A stretch of 64,000 nt of DNA from Dysidea avara (lineage: Eukaryota; Porifera; Demospongiae; Dictyoceratida; Dysideidae). Shown in pieces: positions 1-64,000 of the stretch; positions within the stretch are counted from its first letter, which is position 1, and each line of letters begins with the position of its first letter. The DNA is taken from the NCBI RefSeq assembly GCF_963678975.1, contig NC_089272.1, positions 61,454,574-61,518,573 on the forward strand, read 5' to 3'. A program made the position numbers and the translations under genes. A model generated the notes under the pieces. The model saw only the letters and a program-made list of their open reading frames with translations. It ran no database searches and was not told where the DNA came from.

Positions 1-249
1 ACGAAATATTAAGCTTTAATCACAACAATTCCACAACACTTATTGGTGCAAAACATCAATGAGTTGACTATCAATGTGTGTTATGTTGTATTCAAGCAAC
101 ATTACATTATAACATCCTGAAAATGATCAAGAGAGTTTGTTGCTGTATCTGAGTAGTCACTAACCCACCAATTCATCACTATATACATTCTTATCATACA
201 GTTTCAGTACAAGGATACACTTTTATGAGTACAACACACTATAGCATAC

Positions 250-316
250 CTCACGAGGCTTGACTGTTTCCAGCTGGATCATGTCCATGTAACTGAGTCT
301 GAGACTGGACAACATA
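250..316 (-). pseudogene. Kynureninase exon 5 of a third gene copy, frameshifted
   Basis: On the minus strand an AG acceptor is followed by an exon reading [15 protein letters not shown], the counterpart of [15 protein letters not shown] in the intact gene at 46,809-46,735. Here the exon is 67 nt instead of 75. Eight bases are missing after the codons for HDPA, so the reading frame reaches TGA and the conserved ending KPRE is out of frame. The GT donor is intact. Exons 6-13 of this copy would lie left of the window and exons 1-4 are absent to the right. The same deletion occurs in the exon at 23,862-23,928, so it arose before the last duplication. Confidence 0.85.
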
Positions 317-359
317 CTAAAGTGATGATTAGGAAATATACACATTATGTGTACATACA

Positions 360-840
360 CGCACATGCACGCACGCACACACACAAAAATCACAGGAAAA
401 TCCAGGACTAGCAACCGACAGGAGGCTGTACTGAGTCTCATAGGTGAAGGTGTGGGCACCTGAAGTCCCACCTGGACCTTCATCTGTTACATTCGACATG
501 GACAGTTGGCAATTGCTTCCCTGGGTCACCATCGATGTTACAGCTGAGCCCCAGTTCAAACTAGACCACCTTGTCCCATTTAAATGTGGGGTAGACTGGA
601 GATACACAGACAGACAGACACATAGACAGATATACAGCAAAGCTATGTGAAACACAGCTATTCCTGCCAGCACTGGGATGCCTGTGCACCACTCAGGAAC
701 TTATGTCTTGTGCAGGCAAATCTTCCTAGTGCAGGACTAGAAACCCACAGGAGGATTGTCCAGGTCTCAATGTCGTGGAACCAGAAGTTCCACAATGACC
801 CCAGCACCTAGCTCTAACAAAGACAGTACTGTCCATCTTC
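360..840 (-). mobile_element. SINE-like repeat body, copy in kynureninase intron 4
   Basis: This shares blocks with 4,140-4,680 and 50,540-51,090, such as a block around 'cagcactgggatgcctgt' and one around 'gtcaccatcgatgttacagc'. The left edge is a CA/CG microsatellite at about 354-386. The minus-strand open frame over this region is a by-product of the repeat. Equivalent copies lie at about 23,970-24,450 and 46,850-47,340. No tRNA-like head is visible in this copy. Confidence 0.55.
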
Positions 841-1538
841 CATAAAATGATAATAATAATATATAATACAAGATAAGTGTATGATATGGTTTACCATCCT
901 TTTGCTGTATAGGTATTGATGGGTGTACTGATAGACGGAGAACACTCTATGGTTTCTATTGCTAGAGTACATTTGGCCACTTGCTTTGCTGGTATCTGTG
1001 TGGCTAGTAAACGAAGCAATGATGACTGTTCTAAGACATTTGTCTTACTGTGTGTCATCCATGGTAAACATTTCAAACTATTATAGTGTATTCACTACTA
1101 CTGAAGTGCATTGGTAACAGTGATCTAATGACACATTTCATGGACATGCAATTATATAATGTACTGTAGCAACTTATTGCACTATTGTACTGACACATAT
1201 CTTAATAATGACAAAATCACTATCTTTGCCATAATCATTCATATACAGCCCTACACACATGCAAAATTTCAGGTTTAGTGGAGTAGCCTAACAGCAAGTA
1301 CATGCAATTCCCAGGTTGGGTGTTCCATAGATTATCTGTATTGACACAATAACTATATCTCCCAAACTCGACTACTACTGTATTATTCTACTACATGCAT
1401 ACCAGATACATCCAGGTGTACATATACACAAGGTAGATTCAGTGAATAAACCACTTGTACATGTATGATAAATGTGTACACAAATATATATAATTAGAAC
1501 AGTCAAAATAGTCACTCAGCAATCAGCTGGTAGGAGTG

Positions 1539-2118
1539 CTATGGAAGGCACAGTCCTGGTACATCAGAACATGGCTGCAGAAAGGAGATATAAGCACCAA
1601 ATCCATGTAATGACATCTTCATATCCTTCCAGTCTGGGTTGGTTGGGTGTACGACACAAGACCATGGCAGGTTAGCAGAATTGGTATAGACACTGGGGAT
1701 GATAGGGAACTTTTCTCCAAGTTCTTTGAATCGTCTGATGCCTTCATAGCCACTTACACTACGAAGTAGACCATACTGCAGTTCATTAAGCAAGTTGACA
1801 GATCTGAAGGCTTTTCCTCTGGTCTCCACATAGAGTACATCATCGATGAGTTTCACACTTCTCTTGATGGTGTAACGATTGGCTCTGAAGATGGCTAAGA
1901 TGGCGACACTTTCTGACTTGTTAACAACTCCAAAGTCTCCTTTAGTAGTTATGGAGGTCTTCACATCAAGTGAAGCTGGTAGTGCACCTGAAATAGTACA
2001 ATAGTAACACTATAGTGTACTTGTATACATGTAGTACACTTGTACCATTTGTAGAAGTCACAACTGAGAGAAGTACAATGGCTAGAGCACAGCAACTGAT
2101 AATCCCGTCACACTTCAT
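1539..2118 (-). CDS. Putative small secreted protein, copy 1 (two exons, nested in the duplicated kynureninase intron 4)
   Basis: I do not recognise this protein. Exon 1 (2,118-2,046) starts at ATG with [20 protein letters not shown], a typical signal peptide. A 58-nt GT-AG intron (2,045-1,988) follows, and exon 2 (1,987-1,539) completes 173 codons. The mature part begins about [19 protein letters not shown] and ends [12 protein letters not shown]. It contains few cysteines, one 'WSCVVHP' motif, and no further membrane segment or repeat. An in-frame ATG at 2,184 exists, but a TATA-like box at 2,191-2,200 puts transcription start near 2,165, which favours the ATG at 2,118. Three copies in the window all keep an open frame and splice sites, which argues for a real gene. 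A decayed inverted copy lies at 3,300-4,075. Function unknown; secretion is inferred from the leader. Confidence 0.65.
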
Positions 2119-2190
2119 ATTGAGATCACAACTTGCCAATCTTCTTGTACCTTGATGGACAACTGTGGTGGGTACACTGTCCAATAACTT

Positions 2191-2200
2191 GATATTTATA
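2191..2200 (-). promoter_or_regulatory. TATA-like box of secreted-protein gene copy 1
   Basis: On the minus strand this reads TATAAATATC, about 75 nt upstream of the ATG at 2,118. The placement would put transcription start downstream of the alternative ATG at 2,184. It is conserved at 25,805-25,814 and 48,693-48,702. Confidence 0.45.
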
Positions 2201-3299
2201 GTTCAACTGAACTTGTCCCTCTGTTTACAACATCACTTCTACAAGTGTTACCATGTAGCACCAGTGATAAACAAAGTCAAAACATACCATATAACATGAT
2301 AACTTGCTTTGATGATAAAAGTTTCAAACAGAAAGTTACACACTTTAATCTCTTAGATGACATGATGTTTTTAGAGAAGCAATATTTTGTAGTACACAGA
2401 TCAGTTTGTACTGCTCCTTATATCCAAAAATAAATTTAGTGAATAGGTCTACAAAGTGTACATTTAAAGAGAGATATACTGGTCCAATACCACATGTGTC
2501 TCTATGTCAGATACCGAGTGTGGAACTTAGCTGGTGGTAGTTTCCAATTTTTAGACCAAAACACTTTCAATCTGTATGAGATGGGTGTTTTTCCTGACAT
2601 GTACGTATAGTGAAACAAACAACAGTGTTTTTGCTGTAATGTGGTGACTGCATTGCTTATGCATTATCAAGAGTTTGTAAGAATTACACCCAGTACTATT
2701 ATTTTTAATTCTTATAATTATTATGCATTCTTGATACCTGTGGAGCATTGTCTGTAACATACACAATGTTAGTTATTATGTGGACACTATGTGAGATGAG
2801 TTCACCTCCATAACCTGGACACCTAAACCATGACCTATATTTGGTGTCATATGTAATATAACTCCATAGGAATAACCTGACATGAAAATGAAAGCATACC
2901 TTTGGAAAGGATAAGTGTACCTTTGAAGCAATACTGTTTACCACCCATTAACAACATCCACACATGTGCTAAAGTAGAATTTGTACAGGCTCAAGCTTAT
3001 TCAGACTTGTCTAATGTATATGGATCTAAGGAGCAAGATTTGAATATTATACACATTGATCTGTCTACAATGTTTATTTCTTCAAAAGCATCATCTTATT
3101 TTATGCTTTCCTTCAAAATTGAAAATTTATGTGACTATCTATTTGAAACCTTTAACATCAAAGTGAAATTATCATGTTACACTGCATTGTCCATGACTGG
3201 ACCTATCCTATTAACACTTGTAGAAATTATGTTGTCCACATGAAAGTTTGGGTGAATCATAAAATAACAAGCTATTGGCCAATATATTCACCACAGTTG
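2201..3299. other. Spacer between the inverted pair of secreted-protein copies
   Basis: There is no supportable gene here. The outer edges are themselves inverted copies: 'aacacttctacaagtgtt'-like sequence near 2,230-2,250 mirrors 'taacacttgtagaaat' near 3,210-3,226, so the inverted duplication includes upstream flank. The open frames at 2,245-2,433 and 2,902-3,243 have no start context or recognisable domain and drift in the sister units. Confidence 0.5.
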
Positions 3300-4075
3300 G
3301 TATATCAAGTTTTAATATGAAGTGTGACAGAGTTATCAACTGCTCTAGCCATTGTGTTGTGACTTCTACAAATGGTATAAGTGTACTACATAATATACAA
3401 GTACACTGTAGTGTTACTATTGTACCATTTATAGTTCCACTCGATGTGAAAGCCTCCTTTACCACTAAAGGAGACTTTGGAGTAGTTAACAAGTCAGAAA
3501 GTGTCGCCATCTTAACCATCTTCAGCACCAATTGTTACACCATTAAGAGAATTGTTGAAAGTAATCGATAAAATACTCAATGTGGAGGCCACAGCAACTG
3601 CTTTTGAATCAGCTAACTTGCTAAATGTACAGTAGTGTGGTCTACTTCGTAGTATAAGCAGCTATGAAAGCATCGGGTGATTCAAAGAAATTGGGAGAAA
3701 TGTTTACTATCTTGGAGACCATCCATACACTGTTTTCATTTTAACGAAGGACTTGTTATCCCTGCTGCAAAAAAACAGCAAACACATCATTTGTTAAAAT
3801 AACAATGGGGAATTTTTGTTGTTTTAACATCATTTTCTTGTTAAAGTAAAAAATTATTGTTATACTAGCAGTCACTTTCCATTAAAATAGCAATTAACAG
3901 TTCTGCTGAAACAACATATGTTCTTTGCCATTTTTTACAGTGTAGTGCCCCTATCAATTCTTCTAACCAGCCGTGGACATCCAATCAATCCAGATTAGGA
4001 GATGAAGATGTCACTACATGAGTTTAGTGCTGATATCTTCTTTCTGCAGCCATGTATCACAACTGTGTTTGTCAC
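3300..4075 (+). pseudogene. Decayed inverted copy of the secreted-protein gene (unit 0)
   Basis: The plus strand carries a broken relative of the gene at 1,539-2,118. Near 3,317 the sequence reads MKCDRVINCSSH then VVTSTNG (signal-peptide exon). [20 protein letters not shown] follows at about 3,440-3,500. The frame is lost after IVESNR, with recognisable stretches (ESANLLN, RSISSYES) in other frames and a stop at the position of '[10 protein letters not shown]'. The C-terminal part resumes near 3,945-4,070 after a 0.2-kb insertion. It keeps the sequence for 'LET' before the insertion, like copy 3 of the intact gene and unlike copies 1 and 2. Confidence 0.75.
3735..3945. mobile_element. Short AT-rich insertion in the decayed gene copy
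   Basis: About 0.2 kb separates 'gaccatccatacactg' from 'tgtagtgcccctatcaattc'. In the corresponding copy at about 50,290-50,330 the two flanks are adjacent, which defines an empty site. The insert is shared with unit 1 (27,352-27,556). It has no clear terminal repeats, so its class is unknown. Confidence 0.5.
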
Positions 4076-4139
4076 AGACTCACAATGCTACGTACTTCAA
4101 TGTAGTTACGGTACAGTCTGCCATATATTCACCTACAAC

Positions 4140-4680
4140 ATTCCCTTCAAATTACACATTGATGTTAGCTAGGTTGGGCTGCTTTCGCAGCTGACAGCAG
4201 GCCACCAGATACTCACTATACAGCTGAGTAGACTGGACCATCTTTCTTCACACACAAAGCAAAGCAAAGCCTACAGTAGCCATGCAAAACACAGCTATTG
4301 TTGCCCAGTGAACCAGCACTGGGATACCTGTGAACGACTCAAGCGCTTGAGTCTTGTGCAGGCAAATCCTCCTGGGACAGGGATAGTAGCCCACAGGAGA
4401 ACTGTCTCATGGGGAGAGGTCACGGAACCCAAAGTTCAACAACAACCCCAGCACCACTCAGTGAGATAAGAACAGTTGGGCATTTGCTTCTCAGGTACCC
4501 ATCGATGTTACAGCTTGACACCAGGCCACCAGGTCCCCATTTAAACAGCTGGGTATGCTGGAGCAACATGAGTAAAGTTTCTTGCTAAAGGAAACGACAA
4601 AATTGGCATAAAACCTGAAACCTTTCAATTACCAAGCCAATGCTAGCTATGCTCCCTCACTTCACACACATGCACGCACA
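4140..4680 (-). mobile_element. tRNA-derived SINE, copy at the duplication junction (unit 0)
   Basis: Read on the minus strand, the element begins with a degraded tRNA-like head near 4,650-4,590, where the B-box-like block AAAGGTTTCAGGTTTTATGCC is visible. The A-box half lacks 14 nt relative to the copy at 51,070. A body follows with the family's 'ccaggccaccaggtccccatttaaacagctggg' and 'ccagcactgggatacctgtg' blocks. It ends beside the CA microsatellite where the tandem unit is joined. Confidence 0.55.
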
Positions 4681-4706
4681 CGTGCACACACTCAGACACA
4701 CACACA
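4660..4706. repeat. CA-rich microsatellite at tandem-unit junction
   Basis: Left of this tract the sequence matches both other units. Right of it, units 0/1 match each other (4,707 and 28,371) but not the sequence at 51,127, which is kynureninase exon 4. It therefore marks the duplication breakpoint. Confidence 0.7.
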
Positions 4707-5824
4707 ATATGGTTTTTGGGTAGCCCTGCTTGAAACTGTTACCCCAACAGACGCCTCTAAAATAAATATCGTTTTATACATACGCATTTCTAAATGTCTA
4801 AATCTATTCCTAAATGGTTAAGATTCATTATTACAGTGAGACATTGCTGGAGAGTAATTATAATATTACTGCTAGCTAGATAGCTAGACTGAATTTGCTA
4901 TTAACATGTTCCAGAGTGGAACCCCACCTCTTTTTTAAAAATATAGTATTAGGCTACCAATTGTAGATTCTTTGTTTCCTGCCACCCACCCACATGGTAA
5001 TTTTACAGCCGCATGAAAATTTATTATTGCATTTGATAGTCATGTGATCTAATGATTTTTTGTTTATAAGTACTAGTGTGAGCACATGGTGTATCATTGG
5101 AAAGGTAGTGAGTTGTCTAGTGCCAAAAAGCATGGATAACTATTAACTATGTAGTTTGAATCCATTCCAACCTCAAGCAGCAGATCTCTTCAAGTAGCCA
5201 TTGGTGAACGAGATCCTATTATGAACAGGAGTCCCACGTTTATGAACAGGAATCCCACTCATCTGACAATCTGTTATTAACGTGTGTGAAACATGTGGAA
5301 AGTTTGTACTGTTGCAGTTGATGGTTAAATTAGTGTTATTATGACCACAAGCATGATACACCTAGCCAGCTGAAAGTTCAGAGAAAATGAGGTGTACTGC
5401 AACATTTCAAATCTAACCTTCTATGATATTTAAATCTTGATGAATCCCAGTGAAATCACAACAAATCTTATATCGCTGCTAAATCTGAGAGAAAAGGCAA
5501 TTAGGAGATAATGGGTTCCCTTTAATATCCTTGATATTAAACAATACAATAAATAATAACCACGCCCACCTGCATGGTATTTTTTTGCCTGACTAGGACG
5601 GGAAACAAGCAATTTACAATTGTTGGCCTTACTGCTATGAATTTGCAATTATCATGTTCCAGAGTATCATATGCATGTTTCAGAGTGGAACCCCGGACCA
5701 CCTTTTTTAAAAAATAAAGTTTAGCCGGCTGTAGCTAGCTATCTGCCCCTGATTCATTACCTCCCACCACATCTCAGTTTACTGCACTATAGGTGATAGG
5801 AGCAATTATAATAATAATGCTCAC

Positions 5825-5995
5825 CTCAATGTGTTCCTGTAACTTCAACAACAGTTCCCTGTCATACTCTACTTGTTGTTGTAGTAGATCCAGTGATGAC
5901 TGGAAGTACCAAGTCACACCAAACAGTAGAACTAGACTAACTAGTGATAGTACTAAACTAACTACTAGTCCGACATCCTTGTTGGTAGCAGTCAT
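5825..5995 (-). CDS. Orphan first exon: membrane anchor plus coiled coil (unit 1)
   Basis: ATG at 5,995 opens a 57-codon exon that ends in a phase-0 donor (GAG|GTGAGC). Residues 8-31 form one hydrophobic helix (VGLVVSLVLSLVSLVLLFGV then TWYF). A heptad-like stretch rich in L, Q and E follows (LLQQQVEYDRELLLKLQEHI), as in type II membrane proteins with a stalk. The nucleotide sequence is identical in unit 2 (29,481-29,651), although flanks differ at several sites. No downstream exon is visible: the tandem junction at 4,706 lies about 1.1 kb further along. The likely reading is the 5' end of a gene cut by the duplication. Its protein family is not identified. Confidence 0.5.
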
Positions 5996-5999
5996 TGTG

Positions 6000-7450
6000 T
6001 TCCATAGGTTAGTGTATATCAGACTCGCCCACAAAATCCTATGACCTTTGATCTTCCAGTTTCTACACACGTGATCTCTTATGCACATTAAGTCAAATTG
6101 GTCCACTTTGTTCCATGGTTTGTATCCAAAAGTGTTTGCTAGTCAGTATAATATACCATTGTCACATATGGCTACGTATACACCTGGCAATTCCCAGAAA
6201 GGCAGTAACAGTAATCATGTGTGTATGGCAGGTGTTCAAATTCCCTGAGAACAAGTGCAGTATACATGTCATATTATACAGGAGAATTATTCACTCCAAC
6301 ACTTAAAACAAGATCACCAGATCCCAGCTACAGGATGCAGGTGTCACATACATAGATGATTACCAACAGTGTTAATTGCGCTCAACAGACAAACTGAACA
6401 TGCATAGTTATAAGTAGTCTACACTAGTGTTGTACTGATTTCCACTTTTTAGGGAAAACCGATATATTTTTACCCTGTTTTACCGATAGTTAACCGATAC
6501 CCGATTGTAGGTCTCTACAAGTTGTACTTGTGCATACTCCACTAAAAGTAGAGCTAATAAAGCCAATGATGTAAGACTGTACACTTAGCTCACTCAAAGT
6601 TGCTAGTCAGACAAGTGGACTAGGGTCTGAACCATCACTGTTTATCTTGGTGGTTACCACAAAACATAAACAAATTACCTAAGTACATACCAGAGCCTTT
6701 GACACCAGCCCTGCAATGGTACTACAGCTGCTGATGCTGAATAAACAAATAATCTGCTGTCCACAGCTCATTATGGTAACGATCCTATTATCAGTACAAC
6801 TCTAGTCTACACAGCAATGATACATTATTGTCAGGTGCAAACACAATACAGCAATACTCAACATCATGTTTCTAACAAAACAATCATATAGTAGACAATT
6901 GCACTTTACACAGAAAACTTTTACAAAGACAGACCTTTTATTAGTACAAGAACAAAGAATTCAACAACTGCACTGAGTTTGAATTGTGGAAAGATCATGC
7001 AAGAAGAAAGTTTGCATTGCCACTTCATAGCTATACCACCCATAGGAGAGAAGCATATACATACTGTCAGGATGGTGGCCATATAGGCTGCAGTAAATAA
7101 CACAAAACTAACAAAAGAAAGTATTTCAAAGAATCTTGCAAGCTTTCACAGAAGTTTTGTTTGGTGTCAATGACAGCAACTGAGGATTTGTCATCAGGGT
7201 AAGTCACAGTTTGTTACATGGCAACACACACAAATCACCACATGAGAACGCATGCATCCATCATAGAAAGAGTGAAGATCACTGATTTCAGCAAATGGAG
7301 TGGAAATGGAAACAATATAACATATAAAGCTACAGCAGTATAAACCTGGATAGCTGGATGAGTCATCTGTTCTAAATAGCACTAGTAAAAATACAAGTAA
7401 GGTATCAACAATGCCAAATCTGGTTGTTGGGTCTTCCTCTTCTCTATATA
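6000..7450. other. Non-coding flank, no gene seen
   Basis: The stretch is matched by 29,650-31,070 in unit 2. The open frames at 6,115-6,306 and 6,921-7,103 show no domain and differ by indels or residue changes between units. A block at about 6,430-6,500 with repeated 'accgata' words resembles a degenerate transposon end. Confidence 0.5.
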
Positions 7451-7980
7451 TACATTATCTAAACAAACAACCCCTGTAGAGTGATCAGCTACAATTAAGT
7501 CATGAAGACTGTACAGAGGTCAGCCACAAACAAGTCACACTATATGTAGGCATGGCAAATATTTGATCTTATTGTATGCAAATGATTACAACTGCATGAA
7601 TGTTGATGGGATTCCCACCAAAATTGGTACTAAGATTTTCTTTAACAATCCTTTTAAGTGGGCTAACTTTCAGCTGGATTGGACTCCATGTTTGTGTTTT
7701 ATTTGCCAAAGTGTGTGAAAAAAAATAGAAAAAAAAACTGAATTCAAATCTTGGAAATGGCTAAGATTAATTTCCTTCAAACTTGGTATGTGGATTCCCA
7801 TACCTAGTGGTCATCTCTACAGCAAGTTAAGGGATGTGAAAATCACATTCTGTTTCTGTCAATACACCCACATTGCAGTACGCCAGCTTCTTGGGCCACA
7901 CGACACACTATACCGTGGTCCTGATCACAGCCAATAATTAAACAAGTGTTTTCCATGCCATAATTTGGCACTGGTCTATA
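7450..7980. mobile_element. Repeat block A (unit 1 position, left of block B)
   Basis: The block starts 'cattatctaaac' and ends at 'ggtctatata'. It begins with diverged minisatellite words ('ctgtagagtgatcagctac'). It then carries a sequence which, read on the minus strand, is a relative of the head of block B (for example 'gtgtgtcgtg.ggcccaagaag'). In unit 2 the same block lies at 34,667-35,192, on the other side of block B. It is flanked by TATA on each side. Confidence 0.6.
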
Positions 7981-8025
7981 TATCAAGACACACGGTAGTG
8001 TGTCGTGCGGCCCAAGAAGCCGGCG
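7877..8025. repeat. Inverted repeat between block A and block B
   Basis: 'cttcttgggcc' plus 'cacgacacacta' at 7,887-7,911 is mirrored by 'gtgtgtcgtgcggcccaag' at 7,999-8,017, with arms of about 35 nt and a loop of about 70 nt. It arises because related repeats sit tail to tail here. In unit 2 the two arms are 4 kb apart. Confidence 0.65.
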
Positions 8026-8774
8026 CGTAACACCCGTGAGTATATTGACAGGAAGAAAGAAAACGCAATATTCGCACCTCCGTAGCTCTGTGCTTCCTTG
8101 ATGAAACAAGACGATTTTTGCTGTGGACATTCCCTCCAACTGCAGCACTCCACATTCCAAATTTGAGCGAAATCGCTTCGCGCGTTCCCGAGATATGCGA
8201 CTTCAAAAATTGGCTCAGTTTCTTCGTTTTTTTTTCTTCTTATTTTTCTTTTTCTTGTCGCACACTTACAAAAATTGCTATAAAACTCGAACGCCATATC
8301 CGATTGCCTTGAAATTTGGCACACAGAAGGGGGATATAAAGGCGCATCTCGGTACCAACTTTGGCTGGAATACGATAAACAGGCAAAGAGTTATGAGCGA
8401 TTATTCACGAAAATTAACACCAATATGTTGTCACGCCTACAGGGTAAACCGCGTATGGGAAGAAGCTGAAAATCGGTGAGTGAATAGGTTAACTATTGAA
8501 CCTCAAACCTTTTGTGGTTTGAAAGAAATCGAGCTAAAACACAGGAAGATACAACGAAAAAACCAACAGTGTGTAACAATTACGCAATCGAGATTAGCTA
8601 ATAAAAATAACGACTGCTTGCCACGCTTACCAGATAAACCGCTTGGGGTAATGCTTTGAAAATCGTTGTACAGATGGAGTAATCATCTTAGAAAGGCTCA
8701 TCAATGGTGTAGAAGAATCAGACTTAAAGCCACGGAGTTATAACACGAAATCCAACTTGGTGCAGCAAGTGCGA

Positions 8775-11735
8775 GATCGAGATACTCTAATAGAGCAGTC
8801 ATCCTAATAGAGCAGTCACCCTGAAGAGAATTCAAGAGATCAGCTAGAAACAAGAAACATGTATAGAGATCAGCTACACACAAGTCACTCTGTAGAGAGA
8901 TCAGCTAGAAGAAGTTACCTTGTAGGGAGTTCATGCAACTATGGAAATGGATAGTTCAGCTAGAAAAAATCACCTTGTATAGAGTTCAGCTACAAAGAAA
9001 CCACCATGTACAGAGTTCAGCTACAAACAAATCGTCCTGTGGAGAGATCAATAGAAGAAGTTACCTTGCAGAGAGTTCAGCTACAAAGAAACCATCATGT
9101 AGAGAGTTCAGCTACAAACAAATCTCCCTGTAGAGAGATTAGCTAGAAGAAGTTACCTTGTAGAGAGTTCAGCTACAAAGAAACCATCATGTAGAGAGTT
9201 CAGCTACAAACAAATCTCCCTGTAGAGAGATCAGCTAGAAGAAGTTACCTTGTAGAGAGTTCAGCTTCAAACAAATCACCTTGTAGAAAGATCAGCTAGA
9301 AGAGGTCACCTTGTAGAGAGTTCAGTTACAAAGAAACCACCATGTAGAGAGCTCAGCTACAAACTAGTGACTTTGTAGAGACATCAGCTAGAAGAAGTTA
9401 CCTTGTAGAGAGTTCAGCTACAAACAAATCACCCTGTAGAGAGATCAGCTAGAAGAAATTACTTTGGTGAGAGTTCAGCTACAAAGAAACCACAACGTAG
9501 TGAGTTCAGCTACAAAGAAATCACCCTGTATAAAATTCTGCCACAAGCAAATTGCCCTGTAGAAAGATCAGTTAGAAGAAGTTACCTTGTAGATAAGATC
9601 TCCCTGTAGAGAGATCAGCTAGAAGAAAGTACCTTGTAGAGAGTTCAGCTACAAAGAAACCACCATGTAGAGAGTTCAGCTGCAAAGAAATCACCCTGTA
9701 GGAAATGCAGCCACAAACAAATAGCCCTGTAGAAAGATCAGTTAGAAGAAGTTACCTTTTAGAGAGTTCAGCTACAAAGAAACCACCCTGTAGAGAGATC
9801 AGCTAGAAGAAGTTACCTTGTAGATCGTTCAGCTACAAACAAATCACCCTGTAGAGAGATCAGCTAGAAGAAGTTACCTTGTAGAGAGTTCAGCTACAAA
9901 GAAACCACCATGTAGAGAGTTCAGCTGCAAAGAAATCACCCTGTATAAAATTCTGCCACAAACAAATTGCCCTGTAGAAAGATCAGTTAGAAGAAGTTAC
10001 CTTGTAGAGAGTTCAGCTACAAAGAAACCATTTTGTAAAGAGCTCAGCTGCAAACAAATCACCTGTACAGAATTCAGCTATGAACAAATCACCCTGTAGA
10101 GAGATCAGCTAGAAGAAGTTACCTTGTAGATAGTTCAGCTACAAACAAATCTCCCTGTAGAGAGATCAGCTAGAAGAAATTACCTTGTAGAGAGTTCAGC
10201 TACAAAGAAACCACCATGTAGAGAGTTCAGCTGCAAAGAAATCACCCTGTAGAAAATTCTGCCAGAAACAAATTTCCCTGTAGAAAGATCAGTTATAAGA
10301 AGTTACCTTTTAGAGAGTTCAGCTACAAAGAAACCATTCTGTAAAGAGTTCAGCTGCAGACAAATCACCTGTACAGAATTCAGCTACGAACAAATCATCC
10401 TGTAGAGAGATCAGCTAGAAGAAGTTACCTTGTAGATAGTTCAGCTACAAACAAATCTCCCTGTAGAGAGATCAGCTAGAAGAAATTACCTTGTAGAGAG
10501 TTCAGCTACAAAGAAACCATCATTTAGAAAGTTCAGCTTCAAACAAATCACCTGTAGAGAGTTCAGCTACAAACAAATCTCCCTGTAGAGAGATCAGCTA
10601 GAAGAAGTTACCTTGTAGATAGTTCAGCTGCAAACAAATCTCCCTGTAGAGAGATCAGCTAGAAGAAATTACCTTGTAGAGAGTTCAGCTAATAAGAAAC
10701 CATCATTTAGAAAGTTCAGCTTCAAACAAATCTCCCTGTAGAGAGATCAGCTAGAAGAAGTTACCTTGTAGAGAGTGAAGCTACAAACAAATCATCCTAT
10801 TGAAAGATCAGCTAGAAGAAGTCACCTTGTAGAAATTTCAGTTACAAAGAAACCACCATGTAGAGAGTTCAGCTACAAACTAGTCACCTTGTAGAGACAT
10901 CAGCTAGAAAAGTTACCTTGTATAGAGTTCAGCTACAAACAAATCTCCCTGTAGAGAGATCAGCTAGAAGATATTACCTTGTAGATAGTTCAGCTACAAA
11001 CAAATCACCCTGTAGAAAGATCAGTTAGAAAAAGTTACCTTTTAGAGAGTTCAGCTACAAAGAAACCATTCTGTAAAGAGCTCAGCTGCAAACAAATCAC
11101 CTGTACAGAATTCAGCTACAAACAAATCACCTGTAGAGAGTTCAGCTACAAACAAATCTCCCTGTAGAGAGATCAGCTAGAAGAAGTTACCTTGTAGAGA
11201 GTGAAGCTACAAACAAATCACCCTATTGAAAGATCAGCTAGAAGAAGTCACCTTGTAGAAAGTTCAGTTACAAACTAGTCACCTTGTAGAGACATCAGCT
11301 AGAAAGTTTACCTTGTAGAGAGTTCAGCTACAAAGAAACCATTCTGTAAAGAGCTCAGCTGCAAACAAATCACCTGTACAGAATTCAGCTACAAACAAAT
11401 CACCCTGTAGAGAGATCAGCTAGAAGAAATTACCTTGTAGATAGTTCAGCTACAAACAAATCACCCTGTAGAAAGATCAGTTAGAAGAAGTTACTTTGTA
11501 GAGAGTTCAGCTACAAAGAAACCGTAAAGAGCTCAGCTGCAAACAAATCACCTGTACAGAATTCAGCTACAAACAAATCACCCTGTAGAGAGATCAGCTA
11601 GAAGAAGTTACCTTGTAGATAGTTCAGCTACAAACAAATCACCCTGTAGAGAGATCAGCTAGAAGAAATTACCTTGTAGAGAGTTCAGCTACAAAGAAAC
11701 CATCATATAGAGAGTTCAGCTGCAAAGAAAACACC
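8775..11735. repeat. Minisatellite, 30/31-bp alternating repeats (unit 1)
   Basis: This is about 3 kb of head-to-tail repeats. Two main variants alternate: a 31-mer of the type TTCAGCTACAAACAAATCAC plus CCTGTAGAGAG, and a 30-mer of the type ATCAGCTAGAAGAAGTTACC plus TTGTAGAGAG, giving a dimeric period near 61 bp. A third variant (TTCAGCTACAAAGAAACCAC plus CATGTAGAGAG) enters in places. Larger blocks recur, so amplification occurred at more than one scale. Confidence 0.9.
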
Positions 11736-11840
11736 ACTGCCCAAATTTCAAGGCAATAGCTCCTTCCAATCTGAAGTTATCAATTGTCAAAGTTGGCAAG
11801 TTGGATGTGTGGAAGGCCCCTTTTCGCAAATCCGGTCACA
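11735..11840. mobile_element. Truncated MITE ending in CCGGTCACA
   Basis: This is the right half of the MITE family described at 11,852-12,090. It ends 'gcaaatccggtcaca' and faces the intact copy across 'tatgtattata', which produces a local hairpin. Its left part is cut by the minisatellite edge. Confidence 0.55.
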
Positions 11841-11851
11841 TATGTATTATA

Positions 11852-12090
11852 TGTGACCGGATTTACGAAAAAGGGTCTTCCACACACATCCAATTCTATG
11901 AACTTGAATGACCATACCTTTGTGCTCAAAGAAGATACTAACCTGAAATTTTGTTCATGCATTAACCTATGTTGTTACTCATCACTGTCCAAATTTCAAG
12001 GTAATACTATTTTCCTATCTGACATTATGAACTGCCAAAGTTCGTAAATTGGATGTGTGTGGAAGACCCCTTTTCACAAATCCGGTCACA
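11852..12090. mobile_element. MITE with TGTGACCGGATTT terminal inverted repeats
   Basis: The 239-bp element starts TGTGACCGGATTTACGAAAA and ends with the reverse (TTTTCACAAATCCGGTCACA). TATA-type sequence lies on both sides, consistent with a TA target site. Related, more diverged copies lie at 22,102-22,245, 45,144-45,277 and 61,661-62,289. It has no coding capacity. Confidence 0.7.
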
Positions 12091-12217
12091 TATATATAAT
12101 TTGTACATTTATTTCATCTTTTCTTCTTCCTGTAGTAAAGAAAAAAACATAGGTTAAAAAATTCCCAAAGCTGGCCATAGGCCGGCTTTGGGGTATACAA
12201 ATACAAAAAGAAATGAA

Positions 12218-12538
12218 ATCTAATCCAAAACAGCCAAGCTGTAAAAATAGTGTGCGGCCCTCAGAAAGGCTATGGTGAAAAAAGATGTGAAATCCAAGGT
12301 GGCGGCCAAGAAATGGCTGTGATGGTAGGTTAATGGTAAAAATTTTAATAATGACAATTCAGGTGAATTTTTGTGCCGCTTCACAAAATTTACCTGAATT
12401 GTCATTATTAAAATTTTTACCATTAACCTACCATCACAGCCATTTCTTGGCCGCCACCTTGGATTTCACATCTTTTTTCACCATAGCCTTTCTGAGGGCC
12501 GCACACTATTTTTACAGCTTGGCTGTTTTGGATTAGAT
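12218..12538. mobile_element. Near-perfect palindrome / foldback MITE (unit 1)
   Basis: The arms are about 157 nt each and almost perfectly complementary, from 'atctaatccaaaacagcc' to 'ggctgttttggattagat', with a 6-nt centre (ccgctt at 12,375-12,380). The identical open frames on the two strands are a consequence of the symmetry. The counterpart in unit 2 is at 34,336-34,662. Confidence 0.85.
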
Positions 12539-13178
12539 ATATATTGCATCATGTAACACGTTATGTGGTAATGACATCATAATTGTCATGTCATTCCTAC
12601 TAGCAAAATGCAATGAAAATTCATGTAACAGGCATTCACCTAAACACATTAGATGCTGCAAAACAATCAGTAGTCAACACAGCATCATTGCTCTTTGTGC
12701 ATACTGCATACACATGATACTCATTGTTAAAGTTCTTGTTGGTATTTTACAAACATGACTATATTATAACACAACAAACTATATACATCTGACAATAAGC
12801 GATTCTTTGATATTGTATATAATGAAGCAGTTATCAGCCAAGAAGTGCATGACTACTCAATGTCATTCAACACTTCCACTAAAGTAGTGTAGAAATGTAG
12901 CACTTCACTAAACATGTTGTAGAGTGGTGAAGGAGTGATCCTGACTATCCTTCGAAAACATTGCAACTGTTATTGAGAAAAACACACATGTAACTGTAGA
13001 TTATAAGTAGAGTTTGATGCATACAACAGACATAGATTTCATTCTGGCGTGTTCGAAGGCATGCCCCAAAAATAAAGTTAAGCAATTTAGACTATTACCA
13101 CTATGTTGCTATTGGAAGTACATTGTAGAGAGCTTGATTGTACTATTAGTATATCAAATTTTTATAAACAATAAAAGT

Positions 13179-13197
13179 GGGGGGGGGGGGGGGGGGG
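13179..13197. repeat. Poly-G tract, 19 G
   Basis: The sister site in unit 2 (35,847-35,853) has only 7 G, so the tract expanded in unit 1 or contracted in unit 2. The exact length may be affected by sequencing. Confidence 0.8.
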
Positions 13198-15070
13198 TTC
13201 CCTTCATTTCACCGTCTATAGTATGTATGCGTTGAGCTGGATCCTCAAAAACATTTAATAATTATCTCACAAATACAATTACACACGATCTTGAAATTTG
13301 GCTCATTTGTAGCACTAGCACTTGACCCACTAAAAATAATTTTGTTCAAATGTGTGACACAATAGTTACGGCCAATCAAATTTTTCACCATACATTTCCT
13401 ACAGGGAAGCCATAAATGCAGTGTCCATTACAACCTTTTCCCACACTTGTAACGGAGCCAAACTACATGTGTCTGTTGACAACACCTTTTCCGTCCCCAC
13501 TAATCATCTAGTTGGCTGAAATGTTAACTCTCTTGAGAAAAATCCACTTTTAATTTTTAGCTGTTTTTCAGGATCCTGTACATACAATACTGGTATGTTA
13601 ATATGTAACAGTACACCATGCAATATACAGTATAGTGTTTGAGGGAATAAATGTGAAGAAAGGACATATTTATGCACTTCACAAATATTTCTACAATAAA
13701 GTATAATGTATATATATATGCAATCATTGTAACATGGGCCAAAGGGATTTGCCTGACCCCAAAGCCTGAGGGATGCAGATCCAAGGACTGAGGGCCATAC
13801 ATACAATATCAGGTAAATCCTGAGTGCCTAGTATGTTACAGCTAATATATACATGTGTAACACTTCCATAGCAGGAGTTATGGATCAGCAGCAAGTAACA
13901 ATGTAGCTACGTTTGTTTACTGTATATATAAAAGTATCAATGTTTAAAGGCTTTTGTCTATTTAAACGATATTGTCATGGATTCTTAAAGAGGTAAGCTT
14001 TGTTCTAGAATGGTTGTTTCGTATTATCTGTAATGTGGGTGCAGTCCACTAATTGTGAATACGCCATAACACCAGTTCTCACTTTAAACTATCACTTAAG
14101 AATGGCAAGGATAGCAAATAATAGCATACTTGAAACTCATGGCAGTGATCACACGAGCATTTATTACAGTAACTTCCACTAATGATTTAGGCCTGAATAT
14201 TTATAAAATGAAACGGGCTGTATTACAGCTACATTGAAGTAGCTTGAAGCGATTTGCTCTTGTGAAGTGCAACACTTTCCTGGGATGCATCGCAATGTAC
14301 ACCAGTGTACAGTTGTCTCCCTGTAAAGAGGTATGTATCCTCTGCAATTCGTTTGATCTGAGGTGTGAAAGTGTTACATGTGGTAGACATTTCTTAGCAT
14401 GATGAACCAGTGAACATTACTTTTACTACATGCACATGTCACTTACAGCGATTCCTCTTTCCAACATTTTCTTACAAATTTCATCTCCAGAACATGAGAA
14501 CCTCACAGCCAGGCAGCAGCCACGTTGCTCTGGGTCACTAGGTGTTACTATGTGAACTGTTGGTATACAAAATGCAGTACAATATAGTACACACGGTTCA
14601 TGTGATCATAGTCTGTTAGTTATAGTGGTTGAGCAAATGATCTGACATACTGTACACACATATATTATCATACATAAGGGCACAAACATGCAACACACAC
14701 CATCAGTTTTCTTCCTCTTGGCTTGTGGTTCCTGGTCACCTTGTTGTTGTTGTTCTGGTGACAAGTTCTTTAATAACAGTTCACAGTAACCAGTAAGGAG
14801 ACGAGAATTCTTCCTAAACGTCAAATTGTTTGAAGATCTGTATAGAAGTCAATTGCAAAGAAATTAAAAGCACAATTATTACTATAATTACAGTTAACAC
14901 ATACAGAAATTTTTCTGTGACTTTTCCATGGAGGTCTCATTTTTTGGAAGTCTGTGCACTATATATTGAAGGTGTATTGTAGTAGAGTGGGTCATTTGTG
15001 AGAAAAGCATAAAACTTTATATCAATTGTACATTCATTTTTTGATATAGTGCCATAGCAGATTTGACCTT

Positions 15071-15100
15071 TGGTGACCTTTGGTGACCTTTGGTGACCTT
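15071..15100. repeat. Three copies of a 10-bp repeat (tggtgacctt)
   Basis: Unit 2 has a single copy at the corresponding place (about 37,420-37,430), so this is a small local expansion in the pseudogene's intron 10. Confidence 0.7.
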
Positions 15101-17129
15101 TTCTGTCAGAATATTCATCACTTTCACCTTTATCTTCTTAATTTACGCCGTTAAAATATGATACAAATTAAAGACGTTAATTTAAGAACAACTTGACTTT
15201 GGTTGGAAGTCAATAAATCTCACTCTAGTCCAAAGTTACGATCAAATCATAACATAAAATTCTGTCTTTGAATTTACCTGCCCTTGAGTGTAAATTACCA
15301 AAATGGGCAGGTAACTTATAGAATTCTATTACAAAATGCAAACAATTATATGAAATCACCTAATGATTTCAAATAAAAAGCCGAGTTGTTTCTTTCACTA
15401 AGACCTTTAATTTGAAACCATGTTTTAATGGTATAAAATAAACCCTCAGAGAGATTAACACAAAAATGATGATATTCAATGTAAAAATGACCACAAACAT
15501 TACCAAAGGTCAATGGCACTACATATATAAAGTCATTGGGAGCACAATCTATGTAGCAATTTTGATGGTTTTCTCACAAAGTACACAAAATAATCATATT
15601 TATGTGCTATGCCAGTCTACTATTATAACACTACATAACTTTGTTAGAATAGGAAGTTTTTTCTGAACTTCAATAAACAGATTACACTGTAAGACAGCTC
15701 AGATAGTAAGTGTGTTGTGATGTTCAAGTCAAAGTCATTCTATGTGCCATTTTCCATGTACAGGAATTATTTCATCACTTTGGTAACGGTGGGGACCAGT
15801 CTGTAGCTCAGTACTACCTGAACACCTGGCCAACCTGCATAACTTTCTTGGATTAAACAGCAGGTATTACATATATACTCCTTGAAGATGACAGAAGGAT
15901 ATTTTCAGAATTATTTCCTGTGCCATTGCATGCATGACATGGGAGTTACGCAGCAACCAAATACATAGGAAAACAATCTCTCATGTAGTAAAGAGACAAT
16001 ACCATGAATGGACCAGATAAGAATCAGCCACCCACAAGCTACAGGTTCCACTCAATTTACTGGTCATTTTGTACCACCTACATGACTCCATGATTAGAAT
16101 GCTAGACTTTATCAGTGATATTTTTACTCCAGCCACACAGATGCACATTTTCTAAATACAATACAACCTGTGAGGATGCTAGCTTACAGGTACTTTTTCT
16201 TTATTAATCACTATGGAAACTAGAACACCTTCAGGAACTGGTCATATTACACAGTTTGTATCTTTAAAAATTGTTAACTTAAGTCCCCTCTTTGAAATTG
16301 AGTAGACTTTCCAAAAATTGTTACAGATTTCATGTCTCCAGAGGCACTCACATAGATACAGGTGTAGACACACAGTATTGTTTTATAGCATGCTTTGTAA
16401 CAATGACTTGTGGGTTTGTACTGATCTATGACATCATCTAATCAACAACACTTTATGTGGCTAATTACCTAAACCATGTGCCAATACAGTTACCATGTGT
16501 AAACTGTGGAGGATTAGTTGGTTAACCACATTATGTGATCAGATTCCTGTACAGATTACTTAGAGCAGGCAAAGTGGTTGCTATACTTGTGTTCTCTTGT
16601 GACTTAAGGATTTGTTGTTGTAACAAGTTGATGCTGTGATACATTTAAAAAACAGGTATCCTCCCAGTTTGCACTATCTAAATAAGCAAGTAATCAACCA
16701 CGTACTATATTTAGTTTGAACAAATGTTATGTTATCATTACTTATCTAGCTAGCCAATAAATATTGCAATTTAAAGTATCCCATATTTCCTGAATTAGTT
16801 AATTCAAAAATTACATTGCTTACATTGGTAAGGAAGCAAAACCTGAACAAACTAGTTAGGATGTAAAAGTGGCAAGACCATTGTAATGAACCATGTGAGA
16901 ATGAAGCAATTGTGAAGTGTATCTCTTGTAACAAGGTGTTGTGAAATGCAAGGTGACACTGTCCTAAAAGATAGGTTTGTCTTCATTATAATGATGTACA
17001 GAAACTATAAGATGATGAAGCACATTGCAGACAATGGAATTGATGATTCTAGTGTATTATCTTCAGCGGATAGAAGGAAAATTAGGAATTTTAGGGATCA
17101 CAATAGAAATGAGCGAAGTTGTCTATACC

Positions 17130-17212
17130 TGCATATATACTAGCGGAAAGTCAATCCCTAATTCAGTCTAAAGCTACCCTATAGGGATTGAAGGTCCACT
17201 AGTATATCTGCA
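17130..17212. repeat. Short imperfect hairpin in pseudogene intron 10
   Basis: 'tgcatatatactagcgg..gtcaatccct' pairs with 'agggattgaaggtccactag..tatatctgca'. It is conserved at 42,335-42,404 in unit 2. It appears to be the edge of an older repeat shared with 49,360-49,830. Confidence 0.5.
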
Positions 17213-17749
17213 AGTGTAAGTGACCTCCCTTGTTTCACTATGTTTTATGGCTATGCTCCTAATCCAACTTAAAATCCCAAGTTTACCTTCTAGTTTGTTT
17301 ACTTTTTGTAATGACTGGTGAACCAGCTCATATACTAAAAGAATAACATCAGACTTATTGCTTTCATCTGAATGCATACCCCAACTATCACTTACTGAAA
17401 GAATGCAGAGGAGCTTCACTAAGTGTTCTTCATTTGTAATGGTGTATAACAGGCTGAAAATAGCTGAAAACAAAGTGGAATGACTACTTCACTTTCACTA
17501 TGGAAATACGGACAATTTCCATTATACACATAGGGGAAGCCATCATGAGCTACAGCTACCATGAATTGACACCTTGCGCTACCAACAGATAAATAGGATA
17601 TAAAGAAGGAAATGGGTAGGTCCATGATGTGTGCATTGTACGTACTGCAGTATGCCAAAAGGCACCATCCACAAATCGAGCAGTGAAAAAATCAAGTCCA
17701 TAACCTGTTATTGAGTTACACTTGTCTGAAGGCATTAGTAAATCAGTAA

Positions 17750-19450
17750 GCAAGTACGTACATACGGCTTCAGGCCTTACTTTGATTTTTAAGAGGCTGA
17801 GGACAAATGTCCTTACATATTCACAAATGTACAGACATAGAGTCAAATTGTACAGACATGAGCGGCTAGAGGAGCATTTTATATGCACTGCTGGAATTGG
17901 AATAGGGAGTTTCCATTGAAAGTTTTGAGGTTAAATACAACCACATAGCTGCAACATATCACCAGGCTGTGGTCACTACAACTGTTGGTGATAGCAGTAC
18001 ACAAAGGGGAGGTGGCATTAGTAAATCCTTGGGTTGGGAAAATGGGGTAGGTAAAAATAGTGGACCCGGGGACCAAGGACCCACGGAAATCCAACTCTTC
18101 TTGGAATTTTGTACACTTCACAGTATTCTATACTTGTACTAGGTACCTCTGCAAGTAGTCTTGCATGGCCAATCCACTTTTTCCCCTTCGCGGCATCTTA
18201 CACGATGTTTCAGTACACCAACCAATTAGAAATTATAAGCGTCTCTGAAAAAGTGTCTGAAGCCGATTGCATTAATTATAGGTCACTCACTATTTCCCCA
18301 GACTATTTGTTTGCACAAAGCATACTCATTGTGCAGGCTAGTGCAGCAGATGAGCAATTACTAGCTAAGCCGAGCTACAGCAGCTCTTCATATGTCATGG
18401 TCAGTGTTGGGAGTAACGCGCTACTTATGTATCGCGTTACGTAATATTATTACTTTTGTGGTAACAAAGTAATATAACGAAATGCACTATAAAAAACTCA
18501 AGTTATTTTACTTACAAGTGTAACGCGTTACCTAAGTAATATAGTTACTGTAACGAATCTAATATTACATAATATTATTACTACAAGTAACAAAGTTACT
18601 AATCTCGTTATTAATCCACTGAGTAACGTCTAGCCACAACGAAGTAATGAAGCCTACTGAATGAAGCTTATTCACCAGCTTCTTACTTATAACCAACATT
18701 TGCACATTGCCCAACAACGCAATCATGTCACGTAATAAGGCAGTAGTTTCACACGTGACAGCTTAAGGCTGTGGACACAAAGTAATATAATATGTAATAT
18801 TATTACAGTTACTTTATTTTATGGGTAATATGTAACTGTAACTAAATAGTTCAGTTGCAAGTAATATGTAATATGTAACTAGTTACTTTTAAAAAGTAAC
18901 TTGCCCAACACTGGTCATGGTGCATTTGCACAACGTTTCTAGTAGGTAGGTGGCATAATAGACCAGTATGCTTGTTGTGCAGCAGGCAGTGGCCTATTAA
19001 TGCAGTCAGCTTCAGTTGTTTTTTTTCAGAGGCGTTTATAATGTCTAATTGGTGCAAACACCATGCGAGATGCTGTGATGGAAGAAAAAGTGGATTGGCA
19101 AGACTACTTGCAGAGGTACCTAGGACAAGTATAGAATGTTGTGAAGTGTATATATAAAATTCCAAGAAATGTTGGATTCTCGTGGGTCCCCGGGTCCCTG
19201 GTCCTTGGTCTCCGGATCCACTGTTTTTACCTACCCGGGAAAACGTAGTATCTCCTAGCAACCAGGTGACAATTATTGTTAGCACTACAAACAAACATGT
19301 ACACATCAGCTTTACCACTATTGGTTTTGCAAGGACATGTGTGTCCACCCAAAACTACCATAATTATGTGCAGACATTGTGTTATTTGTGCGGATTTTGT
19401 CCGTTGACCGCACGTTAATTTAAGGCCTGGGTTTACTTACGTATGTACAT
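17750..19450. mobile_element. Foldback-type insertion present only in unit 1
   Basis: In unit 2 the flanks are nearly contiguous around 42,910-42,950, so about 1.7 kb was inserted. Inside are two inverted arms of about 0.33 kb: 18,040-18,390 and 18,922-19,245. Both contain 'ctatacttgt.ctaggtacctctgcaag' and 'tggattggc' type blocks on opposite strands. The outer edges carry 'tacgtacatacg' and 'gtatgtacatacatacgtaa', with a short palindrome at about 19,433-19,465. An hAT-type element (18,402-18,913) sits in the loop. The open frames at 18,109-18,444 and 18,851-19,348 are the two arms read on opposite strands. Confidence 0.65.
18402..18913. mobile_element. hAT-type non-autonomous element, 8-bp target duplication
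   Basis: The 512-bp element starts CAGTGTTGGGAGTAACGCG and ends AAGTAACTTGCCCAACACTG. It is flanked by perfect direct repeats GTCATGGT (18,394-18,401 and 18,914-18,921). CAGTG-type ends with an 8-bp duplication are the hallmark of hAT transposons. The interior is made of repeated 'gtaat' words with no open frame. It is nested in the loop of the foldback element. Confidence 0.88.
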
Positions 19451-21129
19451 ACATACGTAAGTAAGTAACATAAGTATTTAAGTAAGTCAGTCAGGCAAGA
19501 GAAAACTACTCTAAATAAAAGATTCAAAATTTGAAGTGTTTTGAATCATACTGAAGGAACTCGATTTTACATAGTTTGTACACTTGTTCTACCACATACT
19601 TCACTAGTAGATGCAGCACAATGGCTGCAGTGTGTGTTTGGTGAAGTCCGTTTAAAGAGTGTACAGTGATTGTGAAGCTGTATTGTATGTACTGTATGGC
19701 TAAATAGTGTGTTATGTACGTAGGTCTTAAAAAAAATGGATTCCACAGTTGTAACTGTATTACAGTTAAATACGTAGGCTGCTCTATATACAGTTTGAAT
19801 GTCTACATGATAAAAGGCAAGTGATACAACAAGCTAAGTATACTTCAATGGTGTCTGGCTTTTCTAGCTGCATTCCATAAAATTCTAGCATGGCAAGAAT
19901 GCTCCTAGAGGTCCTAATGGGAAGTTGTATCCCAGTTTGGTTGTTGTACACTGGAATTTGTCTTTAATATCCCCACTAAAACTGTTACATACCTAGGTAA
20001 TCTTAATTTGAGCTTTGCTTATCCAATAGTGCATACTAACTTTTATCTAGCATGTGTATTTTACCCAGTTTAATTTAATATGTACGTTGCTATAGCAAAT
20101 AGAATTTTGCGAAAGCAAGTTTTCGCTCATCTGGTCACAATTTACAAGATCTTTAAAAGTAGATGACAATTTTTAGATCTGGCTGCATACATATTTATTT
20201 TTAATAAAGCACACCTGTATCATATTGTGGCAGCATTACACTCAATAGTCTTAAATTAAGTAAAGTAGAGCCCAGTGGCATTACTGACACTTGCTGAAGT
20301 TCCAATAAATCATGCAACAGCAACAAATCATGCCCTTATTTAGAGTCTTCGTAGCAGGTACATATATAATCATTAACACTAACCTTTAGGGCAGCAATTA
20401 GTGTAACTGTTTCTAGTGCTGGAAGAGTTGTTACAGCAAATCCACCTGCTCCTGGCCGCAGATCTAGACCTACACAGAAGATGACGCCATATAGAGTCAA
20501 CCATAACAACTGAAGTGGCTGTTCCATTTCAACTGTAACATATTCTTAGAGAATTGAACAGAGCTTATACGTAATACCCCAGCTTTATAGACAATACAAA
20601 TTTACTCATCTGGGATTAAACTAACACAAAAGCATTCAAATAGTGACTGATTCAACTTTTACTGATATTCAAGCACCTTGAAGTACCTACTTCATAAGTA
20701 TAGCTGCACACATTTATTAGTAAAACTGTACATATGTTTTGCTTGTATATTTAATGTATTCTTTTAAAGTTTTTACATTTTAGTTGTATTATGATAAAGT
20801 AGCATACTTGAAGAAAAAGTCACTGAAATGAAAACCAGTTCAGCAGCTAGTCAAGTATTCTTCTGTACGCTACTATGGTTTCAGAAGAAATGTATGTTGT
20901 GATGCTCACAAAAACAGCTTTGACAACTAAAAATTAAGCAACCATGGCATTAGTCTATTAGAGTTATTGACTGTTCTAATGGAGTATATCATTGGTTTTA
21001 ATGAATGTGTATTTTGAGAGAAGTTTTAGGATAGATCAGTAATTTTACTGGAATAGTTACAGATATATAAGATCTATGTTTGATGCTTTCAGGCATCCAA
21101 TGTACCAGTAAAATAAACAATAATAAAAG

Positions 21130-21700
21130 CAGTTGTCTTATATTACACTCATATATGATAAGAATTAGTATCTGCAGTAATACAATGGTCAATTCCATTA
21201 GGGACCATCCATAATTTTCAGTCTTGAGGTGGGGGGGTCTGGAAAGCAAGCAAGATGGTGTTCAAAAATTGAAAAGGAAGGCGTAGGGATGAATTAGGCC
21301 AAGTTTTGGGCCATTGAGGTCTCAAAATTGGCTAAAATGAAAGGAAATTCACAGCAGAGATACTTATTCAACACCACAGAGCTGTACAGCCACATACAGT
21401 CATCTCCAGGCTGACCAGAACTCCATTAAGGCCCCACACCGCATGTACGGATCACCACTGGGCTTGGGAAAAGCAGCCAGCAAAACCAGACCACTCAAGT
21501 CTAGCTGATTTTGATTGTGGAATTAGATAGTTTATTCATGTAGCTTTGTGTCCTGGATGAAAAATCGAATCTGTTGACATGGGCGATAAGACCGGTTTTT
21601 TCAGACTGCGTCGAATATATATTATTACACTCATACGTAATAAGAATCAGCATCTGCAGCAATACAATGCTTAATTCCATTACTGCGAAAACAGCAGATA
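21130..21700. repeat. Local direct duplication and MITE remnant (unit 1)
   Basis: A block of about 60 bp ('attacactcatatatgataagaattag') at about 21,143-21,200 recurs at about 21,626-21,685. Unit 2 has one copy near 44,005-44,060. Between them the sequence starts with 'gggaccatccataattttcagtc', the end of the MITE seen intact at 44,061-44,282. Confidence 0.5.
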
Positions 21701-22101
21701 CCAATACTAGAATCACTGCAGCCCTAATCTCACCCTTGAGTTTTCACTGATACCATACACATGCGCACTCGTACAAACAATATGCTAGTCAGTCATTTAC
21801 ACTTACAATTATCCAAATTAAATCTTGTTTCTCTTTTATGTGCCCACCACCCAACCATCCTAAAATACAGTAGGAACAAGCACACATCATATGTTAGCAT
21901 TGTATATTAGAACCTAAACAGGTCACAGAATGTAAGTTACAAGTCTCTCTTAAGGTTCAGTACAACATGGTACAGCTTGAAATAAATCACACAGTGAACC
22001 ACGTGGGATTATTCCAAACAAGGCAGTACACACTAAATTAAGATGACAGAGTAATCATGTTAGCTTTACTGACTTCAATTGCAATACCATTTTGGAAAGT
22101 T

Positions 22102-22245
22102 TGTGACCAGATTTGTGAGAAAAGCCTTACACACACACTCCTGACCAAATTTCAAGTCGACAGTCTTTCTATTCTGAAATTATGAGTTGTCAAAGTTAGT
22201 AAATTGGATGTGTGTGGAAGACCCCTTTTTGCAAATCTGGTCACA
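22102..22245. mobile_element. MITE, TGTGACCAGATTTG ends (unit 1)
   Basis: A 144-bp relative of the element at 11,852-12,090 in the intron between pseudogene exons 8 and 9. The ends are TGTGACCAGATTTGTGAGAA and its reverse counterpart GCAAATCTGGTCACA. Unit 2 has the same insertion at 45,144-45,277, so it predates the tandem duplication. Confidence 0.6.
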
Positions 22246-22746
22246 TATTCAGATGACCACAGAAGTATGCACTGTACAAGTAATTACACACCTTGAAAGA
22301 TCAAAGTTGTAAGCATGCTTTTGGTGAATGTAGAATCCGGACACATCTCCAGGACTGGCACACACGTACTTGTAGTTACACCAACAGGCAAAGTCCACTC
22401 CCCAGTCAGTTAAGTGTAGTTCAACATTTCCTATGGCATGAGCCAGGTCTGTGCCAATATAGCAGCCCTGAATGAGAGAATATTAACAGCATGAAATTTA
22501 TTTTATACACATTGGAACCCATTATATAATAGAGAGTATATTAGAGATGTTGACAAAACACTTTAATAGAACATACACATCAAGATTATAAATGAAATTG
22601 TGTAGAACACTTTTAATACGTGAATTCCATTAGAGTAATTTCAAGTAATGCAGGAACAATTATCTTAAAACAACAGCTAGTGATGTTAGCTGCTTTACAT
22701 AAGTCATGCTTGTCTTTTAACATGACCCAGCTAACCACATGATTAG

Positions 22747-23362
22747 CACAATATTATCTGAACACCAAATTGACTGCTCAATTAGGGCATTTTGTCAACA
22801 AGTGTATGCTTTATTAGAGTAGTTGAACAAAGCTCAGTATATAATTGTATGGAAGTTCGATTTTACATACTATTTAATTTATATGAACACCCTTTCCCCC
22901 CAATTAGTTCGATAATTGAGATTCCACTGTAATAGATTCTATAACTCATGCTTCATTGTACCACACATGTGCTTCTATTAGGGTGAAGAGACTCTCAGAA
23001 CAGAAGACATAGTGGCTAAAATTATGGAAGAAGGTGACTCTATTGCTTTAGTCTATATCCCAGGTGAGGTGTTGACATTTAATGAAATACTACAAATTAA
23101 TATGTGGGTATTCAGTTTATCACTGGACAGGCATTTGATATGAAAACAATTACAGAAGCTGCCCACTCTAAGGTAAGCGTGTTATTAAGCACAATGTACA
23201 TTGTACATTTGGAGGACAGATAATTTCATGTTACTAGTGCAACCGAAAGGTAATATATTTTTAGAAGGCCACCTCTAATTTTATATAATTAATTCACTGT
23301 AGCTGATTTACAAATCCCACTGTATACTTCATAAAAACTGGCATTATATTGCTCAACATCTT
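22747..23362 (+). other. Inverted 0.6-kb block holding kynureninase exons 6-7
   Basis: This stretch is the reverse complement of about 45,750-46,366 in unit 2, while sequence on both sides stays collinear. Left break: 'aacatgacccagctaaccacatgattag', which duplicates 'acatgattag'. Right break: '..gctcaacatct|tcagttaatataatt'. It places [20 protein letters not shown] (exon 6) and GIQF/TGQAF-type exon 7 on the plus strand. Confidence 0.85.
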
Positions 23363-23969
23363 CAGTTAATATAATTGAGGTTTCAGCGTACTCCATTGTC
23401 TGACAATTCCAAAGAAGTTAAAGATTTTCCTACCTTGTTTTAGGTGTATGCACTATTAGAGTATATGAATTCAACTGTGGCATAAACGTATTTCAAGTGC
23501 AGATTTTATGTCATTCTCGATCATGCTACAATGCTCAAATAAAGCTTAAGAAAATGGCAGTTAACCACAGGGTAGCATGGTCCAAACAGTTTACTCACAG
23601 GATACACTGTTTACGAAATATTAAGCTTTAATCACAACAATTCCACAACACTTATTGGTGCAAAACATCAATGAGTTGACTATCAATGTGTGTTATGTTG
23701 TATTCAAGCAACATTACATTATAACATTCTGAAAATGATCAAGAGAGTTTGTTGCTGTATCTGAGTAGTCACTAACCCACCAATTCATCACTATATACAT
23801 TCTTATCATACAGTTTCAGTACAAGGATACACTTTTATGAGTACAACACACTATAGCATACCTCACGAGGCTTGACTGTTTCCAGCTGGATCATGTCCAT
23901 GTAACTGAATCTGAGACTGGACAGCATACTAAAGTGATGATTAGGAAATATACACATTATGTGTACACA

Positions 23970-24450
23970 CACGCACACGCACACACATGCACACACACAA
24001 AAATCACAGGAAAATCCAGGACTAGCAACCGACAGGAGGCTGTACTGAGTCTCATAGGTGAAGGTGTGGGCACCTGAAGTCCCACCTGGACCTTCATCTG
24101 TTACATTAGACATGGACAGTTGGCAATTGCTTCCCTGGGTCACCATTGATGTTACAGCTGAGCCCCAGTTCACACTAGACCACCTTGTCCCATTTAAATG
24201 TGGGATAGACTGGAGATACACAAACAGACAGACACATATACAGCAAAGCTATGTGAAACACAGCTATTCCTGCCAGCACTGGAATGCCTGTGCACCACTC
24301 AGGAACTTGTGTCTTGTGCAGGCAAATCTTCCTAGTGCAGGACTAGAAACCCACAGGAAGATTGTCCAGGTCTCAATGTCGTGGAACCAGAAGTTCCACA
24401 ATGACCCCAGCACCTCTAACAAAGACAGTACTGTCCATCTTCCATAAAAT
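23970..24450 (-). mobile_element. SINE-like repeat body (unit 1)
   Basis: Sister of 360-840, with the same left-hand CA microsatellite (about 23,965-24,000) and small indels. It lies in the intron upstream of pseudogene exon 5. Confidence 0.5.
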
Positions 24451-25152
24451 GATAATAATAATATATAATACAAGATAAGTGTATGATATGGTTTACCATC
24501 CTTTTGCTGTATAGGTATTGATGGGTGTACTGATAGACAGTGTCATGATCAGACTTTAGAACACTCTATGGTTTCTATTGCTAGAGTACATTTGGCCACT
24601 TGCTTTGCTGGTATCTGTGTGGCTAGTAAACGAAGCAATGATGACTGTTCTAAGACATTTGTCTTACTGTGCGTCATCCATGGTAAACATTTCAAACTAT
24701 TATAGTGTATTCACTACCACTGAAGTGCATTGGTAACAGTGAACTAATGACACATTTCATGGACATGTAATAATGTACTGTAGCAACTAATTGCACTATT
24801 GTACTGACACATATCTTAATAATGACAAAATCACTATCTTTGCCATAATCATTCATATACAGCACTACACACATGCAAAATTTCAGGTTTAGTGGAGTAG
24901 CCTAACAGCAAGTACATACAATTCCCAGGTTGGGTGTTCCATAGATTAGCTGTATTGACACGATAGTTATATCTCCCAAACTCGACTACTACTGTATTAT
25001 TCTACTACATGCATACCAGATACATCCAGGTGTACATATACACAAGGTAGATTCAGTGAATAAACCACTTGTACATGTATGATAAATGTGTACACAAATA
25101 TATATAACTAGAACAGTCAAAATAGTCACTCAGCAATCAGCTGGTAGGAGTG

Positions 25153-25732
25153 CTATGGAAGGCACAGTCCTGGTACATCAGAACATGGCTGCAGAAAGGA
25201 GATATCAGCACCAAATCCATGTAATGACATCTTCATATCCTTCCAGTCTGGGTTGGTTGGGTGTACGACACAAGACCATGGCAGGTTAGCAGAATTGGTA
25301 TAGACACTGGGGATGATAGGGAACTTTTCTCCAAGTTCTTTGAATCGTCTGATGCCTTCATAGCCACTTACACTACGGAGTAGACCATACTGCAGTTCAT
25401 TAAGCAAGTTGACAGATCTGAAGGCTGTTCCTCTGGTCTCCACATAGAGTACATCATCGATGAGTTTCACACTTCTCTTGATGGTGTAACGATTGGCTCT
25501 GAAGATGGCTAAGATGGCGACACTTTCTGACTTGTTAACAACTCCAAAGTCTCCTTTAGTAGTTATGGAGGTCTTCACATCAAGTGAAGCTGGTAATGCA
25601 CCTGAAATAGTACAATAGTAACACTATAGTGTACTTGTATACATGTAGTACACTTGTACCGTTTGTAGAAGTCACAACTGAGAGAAGTACAATGGCTAGA
25701 GCACAGCAACTGATAATCCCGTCACACTTCAT
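25153..25732 (-). CDS. Putative small secreted protein, copy 2
   Basis: This is the same two-exon structure as copy 1: exon 1 25,732-25,660, intron 25,659-25,602, exon 2 25,601-25,153, 173 codons. It differs from copy 1 by few residues (for example RGTAFRS for RGKAFRS and FGADISF for FGAYISF). Signal peptide, WSCVVHP motif and C-terminal LCLP are kept. The host copy of kynureninase around it is dead, yet this frame remains open, so it can be expressed independently if the promoter came with it; the TATA-like box at 25,805-25,814 did. Function not recognised. Confidence 0.65.
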
Positions 25733-25804
25733 ATTGAGATCACAACTTGCCAATCTTCTTGTACCTTGATGGACAACTGTGGTGGGTACACTGTCCAATA
25801 ACTT

Positions 25805-25814
25805 GATATTTATA
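25805..25814 (-). promoter_or_regulatory. TATA-like box of secreted-protein gene copy 2
   Basis: TATAAATATC on the minus strand, at the same distance from the ATG as in copies 1 and 3. Confidence 0.45.
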
Positions 25815-26924
25815 GTTCAACTGAACTTGTCCCTCTGTTTACAACATCACTTCTACAAGTGTTACCATGTAGCACCAGTGATAAACAAAGTCAAAACATA
25901 CCATATAACATGATAACTTGCTTTGATGATAAAAGTTTCAAACAGAAAGTTACACACTTTAATCTCTTAGATGACATGATGTTTTTAGAGAAGCAATATT
26001 TTGTAGTACACAGATCAGTTTGTACTGCTCCTTATATCCAAAAATAAATTTAGTGAATAGGTCTACAAAGTGTACATTTAAAGAGAGATATACTGGTCCA
26101 ATACCACATGTGTCTCTATGTCAGATACCGAGTGTGGAACTTAGCTGGTGGTAGTTTCCAATTTTTAGACCAAAACACTTTCAATCTGTATGAGAATTAC
26201 AGATGGGTGTTTTTCCTGACATGTACGTATAGTGAAACAAACAATAGTGTTTTTGCTGTAATGTGGTGACTGCATTGCTTATGCATTATCAAGAGTTTGT
26301 AAGAATTACACCCAGTACTATTATTTTTAATTCTTATAATTATTATGCATTCTTGATACCTGTGGAGCATTGTCTGTAATATACACAATGTTAGTTATTA
26401 TGTGGACACTATGTGAGATGAGTTCACCTCCATAATCTGGACACCTAAACCATGACCTAAATTTGGTGTCATACGTAATATAACTCCATAGGAATAACCT
26501 GACATGAAAATGAAAGCATACCTTTGGAAAGGATAAGTGTACCTTTAAAGCAATACTGTTTACCACCCATTAACAACATCCACACATGTGCTAAAGTAGA
26601 ATTTGTACAGGCTCAAGCTTATTCAGACTTGTCTAATGTATATGGATCTAAGGAGCAAGATTTGAATATTATACACATTGATCTGTCTACAATGTTTATT
26701 TCTTCAAAAGCATCATCTTATCTTATGCTTTCCTACAAAATTGAAAATTTGTGTGACTATCTATTTGAAACCTTTAACATCAAAGTGAAATTATCATGTT
26801 ACACTGCATTGTCCATGACTGGACCTACCCTATTAACACTTGTAGAAATGATGTTGTCCACATGAAAGTTTGGGTGAATCATAAAATAACAAGCTATTGG
26901 CCAATATATTCACCACAGTTGGTA

Positions 26925-27690
26925 TATCAAGTTTTAATATGAAGTGTGACAGAGTTATCAACTGCTCTAGCCATTGTGTTGTGACTTCTACAAATGGTAT
27001 AAGTGTACTACATATATACAAGTACACTGTAGTGTTACTATTGTACCATTTAAGGTTCCACTCGATGTGAAAGCCTCCTTTACCACTAAAGGAGACTTTG
27101 GAGTAGTTACCAAGTCAGAAAGTGTCGCCATCTTAACCATCTTCATCGTCAATTGTTACACCATTAAGAGAATTATTGAAAGTAATCGATAATATACTCA
27201 ATGTGGAGGCCACAGCAACTGCTTTTGAATCAGCTAACTTGCTAAATGTACAGTAGTGTGGTCTACTTCGTAGTATAAGCAGCTATGAAAGCATCAGGTG
27301 ATTCAAACAAATTGGGAGAAATGTTTACTATCTTGGAGACCATCCATACACTGTTTTCATTTTAACGAAGGACTTGTTATCCCTGCTGCAAAAAAAACAG
27401 CAAACACATTTGTTAAAATAACAATTGGGAATTTTTTTTGTTTTAACATCATTTTCTTGTTAAAGTAAAAAAATTATTGTTATACTAGCAGTCACTTTCC
27501 ATTAAAATAGCAATTAATAGTTCTGCTGAAACAACATATGTTCTTTGTCATTTTTTACAGTGTAGTGCCCCTATCAATTCTTCTAACCAGCCGTGGACAT
27601 CCAAACAATCCAGATTAGGAGATGAAGATGTCACTACATGAGTTTAGTGCTGATATCTTCTTTCTGCAGCCATGTATCACAACTGCGTTT
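26925..27690 (+). pseudogene. Decayed inverted copy of the secreted-protein gene (unit 1)
   Basis: Sister of 3,300-4,075 and broken in the same places: frame lost after IIESNR, stop within the LLN region, same 0.2-kb insertion. Private changes include 'IVNCYTIKRI' and altered splice-side bases. It is not expected to encode protein. Confidence 0.72.
27352..27556. mobile_element. Short AT-rich insertion in the decayed gene copy (unit 1)
   Basis: The same insert as at 3,735-3,945 and absent at about 50,300, so it entered after unit 2 split from the common ancestor of the other two, or was lost there. Confidence 0.45.
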
Positions 27691-27779
27691 GTCACAGACT
27701 CACAATGCTACGTACTTCAATGTATTTACGGTACAGTCTGCCATATATTCACCTACAACATTCCCTTCAAATTACACAT

Positions 27780-28300
27780 TGATGTTAGCTAGGTTGGGCT
27801 GCCTTCGCAGCTGACAGCAGGCCACCAGGTACTCACTATACAGCTGGGTAGACTAGACCATCTTTCTTCACACACAAAGCAAAGCAAAGCCTACAGTAGC
27901 CATGCAAAACACAGCTATTGTTGCCCAGTGAACCAGCACTGGGATACCTGTGAACAACTCAAGTGCTTGAGCCTTGTGCAGGCAAATCCTCCTGGGACAG
28001 GGATAGTAGCCCACAGGAGAACTGTCTCATGGGGAGAGGTCATGGAACCCAAAGTTCAACAACAACCCCAACACCACTCAGTGAGATAAGAACAGTTGGG
28101 CATTTGCTTCTCAGGTACCCATTGATGTTACAGCTGGGTGAGCTGCTTCCCCAGATGACACCAGGCCACCAGGTCCCCATTTAAACAGCTGGGTATGCTG
28201 GAGCAACGTGAGTAAAGTTTCTTGCTAAAGGAAACGACAAAATTGGCATAAAACCTGCAACCTTTCAATTACCAAGCCAATGCTAGCTATGCTCCCTCAC
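27780..28300 (-). mobile_element. tRNA-derived SINE at the junction (unit 1)
   Basis: Sister of 4,140-4,680. The B-box-like block AAAGGTTGCAGGTTTTATGCC is visible near 28,245-28,266 on the minus strand. The A-box side carries the same 14-nt loss as unit 0. Unlike unit 0, it keeps the 'agctgggtgagctgcttccc' segment. Confidence 0.5.
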
Positions 28301-28301
28301 T

Positions 28302-28370
28302 TCACACACACACACACACACACACACGCACGCACACGTGCACACACTCAGACACACACACACACACACA
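28302..28370. repeat. CA microsatellite at tandem-unit junction
   Basis: A longer version of 4,660-4,706. To its left lies sequence from kynureninase intron 4; to its right lies flank normally found downstream of the gene's last exon. Confidence 0.75.
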
Positions 28371-29480
28371 ATCTGGTTTTTGGGTAGCCCTGCTTGAAAC
28401 TGTTACCCCAACAGACGCCTCTAAAATAAATATCATTTTATACATACGCATTTCTAAATGTCTAAATCTATTCCTAAATGGTTAAGATTCATTATTACAG
28501 TGAGACATTGCTGGAGAGTAATTATAATATTACTGCTAGCTAGATAGCTAGACTGAATTCGCTATTAACATGTTCCAGAGTAGAACCCCACCTCTTTTTT
28601 AAAAAATATAGTATTAGGCCACCAATTGTAGATTCCTTGTTTCCTGCCACCCACCCGCATGGTAATTTTACAGCCGCATGCAAATTTATTATTGCATTTG
28701 ATAGTCACGTGATCTAATGATTTTTTTGTTTATAAGTACTAGTGTGAGCACATGCTGTATCATTGGAAAGGTAGTGAGTTGTCTAGTGCCAAAAAGCATG
28801 GACAACTATGTAGTTTGAATCCATTCCAACCTCAAGCAGCAGATCTCTTCAAGTAGCCATTGGTGAACGAGATCCTATTATGAACAGGAGTCCCACGTTT
28901 ATGAACAGGAATCCCACTCATCTGACAATCTGTTATTAACGTGTGTGAAACATATGGAAAGTTTGTACTGTTGCAGTTGATGGCTAAATTAGTGTTAATA
29001 TGACCACAAGCATGATACACCTAGCCAGCTGAATGCTCAGAGAAAATGAGGTGTACTGCAACATTTCAAATCTAACCTTCTATGATATTTAAATCTTGAT
29101 GAATCCCAGTGAAATCACAACAAATCTTATATCGCTGCTAAATCTGAGAGAAAAGGCAATTAGGAGATAATGGGTTCCCTTTAATATCCTTGATATTAAA
29201 CAATACAATAAATAATAACCGTGCCCGCCTGCATGGTATTTTTTTTGCCTGACTAGGACGGAAAACAAGCAATTTACAATTGTTGGCCTTACTGCTATGA
29301 ATTTGCAATTATCATGTTCCAGCGTATCATATGCATGTTCCAGAGTGGAACCCCGGACCACCTCTTTTAAAAAATAAAGTTTAGCCGGCTGTAGCTAGCT
29401 ATCTGCCCCTGATTCAGTACCTCCCACCACATCTCAGTTTACTGCACTAAGGTGATGGGAGCAATTATAATAATGTTCAC

Positions 29481-29651
29481 CTCAATGTGTTCCTGTAACT
29501 TCAACAACAGTTCCCTGTCATACTCTACTTGTTGTTGTAGTAGATCCAGTGATGACTGGAAGTACCAAGTCACACCAAACAGTAGAACTAGACTAACTAG
29601 TGATAGTACTAAACTAACTACTAGTCCGACATCCTTGTTGGTAGCAGTCAT
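29481..29651 (-). CDS. Orphan first exon: membrane anchor plus coiled coil (unit 2)
   Basis: The 171 nt are identical to 5,825-5,995 and encode MTATNKDVGLVVSLVLSLVS, then the rest of the hydrophobic helix and a leucine/glutamine-rich stalk. The exon ends at GAG|GTGAGC in phase 0. The next exons in this direction are pseudogene exon 5 (23,928, also phase 0) after the junction, or those of the nested secreted gene (phase 1, incompatible). Whether it is transcribed is unknown. Identity in both units while flanks differ is suggestive of constraint, but the exon is short. Confidence 0.5.
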
Positions 29652-31075
29652 TGTGTTCCATAGGTTAGTGTATATCAGACTCGCCCACAAAATCATATGA
29701 TCTTTGATCTTCCGATTTCTACACACGTGATCTCTTATGCACATTAAGTCAAATTGGTCCGCTTTGTTCCATGGTTTGTATCCAAAAGTGTTTGCTAGTC
29801 AGTATAATATACCGTTGTCACATATGGCTACGTATACACCTGGAAATTCCCAGAAAGGCAGTAACAGTAATCATGTGTGTATGGCAGGTGTTCAAATGCC
29901 CTGAGAACAAGTGCTACATGTTTTATAATACAGAACAGAATTATTTACTCCAACACTTAAAACAAGATGTAGGTGTCACATACATAGATGATTACCAACA
30001 GTGTTAATTGCGCTCAACAGACAAACTGAACATGCATAGTTATAAGTAGTCTACACTAGTGTTGTACTGATTCCCACTTTTTAGGGAAAACCGATATATT
30101 TTACCCTGTTTTACCGATAGTTAACCGATACCCGATTGTAGGTCTCTACAAGTTATACTTGTGCATACTCCACTAAAAGTAGAGCTAATAAAGCCAATGA
30201 TGTAAGACTGTACACTTAGCTCACTCAAAGTTGCTAGTCAGACAAGTGGACTAGGGTCTGAACCATCACTGTTTATCTTGGTGGTTACCACAAAACATAA
30301 ACAAATTACCTAAGTAAATACCAGAGCCTTTGACACTAGCCCTGCAATGGTACTACAGCTGCTGAAGTTGAATAAACAAATAATCTGCTGTCCACAGCCC
30401 ATTATGGTAAAGATCCTATTATCAGTACAACTCTAGTCTACACAGCAATGATACATTATTGTCAGGTGCAAACACAATACAGCAATACTCAACATCATGT
30501 TTCTAAAAAAAACAATCATATAGTAGACAATTGCACTTTACACAGAAAACTTTTACAAATACAGACCTTTTATTAGTACAAGAACAAAGAATTCAACAGC
30601 TGGACTGAGTTTGAATTGTGGAAAGACCATGCAGGAAGAAAGTTTGTATTGCCACTTCATAGCTATACCACCCATAGGAGAGAAGCATATACATACTGTC
30701 AGGATGGTGGCCATGTAGGCTGCAGTAAATAACACAAAACTAACGAAAGAAAGTATTTCAAAGAATCTTGCAAGCTTTCACAGAAGTTTTGTTTGGTGTC
30801 AATGACAGCAACTGAGGATTTGTCATCAGGGTAAGTCACAGTTTGTTACATGGCAACACACACAAATCACATGAGAATGCATGCATCCATCATAGCAAGA
30901 GTGAAGATCACTGATTTCAGCAAATGGGGTGGAAATGGAAACAATATAACATATATAGCTACAGCAGTATAAACCTGGATAGCTGGATGAGTCATCTGTT
31001 CTAAATAGTACTAGTAAAATACAAGTAAGGTATCAACAATGCCAAATCTGGTTGTTGGGTCTTCCTCTTCTCTAT
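29652..31075. other. Non-coding flank, no gene seen
   Basis: Counterpart of 6,000-7,450 in unit 1. Small deletions relative to unit 1 (about 29,920-29,960) disturb every longer frame. The short hydrophobic frame at 30,553-30,735 changes residues and offers no motif. Confidence 0.5.
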
Positions 31076-31864
31076 ATCAAGACACACGATAGTGTGTCGT
31101 GCGGCCCAAGAAGCCGGCGCGCCACACCGTGAGTATATTAACAGGAAGAAAGAAAACGCAATTTTCACACCTATGTAGCTCTGTGATCCCTTATCCGATT
31201 GGAACCAAATTTGCTGGAGACGTGCCGCCCAGTTAGGGTAGTCTACATACCAAATTTGAAGAAAATCGCTCCAGCCATTTCCGAGATACGAGCGAACAAA
31301 ATTTCGTTTTAATTTCTTCGTTTTTTTCTTCTTCTTCATCTTCTTCATTTCGCAAAATTCGCCATAAAACACGAATGCGTGCTCGGATTTGGCTGAAATT
31401 TGGCACACTTAAAGGGCTCATTAAGGCGGATCTCCGTACCAACTTTGGTAGGAATCCGATGAACATTCACGGAGTTATGACCGATTATTTGCGTAAAATA
31501 AGGTCAAAGGTCTGTCACGCCTACAGGGTAAACGCCTTGGAGGAATCAGTTGAAAATTGATATGTAGATGGAGCAACCATCGTAGGAGTGCCTTTTAGTG
31601 GTTTGAAAGGAATCGGGATAAAGACCATGGAGATATGACACGAAACCCAACCTGTGTCAAAATTACGCGATCGATTTTTATGAATAAAAAAACTATTAGT
31701 TTTCGTATCTACCAGGCAAACCGCTTAGAGCAACGAGCTGAAAATCAGTATGTAGCTGGAATAATCATCATAGAAAGTCCTTGCAGTAGTACAGAAGAAT
31801 CGGATTACAAATCACTGAGTTATGATTCGAAAGGCAACTAGGTGCAGCAAATGCGAGATCGAGA

Positions 31865-34232
31865 TACTCTAATAGAACAGTCACCCTAATAAAGCATTCA
31901 GCTGCATTTATAATTTACTCAGTTATATTACATTGCAAGTTATTCTGTAGGGAATTCAGCTACAAACAAGTCACCCTGTAGTCAGATCAGCTAGAAGAAG
32001 GTACCTATTAGAGAGTTCAACTACAAATAAGCCATCATGTAGAGAGTTCAGCTCAAATAAATCACCCTGTAGAGAATTCAGCTACAAACAAATTGCCCTG
32101 TAGAGAGATCAGCTAGAAGAAGTTACCTTGTAGAGAGTTCAGTTACAAAGAAACAATCATGAAAAGAGTTTAGCTACAAACAAATCACCCAGTAAAAAGT
32201 TCTGCTATGAACAGATCACACTGTAGAGAGTTCAGTTAGAAACAAGTCATCCTGTAGAGAGATCAGCTAGAAGAAGTCACCTTGTAGAGAGTTCAATTAC
32301 AAAGAAACAATCATGCAAAGAGTTTAGCTGCAAACAAATCACCCAGTAGAAAGTTCCGCTATTAACAGATCACACTGTAGAGAGTTCAGTTAGAAACAAG
32401 TCATCCTGTAGATAGATCAGCTAGAAGAAGTCACTTTGTAGAGAGTTCAGTTACAAAGAAACCACCATGTAAAAGAGTTCAGCTGCAAACAAATCACCTG
32501 TAGAGAATTCAACTACAAACAAATCACCCTGTAGAAAGATCAGCTAGAAGAAGTTACCTTGTAGAGAGTTCAGCTACAAACAAATCACCCTGTAGAAAGT
32601 TCAGTTACAAACAAGTCACCCTGTAGAGAGATCAGCTAGAAACAAGTCATCCTGTAGAGAGTTCAGCTAGAAGAAGTTACGTTGTACAGAGTTCAGCTAC
32701 AAAGAAACTACCATGTAGAGAGTTCAGCTGCAAATAAATCGCCCTGTAGAGAGTTCAGCTACAAACAAATCACCCTGTAGAAAGATCAGCTAGAAGAAGT
32801 TACCTTGTAGAGAGTTCAGCTACAAACAAATCACCCTGTAGAAAGGTCAGCTAGAAGAAGTTACCTTGTAGAGAGTTCAGCTACAAACAAATCACCCTGT
32901 AGAGAGTTCAGCTAGAAACAAGTCACCCTGTAGAGAGATCAGCCAGAAACAAGCCACCCGTAGAGAGTTCAGCTAGAAGAAGTTACATTGTAGAGAGAAA
33001 CAAGTCACCATGTAGAGAGTTCAGCTAGAAGAAGTTACCTTGTAGAGAGTTCAGCTACAAACAAATCACCCTGTAGAGAGTTCAGCTACAAACAAGTCAC
33101 CCTGTAGAGAAATCAGCTAGAAAAAAGTCATCCTGTAGAGAGTTCAGCTAGAAGAAGTTACCTTGTAGAGAGTTCAGCTACAAACAAATCACCCTATAGA
33201 CAGTTCAAGTCACCCTGTAGAGAGATCAGCTAGAAACTAGTCATCCTGTAGAGAGTTCAGCTAGAAGAAGTTACATTGTAGAGAGTTCAGCTACAAAGAA
33301 ACTACCATGTAGAGAATTCAGCTACAAACAAATCACCCTGTAGAAAGATTAGCTAGAAGAAGTTACCTTGTAGAAAGTTCAGCTACAAACAAATCACCCT
33401 GTAGAGAGTTCAGCTAGAAACAAGTCACCCTGTAGAGAGATCAGCTAGAAACAAGCCACCTGTAGAGAGTTAAGCTAGAAGAAGTTACATTGTAGAGAGT
33501 TCAGCTACAAAGAAGCTACCTTGTAGAGAGTTCAGCTGCAAACAAATCGCCCTGTAGAGAATTTAGCTACAAACAAATCACCCTGTAGAAAGGTCAACTA
33601 GAAGAAGTTACCTTGTAGAGAGTTCAGCTACAAACAAATCACCCTGTAGAGAGTTCAGCTAGAAACAAGTCACCCTGTAGAGAGATCAGCTAGAAACAAG
33701 CCACCATGTAGAGAGTTAAGCTAGAAGAAGTTACATTGTAGAGAGTTCAGCTACAAAGAAGCTACCTTGTAGAGAGTTCAGCTGCAAACAAATCGCCCTG
33801 TAGAGAATTTAGCTACAAACAAATCACCCTGTAGAAAGGTCAACTAGAAGAAGTTACCTTGTAGAGAGTTCAGCTACAAACAAATCACCCTGTAGAGAGT
33901 TCAGCTACAAACAAGTCACCATGTAGAGAGTTCAGCTAGAAGAAGTTACATTGTAGAGAGTTCAGCTACAAAGAAACTACCATGTAGAGAGTTTAGCTGC
34001 AAACAAATCGCCCTGTAGAGAATTCAGCTACAAACAAATCACCCTGTATAAAGACCAGCTAGAATAAGTTACCTTGTAGAGAGTTCAGCTACAAACAAAT
34101 CACCTTGTAGAGAGTTCAGCTACAAACAAATCACCCTGTAGAGAGTTCAGCTACAAACAAGTTATCTGGTAGAGGGATCAGCTAGAAGGATCACCTTGCA
34201 GAGAGGTCAGCTACAAAGAAATCACCCTGCTT
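31865..34232. repeat. Minisatellite, 30/31-bp alternating repeats (unit 2)
   Basis: About 2.4 kb of the same family as 8,775-11,735, with its own variant mix; AGAAACAAGTCACCCTGTAG-type units are frequent here. A higher-order block of about 240-250 bp is visible twice between about 33,400 and 33,900. This shows independent turnover since the duplication. Confidence 0.9.
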
Positions 34233-34335
34233 CATCTTTTCTTCTTCCTGTAGTAAAGAAAAAAATGACAGGTTAAAAAGCCCTAAAGCCGGCCATAGGC
34301 CGGCTTTGGGGTATACAAATGCAAAAAGAAGTGAA

Positions 34336-34662
34336 ATCTAATCCAAAACAGCCAAGCTGTAAAAAAAGAGTGCGGCCCTGAGAAAGGCTATGTTGAAAAA
34401 AGATGTGAAATCCAAGGTGGCGGCCAAGAAATGGCTGTGATGGTAGGTTAATGGTAAAAATTTTAATAACAACAATTCAGTGAATTTGGTGCCGCTTGGT
34501 CTTGGCACAAAATTCACTTGAATTGTCGTTATTAAAATTTTTACCATTAACCTACCATCACAGCCATTTCTTGGCCGCCACCTTGGATTTCACATCTTTT
34601 TTCAACATAGCCTTTCTCAGGGCCGCACTCTTTTTTTACAGCTTGGCTGTTTTGGATTAGAT
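34336..34662. mobile_element. Near-perfect palindrome / foldback MITE (unit 2)
   Basis: Sister of 12,218-12,538 with a slightly larger centre (gtgccgcttggtcttggcac). Mismatches are mostly paired on both arms, as expected for hairpins maintained by gene conversion or copied as a unit. Confidence 0.82.
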
Positions 34663-34666
34663 ATAC

Positions 34667-35192
34667 ATTATCTAAACAAACAACCCCTGTAGAGTGATCA
34701 GCTACAATTAAGTCATGAAGACTGTACAGAGGTCAGCCACAAACAAGTCACACTATACGTAGACACGGCAAATATTTGATCTTATTGTATGCAAATGATT
34801 ACAACTGCATGAATGTTGATGGGATTCCCACCAAAATTGGTACTAAGATTTTCTTTAACAATCCTTTTAAGTAGGCTAACTTTCAGCTGGATTGGACTCC
34901 ATGTTTCTGTTTTATTTGCCAAAGTGTGTGAAAAAAACTAGAAAAAAAAACTGAATTCAAATCTTGGAAATGGCTAAGATAATTTCCTTCAAACTTGGTA
35001 TGTGGATTCCCATACCTAGTGGTCATCTCTACAGCATGTTAAGGGATGTGAAAATCACATTCTGTTTCTGTCAGTACACCCACATTGCAGTACGCCAGCT
35101 TCTTGGGCCACATGACACACTATACCGTGGTCCTGATCACAGCCAATAATTAAACAAAGTGTTTTCCATGCCATAATTTGGCACTGGTCTAT
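34667..35192. mobile_element. Repeat block A (unit 2 position, right of block B)
   Basis: Nearly identical to 7,450-7,980, but located after the hairpin of block B and directly before 'attgcatcatgtaacacg', the flank that follows block B in unit 1. Confidence 0.6.
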
Positions 35193-35509
35193 ATATATAT
35201 ATTGCATCATGTAACACGTTATGTGGTAATGACATCATAATTGTCATGTCATTCCTACTAGCAAAATGCAATGAAAATTCATGTAACAGGCATTCACCTA
35301 AACACATTAGATGCTGCAAAACAATCAGTAGTCAACACAACATCATTGCTCTTTGTGCATACTGCATACACATGATACTCATTGTTAAAGTTCTTGTTGG
35401 TATTTTACAAACATGACTATATTATAACACAACAAACTATACACATCTGACAACAAGCAATTCTCTGATATTGTATATAGTGAAGCAGTTATAGCCAAGA
35501 AGTGCATTA

Positions 35510-38500
35510 CTACTCAATGTCATTCAACACTTCCACTAAAGTAGTATAGAAATGTAGCACTTCACTAAACATGTTGTAGAGTGGTGATGGAGTGATCCTG
35601 ACTATCCTTCGAAAACATTGCAACTGTTATTGAGAAAAACACACATGTAACTGTAGATTATAAGTAGAGTTTGATGCATACAACAGACATAGATTTCATT
35701 CTGGCGTGTTTGAAGGCATGCCCCAAAATGTCTAGCAATTTAGACTATTAACACTATGTTTCTATTGGAAGTACATTGTAGAGAGCTTGAGTGTACTTTT
35801 AGTATATATATCAATATTGCTACAAGCATAAAACAACAATAAAAGTGGGGGGGTCCCTTCATTGTCACTGCCTACCTGTATGATAATATGTAACAGTACA
35901 CCACGCAATATACAGTATAGTGCACGAGAAAAAAACAAAAAACAAATAGGAAGAAAGTACATAATATTATTTACGTTCCTCACAAATATTTCTAAAATGA
36001 AGTATAATTTATAATTATGTAACCATTGTAACATGGGCCAAAGGGATTTTCCTGACCCCAAAGCCTGAAGGATGCAGACCTAAGGACTGAGGGCATACAT
36101 ACAACATGAGATCCAAGTGCCTATGATACAGCTAATAAATATATGTAACACTTCCATAGCAGGCATTATAGATCAGCAGCAGGTGTTCATATGAATGGAC
36201 AGAGTCATGGAAATTGGAAATGTATGTGAAAGTACCAATGTTTAAAGACTGTTATCCGTTAAACAGTATTGTCATGTATTCTTAAAGACTTAGGGAGGTA
36301 AGCTTTATTCTAGAGTGATTATTTCGTATTATCTGTAATGTGGGTGTAGCCCACAATCAAAAACATTTGTGAATACGTCATAACACCAGTTCTCACCTTA
36401 AACTATTACTTCTCAACTACAAGAATGGCAAGGATAGCAAATAATGCGTCTCAGCACTTCTTGTACCAGAACTTGAAACTCATGGCAGTGATCACATGAG
36501 CATTTACTACAGTAACTCCCACAAACAATTTTTGCCTGAATATTTATAAAATGAAACGGGCTGTATTATAGCCACATTGAAGCAGCTTGAAGTGGCTTGC
36601 TCTTTTGAAGTGCAACACTTTCCTGGGATGCATTGCAAACACAAAGTACACCAATATACAGTTGTCTCCCTGTAAAGAGGTATGTACCCTCTGCAATTTG
36701 TTTGATCTGAGGTGCGAACGTGTTACATATGGTAAGCATTTCTTAACATGTTGAATCAGATTATGTATATATAGTGTGAACATTATTTCTACTGCGTGCA
36801 CATGTCACTTACTGCTATTCCTCTTTCCAACATTTTCTTACATACTTCATCTCCAGAACATGAGAACCTCACACCCAGGCAGCAGCCACGTTGCTCCGGG
36901 TCACTAGGTGTTACTATGTGAACTGTTGGTATACAGAATGCAATACAATTATAGTACATGTGACCACAGTCTGTTAGTTATAGTGGATGAGCAAATGATC
37001 TGACATACTGTAAACATATATTATCGTAAATAGGGACAAAAACATGCAACACACACCATCAGTTTTCTTTCTCTTGGCTAGTGGTTCCTGATTACCTTGT
37101 TCTGGTGACAAGTTCTTTAATAACAGTTCACAGTAACCAGTAAGGAGATGAGATTTCTTCCTAAACGTCTTCATGTCAAATTGTTTGAAGATCTGTATAG
37201 AAGTCAGTTGCAGAGATGAAAATTGCAATTATTACTATAATTACACTTAACACATACAGAAATGCTTCCGTGGCATTTCCACGGAGGTCTCCATTTTTTG
37301 GAAGTTTGTGCACTATTGAAGGTGTATTGTAGTAGAGTGGGTCATTTGTGAGAAAAGCATAAAACTTTATATCAATTGTACATTCAATTTTTTGATATAG
37401 TGCCATAGCAGATTTGACTTTTGGTGACCTTAGCAGTCAGAATATTCATCACTTTTACCTTTACTGTAGACTCCGGTTATTAGGCGCATATTGCTTCTTA
37501 AGCGCATATGGTAGACTTGTGCTAGACACCTGATTGTTAAGCGCATATGGTTGAAATCGTCTCTGCAACCTCGTACTACATAGAATTGCAACAAAAATTG
37601 TCAGAATGAATCAGACATGTCACAGCACACTCGATGCCTCACCAGGCCTGTGTCTAGCAGATACTGCCATCTGTAACAACGATAGCTGTAGCTACCTGAA
37701 TTCTAAAGATTTCCGTTTCCACGACTGAAGCAAACTATATACTGGTGTTCAAATCGCTTGACAACTGTAGTGGGCACAACTAATGCCCTCCTAGCAGAAA
37801 TTCCTTACCGTAATTTATAAGCACATGAGCTTAACTAGACAGATGCTAAAGCATGTGCGGGCGAGCCTGAGCTATGTCTTATTTGATGTTTGATTGCATA
37901 TAGCTTAAGTTGAGTAAACTTAGCAATGTTAGTGATCTCATAATTACACTGGTGAAAATAGCTAATGGTATACAAAAATTAGTGATTTTGTTAATACATC
38001 AAATATCAAATATTTCTAAAATAGCAGTTATCAACTGAAGGTAAACTGTGCGTTTTGTGTGCATACTTAATATGTGGCTATATGAAATTAAGAACGTGCT
38101 AATCAAAAGGTTGCAGGTTTGATGCTCAGGCTGGGTTCTGTACATGTGAGGATCATTATCCTGTTGTAGCGGAATTTCTTGCAGTTGATCAGAAGATATA
38201 TGTACAGGAATGAGATTGGTGAGGTCACTGTCGTCTGGTAATAGCGTCAATGCATCATGATTAATGGTCACATCATGGTAATAAGTGTTGTTTGTAATTA
38301 ACCACTGTAGTGCTGTAAGCACTACTAATCTGCGGACTCTAAAATCTCTGTGAGATTGTGCTACTCCTTCTCTCCTAACTATAATTACAGCTAAAGTAGC
38401 TGGACACCTTGGCAAGCTGTTAATAAATGATGTAACATCCTGAGGTGTATTAAGTATGTGTCCACTATAGCCGTATTGATCATGAGGAAGATGATAAATG

Positions 38501-41500
38501 GACATTATTGGAAGTACTCTGGACATCAGCATTTCTTCAGCCTGAGACAACCCATGCATGAAAAGATTATTATATTATGACAGTGGTTCATGTATAAATG
38601 CCTAGAGTAGGTTAGGAATTTTATTTAAGAATCTAAGGTTGTATATGAATGTAATTAATTCGATGTGTCATTGTGACAATATTGAATAAAACAAGACTTT
38701 CCTGCTAAAACTGAAATAATAAATTTATGAAATAATCACAGAGTTCAATAGGGACTGAACCAGGGTCCATGTTATTTTCCTGAGAAAACAGCTTTAGCAA
38801 TAGTGAATCAGCACGACAATGATGACATATCCCTAGTCATTAGAGTTAATTGTAGGAAAATGCTCCTTACACACATCACAGAATACATTGTATAAGTCAG
38901 AAAGAGTTCTGTGAAAATGCTGAATTCTTTGTATTACATTTGGATCATCAATTTTAATATGACTCAGTAAATGTGACTGCTCTATTAGAGGTATATCAAT
39001 CTTACGGATGACAGTGCTAAAAATGCAGCAAAGAGGGACTTCCGTCTCAGACTTCCATTTTCCTCACTTTTATTCTTTAAGTTCTCCATCGCTACCAACC
39101 ACTACGCCAATCACTGATTCATTATTAATATGTTTAGAGTCTTTTATCACTCTTTTTAGCCAATCAGATCATGTGATTTTTATTTTGTTTTCAAGTTTGG
39201 CAAAGCACTGACCCACCACCGTGAAACATTAGATTAATTTGTCATGGCCTTAGTGATAAACCTTGCATCTCTTTCATTTCGTGGTTCTTGGGCTTTTCTT
39301 TCTCTATCACGTTCTCTTCTTCTCCTTAATCTCTCATCTCTTTCCATGTGCGTGCGGGTGCTACTGTGCATGTGAGGTAGCTCTGGGACCACTACCAAGT
39401 GTGGAGACTTTCCGATTTGTATAGGAAATTTTTGTGCACGCGACATACGTACCATTTCAACTACCAAGTGTGGGGCTTTCAGGTTTCTTTAGGGAATTTT
39501 TGTTCACACGACATACGTACCATGGCCACTTGACAATACTGGGGCTTGCTCAGGCTTGCCCCAAAAGCATAGTAAATTTCACAAATAATTCCTCGAAAAA
39601 TTATAAGCGCATGTGCCTAATAACCAGAGTCTACAGTATCTCCTTAATTTATACTGTTAAAATATTATATAAATTAAAGACATTAATCTAAGAACAACTT
39701 GACTTTTGTTTGAAATCAATAAATCGTACTCTAGTCCAAAGTTATGATCAAATCATAACATAAAAAACTTTGAATTTATCTGCCCTAGAGTAAAATACCA
39801 ATGGGCAGGTAACTTTATAGAATTCCATTACAAAATGCAAACAATTTATAATTTTGAAATAAAATCACCAAATAAAAAGCCGAGTTGTTTCTTTCAACAA
39901 GACCTAAATAAAACCTCAGAGAGATTAACACAAAAATAATGATATTATGGCCACAAACATTACCAAAGGTCAATGGCACTACGTATATAAAGAGTCATTG
40001 GGAGCACAGGCCATGTAGCAATTTTGATGGTTTTCTCACAAAGTACACAAAATAATCATATTTATGTGCTATGCCAGTCTACTATTATAACACAGGCCCG
40101 TAGCCAGGAATTTTGAAAGGGGGGTTCTTTTTGACCAAAAGTGGACCTTTACTTGCATGATGATTAATAAAGGTACTGAGACTGGGTGTGCGAAGCACAC
40201 CCAATCTAGGGGGGTCTGGGGGCATGCCCCCCCAGAAAATTTTTTGAAAACATACTAAAAGGTTGAATTTAGTGGCATTTCAGTCAATAAAAATTAGGTA
40301 AACTGAAGACCAGCTGTATGAATGATATCTGGAAAAGTATCTCTACTGCTACTGTAATTATACCATCTGCACATACATGTGTCTAAATATAATATATTGG
40401 AATGTCACAATGAATAAGAATGGGAAAGATTGAGCACCCTGCCATGATCAACAGGGGCAGTGTAGCAGAACAAAGGGTGTCTTAAACAATGAAATTTACA
40501 CATTGCATGGAGTTGAAGCATGGATGCTATTCGTGGGCTCTGCATGGAGGGGCTTGTCCACCAAAATCTTATATTTTAATGAAAGCTCGGTTTAGACAAT
40601 CTACATGTAAATTAAGTAGCTTTTAAAAGAAAATGTAATTGTGACTGTTCTATTAGAGTGATTGTTCTATTAGAGTGGTTGACTGCTCTATTAGAGTATC
40701 TCGATCTTGCATTGCATTTAATGCAAGCACTGAATGAGTTACTCGGAGCACTTATTTTAGCTTCTTATTATAGTGGTATCTAGTAAACTGTAGCTAATGG
40801 ACTTTTGCTCCTGAAAATTTGGACTTGTATACTAAAATTGTGGACCTTTTTGCTAAAATTGTGGACCTTTTACTGAAATTGTGGACCTTTTTTCCAAGAG
40901 GGCGGTTCTTCAGAACCCCCCGAACCCCCCCTGGCTACGGGCCTGTAACACTACATAACTTTGTTAGAATAGGAAGTTTTTTCTGAACTTCAATAAATAG
41001 ATTACACTGTAAGACAGCTCAGACAGTAAGTGTGTTGTGATGTTCAAGTCAAAGTCATTCTATGTGCCATTTTCCCTGTACAGGAATTATTGTATTACTT
41101 TGGTAACAGTGGGGACCAGTCCGTAACTCAGTACTACCTGAACACCTGGCTGACCTGCATAACTTTCTTGGATTAAACAGCAGGTATTACATATTTACTC
41201 CTTGAAGATGACAGCAGGATATTTTCAGAATTATTTCCTGTGCCATTGCATGCATGACATGGGAGTTACGCAGCAACCAAATACATAGGAAAACAATCTC
41301 TCATGTAGTAAAGAGACAATACCATGAAAGGATCAGATAAGAATCAGCCACCTACAAGCTACAGGTTCCACTCAATTTACTGGTCATTTTGTACCACCTA
41401 CATGACTCCATGATTAGAATGCTAGACTTTATCAGCGATATTTTTACTCCAGCCACACAGATGCACATTTTCTAAATACAATACAACCTGTGAGGATGCT

Positions 41501-44500
41501 AGCTTACAGGTACTTTTTCTTTATTAATCACTATGGAAACTAGAACACCTTCAGGAACTGGTCATATTACACAGTTTGTATCTTTAAAAATTGTTAACTT
41601 AAGTCCCCTCTTTGAAAGTGAGTAGACTTTCCAAAAATTGTTAAAGAAATTTCATGTCTCCAGAGGCACTCACATAGATACAGTAGACACACAGTATCAT
41701 TTTATAGCATGCTTTGTAACAATGACTTGTGGGTTTGTATTGATCTATGACATCATCTAATCAACAACACTTTATGTGGCTAATTACCTAAACCATGTGC
41801 CAATACAGTTACCATGTGTAAACTGTGGAGGATTAGTTGGTTAACCACATTATGTAATCAGATTCCTGTACAGATTGCTTAGAGCAGGCAAGTGGTTGTA
41901 ATACTTAGTAAAGTTAATTTATTGTGTCCTCTTAAGGTATTGTTGTTGTAACAAGTTGATGCTGTGATACATTTAAAAAACAGGTGTCCTTGCAGTTTGC
42001 ACTGTCGAAATAAGCAAGTATTCAACCATGTACAATATTTAATTTGAACAAATGCTATGTTATCATTACTTGTCCAGCTGGCCAATAAATATTGGAATTT
42101 AAAGTATCCCATATTTCATGAATTAGTTAATTTGTAAATTTCATTGCTTTGCATTGGTAAGGAAGCAAAACCTGAACAAACTATCAGGATGTAAAAGTGT
42201 CAAGACCATTGTATTGAGCCATGTGAGAATGAAACAATTGTGAAGTACTGTCTAACTGTCTCTCTCATAAAAACGTGTGAAATCCAAGGTGAATATTAGA
42301 GTGACATTATCCAAGCAGATAGTCGACTATACTAGCATATATACTAGTGGAAAGTCAATCCTTATTTCAGTCTAAGGGATTGAAGGTCCACTAAGACATC
42401 TGCAAGTGTAAGTGACCTCCATTGTTTCACTACTTTTTATGGCTATGCTCCTAATCCAACTTAAAATCCCAAGTTTACCTTCTACTAATTTGTTTACTTT
42501 TTGTAATGACTGGTGAACCAGCTCATATACTGAAAGAATGACACTAGACTTATTGCTTTTATCTGAATATGTACCCCAACTATCACTTACTGAAAAGTGA
42601 AAGTAGCCATTCCACTTCACGTATGTTCAGCCTGTTACACAGTACTACGAATGAAGTGAAGCTCCTCTGCATTCACTATGGAAATACAGAGAATTTCCAC
42701 TATAAACATAAAGGAAGCCAAGCTACCACAAATTGACACCTTGCACTGTCAACAAAAATAAATAAGATACAAAGAAGGACATGGGTAAGTCCATGATGTG
42801 TGCATTGTACATACTGCGGTATACCAAAAGGCACCTGTCACAAATTGAGTAGCTAAAAATCAAAGCCATAGCCTTAGCCGTTATTGAGTTACACTTGTCT
42901 GAAGGCATTAGTGAGTAAGTCAGTCAGTCAGTCAGTCAGGCAGCAGAAAACTCTTCTAAATAAAGATTCAAAATTTGAAGTGTTTTGAATCATACTGAAG
43001 GAACTTGATTCTACATACCTTTAGCCAAGGTTCATTGTGATTGGTGAAGTCCATTTAAATAGTGTGGTATGGTAGAGTCCAGTAACATTACTGAATGAGA
43101 AGTTCCAATAAATCATGCAACAGCAACAAATCATGCCCTTATTTAGAGTCTTCGTAGCAGGTACATATATATTCATTAACACTAACCTTTAGGGCAGCAA
43201 TTAGTGTAACTGTTTCTAGTGCTGGAAGAGTTGTTATAGCAAATCCACCTGCTCCTGGCCGCAGATCTAGACCTACACAGAAGAAGACACCATGGAGAGT
43301 CAACTAACAACAGAAGTGGATGTTCTATTAAAGTATTTGGTCAACTGGTAATGTATTCTTAGATAATTGAACAGAGCCTACAGTATATACCTCAGCTTTA
43401 TAGGCAATACATATTTACTCATCTGGGATTAAACTAACACAAAAGCATTTAAATAGTGACTGATTCAACTTTTTACCGATACTGCAAGTACCAAGTATTT
43501 ACCGGGGAAGTATCTGCAAGCACAAGCATTGATGTACCTTGAAGTATCTACTTCATTAGTATAGCTGCACACATTTGTTAGTAAAACTGTACATATAATT
43601 TGCTTGATGCATTTTTGCAGAAGTTTTTACATGTTAGTTGTATATGATAAAGTAGCGATGAAACCAAGGTTTACCTATTTGAAGAAAGAAGTCACAGAAA
43701 TGCAAACCAGTTCAGCAACTAGTCGAGTATTCTTGTTTGCTACTATGGCTTCAGAAGAAATGTATGTTGTGGTGCTCACAAAAACAGCAAAAATCACACA
43801 ATCATGACGTTAGTCTATTAGAGTTATTGACTGTTCTAATGGAGTATATCATTGCTTTTGTCGAATGTGTATTTTGAGTGAAGTTTTAGGATAGATCAGT
43901 AATTTTGCTGGAATAGTTACAGGTGTATTAGATCTATGTTTGATGCTTTCAGGCATCCACTGCACCAGTGAAATAAACAATAATAAAAGCAGTCGTCTTA
44001 TATTACACTCACACATGATAAGAATTAGCATCTGCAGCAATATAATGGTCAATTCCATTAGGGACCATCCATAATTTTCAGTCTTTATGCAAACGTACAA
44101 AGAGTACTCTTTTTTCTAACCCCCTCCCTCCTTCACAAAGCATACTGTATAAATGTTGATACTATGTACAGTATATACACAACGATTATTCATCATTTTA
44201 TAAGTGTACGTGTGACTTAACCCCCTCCCCCTAGCATACTCTTTGTACTCTTGCGTAAAGGCTGAAAATAATGGATGACCCCTTACCTCGAAAACAGAGC
44301 AGATATTGATACTAGAATCACTGCAGCCCTAATTTCAACCTTGAATTTTCACTGATACCATACACATGGACACTCGTACAAACAATATGCTAGTCAGTCA
44401 TTTACACTTACAATTATCCAAATTAAATCTTGTTTCTCTTTTATGTGCCCACCACCCAACCATCCTAAAAAATACAGTAGGAACAAGCACACATCATAAT

Positions 44501-46846
44501 AATTATGTTAGCATTGTATATTCCTAAACAGGTCACAGAATGTAAGTTACAAGTCTCTCTTAAGGTTCAGTACAACATGGTACAGCTTGAAATAAATCAC
44601 ACTGAACCACTTGGGATTATTCCAAACAAGGCAGTACTAGGGCTGAGCGATACTGCCATTTTAGTATCACGATCGATACTAAAGCCACTATTCACGATAC
44701 TGAATAGTTGACGATACTTACAAATATGTCAATCATAGCTGGTGCTACATAGTGTATTCCTCAGTGTTCCTGCAGGAAGTCTTCAAAGTAGCATCAAACT
44801 AGCCACTGTCAACCTTGTTTACAGGTAACAGTTATTGTAACACATGCTTTGAAGTTATGTTATGGTGTTCACACCTCTCTGCAGGGGTAACCAGGTTATG
44901 ACTTACAAGGATTCTTGAGCCTGGTACAGCATAACAAATGGCTTTTTAATGACAGTAATGTACAGGCATGGTATCATGATAGTAATAATAACAAAATATC
45001 GCGATATCGATACTTTCAAAATATCGCGATATATCGCTAAAACGGTAGTATCGCTCAGCCCTAGGCAGTACACACTAAATAATTAAAGCAGAGTAATCAT
45101 GTTAGCTTTACTGAATACAATTTCAATACCATTTTGGAAAGCTTGTGACCAGATTTGTTAGAACAGCCTTATACCCACCAAACTTCAAGTTGATGGCCTT
45201 TTCCATTCTGAAATAGGAGTTGTCAAAGTTGGTAAATAGGACGTGTGTGGAAGGCCTCTTTCACAAATTTGGTCACATATTCAGATGACCACAGAAGTAC
45301 GCACTGTACAAGCAATTACACACCTTGGAAGATCAAAGTTGTAAGCATGCTTTTGGTGAACGTAGAATCCGGACACACCTCCAGGACTGGCACACACATA
45401 CTTGTAGTTACACCAAATAGCAAAGTCAACTCCCCAGTCAGTTAAGTGTAGTTCAACATTTCCTATGGCATGAGCCAGGTCTGTGCCAATATAGCAGCCC
45501 TGAATGAGAAAACATCAACAGCATAAATTCATTTTATACACACTGGAACCCATTATGTAACAGAGAGTATATTAGAGATGTTGACAAAACACTCTAATAG
45601 AACAAACACATCAAGATTGTAAATGAAAGTGTGTAGAACACTTTATATTAAGAATGCATTCCATTAGAGTAATTTCAGGAACAATTATCTTAAAACAATA
45701 GCTAGTAATGTTAGCTGCTTTACGTAAGCCACGATTGTCTTTTAACATGATTAGATGTTGAGCAATATAATTACAGTTTAGATGAAGTATACAGTAGGAT
45801 TTGTAAATCAGCTACACTGAATTAATTATATAAAATAGAGGTGGCCTTCTAAAAATATATTAGCTTTCGGTTGCACTAGTAACATGAAATTATCTGTCCT
45901 CCAAATGTACAATGCACATTGTGCTTAATAACACGCTTACCTTAGAGTGGGCAGCTTCTGTAATTGTTTTCATATCAAATGCCTGTCCAGTGATGAACTG
46001 AATACCTACATATTAATTTGTAGTATTTCATTAAATATCAACATCTCACCTGGGATATAGACCAAAGCAATAGAGTCACCTTCCTCCATAATTTTAGCCA
46101 CTATGTCTTCTGTTCTGAGAGTCTCTTCACCCTAATAGAAGCACATGTGTGGTACAACGAAGCATGAGTTATAGAATCTATTACAGTGGACCTCAATTAT
46201 CAAACTAATTGGGGGGAAAAGGTGTTCATATAAATCAAATAGTATGTAAAATCAAACTTCCATACAATTATATACTGAGCTTTGCTCAACTACTCTAATA
46301 AAGCATACCTTGTTGACAAAATGCCCTAATTGAGCAGTCAACTTGGTGTTCGGATAATATTGTGCTCAGTTAATATAATCAAGGCTCCACTGTACTCCAT
46401 TGTCTGACAATTCCAAAGAAGTTAAAGATTTTTTCCTATGGTCCAAACAGTTTACTAATAGGATACATTGTTTACAAGATATTAAGCTTTAATCACAACA
46501 ACTCCACAACACTTATTGGTGCCAAAAATCGATGAGTTGACTATCAAGGTGTGTTATGTTGTATTCAAGCAACATCACATTATAACATTCTGAAAATGAT
46601 CAAGACAGTTTTGTTGCTGTATCTGAGTAAAGTCACTTACCCAAAAATGTTAGCAATACATCACTATATACATTCTTATCATACAGTTTCCATACAAGGA
46701 CACACTTTTATGAGTACAACACACTATAGCATACCTCACGAGGCTTGACTATAATCAGAGATTGTGCTGGATCATGTCCATGTAACTGAATCTGAGACTG
46801 GACAGCATACTAAAGTGATGATTAGGAAATGTACACATTATGTACA

Positions 46847-46878
<32 letters not shown>

Positions 46879-49800
46879 CACACGCATGCACACACAAACC
46901 ACAGGACTAGTAACCCACAGAACGCTATACCAAGTCTCGTAGGTGAAGGTGTGGGCACCTGAAGTCCCACCTGGATCTTCATCCATTATGTTAGTTAGAC
47001 ATGGACAGTTGGTAATTGCTTCCCTGGGTCACCATTGATGTTACAGCTGAGCCCCAGTTCACACTAGACCACCTTGTCCCACTTAAATGTGGGGTAGACT
47101 GGAGATACAGACAGACAGACAGACACAAAGACAGATACACAGCAAAGCCATGTGAAACACAGCTATTCCTGCCAGCACTGGGTTGTCTGTGCACTACTCA
47201 GGCACTTGGGTCTTGTGCAGGAAATCTTCCTAGCGCAGAAATAGAAACCCGCAGGATTGTCCAGGTCTCAATGTTGTGGAACCAGAAGTTCCACAATGAC
47301 CCCAGCACCTCTAACAAAGACAGTACTGTCCATCTTCCATAAAATGATAATAATATATAATACAAGATAAGTGTATGATATGGTTTACCATCCTTTTGCT
47401 GTATAGGTATTGATGGGTGTACTGATAGTCCATGTCCTACAGCTAGTGTCATGATCAGACTTTAGAACACAGTATCCCTCTATGGCTTCTATTGCTATAG
47501 TTGTACTGAAAACATTAAAGAATATTTGGCCACTTGTTTTGCTGGTATCTGTGTGGCTATAAACAAAGCCATGATGGTTGTTCTAAGACATTTGTCTTAG
47601 TGTGTGTCATCCATGGTAAACATTTCAAACTATTATATATTCACTACTACTGAAGTGTGTTGGTAACAGTGATCTACTATTGTACTGACATATCTTGATA
47701 ATGACAAAATCACTATCTTTGCCATAATCATTCATATACAGCCCTATACACATGCACAATTTCAGGTTTAGTGGAGTAGCCTAACAGCAAATACATGCAA
47801 TTCCCAGGTTGGGTGTTCCATAGATTAGCTGTATTGACACGATAGTTATATCTCCCAAACTCGACTACTACTGTATTATTCTACTACATGCATACCAGAT
47901 ACATCCAGGTGTACATATACACAAGGTAGATTCAGTGAATAAACCACTTGTACATGTATGATAAATGTGTACACAAATATATATAACTAGAACAGTCAAA
48001 ATAGTCACTCAGCAATCAGCTGGTAGGAGTGCTATGGAAGGCACAGTCCTGGTACATCAGAACATGGCTGCAGAAAGGAGATATCAGCACCAAATCCATG
48101 TAATGACATCTTCATATCCTTCCAGTCTGGGTTGGTTGGGTGTACGACACAAGACCATGGCAGGTTAGCAGAATTGGTATAGACACTGGGGATGGTCTCC
48201 AAGATAGGGAACTTTTCTCCAAGTTCTTTGAACCGTCTGATGCCTTCATAGCCACTTACATTACGAAGTAGACCATACTGCAGTTCATTAAGCAAGTTGA
48301 CAGATCTGAAGGCTGTTCCTCTGGTCTCCACATAGAGTACATCATCGATGAGTTTCACACTTCTCTTGATGGTATAACGATTGGCTCTGAAGATGGCTAA
48401 GATGGCGACACTTTCTGACTCGTTAACAACTCCAAAGTCTCCTTTAGTAGTTATGGAGGTCTTCACATCAAGTGAAGCTGGTAGTGCACCTGAAATAGTA
48501 CAATAGTAACACTATAGTGTACTTGTATACATGTAGTACACTTGTACCGTTTGTAGAAGTCACAACTGAGAGAAGTACAATGGCTAGAGCACAGCAACTG
48601 ATAATCCCGTCACACTTCATATTGAGATCACAACTTGCCAATCTTCTTGTACCTTGATGGACAACTGTGGTGGGTACACTGTCCAATAACTTGATATTTA
48701 TAGTTCAACTGAACTTGTCCCTCTGTTTACAACATCACTTCTACAAGTGTTACCATGTAGCACCAGTGATAAACAAAGTCAAAACATACCATATATAACA
48801 TGATAACTTGCTTTGATGATAAAAGTTTCAAAAAGAAATTTACACACTTTTAACTCTTAGACGACATGATGTTTTTAGAGAAGCAATATTTGTAGTAAAC
48901 AGATCAGTTTGTACTGCTCCTTATATCCAAAAATAAATTTAGTGAACAGGTCTACATAAATGTACATTAAAGAGAGATATACTGGTCCAACGCTAAATGT
49001 GTCTCCATGTCAGACACCGAGTCCAGAACTTAGCTGGTGGTAGTTTCCAATTTTTAGACCAAAACACTTTCAATCTGTATGAGAATTACAGATGGGTGTT
49101 TTTCCTGACATGTACATATTATAGTGAAACAAACAATAGTGTTTTTGCTGTAATGTGGTGACTACATTGCTTATGCATTATCAAAGTTTGCAAGGCTTAC
49201 ACCCAGTACTATTATTTTTACTTCTTATAATTATTACGCACTAATGATACTTGTGGAGCATTGTCTATAACATACACAATGTTAGTTATTATGTGGACAC
49301 TATGTGAGATGAGCTCACCTGCATAACCTGGACACCTAAACAATGACCTAAATCTAGTGTCATCATACAGTACAATAGTACTGTATAGAGGGACCACAAA
49401 GGAGTAGGCATGGCCCACAAGATAACATCACCCAAAACCAGCCTCAATTTTCCCTGACAACGATGAGGCAATATTGGTTAGGTAAAACTATGCCCAAACA
49501 AGCTTTCAGATTGACCCGAAATGCTTCCAACAAGTTTCTACGGATTTAAAAAACAAAATTTTTTAAATGAAATTTTCTACTAACTGACTGAGCAACTGAC
49601 TGACTGATGCCTTCAGACAAGCGTAACTCAATAACTGTGCTCAAGATATGTACCATAATGGAAATGCACAGTAGGGATATAACACTTCTTATTGTCTTAT
49701 TGTTTTACTGTGATTTAATATCGTGCACTACTCCAGCTTGTTTCAGTACTTTTTATCGATGTGCTATGGTCCCTACTCTAGTTGAAAATTCCAAAGTTTT

Positions 49801-52800
49801 CTGTGTACTTGTACATAATATAACTCCATAGGAAACAACCTGACACGAAAACATCTTATGCTTCCCTTCAAAGGTGAAAGTGTGTGTGACTGTCTATTTG
49901 AAACTTTTAACATCGAAGTGAAGTTATCATGTTACATTGTATTGTCCATGACTACAACTACCTATTAACACTTGTAGAAATGATGTTGTCTACATGTAAG
50001 TTTGTGTATCATAAAATAATAAACTATTGGCCAATCCCCTGTATATCCACCATAGTTGTATCTCAAGTTTCAATATGAAGTGTATTTCAGATGTACTACC
50101 AGCTTCACAACCTCCATAACTAATGAAGGAGACTTTACAGTTGTTAAGTCAGAAAGTGTTGCCATCTCAGAGCCAATCGTTTCAAAAGTGTGAAAGTCAT
50201 CGATAACAAAACAAACATGTGGAGGCCACAGCTCAGCTTTTGAATCTGCAAACTTGCTAAATGTACAAAGAACTTGGAGAAATGTTTAAGATCTTGGAGA
50301 CCATCCCTATAGTGTCCCTAGCAATTCTACTAACCAGCTATGGTCTTGTGTTGTACATCCAAACAACCCAGACTGGAAGGATATGAAGATGTCATTACAT
50401 GAATTTAGTGCTGATATCTCCTTTCTGCAGCCATGTTCTGATGTACCACAACTGTGTTTGTCATAGACTCATAATGTTACTTCAATATAGTTACAGTACA
50501 GTCTACCATATATTCACCTACAACAGTACCTATTAATTACCCATTGATGTTACAGCTGGGTTGGGCTGCTTCCCAGTTGACAGCAGGCCACCAGGTACTC
50601 AATATTCAGCTGGGTAGACTGGAGCAATGTGAGTAAACTTTCTTCACACACACACACACAAAGCAAAGCCTACAGCAGCCATGCAAAACACAACTATTGC
50701 TACCCAGTGAACCAGCACTGGGATGCCTGTAAACCACTCAAACGCTTGGGCCTTGTGCAGACAAATCCTCCTGGGGCAGGGATAGTAACCCATAGGAGAA
50801 CTGTCCAGGTCTCATGGGGAGAGGTCGCAGAACCCACTAAGTGAGATAAGAACAGTTGGGCATTTGTTTCCCAGGTACCCATTGATGTTACAGCTGGGTG
50901 GGCTGCCTCCCCAGTTGACACTAGGCCACCAGGTTCCAATTTAAACAGCTGGGTAGACTGGAGCAACATGAGTAAAGTTTCTTGCTAAAGGAAATGACTA
51001 CAACACCAAAATTGGCATAAAACTTGAAACCTTTCAACTACCAAGCCAATGCTCAAGCCACTTGGCTATGCTACCTCACTTCACACACACACGTACACAC
51101 GCACGCACGCACCCACACACACACACTACATACATAGTCAGAAGGAAAGATTCCATCTTCAATGAGGATCTTGTGTCTACTAGTGGTAGGTTGGTAGAAG
51201 GCAGTCAGTCCAATATGAATATTCATCGATAGTCCATTCATTATGACTACTTCTAGTGATGGATTTTTAGCACCTGATAAAATAATTAATATAAATAATA
51301 AATAGTTCTATCTGGACAAAAGACACAGTAAGCTGACTACTTTATTAGAGAATTAAGCTCCATCACAGAAATAGAGCACTCGGTACTCACCTATTAGAAG
51401 TGCACTCTGCTCTACTACAGTATCCTCAATGGATATCCATGGCCTCTCTCCTGTTTCACGGCCATACAGTCCCCTATATTGATGATACTAGATATGGAAC
51501 TACAGAAGAAGCCACTCACTGGTGAATGACCCATTCTGAAATGTAGGTATCAATACACTAGCTCTTTGTTTCATAATTTTTCTTTCTATGATGTACAATG
51601 TGAAATATCTTGGGATCCACCAATAGTATTCATCAAGGTGCCAAGGACAGTTCAGAGGTTGTATGTGCTAAGAGATAATTAGGGACCTCAAGTGTCTAGG
51701 TATACTAAAGTGTCCATATTAATAAGGTCCAATATACCAATAGTGGATTATCAGAGTGTCAAGGCTAATTTATGTACTGATTAAGGGATACTCTGAGACA
51801 TTAATAAGTGTCTGGATTATGTGTTACTGACTGACTCATTTACTGACTGACTAATCTATTATTAGAGTACTTAATCATTTTCACCTGACAATTCCAAAAT
51901 TCAACAACCATGTAAACCACTTGCATGTGGTCCACAATGGATCTTTGTTCTGTAATTTGATTCCCAATGTTTCAAGAAACTTAAGGGGGCCTTCTGAGGC
52001 CCCTGAAAGTTTCTCAGAACACATCCCTGAATAAACATACTCACAAACTACAAATCTTTTATAAATGTGTGCACCCAATTAGTATTACCTCTTACGCCAT
52101 TTCTCCATCTCCTCGTCCACCAGTTGCTTGGCTCCAACTGGCTGTAAGCCAATTGACTGTCCCGCAAAGTAAACACATTCCTTATTAGGATCCACTCCTA
52201 CATATATACATACATATATGACATGTGAAACTGCAATAAACTATGCTGAATTTGCTCACTAGCTATAATACTGTATTGAATCAGTGATATACTGTCAATC
52301 AGAAATTGGTCTAATATCGGTGGTACTGGTAAGTAGATTTTTTGTAGGTTCTGACAACTGATACAGAATTTGGATAAAATGTAAATTTCTTTGATACGCA
52401 TAATTCAGGACTTATAGGATCACTTTATAGCTAGGCCCAGTCAATATTGAATTTCTTATTGGCAAATACATGCCTAATGCACACACACAATCACAACTGA
52501 TCACAAATATATACTATACATAATGTGACTGGTCAATTGTATGACCGTACAGTACTACTAAACTAGGTATTGGGCAGTCAGCTTGGCTGGTTTTGCCCAC
52601 GGGGTAAAAACCCTAATCACATACACATAGTAATAAATAATTATGACTAAGAAAGTAAAAATTTGTCCAAGTTTCTTGGTCCTATTATTCCAGCCTTTAG
52701 CACTTCTTAGATACATAAAAACTATATAGGATTAAATGATTCGGATGAGAAGTATAGTACATGTACGGCAGGACAGCATAATTTAAAACATAATAGGTTA

Positions 52801-55800
52801 TCAAACATAACACCACCATAATAGGAACAATTTTCAACAAGTTAATTAAAATTTGCAATGCGTACACCAGGAAGAAAGCAATTAATGACCACACTTCATA
52901 TTATTTTACAAAAACTGCTGAAAAAATGCAATATAACTAATTAAACTGTTTCTTGGCGCTGGTTATTCGTGCTTTTGTAGAAATTAGATCAAGATACTTC
53001 AATAGAGTAGTCACTTATTCTAGCAGTCAGGAAATACTAATATGCGACCGTCCCAACTTGTTCACACAATTTCCAAAATATTTTATCTTCTCAGCATTAT
53101 CTGCAGTGTCCAAGGAACAGATCACCAAAGTTTCAGCCTTCTATGGTGAGTAGTTTTGGAATTATAGTGCTAGACAGTAGGAAGAGTAAAATAATTGATT
53201 TGTACAGCGACTATACTGAAAATAAACTACAGGTGCTTACATTCGCAGCCACAACTTCCATTAGCATTAGTCTGCAACATTGCAATTTGGCATAAAATGT
53301 TCACCGTCGATTAGCACATCAGCCAAGGTATAGTGTTAGCCCTGTAGACACTTGCACATGTGGGTATGAAGGCGGTTTAGTAGAAGAAATGATGACGATC
53401 TTGTTTGTGTTTACTACATTGTAAACAAATGTACATTACACATATACCACTGGGGCTACAGAAATGAAACAAAGATTTTCTAACTCTCCATGAGCAGGCA
53501 AATAAGATGATAATCAATTTGAATCTTCCTTCTCTGAGTAATGCCCCGATAAAAAACTTACATGTTTTTCTTTGCAGCATGCATAATTCTTTGTTTTTAA
53601 GGTGGCGCTGAAGTAATCAAATGAAGCCTTACAAGACTAATGGGACATCATGTTAGAACAAACCAAAGCGCTTCGAAATATTGAAAGAACCAACTCTATC
53701 AGACTGTCAGGCTACTATTGCTGATACAAGTAACGATATTCACGTACTAACTTCATCACCTTGTCAAAACTCTGGTAACTTCACGGTGAACAACACCAAC
53801 TGTTATCACGTGATTACTGCTTTACAGGCCAGTTACACTGTCTTACAATTCGTGAAATAACTCCATATTTATGTACCATAGACCTTCAAAATTTGGCAGA
53901 GACACTGGTGAAGTGTTTCTTTACAGGGCTATGGAACGATTTTTCACAATTCACTGTTGACGGACGTGATATCACTTGTTGGAAAATGCGGGTTTGCATT
54001 TTAACCAGTTTCCGCGTTGTTATTGTTAAAAAGGATCCCATAGAGTTGTTCTACAAGGTGAGAAACCATAAGAGCCAAGGTGGCTTAGTGCTAGGTTGTT
54101 TCTGGGGTGAGTTATTTTTAAAATCAGCTCGTAAGTTCAGAGTTTAATAGCCACGAACTTGGCATGCTAAGCTACAACACTACAGACTGTCATAAGAACC
54201 CTTTAAACGTAGACTACATGGTTCACAAGCAGAGTTCTCCACCACCCTAAAATAGCTAATTAAGTGTGTGGGCTAATTTTAATCGTGACAAATGGGCATC
54301 GTATGGCTTCACATAATTACTTCAGCACTACCTTAATTTTATTATTCTCAATACACATGCTTATGCGAACATGTTAGGTTTTTGCTGAGACGGTCACATA
54401 TACTCTAATAAAATAGTCAGCTCTCAAGCATTTTTATAGTATATACTAGGCTTGATTATTGAGCACTGTTCAAAAGCATAAGGTCATACCTATTCCGACC
54501 AACCAAATTTTGCACAAATTTAATGAAGAAAAGAAAAACAAATAAGATACCTAGAAATCCATTTGTAATTGTTGCAAAATAATCAATAGAACAGTTTGAG
54601 CACAAAACATTGATCAAAAAGGTTAACTTTATTTGTAAGCGTAGATCCCTTAAAACCAGTGTCCCCCCCAACCCTTGGCTAAGAAAATCTATGACACTGT
54701 TCCATCACTGAACTATGCACTGTATATGCTATAAGCTACGTTTATATCTGTTCATAATAATGATTTCTGTGGACAGTGCAGCATAAAACTATACTTGTAA
54801 CTAGAGCTTGGTGGTATTGAAATTTGAATACACGGTATTAGTGACAGGAAAATATCGCGGTATATCAGTATATAGTTAGCTTGTTATTGTAACTATTGAA
54901 TCATTTCTTGAGCCTAGTAAGAAGCGGTATCATCCCAAAAGCTAAATATATATATATATAGTTCAGTACGAGTAGGCATGTGTTATAATGTGACAACCTC
55001 AAGTTTTTGTTCAGGGTGTGTCTGCTAAACCATCGACAAATTGGATAATTAAACACCAAAGGCTGGGTTAAAAGCAATCCTATACGGGTATTCATCAATA
55101 TACCAGTATTCAACTATTCTCTAAGCTTATACTTCTATTGAATAAGTACTGAAACCTTTTGTTAGGGAGCAAGGTAAAGCCTAAGAGCTATTTCTATCTT
55201 TTCTAAATAGAATTTTTTACAGCATAAATACATCACTTCATTCATAATCTTAAATGTCAAGGTTGGCTTTTCCATCTGAATACAGTGTACAAAGTGAAAA
55301 CGATTATTTGAATAGCGTGTTAAAGAATCGAATAGTGTCATGCTGACTGAATAGTCAAATAACCGAAGAATAATCGTTTCAGCACTACTTTTAACCAGAA
55401 AAGCTTAGCACAGTGTCATATACACCAATAAACTGCTTTTAATAATGAGTCACGTCTTAGAAGTCAAACGTGTCAGTCGTGTCACCAGTAGCGGTATGAA
55501 TATAGTTTACAATTGTAGGGATTTCATTAGCTAGATAAACAGCCATCTAACCACTCAATACATCAAAACAAATAAAGTGATTATAAGTACAGTATAATTA
55601 CTGCTGATATAATATGAGTACAATTATTTTGAGATATTCTAATAAAGCAGTCACCTATTTTTAGATTTACGTTTGTTACAGAGCACAGCAATCCTTTAAA
55701 GAATAATATAGACAAAGTGAAAGTATTGTAGTTTATGAGCTGTGATATTTGTTACCACACAACACTGGATACTGTGGTTAGCCATGAAAATAGAAACCAT

Positions 55801-57287
55801 TGGGGGAAATGGACGACCACAGACACCAAAACCTTTGCTACATAGACACTAAAGAGTTTCTACACCTTTTGGTGGTTGTCTGCTGCTTGTAGGTGTAGCG
55901 ATTTGACAACACCTGGCAAAAGGTTGTTTATGCAGGTAAACAGGTGCCTGTTTCCATTGTTTTTATGTAAATAACAACACAAAACAAGTGTTAGGATCAC
56001 CTGGATAGTGGTTGCTGGCTGGCTAAAGGTGGTGTTAACTTGATCACTTGGTCAAGTTGATGTGCTGCCTTTATCTTTAATGCAATTAACGAACTACTCT
56101 ACTACTAACCTTTGTTAATCAAATTAAGCATGCACTCACAAGTATCAACCATGAATAGTATTGCACAGCAAAATCTTTAACTTTGTGACTCTACAACTCG
56201 CTCATACTTTACTCTATTCACAGCAGAAAACCACAAACTGAAAGAGTAATTAATGTAGTTTCATTATATGCACAGAGAACTGTATACTTTGTAACTAGCT
56301 GAGATTTAACCACTGACTATCCCAATGACTTCAATATACTTTTACGGGCATCCACAGCATCTAGTTATTACATCATTCTAAGGCCATTAAAATTAATGAA
56401 CTTCCGTTTAGAGTATTATTAGCAGTAATGTATGGGGTAATGAATTCATTACAACTATGAATCTTGTTTAGTAACTTATATAACTAATCCATACAAGTGT
56501 ACATTATATTCATATGGTTAAAACTGTCATTTAGTCTGGCTGCTATTATCTAACTAATACAACTATTTGTGATTAATGACAAAGCCATTTTTAAACTCTC
56601 TAATAGAGTAGTCTGTCATTTTCTATATAACTATACTAGTTAAGTAAAAGTCCTTAACAGAGGATATAGATTCATCATAATTACAAGTAACACGTGTGGC
56701 ACTAGTGAGAGAATTCTACCAAGAAGTGGCCAAGAAAAACATTTTCACTTAGTCAAGACAAGCATCATTGCTACGATGATCACAACACAGTAGTGATCAT
56801 TGTAACAATGATGCCATTTAATATCAGAGAACAGGAGTACCACTGGACCCCTTGATATAAATCAACTGGCAGTCAAATAAGGAAGTGGCTTAATGACTGA
56901 AGCTATAACACACCAAGGCTCCAACTATGACAAGGTGTATGTATACACTAGACTAGTCACTCACAGAATATACGTACCTATTGCTGGTCCGTCAACTGTT
57001 TCGGATTCTTCTAACAGCTCCCACACACGAGGGACGTGGAATTGTTTCCTAATGTGATTCATCTCATCATTATCGTCCAAGTACTTGGCGAATTCCTTGT
57101 CAGTAACTTGAAGACCCTTCTCCTTAGCCAGACGAAGCAACTGCTCCGCTGGATGCTGTATGGCATAACTAGTCGGCGTGCCTACATAGGTAAGCGTAGT
57201 AGTCCGAGCAAGCAGTAGCCTTGGTGCCCGGATGAACAAAGCCAAACATTCGCTAGAGATTATCCTTCTACAATTAAACGTGAACAT
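35510..57287 (-). CDS. KYNU: Kynureninase-like PLP enzyme, intact 13-exon gene
   Basis: Kynureninase cleaves kynurenine or 3-hydroxykynurenine to (hydroxy)anthranilate and alanine. Exons: 57,287-56,978; 52,197-52,089; 51,473-51,391; 51,273-51,134; 46,809-46,735; 46,131-46,050; 46,005-45,941; 45,499-45,324; 44,464-44,412; 43,272-43,187; 37,192-37,057; 36,922-36,813; 35,623-35,510. All have GT-AG borders and join in frame to 512 codons (human enzyme 465). Landmarks: [24 protein letters not shown], the PLP lysine in [32 protein letters not shown] near the C-terminus. The first about 45 residues ([12 protein letters not shown] and similar) are Arg/Ser/Thr-rich with one acidic residue, like a mitochondrial presequence. 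Human His102 is Arg here ([10 protein letters not shown]) and Asn333 (FRISNPP) aligns with GFAITTLPA, so substrate use may differ. Intron 4 hosts another gene. Confidence 0.9.
37464..39636. mobile_element. TA-flanked DNA transposon-like insertion in intron 10, carrying a Helitron-type ORF
   Basis: The 2,173-bp insertion has ends CTGTAGACTCCGGTTATTAG and the reverse CTAATAACCAGAGTCTACAG, and TA on each side. Unit 1 shows the empty site (about 15,133: 'ctttatcttc'). TA duplication and TIRs suggest a Tc1/mariner-type element. No transposase with a DDE signature was seen. It includes the DUF6570-like frame at 37,999-38,559. Near the right end two copies of 'cgacatacgtaccat' with 'accaagtgtgg' form a short direct repeat (about 39,390-39,525). 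Confidence 0.82.
37999..38559 (-). CDS. Helitron-type DUF6570-like protein fragment
   Basis: An open frame of 186 codons. Residues about 4-115 carry the run of motifs typical of the domain found near the start of animal Helitron Rep-helicase polyproteins: [19 protein letters not shown], then [59 protein letters not shown]. The last about 60 residues are unrelated and end in a stop. The helitron_like, Rep and helicase domains are missing, so this is a fragment. It lies inside a TA/TIR element and has no matching copy in unit 1. The unbroken frame implies a recent arrival. Confidence 0.8.
   Translation of the reverse strand: MHGLSQAEEMLMSRVLPIMSIYHLPHDQYGYSGHILNTPQDVTSFINSLPRCPATLAVIIVRREGVAQSHRDFRVRRLVVLTALQWLITNNTYYHDVTINHDALTLLPDDSDLTNLIPVHISSDQLQEIPLQQDNDPHMYRTQPEHQTCNLLISTFLISYSHILSMHTKRTVYLQLITAILEIFDI
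40093..40945. mobile_element. Non-autonomous DNA element, CAGGCCCGTAGCC ends
   Basis: The 853-bp element starts CAGGCCCGTAGCCAGG and ends CTGGCTACGGGCCTG, flanked by TAACA on both sides (40,088-40,092 and 40,946-40,950). Unit 1 retains the empty site (about 15,618-15,640, 'ctattataacactacataac'). There is no coding frame. It contains G/C runs near both ends and the motif 'ctctattagagtatctcgat'. The class is not certain. Confidence 0.82.
42335..42404. repeat. Short imperfect hairpin in intron 10
   Basis: Sister of 17,130-17,212: 'gcatatatactagtgg' pairs imperfectly with 'ccactaagacatctgc'. Confidence 0.4.
44061..44282. mobile_element. MITE with GGGACCATCCATAATTTTCAG ends
   Basis: 222 bp. The left end, GGGACCATCCATAATTTTCA, is mirrored by TGAAAATAATGGATGACCCC on the right. 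Inner bases also mirror ('acaaagagtactctttt' against 'agcatactctttgtactc'). It lies between kynureninase exons 9 and 10; the unit 1 counterpart is rearranged. Confidence 0.7.
44638..45063. mobile_element. hAT-type MITE, TAGGGCTGAGCGATAC ends
   Basis: A 426-bp element with ends TAGGGCTGAGCGATACTGCC and GTATCGCTCAGCCCTA, and a perfect 8-bp duplication GGCAGTAC (44,630-44,637 and 45,064-45,071). The unit 1 locus (about 22,022-22,032) has the single, uninterrupted GGCAGTAC. The interior is rich in 'atatcgcgat' words and non-coding. Confidence 0.9.
45144..45277. mobile_element. MITE, TGTGACCAGATTTG ends (unit 2)
   Basis: Sister of 22,102-22,245 in intron 8, diverged by several substitutions and a short deletion in the right terminal repeat. 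Confidence 0.55.
46850..47340 (-). mobile_element. SINE-like repeat body in intron 4 (unit 2)
   Basis: Third copy of the repeat at 360-840, with a longer CACG/CACA microsatellite at 46,843-46,896. Confidence 0.5.
48032..48620 (-). CDS. Putative small secreted protein, copy 3 (nested in intron 4 of the intact kynureninase)
   Basis: Exon 1 48,620-48,548, 58-nt intron, exon 2 48,489-48,032, 176 codons. It is 3 codons longer than copies 1 and 2: [11 protein letters not shown] replaces FPIIPSVY. Because the decayed inverted copies also carry the LET codons, the longer form is ancestral and copies 1-2 share a 9-nt deletion. It is in the same orientation as the host gene. Signal peptide and all features as for copy 1. 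Family unknown. Confidence 0.68.
48693..48702 (-). promoter_or_regulatory. TATA-like box of secreted-protein gene copy 3
   Basis: TATAAATATC on the minus strand, 73 nt upstream of the ATG, in the same position as in the other two copies. Confidence 0.45.
49360..49830. repeat. Dispersed repeat inserted between the inverted gene copies (unit 2 only)
   Basis: Units 0 and 1 lack this stretch. The end 'tgatgccttcagacaagcgtaactcaataac' is the reverse of sequence at about 17,708-17,740 and 42,876-42,910, so it belongs to a repeat family that also lies in intron 10. It carries 'actgactgagcaactgactgactg', a short tandem tract. No coding frame is supported. Confidence 0.5.
50040..50465 (+). pseudogene. 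Decayed inverted copy of the secreted-protein gene (unit 2)
   Basis: Recognisable pieces: start region 'tcaatatgaagtgt', then [18 protein letters not shown], and a C-terminal block 'tgggaaggatatgaagatgtc'-like that translates as [20 protein letters not shown] and ends [12 protein letters not shown]. Frameshifts and a lost signal-peptide exon make it non-functional. It lacks the 0.2-kb insertion of units 0 and 1. Confidence 0.7.
50540..51090 (-). mobile_element. tRNA-derived SINE with intact A and B boxes
   Basis: On the minus strand the head reads GCATAGCCAAGTGGCTTGAG (A-box-like TAGCCAAGTGG), followed about 30 nt later by AAAGGTTTCAAGTTTTATGC (B-box-like). This is the spacing of a tRNA-derived RNA polymerase III promoter. 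The body contains 'cagctgtaacatcaatgggtacctggg' and 'ccaggaggatttgtctgcac' type blocks shared with the other copies. It lies just downstream of kynureninase exon 4. Confidence 0.65.
52198..56977. other. Kynureninase intron 1, 4.8 kb, no gene seen
   Basis: The homologous intron of the plus-strand paralogue is only 589 bp, so this one has been expanded. Visible pieces are a TA tract near 54,944-54,960, a transposon-end-like block with 'aatatcgcggtatatc' at about 54,800-54,875, an inverted pair 'aacgattattt..' / '..aataatcgttt' at about 55,296-55,380, and several copies of the 'actctaatagagtagtc' motif. The frame at 53,893-54,147 has no recognisable domain. Confidence 0.55.
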
Positions 57288-57386
57288 ATTTAATGCGATA
57301 GTAGATTTTTAGAGGCGCGAAAGTTCGCGCCTTTGCTTGTGCTCTCACGTGACTAGCCTAATTAATCAGTGACCAAACTGCGAACA
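57288..57386. promoter_or_regulatory. Compact bidirectional promoter between two kynureninase genes
   Basis: Only 99 bp separate the two start codons. The stretch contains the GC-rich palindrome GGCGCGAAAGTTCGCGCC (57,314-57,331), which embeds two opposed E2F-like sites, and an E-box palindrome TCACGTGA (57,345-57,352). No TATA box is evident. It is the most CpG-rich spot in this AT-rich region. Shared control of both genes is inferred. Confidence 0.65.
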
Positions 57387-60300
57387 ATGGAAGGACATCC
57401 AGCAGAACAGTTGCTCCGCCTGGCTAAGGAGAAAGGTCTTCAAGTTACTGACCAGGAATTTGCTAAGTACCTGGACGATAATGATGAGATGGGTCACATT
57501 AGAAAACAGTTCCACATCCCTCGTGTGTGCGAGCTGTTAGAAGAATCTAAAGAAGTGGACGGGCCAGCAAAAGGTGTGTACACTTGCAGTATAGCTTGTT
57601 TTGGTAATGTGCTAGTATGAATGTTGCAAATCAGTCATACGGAATCGTTGTATTCGATTGTGGGTTTATACATTCATGGTTGGCGCTCCCATTGTCACTG
57701 TACTATTGTCTCCAGTCACAGTGTATATTCGGATCAGTCATGTTTTCAGTGCACGAACATATTGAATAAATCAGTCTCAATGGTCAAACCTGAAAACCCT
57801 TGGCTGTGTAGTTGTACAGTGACTTGCAAGAATGTACCCCTTGTAAAGAAAGGCCTTACTTCAAACAAGAATATTGTGGACACTTGTAGGGTTAGACACT
57901 CATTCAAAGTATCCTTTACAACATAATTATGCTAATATTGACACTTGGTTGGTACCAAAGTGAAGGATACTTTGGGACCAGTTTACAATAAAGGGGTTGT
58001 CCTCTCTTAGAGGTAAAGTGAACAACCAGACCGTCAATACCAAAACCTTTGTGTATTCTTTAGTTCAGACTGATAATCCATATTTACCAATGGATTTTTG
58101 TGGCAGCGAATGGTATTTCTAATATGTGTAAGTGTAAATTATTGCATGACCTCACCATACAGGTGTGGATCCCAACAAGGAATGCGTCTACTTTGCAGGA
58201 CAGTCACTCGGATTACAGCCAATAGAAACCAAGGAACTGGTAGATGCAGAGATGGAGAAATGGCGTAAGAGGTACGTATGTGCATTTATCTGTTGCTAAT
58301 ACTGTAGTGGCTGGGATTAACTGATTCTCCATTTCCAAATTCAAACAAATCACAGCACAGTGGAGCCTGCCTTAAGCCATTAACCTACAGTTAATAATAC
58401 AGTATTAATTAAAAAGGGCAAAGGGCTTACTGCTACGTAACTCCATATACTGACACGTAGTCATGTACCTTTCCTTGCTGAAAGTTATAATAGGCACGAT
58501 AATCCACTAATAATATATTCACCTTGGCACAACTATTACAGGGGCCAGTATGGTCGTAATACAGGAGAGAGGCCATGGGTACCAATTGAGGATACTGTAT
58601 TGGAGCAAAGTGGAATTCTAGTTGGTAAGTGTGTAGTGTGTAATATAAACAGGATACCCTTGATTGTGCACTACCGTAAATATATTGGATATCTCATATC
58701 TGCCTAGGCTCCAATTCAACAATAGTAGTGATTTCTATATTAGGAATATCTCTTTACACTATACTTGAATAATATACGATTCCCACTATTGTGCAGAGTT
58801 GCACCACATTACATACAATGTGTGCTGTTCAGATACTTATTACATTCAATAATGATATTAACTACACTGTATGTCTTTAATTCAGGTAGTGTTGAACTGT
58901 TAGTGTTGTATATTAACTGCTATATTAATTATTTTGTCAGGAGCTAAGAACCCATCTCTAGAAGTGGCCATAATGAATGGACTAACCATTAATATTCATA
59001 TTGGACTGACTGCCTTCTATCAACCAACTGCTACTAGACACAAGATCCTCATTGAAGATGGAGTGTTCCCTTCTGACTTTGTATGTGTAGTGCGTGCGTG
59101 CATGTGTACATGTATGTGGATGTGTGTTAGTGAGCTAGACAAACCTGTAGTTAAGTTAGAACACCAGCCAAGGTTCCGGGTTTGATACTCATGTTGACTA
59201 GTTGTTGTTGGTGTAGACTTCCCTAGCTGTACAAGAACTGTTTACAACTAAGAAAGCAAATGCCCAACATGTCCTTGTCTCATGAGCAGTGTTTGGGTTG
59301 TTGTCGAAGTTTAGGTTCTGTGGCCTCCATCTATGAAATTTGGGACAGTTCTCCTAGCCTGTGTGAGTTACTAGTCCTGAAGATGAAAATCAAATCGGTG
59401 AGGATGCACAGGCATCCCAGTGCTGGTTCACTGAATAGCTATAGCTGTGTTTCATGCAGCTGGTTTGTTTCAGGTGTTGGCTAAGTACAGGCTAACACTG
59501 CTTTAGTACATATGTATTACTCTGTGTTGTGTTGTATGTAAGTGATGCATGTGTGGCCACAATTATACTGTGTTTGATTTTCATCACTTTAGTATTCCGT
59601 CCAGTCTCAAATTCAGTTACATGGATATGATCCAGCAACGTCTGTAGTGATAGTAAAACCTCGTGAAGTGTGTTACATGTAGATGTTGTACAGTATATGT
59701 GTGTGTACGTACATGTGTGCATGTGCCTGCATATGTATGTACATCTGTCTGTCTGTCTGTCTGCATATCTGTGATGGTATAATAACTCTATTATCTTCAC
59801 ACTCAAGGGTCCCTTGTTTGATACTCTTTTTCAAAGACAAATATTTCTGTTACGGTTGTCACAATACAATATAAATCCTCCAGATGTGCACAGCTGGAAC
59901 TTGTTTGCACTGTTTAGCTATTCTATGTGAAGGAAGTTACATGTGCTTCTATTAGGGTGAAGAAACTCTCAGAACAGAAGACATAGTGGCTAAAATTATG
60001 GAAGAAGGTGACTCAATTGCTTTGGTCTATATCCCAGGTAAGGTGTTGATATCTGAATAGTATGACTAGATCGATCATGTCTTTCTACAGGGATTCAGTT
60101 TCTCACTGGTCAGGCATTTGACATCAAAACAATCACTGAAGCTGCCCATGCTAAGGTGTGTGTAATTAAACTGTATGTGTATAGCGTGTGATGTGTTATT
60201 GACAATAAGTAACTAATTCATAGTAGGGCTGAGCGATTGTGACATTTGCTACTTTCACGATTATAGGATACAACATATCACGATTGTGGTAACTATCACG

Positions 60301-62474
60301 ATGTTATAACTCACATACATCATCATTGAGCATGCACTACTTTATATGAGTTATATTTAATACAAGGTGAAATTGTGTATAACCTGTTGTTTGACACAAT
60401 TAAGGCCATAGGCAGTTACAGTTTAATACTAATAAATAATAGTATATACCCTTAGAATTCAACAGTTTCTAACAGGTGAGCTTTAAGCTACAGTATGTAG
60501 TAAAATTTGTTCAAAACTGAACTATATCAGGATTGTTTTCTAGATCGTGTTCTTCCACAACAGTATGTGCCACCATTTTGAATATATATACTAATGCACA
60601 CTTGTATGGCATGTCACAACATCATGATTATTTATACCACATATCAACATCACGATGTTCAGAGACAATCACGATTAATACCACAATCGATATAATCTCC
60701 CAGTCCTAATTCATAGTGGCAGATCTACAGTTTACACTTGCTTTATTTAACTGTCAGTTGATCAGTATTTGAGAAATGTTGCAGAAGAGAATTTGTATTT
60801 TGTCAACTTTTAATTCACATTTCACTGTGTTCAGAATTACAAAAGTATACATCATTATTAGGGTACAATTTCTATGAGAATTTGCAAAGTGGTGTTCCAA
60901 ACTTTCTTGTAAATTGTCAATGCAGCTACAGGTAGTCCAACAGCAGTGAGTCTCCCCGCAAGCTTTTGTGAGACTGATCATTGATTCGCTTTTAAAGGGC
61001 ATTTTAAGCAACTTGCTCACTTTAAGAATTTGTTTCTTTTGCTGCTGCGTATGTTGGCGTTCATACGTTGAATTGTTCTAATTATGCAACCACTTATTGT
61101 GTCAAAGTGGACAAACAAGAACGTGCTGTAAATGTACACTATTTCCAATTTACTTGCACACTTTCTTACAGGGTTGCTACATGGGCACAGACCTGGCTCA
61201 TGCCATAGGAAATATTGAACTACACTTATCTGACTGGGGAGTGGACTTTGCTATTTGGTGTAACTACAAGTACGTGTGTGCCAGTCCAGCTGGAATATCT
61301 GGATTCTTCCTACATGAAAAGCATGCGTACAACTTTGATCTTCCAAGGTGTGTTATTTGAAATAGGTATCATATGCTAATTGGGGGATAAGGGATTTGGC
61401 TTCATAATCAATCACATGTTGTTATCCATTAAGGTGATCTAAAAGAAATGTCAACGTTGACACGTCAGATTTATAAATACCAAATATATTTTATGTAAAT
61501 GATGAATTGTATCTCCATGCCATTCTGATGTGTCTTGAAGCTTACACATACCTTCTTGAGGAAAACAAGATATGACAACCATGTCCATTAATATTTACAT
61601 AGCTAACTCAAGACACGCAGGGAGATCGAGATACTCTAATAAAACAGTCGCAGCCATGTATGTGACTGGATCTGTGAAAACCAGACACAATCGCTTAAAC
61701 CTAAGTTTACGTATAGAGCATTGAATACAATGGGACTGGGTGAAATATTTGCATATCATTGAAAAACTTTTGAACACCTTTCTTAGCGAAGGAAGAGACT
61801 ACCAATAAGAAACTTTATATCATCTTATTCACCTACTCAAAAGGAGTTTGAAAATCTTTTGTTTCATTGCAGTAGACTCAAAGACACACAAATTATGGAT
61901 ATTTATGTCACATTGAAGCAACCGTACATGATCAATCTTTCTTCACAAATATGCACTAAAGAAATGTGATTAAATGAAAACCTTACCCAACAATCTATTT
62001 CCCTATTCAGGGTGAACACAATGGTGCAAATTTCAACTCTGTATGTCATTCCGTTTGTAAGTTACAACCATTTTAGTAAGCACCTGTAATTTATTTTTCC
62101 TATACCTGCTGTACAAATCAATTTTTCTGTTGTTGTTGCTACTTTGTAGGGCTTTAATTCAAAAAGTTATTGGCATATGAGACTGAAACTATGCCAGAGG
62201 GTACACTTGGCTGAGTAGATTATAAATGTTTAATAAACGGGAATTTGAAAAATGCAGGATTGTGTCGGGTTTTCAGTGATCCAGTCACGAATATCATACT
62301 GTAGCTATGCTACTGGTGTAATTAAAAATAATTTCTTAGTGTGTATATGATCGTATTCTTATGCTACAAGTGTGCATATGTATATGGTCAGGTCACATGT
62401 GTTAATCCATCTTTCATTTAGGATGGTTGGGTGGTGGGCACATAAAAGAGAAACAAGATTTGTTATGGATAACT
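57387..62474 (+). CDS. KYNU: Kynureninase-like PLP enzyme, plus-strand paralogue (5' part, nine exons in window)
   Basis: Exons: 57,387-57,573; 58,163-58,271; 58,542-58,624; 58,941-59,080; 59,593-59,667; 59,956-60,037; 60,091-60,155; 61,172-61,347; 62,422-62,474. Lengths from exon 2 onward and all phases equal those of the minus-strand gene. It starts [18 protein letters not shown] without the presequence of its partner. Landmarks: [53 protein letters not shown] lysine in [17 protein letters not shown]. His102 of human is Arg, as in the partner. Exons 10-13 are not found before 64,000; in the partner intron 10 alone spans 6 kb, so they may lie beyond. The frame runs on after exon 9 to a stop at about 62,660 and includes PGTHPQRLVVNYPEIGLAS, possibly a diverged exon 10. 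Confidence 0.85.
59110..59475 (+). mobile_element. Diverged tRNA-derived SINE in intron 4 of plus-strand gene
   Basis: The head includes 'ggttccgggtttgatactc' (B-box-like). The body shares 'gacagttctcct', 'acaggcatcccagtgctggttcactg' and 'gctgtgtttcatgcagctg' blocks with the copies at 4,140-4,680 and 50,540-51,090. An old SINE in the same intron number as in the partner gene may be ancestral to both. Confidence 0.5.
60224..60708. mobile_element. hAT-type MITE, TAGGGCTGAGCGATTG end, 8-bp target duplication
   Basis: A 485-bp element between exons 7 and 8. It starts TAGGGCTGAGCGATTGTGAC and ends AATCTCCCAGTCCTA, with perfect flanking ATTCATAG (60,216-60,223 and 60,709-60,716). It shares its end with the element at 44,638-45,063 but has a different interior with 'atcacgatt' words. 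Confidence 0.85.
61661..62289. mobile_element. DNA element with TGTGACTGGATCTGTGAAAA ends
   Basis: About 0.63 kb in intron 8. The left end TGTGACTGGATCTGTGAAAA plus CCAGACACAATC is mirrored by GATTGTGTCGGGTTTTCAGT plus GATCCAGTCAC on the right. The ends are cousins of the TGTGACCGGATTTGCGAAAA MITEs at 11,852 and 22,102. TA lies at the left flank ('tgta'). No open frame. Confidence 0.65.
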
Positions 62475-62667
62475 GTAAGCCTATTAATATACAGTGTGTA
62501 TGTAGCTTAATATACAGTGTATACGTAGTTTTCTCCAAGTGTGTTTTTAAACCAGGCACGCACCCACAAAGACTGGTTGTGAACTATCCTGAAATTGGTT
62601 TGGCCTCTACATGTCTGTCCAACACTCACGTGAGCAAACAGGCTTTGAGATACAGAAGATAAACCTT

Positions 62668-63530
62668 CATTGAATCATAAATAATAGAGTAAAAGGGATA
62701 GGAAACGCAAGCGATTTCCTGTTTGATTTCCATTATGCGTGACTTGAAAAGACAAGACAGTTTTGTGTTCAAGCATGGGAATTAGTGTTCTAAGCAGCAT
62801 AAATAGTAATCCAACAGACTACAGCAAGTACTTAGGCCTTTGTGAGAGATTTTGGCGAGAGAATTCAGACCGTAGATTTTGTAACAAAGCGTATCGCATT
62901 AACCATGATTGTTACACGTTGTCATACTTTCGTTCATAGTATCTTCATGCCTTATCCATACCGCTTCTTTTATAGCCGGTTCCACTTTCGAATCTTGTGG
63001 TAAGCTAGGCATGTCACAAACACAGTCTTTTACCGTTGCGTTGTACTGCAAGGTGGTTTAAACTTTTGGTTAAAAATGGAAGATACTTAGTCGTTTCTTC
63101 AAGCAACAGTTCCTGTTTTGCTCTGGTATTTCCTCTGGTTCCCTCTGTTAAATGGTAAGGAATAGGTTTACCACAGTTAAAAGGATAGAATATATTTACG
63201 AAGAAAGTAAAGTAGTTTAAAGTAATTTTTGGGCCGTTTTTTTTTCACTTTCAATCTCCTTTAATTTTGCACACAACTTCCTTGAGGGTTGGTACCATCC
63301 TAGTTCCCTCGATTACTTATTTGAGTTCATTGTAGCGAAGTTTTCATAGTTGTTGGTTGCAAAATCCTGTCGTTACAACAATTTGTTTCTCTTTGATACA
63401 AGCGCAGCAAGCGTAACGAGTATGTTCGTGACGTAATACACGGAATTCCAATAGAAATGTACGTATTTTGTGACGCCACGTTATTGCGTTTCCTATCCCT
63501 TTTAAGTACTCTATTATCTATGATTGAATG
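62668..63530. mobile_element. DNA element with about 45-bp terminal inverted repeats
   Basis: The left end (CATTGAATCATAAATAATAG, AGTAAAAGGGATAGGAAACG) is mirrored at the right (GCGTTTCCTATCCCTTTTAA, CTATTATCTATGATTGAATG). The interior of about 0.77 kb has no recognisable transposase. It lies directly after the stop of the read-through frame of the plus-strand gene. No clear target duplication seen. Confidence 0.7.
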
Positions 63531-63728
63531 CATAAAGGCATGCTATATTAAAGCTTAACTTTTTGTTTTTTGTCGTGTTTACTTGAAGGGGCTGTGGTGG
63601 TTGGTAATTGAAACCAGGTGAAACAGTTTATTAGGGGCTAGCCTACTTGCTGTAACAGGCATATAACGACTGAAAAACAACAAAACCGGCCTTGTAAGCT
63701 ACCAGGAAGGATGTATATTCTCAAGTCA

Positions 63729-63748
63729 GGGGGGGGGGGGGGGGGGGG
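63729..63748. repeat. Poly-G tract, 20 G
   Basis: An isolated homopolymer followed by 'tatccc'. A similar tract lies at 13,179-13,197. Otherwise nothing is visible from 63,531 to the window's end. Confidence 0.8.
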
Positions 63749-64000
63749 TATCCCATTTGTATGCAAACAAAAATTAAGAGCAGGCGTAAGGCTTTGTATA
63801 GAGAATTTACATATAATAACATTAGACAAATTATAAAAGATATTTCTGTGTGTAATTTGTGGTTTGTTAGAGTTTTGCTTCCTTAATGATGCATAGCAAC
63901 GTAATTGATGAATTACAAAATAATTGGTGAATTACAAAGTGCATTTAATGTTAATGTACTGTATCGTTACAAAACAAGGTAAGAAATAATTAATAGCAGG

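Follow-up and report, generated by a model that had tools for sequence, protein, structure and literature searches.

Head-to-head kynureninase paralogues in the sponge Dysidea avara: a likely shared CpG-rich promoter and a candidate mitochondrial presequence in one product

The locus comprises two kynureninase genes arranged head to head, one on the minus strand (L) and one on the plus strand (R), whose start codons (57285-57287 for L and from 57387 for R) are separated by the 99 bp of positions 57288-57386. Positions given without a contig label refer to the window, that is, the whole stretch of 64,000 nucleotides that was analysed (C1:61454574-61518573; 37.6% GC), from a genome assembly of 550.8 Mb in 108 contigs. 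Both genes consist of 13 exons in matching positions, with internal splice sites of the GT-AG type. Exon 1 of R (57387-57573, plus strand) begins with MEGHPAEQ and starts like human kynureninase; it is followed by exons 2-4 (58163-58271, 58542-58624 and 58941-59080), 5-7 (59593-59667, 59956-60037 and 60091-60155) and 8-9 (61172-61347 and 62422-62474), with exons 10-13 located past the end of the window, in the adjoining sequence L003 (72233-73267 on the window scale). In L, the part of exon 1 that is homologous to R exon 1 (56978-57155, minus strand) is preceded by a 44-codon N-terminal extension (57156-57287) that is open from the ATG and represents a candidate mitochondrial targeting peptide. 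The remaining exons of L are exons 2-5 (52197-52089, 51473-51391, 51273-51134 and 46809-46735), 6-9 (46131-46050, 46005-45941, 45499-45324 and 44464-44412) and 10-13 (43272-43187, 37192-37057, 36922-36813 and 35623-35510). The predicted proteins contain 476 (R) and 512 (L) amino acids. Intron 9 of R includes a run of 20 G (63729-63748), and intron 10 of L harbours, on the minus strand, an open frame for a DUF6570 protein (37999-38574; PF20209, E 3.5e-24) that presumably comes from a Helitron-type element.

Both genes belong to the kynureninase family. Peptides translated from the R exons find human kynureninase (PDB 2HZP and 3E9K) with E-values of about 1e-89 to 1e-90, L matches it with an E-value of 4e-131, and exons 1-8 of R alone score 255.7 bits against the TIGR01814 kynureninase equivalog (cutoff 246.4). 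The preliminary description of this locus, in which two kynureninase paralogues diverge from a 99-bp spacer, is borne out: the 58 aligned residues of exon 1 are 90% identical, and the two ATGs flank the spacer on either side.

The pair belongs to a larger kynureninase cluster. Searching the genome yields at least 40 kynureninase exon matches. Of those recorded, 39 fall in the interval 60.978-61.613 Mb of C1, and the other, resembling exon 2, is on C10. The cluster (C1:60978249-61612831, 0.63 Mb) encompasses at least eight loci, namely L, R and six more that are defined by exon matches on the plus strand: K1 (60.98 Mb), K2 (exon 1 only; 61.10 Mb), K3 (61.19 Mb), K4 (with a stop in exon 4; 61.21 Mb), K5 (exon 1 only; 61.22 Mb) and K6 (61.58-61.61 Mb). 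In addition, there are two further tandem copies, spaced by about 23 kb, of exons 5-13, the 3' half of L. The second copy (12540-31077, minus strand) contains exons 5-13, with exon 5 partial and exons 6-7 inverted at 22982-23172, and is probably a pseudogene. Of the third copy, the window includes flanking DNA and an incomplete exon 5 at 316-272 (1-7449 in all, minus strand); exons 6-13 of this copy lie outside the window, in the adjoining sequence L005. Exons 1-4 of L were not found in either tandem copy. Copies 2 and 3 share four long blocks of 95.2-97.1% identity and a repeat-rich block of 77%, and both look like pseudogene fragments. The tandem segments (1-34229) also include inner short-repeat arrays near 8.8-11.7 kb and 32-34 kb. 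Among viral contigs, two stretches fit a search pattern for relatives and neither was confirmed; plasmids gave no match.

L and R are old, constrained paralogues. Over 471 aligned codons, dN is 0.089 and dS 0.459 (dN/dS 0.195), and this dS indicates that the two are neither alleles nor recent copies, so that a join of haplotypes is rejected; most of the intron sequence of the two genes does not align. When the alignment, calculated with an L model one codon shorter (dS 0.464, dN 0.087, ratio 0.188), is cut into eight consecutive blocks of at most 60 codons, dN/dS stays below 0.32 in every block, and over the initial 60 shared codons it is 0.17. These low pairwise ratios suggest that both genes are under constraint. 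L and R cluster together with 100% support in a tree of seven sequences, in which K1 is represented by 109 sites. L has changed more than R, with 19 against 7 derived changes (52 unresolved) and branch lengths of 0.138 and 0.063.

The two enzymes share 46% identity with human kynureninase and retain K276, which we take to be the PLP lysine, as well as D250, H253, Y275, W305 and R434, to which we ascribe the catalytic roles. Position 138, a threonine, is serine in L, and S221 is replaced by proline in both proteins. The pocket diverges from that of the human enzyme: H102, S332 and N333, the human residues that presumably set the preference for 3-hydroxykynurenine by recognising the ring, are absent from L and R, which contain R102, T332 and T333 together with C279, S281 and P282 (N, G and A in human). 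Only part of this change is specific to the pair, since R102 and T332 are also found in K3, and P282 in K3, K4 and K6. In full, K6 retains H102, S332 and N333, K3 combines R102 and T332 with N333, K1 has H102 (the other two positions of K1 were not read), and K3, K4 and K6 all have N279, G281 and P282; accordingly, T333, C279 and S281 occur only in the L/R pair among the paralogues readable at these positions. Substitution of H102W together with N333T reportedly shifts the human enzyme towards kynurenine (Lima and co-workers, 2009). The PDB chain 7S3V, which we take to be an engineered human kynureninase, has T333 and S281/P282 as in the sponge pair, but W102. L and R thus may differ in substrate, that is, in ring preference, from the other paralogues, with the direction of the shift inferred from these residues.

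L also differs in its N-terminus. Before the part homologous to R, the frame of L has a further 44 open codons, in DNA that constitutes the promoter side of R; for an open frame of this length, the chance probability is 0.043, which is low though not negligible. The encoded segment includes five arginines and a single acidic residue (net charge +4) and an amphipathic stretch with a helical moment of 0.388. The N-terminus of R has a higher moment (0.438) and a net charge of -3. Among the 235 ATG-started 44-codon frames of the window, four reach the extension on all four features, itself included (three of the 234 others), in a test that was chosen after the extension had been seen; when only net charge and helical moment are compared, 26 of the 235 equal or surpass it. 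These properties suggest a resemblance to mitochondrial targeting peptides and make the extension a candidate presequence.

Among L, R and the four other paralogues with a readable start, the extension is unique to L. R (MEGHPAEQ), K1 (MMEQL), K3 and K5 (both MEKP) and K6 (MGSNHEVS) have short starts; none of these five genes has an earlier ATG in frame, and in K1, K3, K5 and K6 the frame closes upstream of this position. K2 has no ATG at the start position, and for K4 no exon 1 was observed.

An alternative with an appreciable, albeit minority, chance of being correct is that the two genes do share a promoter but the extension escapes translation or plays no part in targeting, so that L would be a second cytosolic enzyme initiated at a non-ATG codon or in a hidden upstream exon. 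The original start could have left a trace in L, where an ATG lies out of frame 11 nt before the homologous codons (the junction reads ATGCCATACAG directly before CAT in L and ATGGAAGGA directly before CAT in R), and the extension includes a plausible splice acceptor, TTTAATTGTAG. However, a single ATG precedes the constrained N-terminus of L in frame, at 57287 with A at -3, and any exon further upstream would necessarily overlap R or its promoter. Because the region that follows is constrained and this is the sole in-frame ATG before it, ATG 57287 is the simplest start for L, with the extension as a predicted part of the protein.

The 99-bp spacer is a candidate bidirectional promoter. It contains seven CpG, a count reached by 0.9% of the 99-bp stretches in the window, and its observed/expected CpG ratio is 1.5 against 0.32 for the window as a whole. 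High CpG content in a CpG-poor window is expected of a shared promoter, and, the spacer being so short, a shared promoter is the simplest reading: one short CpG-rich spacer likely switches on both kynureninase genes. The 400-bp stretches richest in CpG are found elsewhere, near 8.0 and 31.1 kb of the window. A repeat origin of the spacer is rejected: a 281-bp query matches only itself and the L exon in the genome, and the 18-bp core of the palindrome described next, GGCGCGAANNTTCGCGCC, occurs at a single place in the 551-Mb genome by exact search.

Two sequence elements reported in the preliminary description, opposed E2F-like sites and an E-box palindrome, are indeed present in the spacer. 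The first is AGGCGCGAAAGTTCGCGCCT (57313-57332), a 20-bp palindrome with two perfect 9-bp arms around AG, which forms putative opposed E2F-like sites. The word GCGCGAAA at 57315, which reads TTTCGCGC on the minus strand, agrees with the E2F consensus and occurs once in the 64 kb against 0.04 expected; the relaxed form of the opposed sites is GGCGCGAA/TTCGCGCC. In simulations of 99-bp stretches, a palindrome with arms of at least 9 bp and a loop of up to 4 bp arose in 50 of 20,000 with the composition of the window and in 38 of 20,000 with that of the spacer. A background of about 0.012-0.014 per 99 bp is fairer, because the real window holds nine distinct palindromes of this kind, AGGCGCGAAAGTTCGCGCCT included (11 listed rows, against a mean of 1.3 rows in ten simulated windows). 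The second element, the E-box palindrome TCACGTGA (57345-57352), is found four times in the window against 0.45 expected; it is thus not special to the spacer. A palindromic E2F-like site, GGGTTTCGCGAAACCC, is also seen about 140 bp upstream of the start of the paralogue K1 (L034:1344-1359). Taken together, the spacer is best read as a CpG-rich core promoter with a putative E2F-like inverted site.

The preliminary description went further and took the internal symmetry of the palindromes to suit a bidirectional promoter born from an inverted duplication, and it is this part of the reading that lacks support, in contrast to the genuine head-to-head paralogues, the short CpG-enriched spacer and the E2F-like inverted motif. 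Homology between L and R begins only at R codon 4 (CATCCAGC), with 88% identity over 180 bp of exon 1, and the homologous exons place the duplication axis at 57275.5, 47 bp away from the palindrome centre at 57322.5. A palindrome that is the footprint of an inverted duplication which copied the promoter, leaving a symmetric bidirectional promoter, appears improbable. Its perfect 9-bp arms are the best local match in the 240 bp between the homology edges, reached by 11 of 1000 shuffles, and there is weak global symmetry about 57275.5 (score reached by 49 of 1000 shuffles). Against this, the centre is off the axis, the arms show no symmetric match past 9 bp, a local alignment around the axis does no better than chance (520 of 1000 shuffles), and identity between the 120 bp to the left and to the right of the axis is 53%, compared with 49% after shuffling, with about 65% expected for a neutral copy as old as L and R. 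Given this counter-evidence in position and extent, the palindrome is probably not a scar of the duplication. It also appears that the kynureninase duplicate probably did not bring, or keep, a promoter copy and sits instead on the other side of the R promoter, although the weak symmetric signal leaves room for a decayed copy of a shared promoter.

Elsewhere in this genome, another pair of head-to-head paralogues illustrates what an inverted duplication that copies its promoter should look like. This pair, presumably UBIAD1-like (UbiA family by PF01040), lies at 11.37 Mb of C13 (about 11.370-11.373 Mb), with frames of 321 and 381 codons (L045:1396-2358, minus strand, and L045:2467-3609, plus strand). 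As in the case of L and R, the inverted duplicates are transcribed divergently, but here the symmetry runs through the centre: the inverted repeat is 86.5% identical over 2.5 kb, spacer included, and the inner 200 bp are 69% identical against 51% in shuffled sequence. The pair looks younger than L and R and is not, for that reason, a control of equal age.

If L is mitochondrial, another possible role would be the supply of 3-hydroxyanthranilate to COQ2 for rhodoquinone synthesis. Rhodoquinone in Caenorhabditis elegans needs kynureninase (PMC7434440, PMC8659336), and in animals its synthesis needs kynureninase together with a variant exon of COQ2 (PMC7434440, PMC8659336, PMC12403961). COQ2 is seemingly duplicated in this genome (C13:8.689-8.694 Mb and 8.707-8.710 Mb). 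Despite the need for kynureninase in the worm and the mitochondrial look of L, this role is very unlikely, because in both genes the diagnostic exon is of the F/A form alone, reading LGFAFSWG...DTIYAFQ in one and LGCAFSWG...DTIYAFQ in the other. The e-form exon, with F changed to L and A to S, was not found, nor was a second copy of the diagnostic exon, in the stretches read of the two C13 COQ2 genes. The positions of the two diagnostic residues were deduced from that literature and from the human sequence. Human COQ2 presumably has FNWG and DTIYAHQ at the places where both sponge genes have FSWG and DTIYAFQ. The rhodoquinone role of L is accordingly not supported by the COQ2 genes found, neither of which has an exon of the e type.

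It is highly improbable that the pair was created by a faulty assembly in which two separate loci or haplotypes were joined: the surroundings are rich in repeats, with tandem units about 23 kb apart and long blocks of 95-97% identity, but the dS between L and R is far above allelic divergence, most of their intron sequence does not align, and the spacer lies inside a 65-Mb contig.

Divergent paralogue pairs of this kind are known in other systems. The collagen IV genes COL4A1/COL4A2, COL4A3/4 and COL4A5/6 are head-to-head paralogues, as L and R are; a shared bidirectional promoter is reported for COL4A1/COL4A2 in the titles of works that PMC12141075 cites, and the pair is conserved across most metazoans. 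The collagen IV chains assemble together, whereas the enzymes encoded by L and R are predicted to go, probably, to different compartments. In another sponge, Amphimedon queenslandica, bidirectional promoters, with starts within 1 kb of each other, are common and show a rise of CpG at the start site and enrichment of a G-box-like E-box (PMC4773876). The L/R spacer resembles them in CpG rise and E-box; the ATGs of L and R are 99 bp apart, and their transcription starts may likewise lie within 1 kb. Neither E2F nor paralog appears as a term in the main text of that paper. A published report of the L/R pair, or of any sponge kynureninase, was not found in the literature searched, most subscription journals being outside its scope. 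The head-to-head layout of paralogues is, then, already known; what is unusual here is that the two products are predicted to have separate addresses, together with the way in which the extension arose.

Altogether, the sequence evidence makes it somewhat probable that L and R form a functional head-to-head pair which arose by inverted duplication and is driven from one CpG-rich promoter, with L mitochondrial, R cytosolic and the pocket changed in both. Under this scenario, an inverted duplication within the kynureninase cluster would have produced the pair, with the inverted copy L landing beside the promoter of R, which it would now use from the other side. The reading frame of L would then have run into promoter-side DNA and acquired a new arginine-rich N-terminus of 44 residues that sends L to mitochondria, with R staying cytosolic. 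The more specific proposition that the targeting peptide was born from promoter-side DNA, such that the same event led to promoter capture and to a mitochondrial, pocket-altered kynureninase co-driven with its cytosolic twin, is speculative and is put forward with a modest chance only.

The new lead that emerges from this locus is a possibly mitochondrial kynureninase with an altered pocket, and the partial match of its pocket residues to 7S3V makes a direct enzyme test possible. To our knowledge, animal kynureninase is not usually placed in mitochondria. If L is mitochondrial, a step of the kynurenine pathway would be placed in an organelle that is unusual for the animal enzyme, and the pair would be an example of promoter DNA turned into a targeting peptide through inverted duplication. 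One arrangement could then explain both the joint expression and the separate addresses of the two products.
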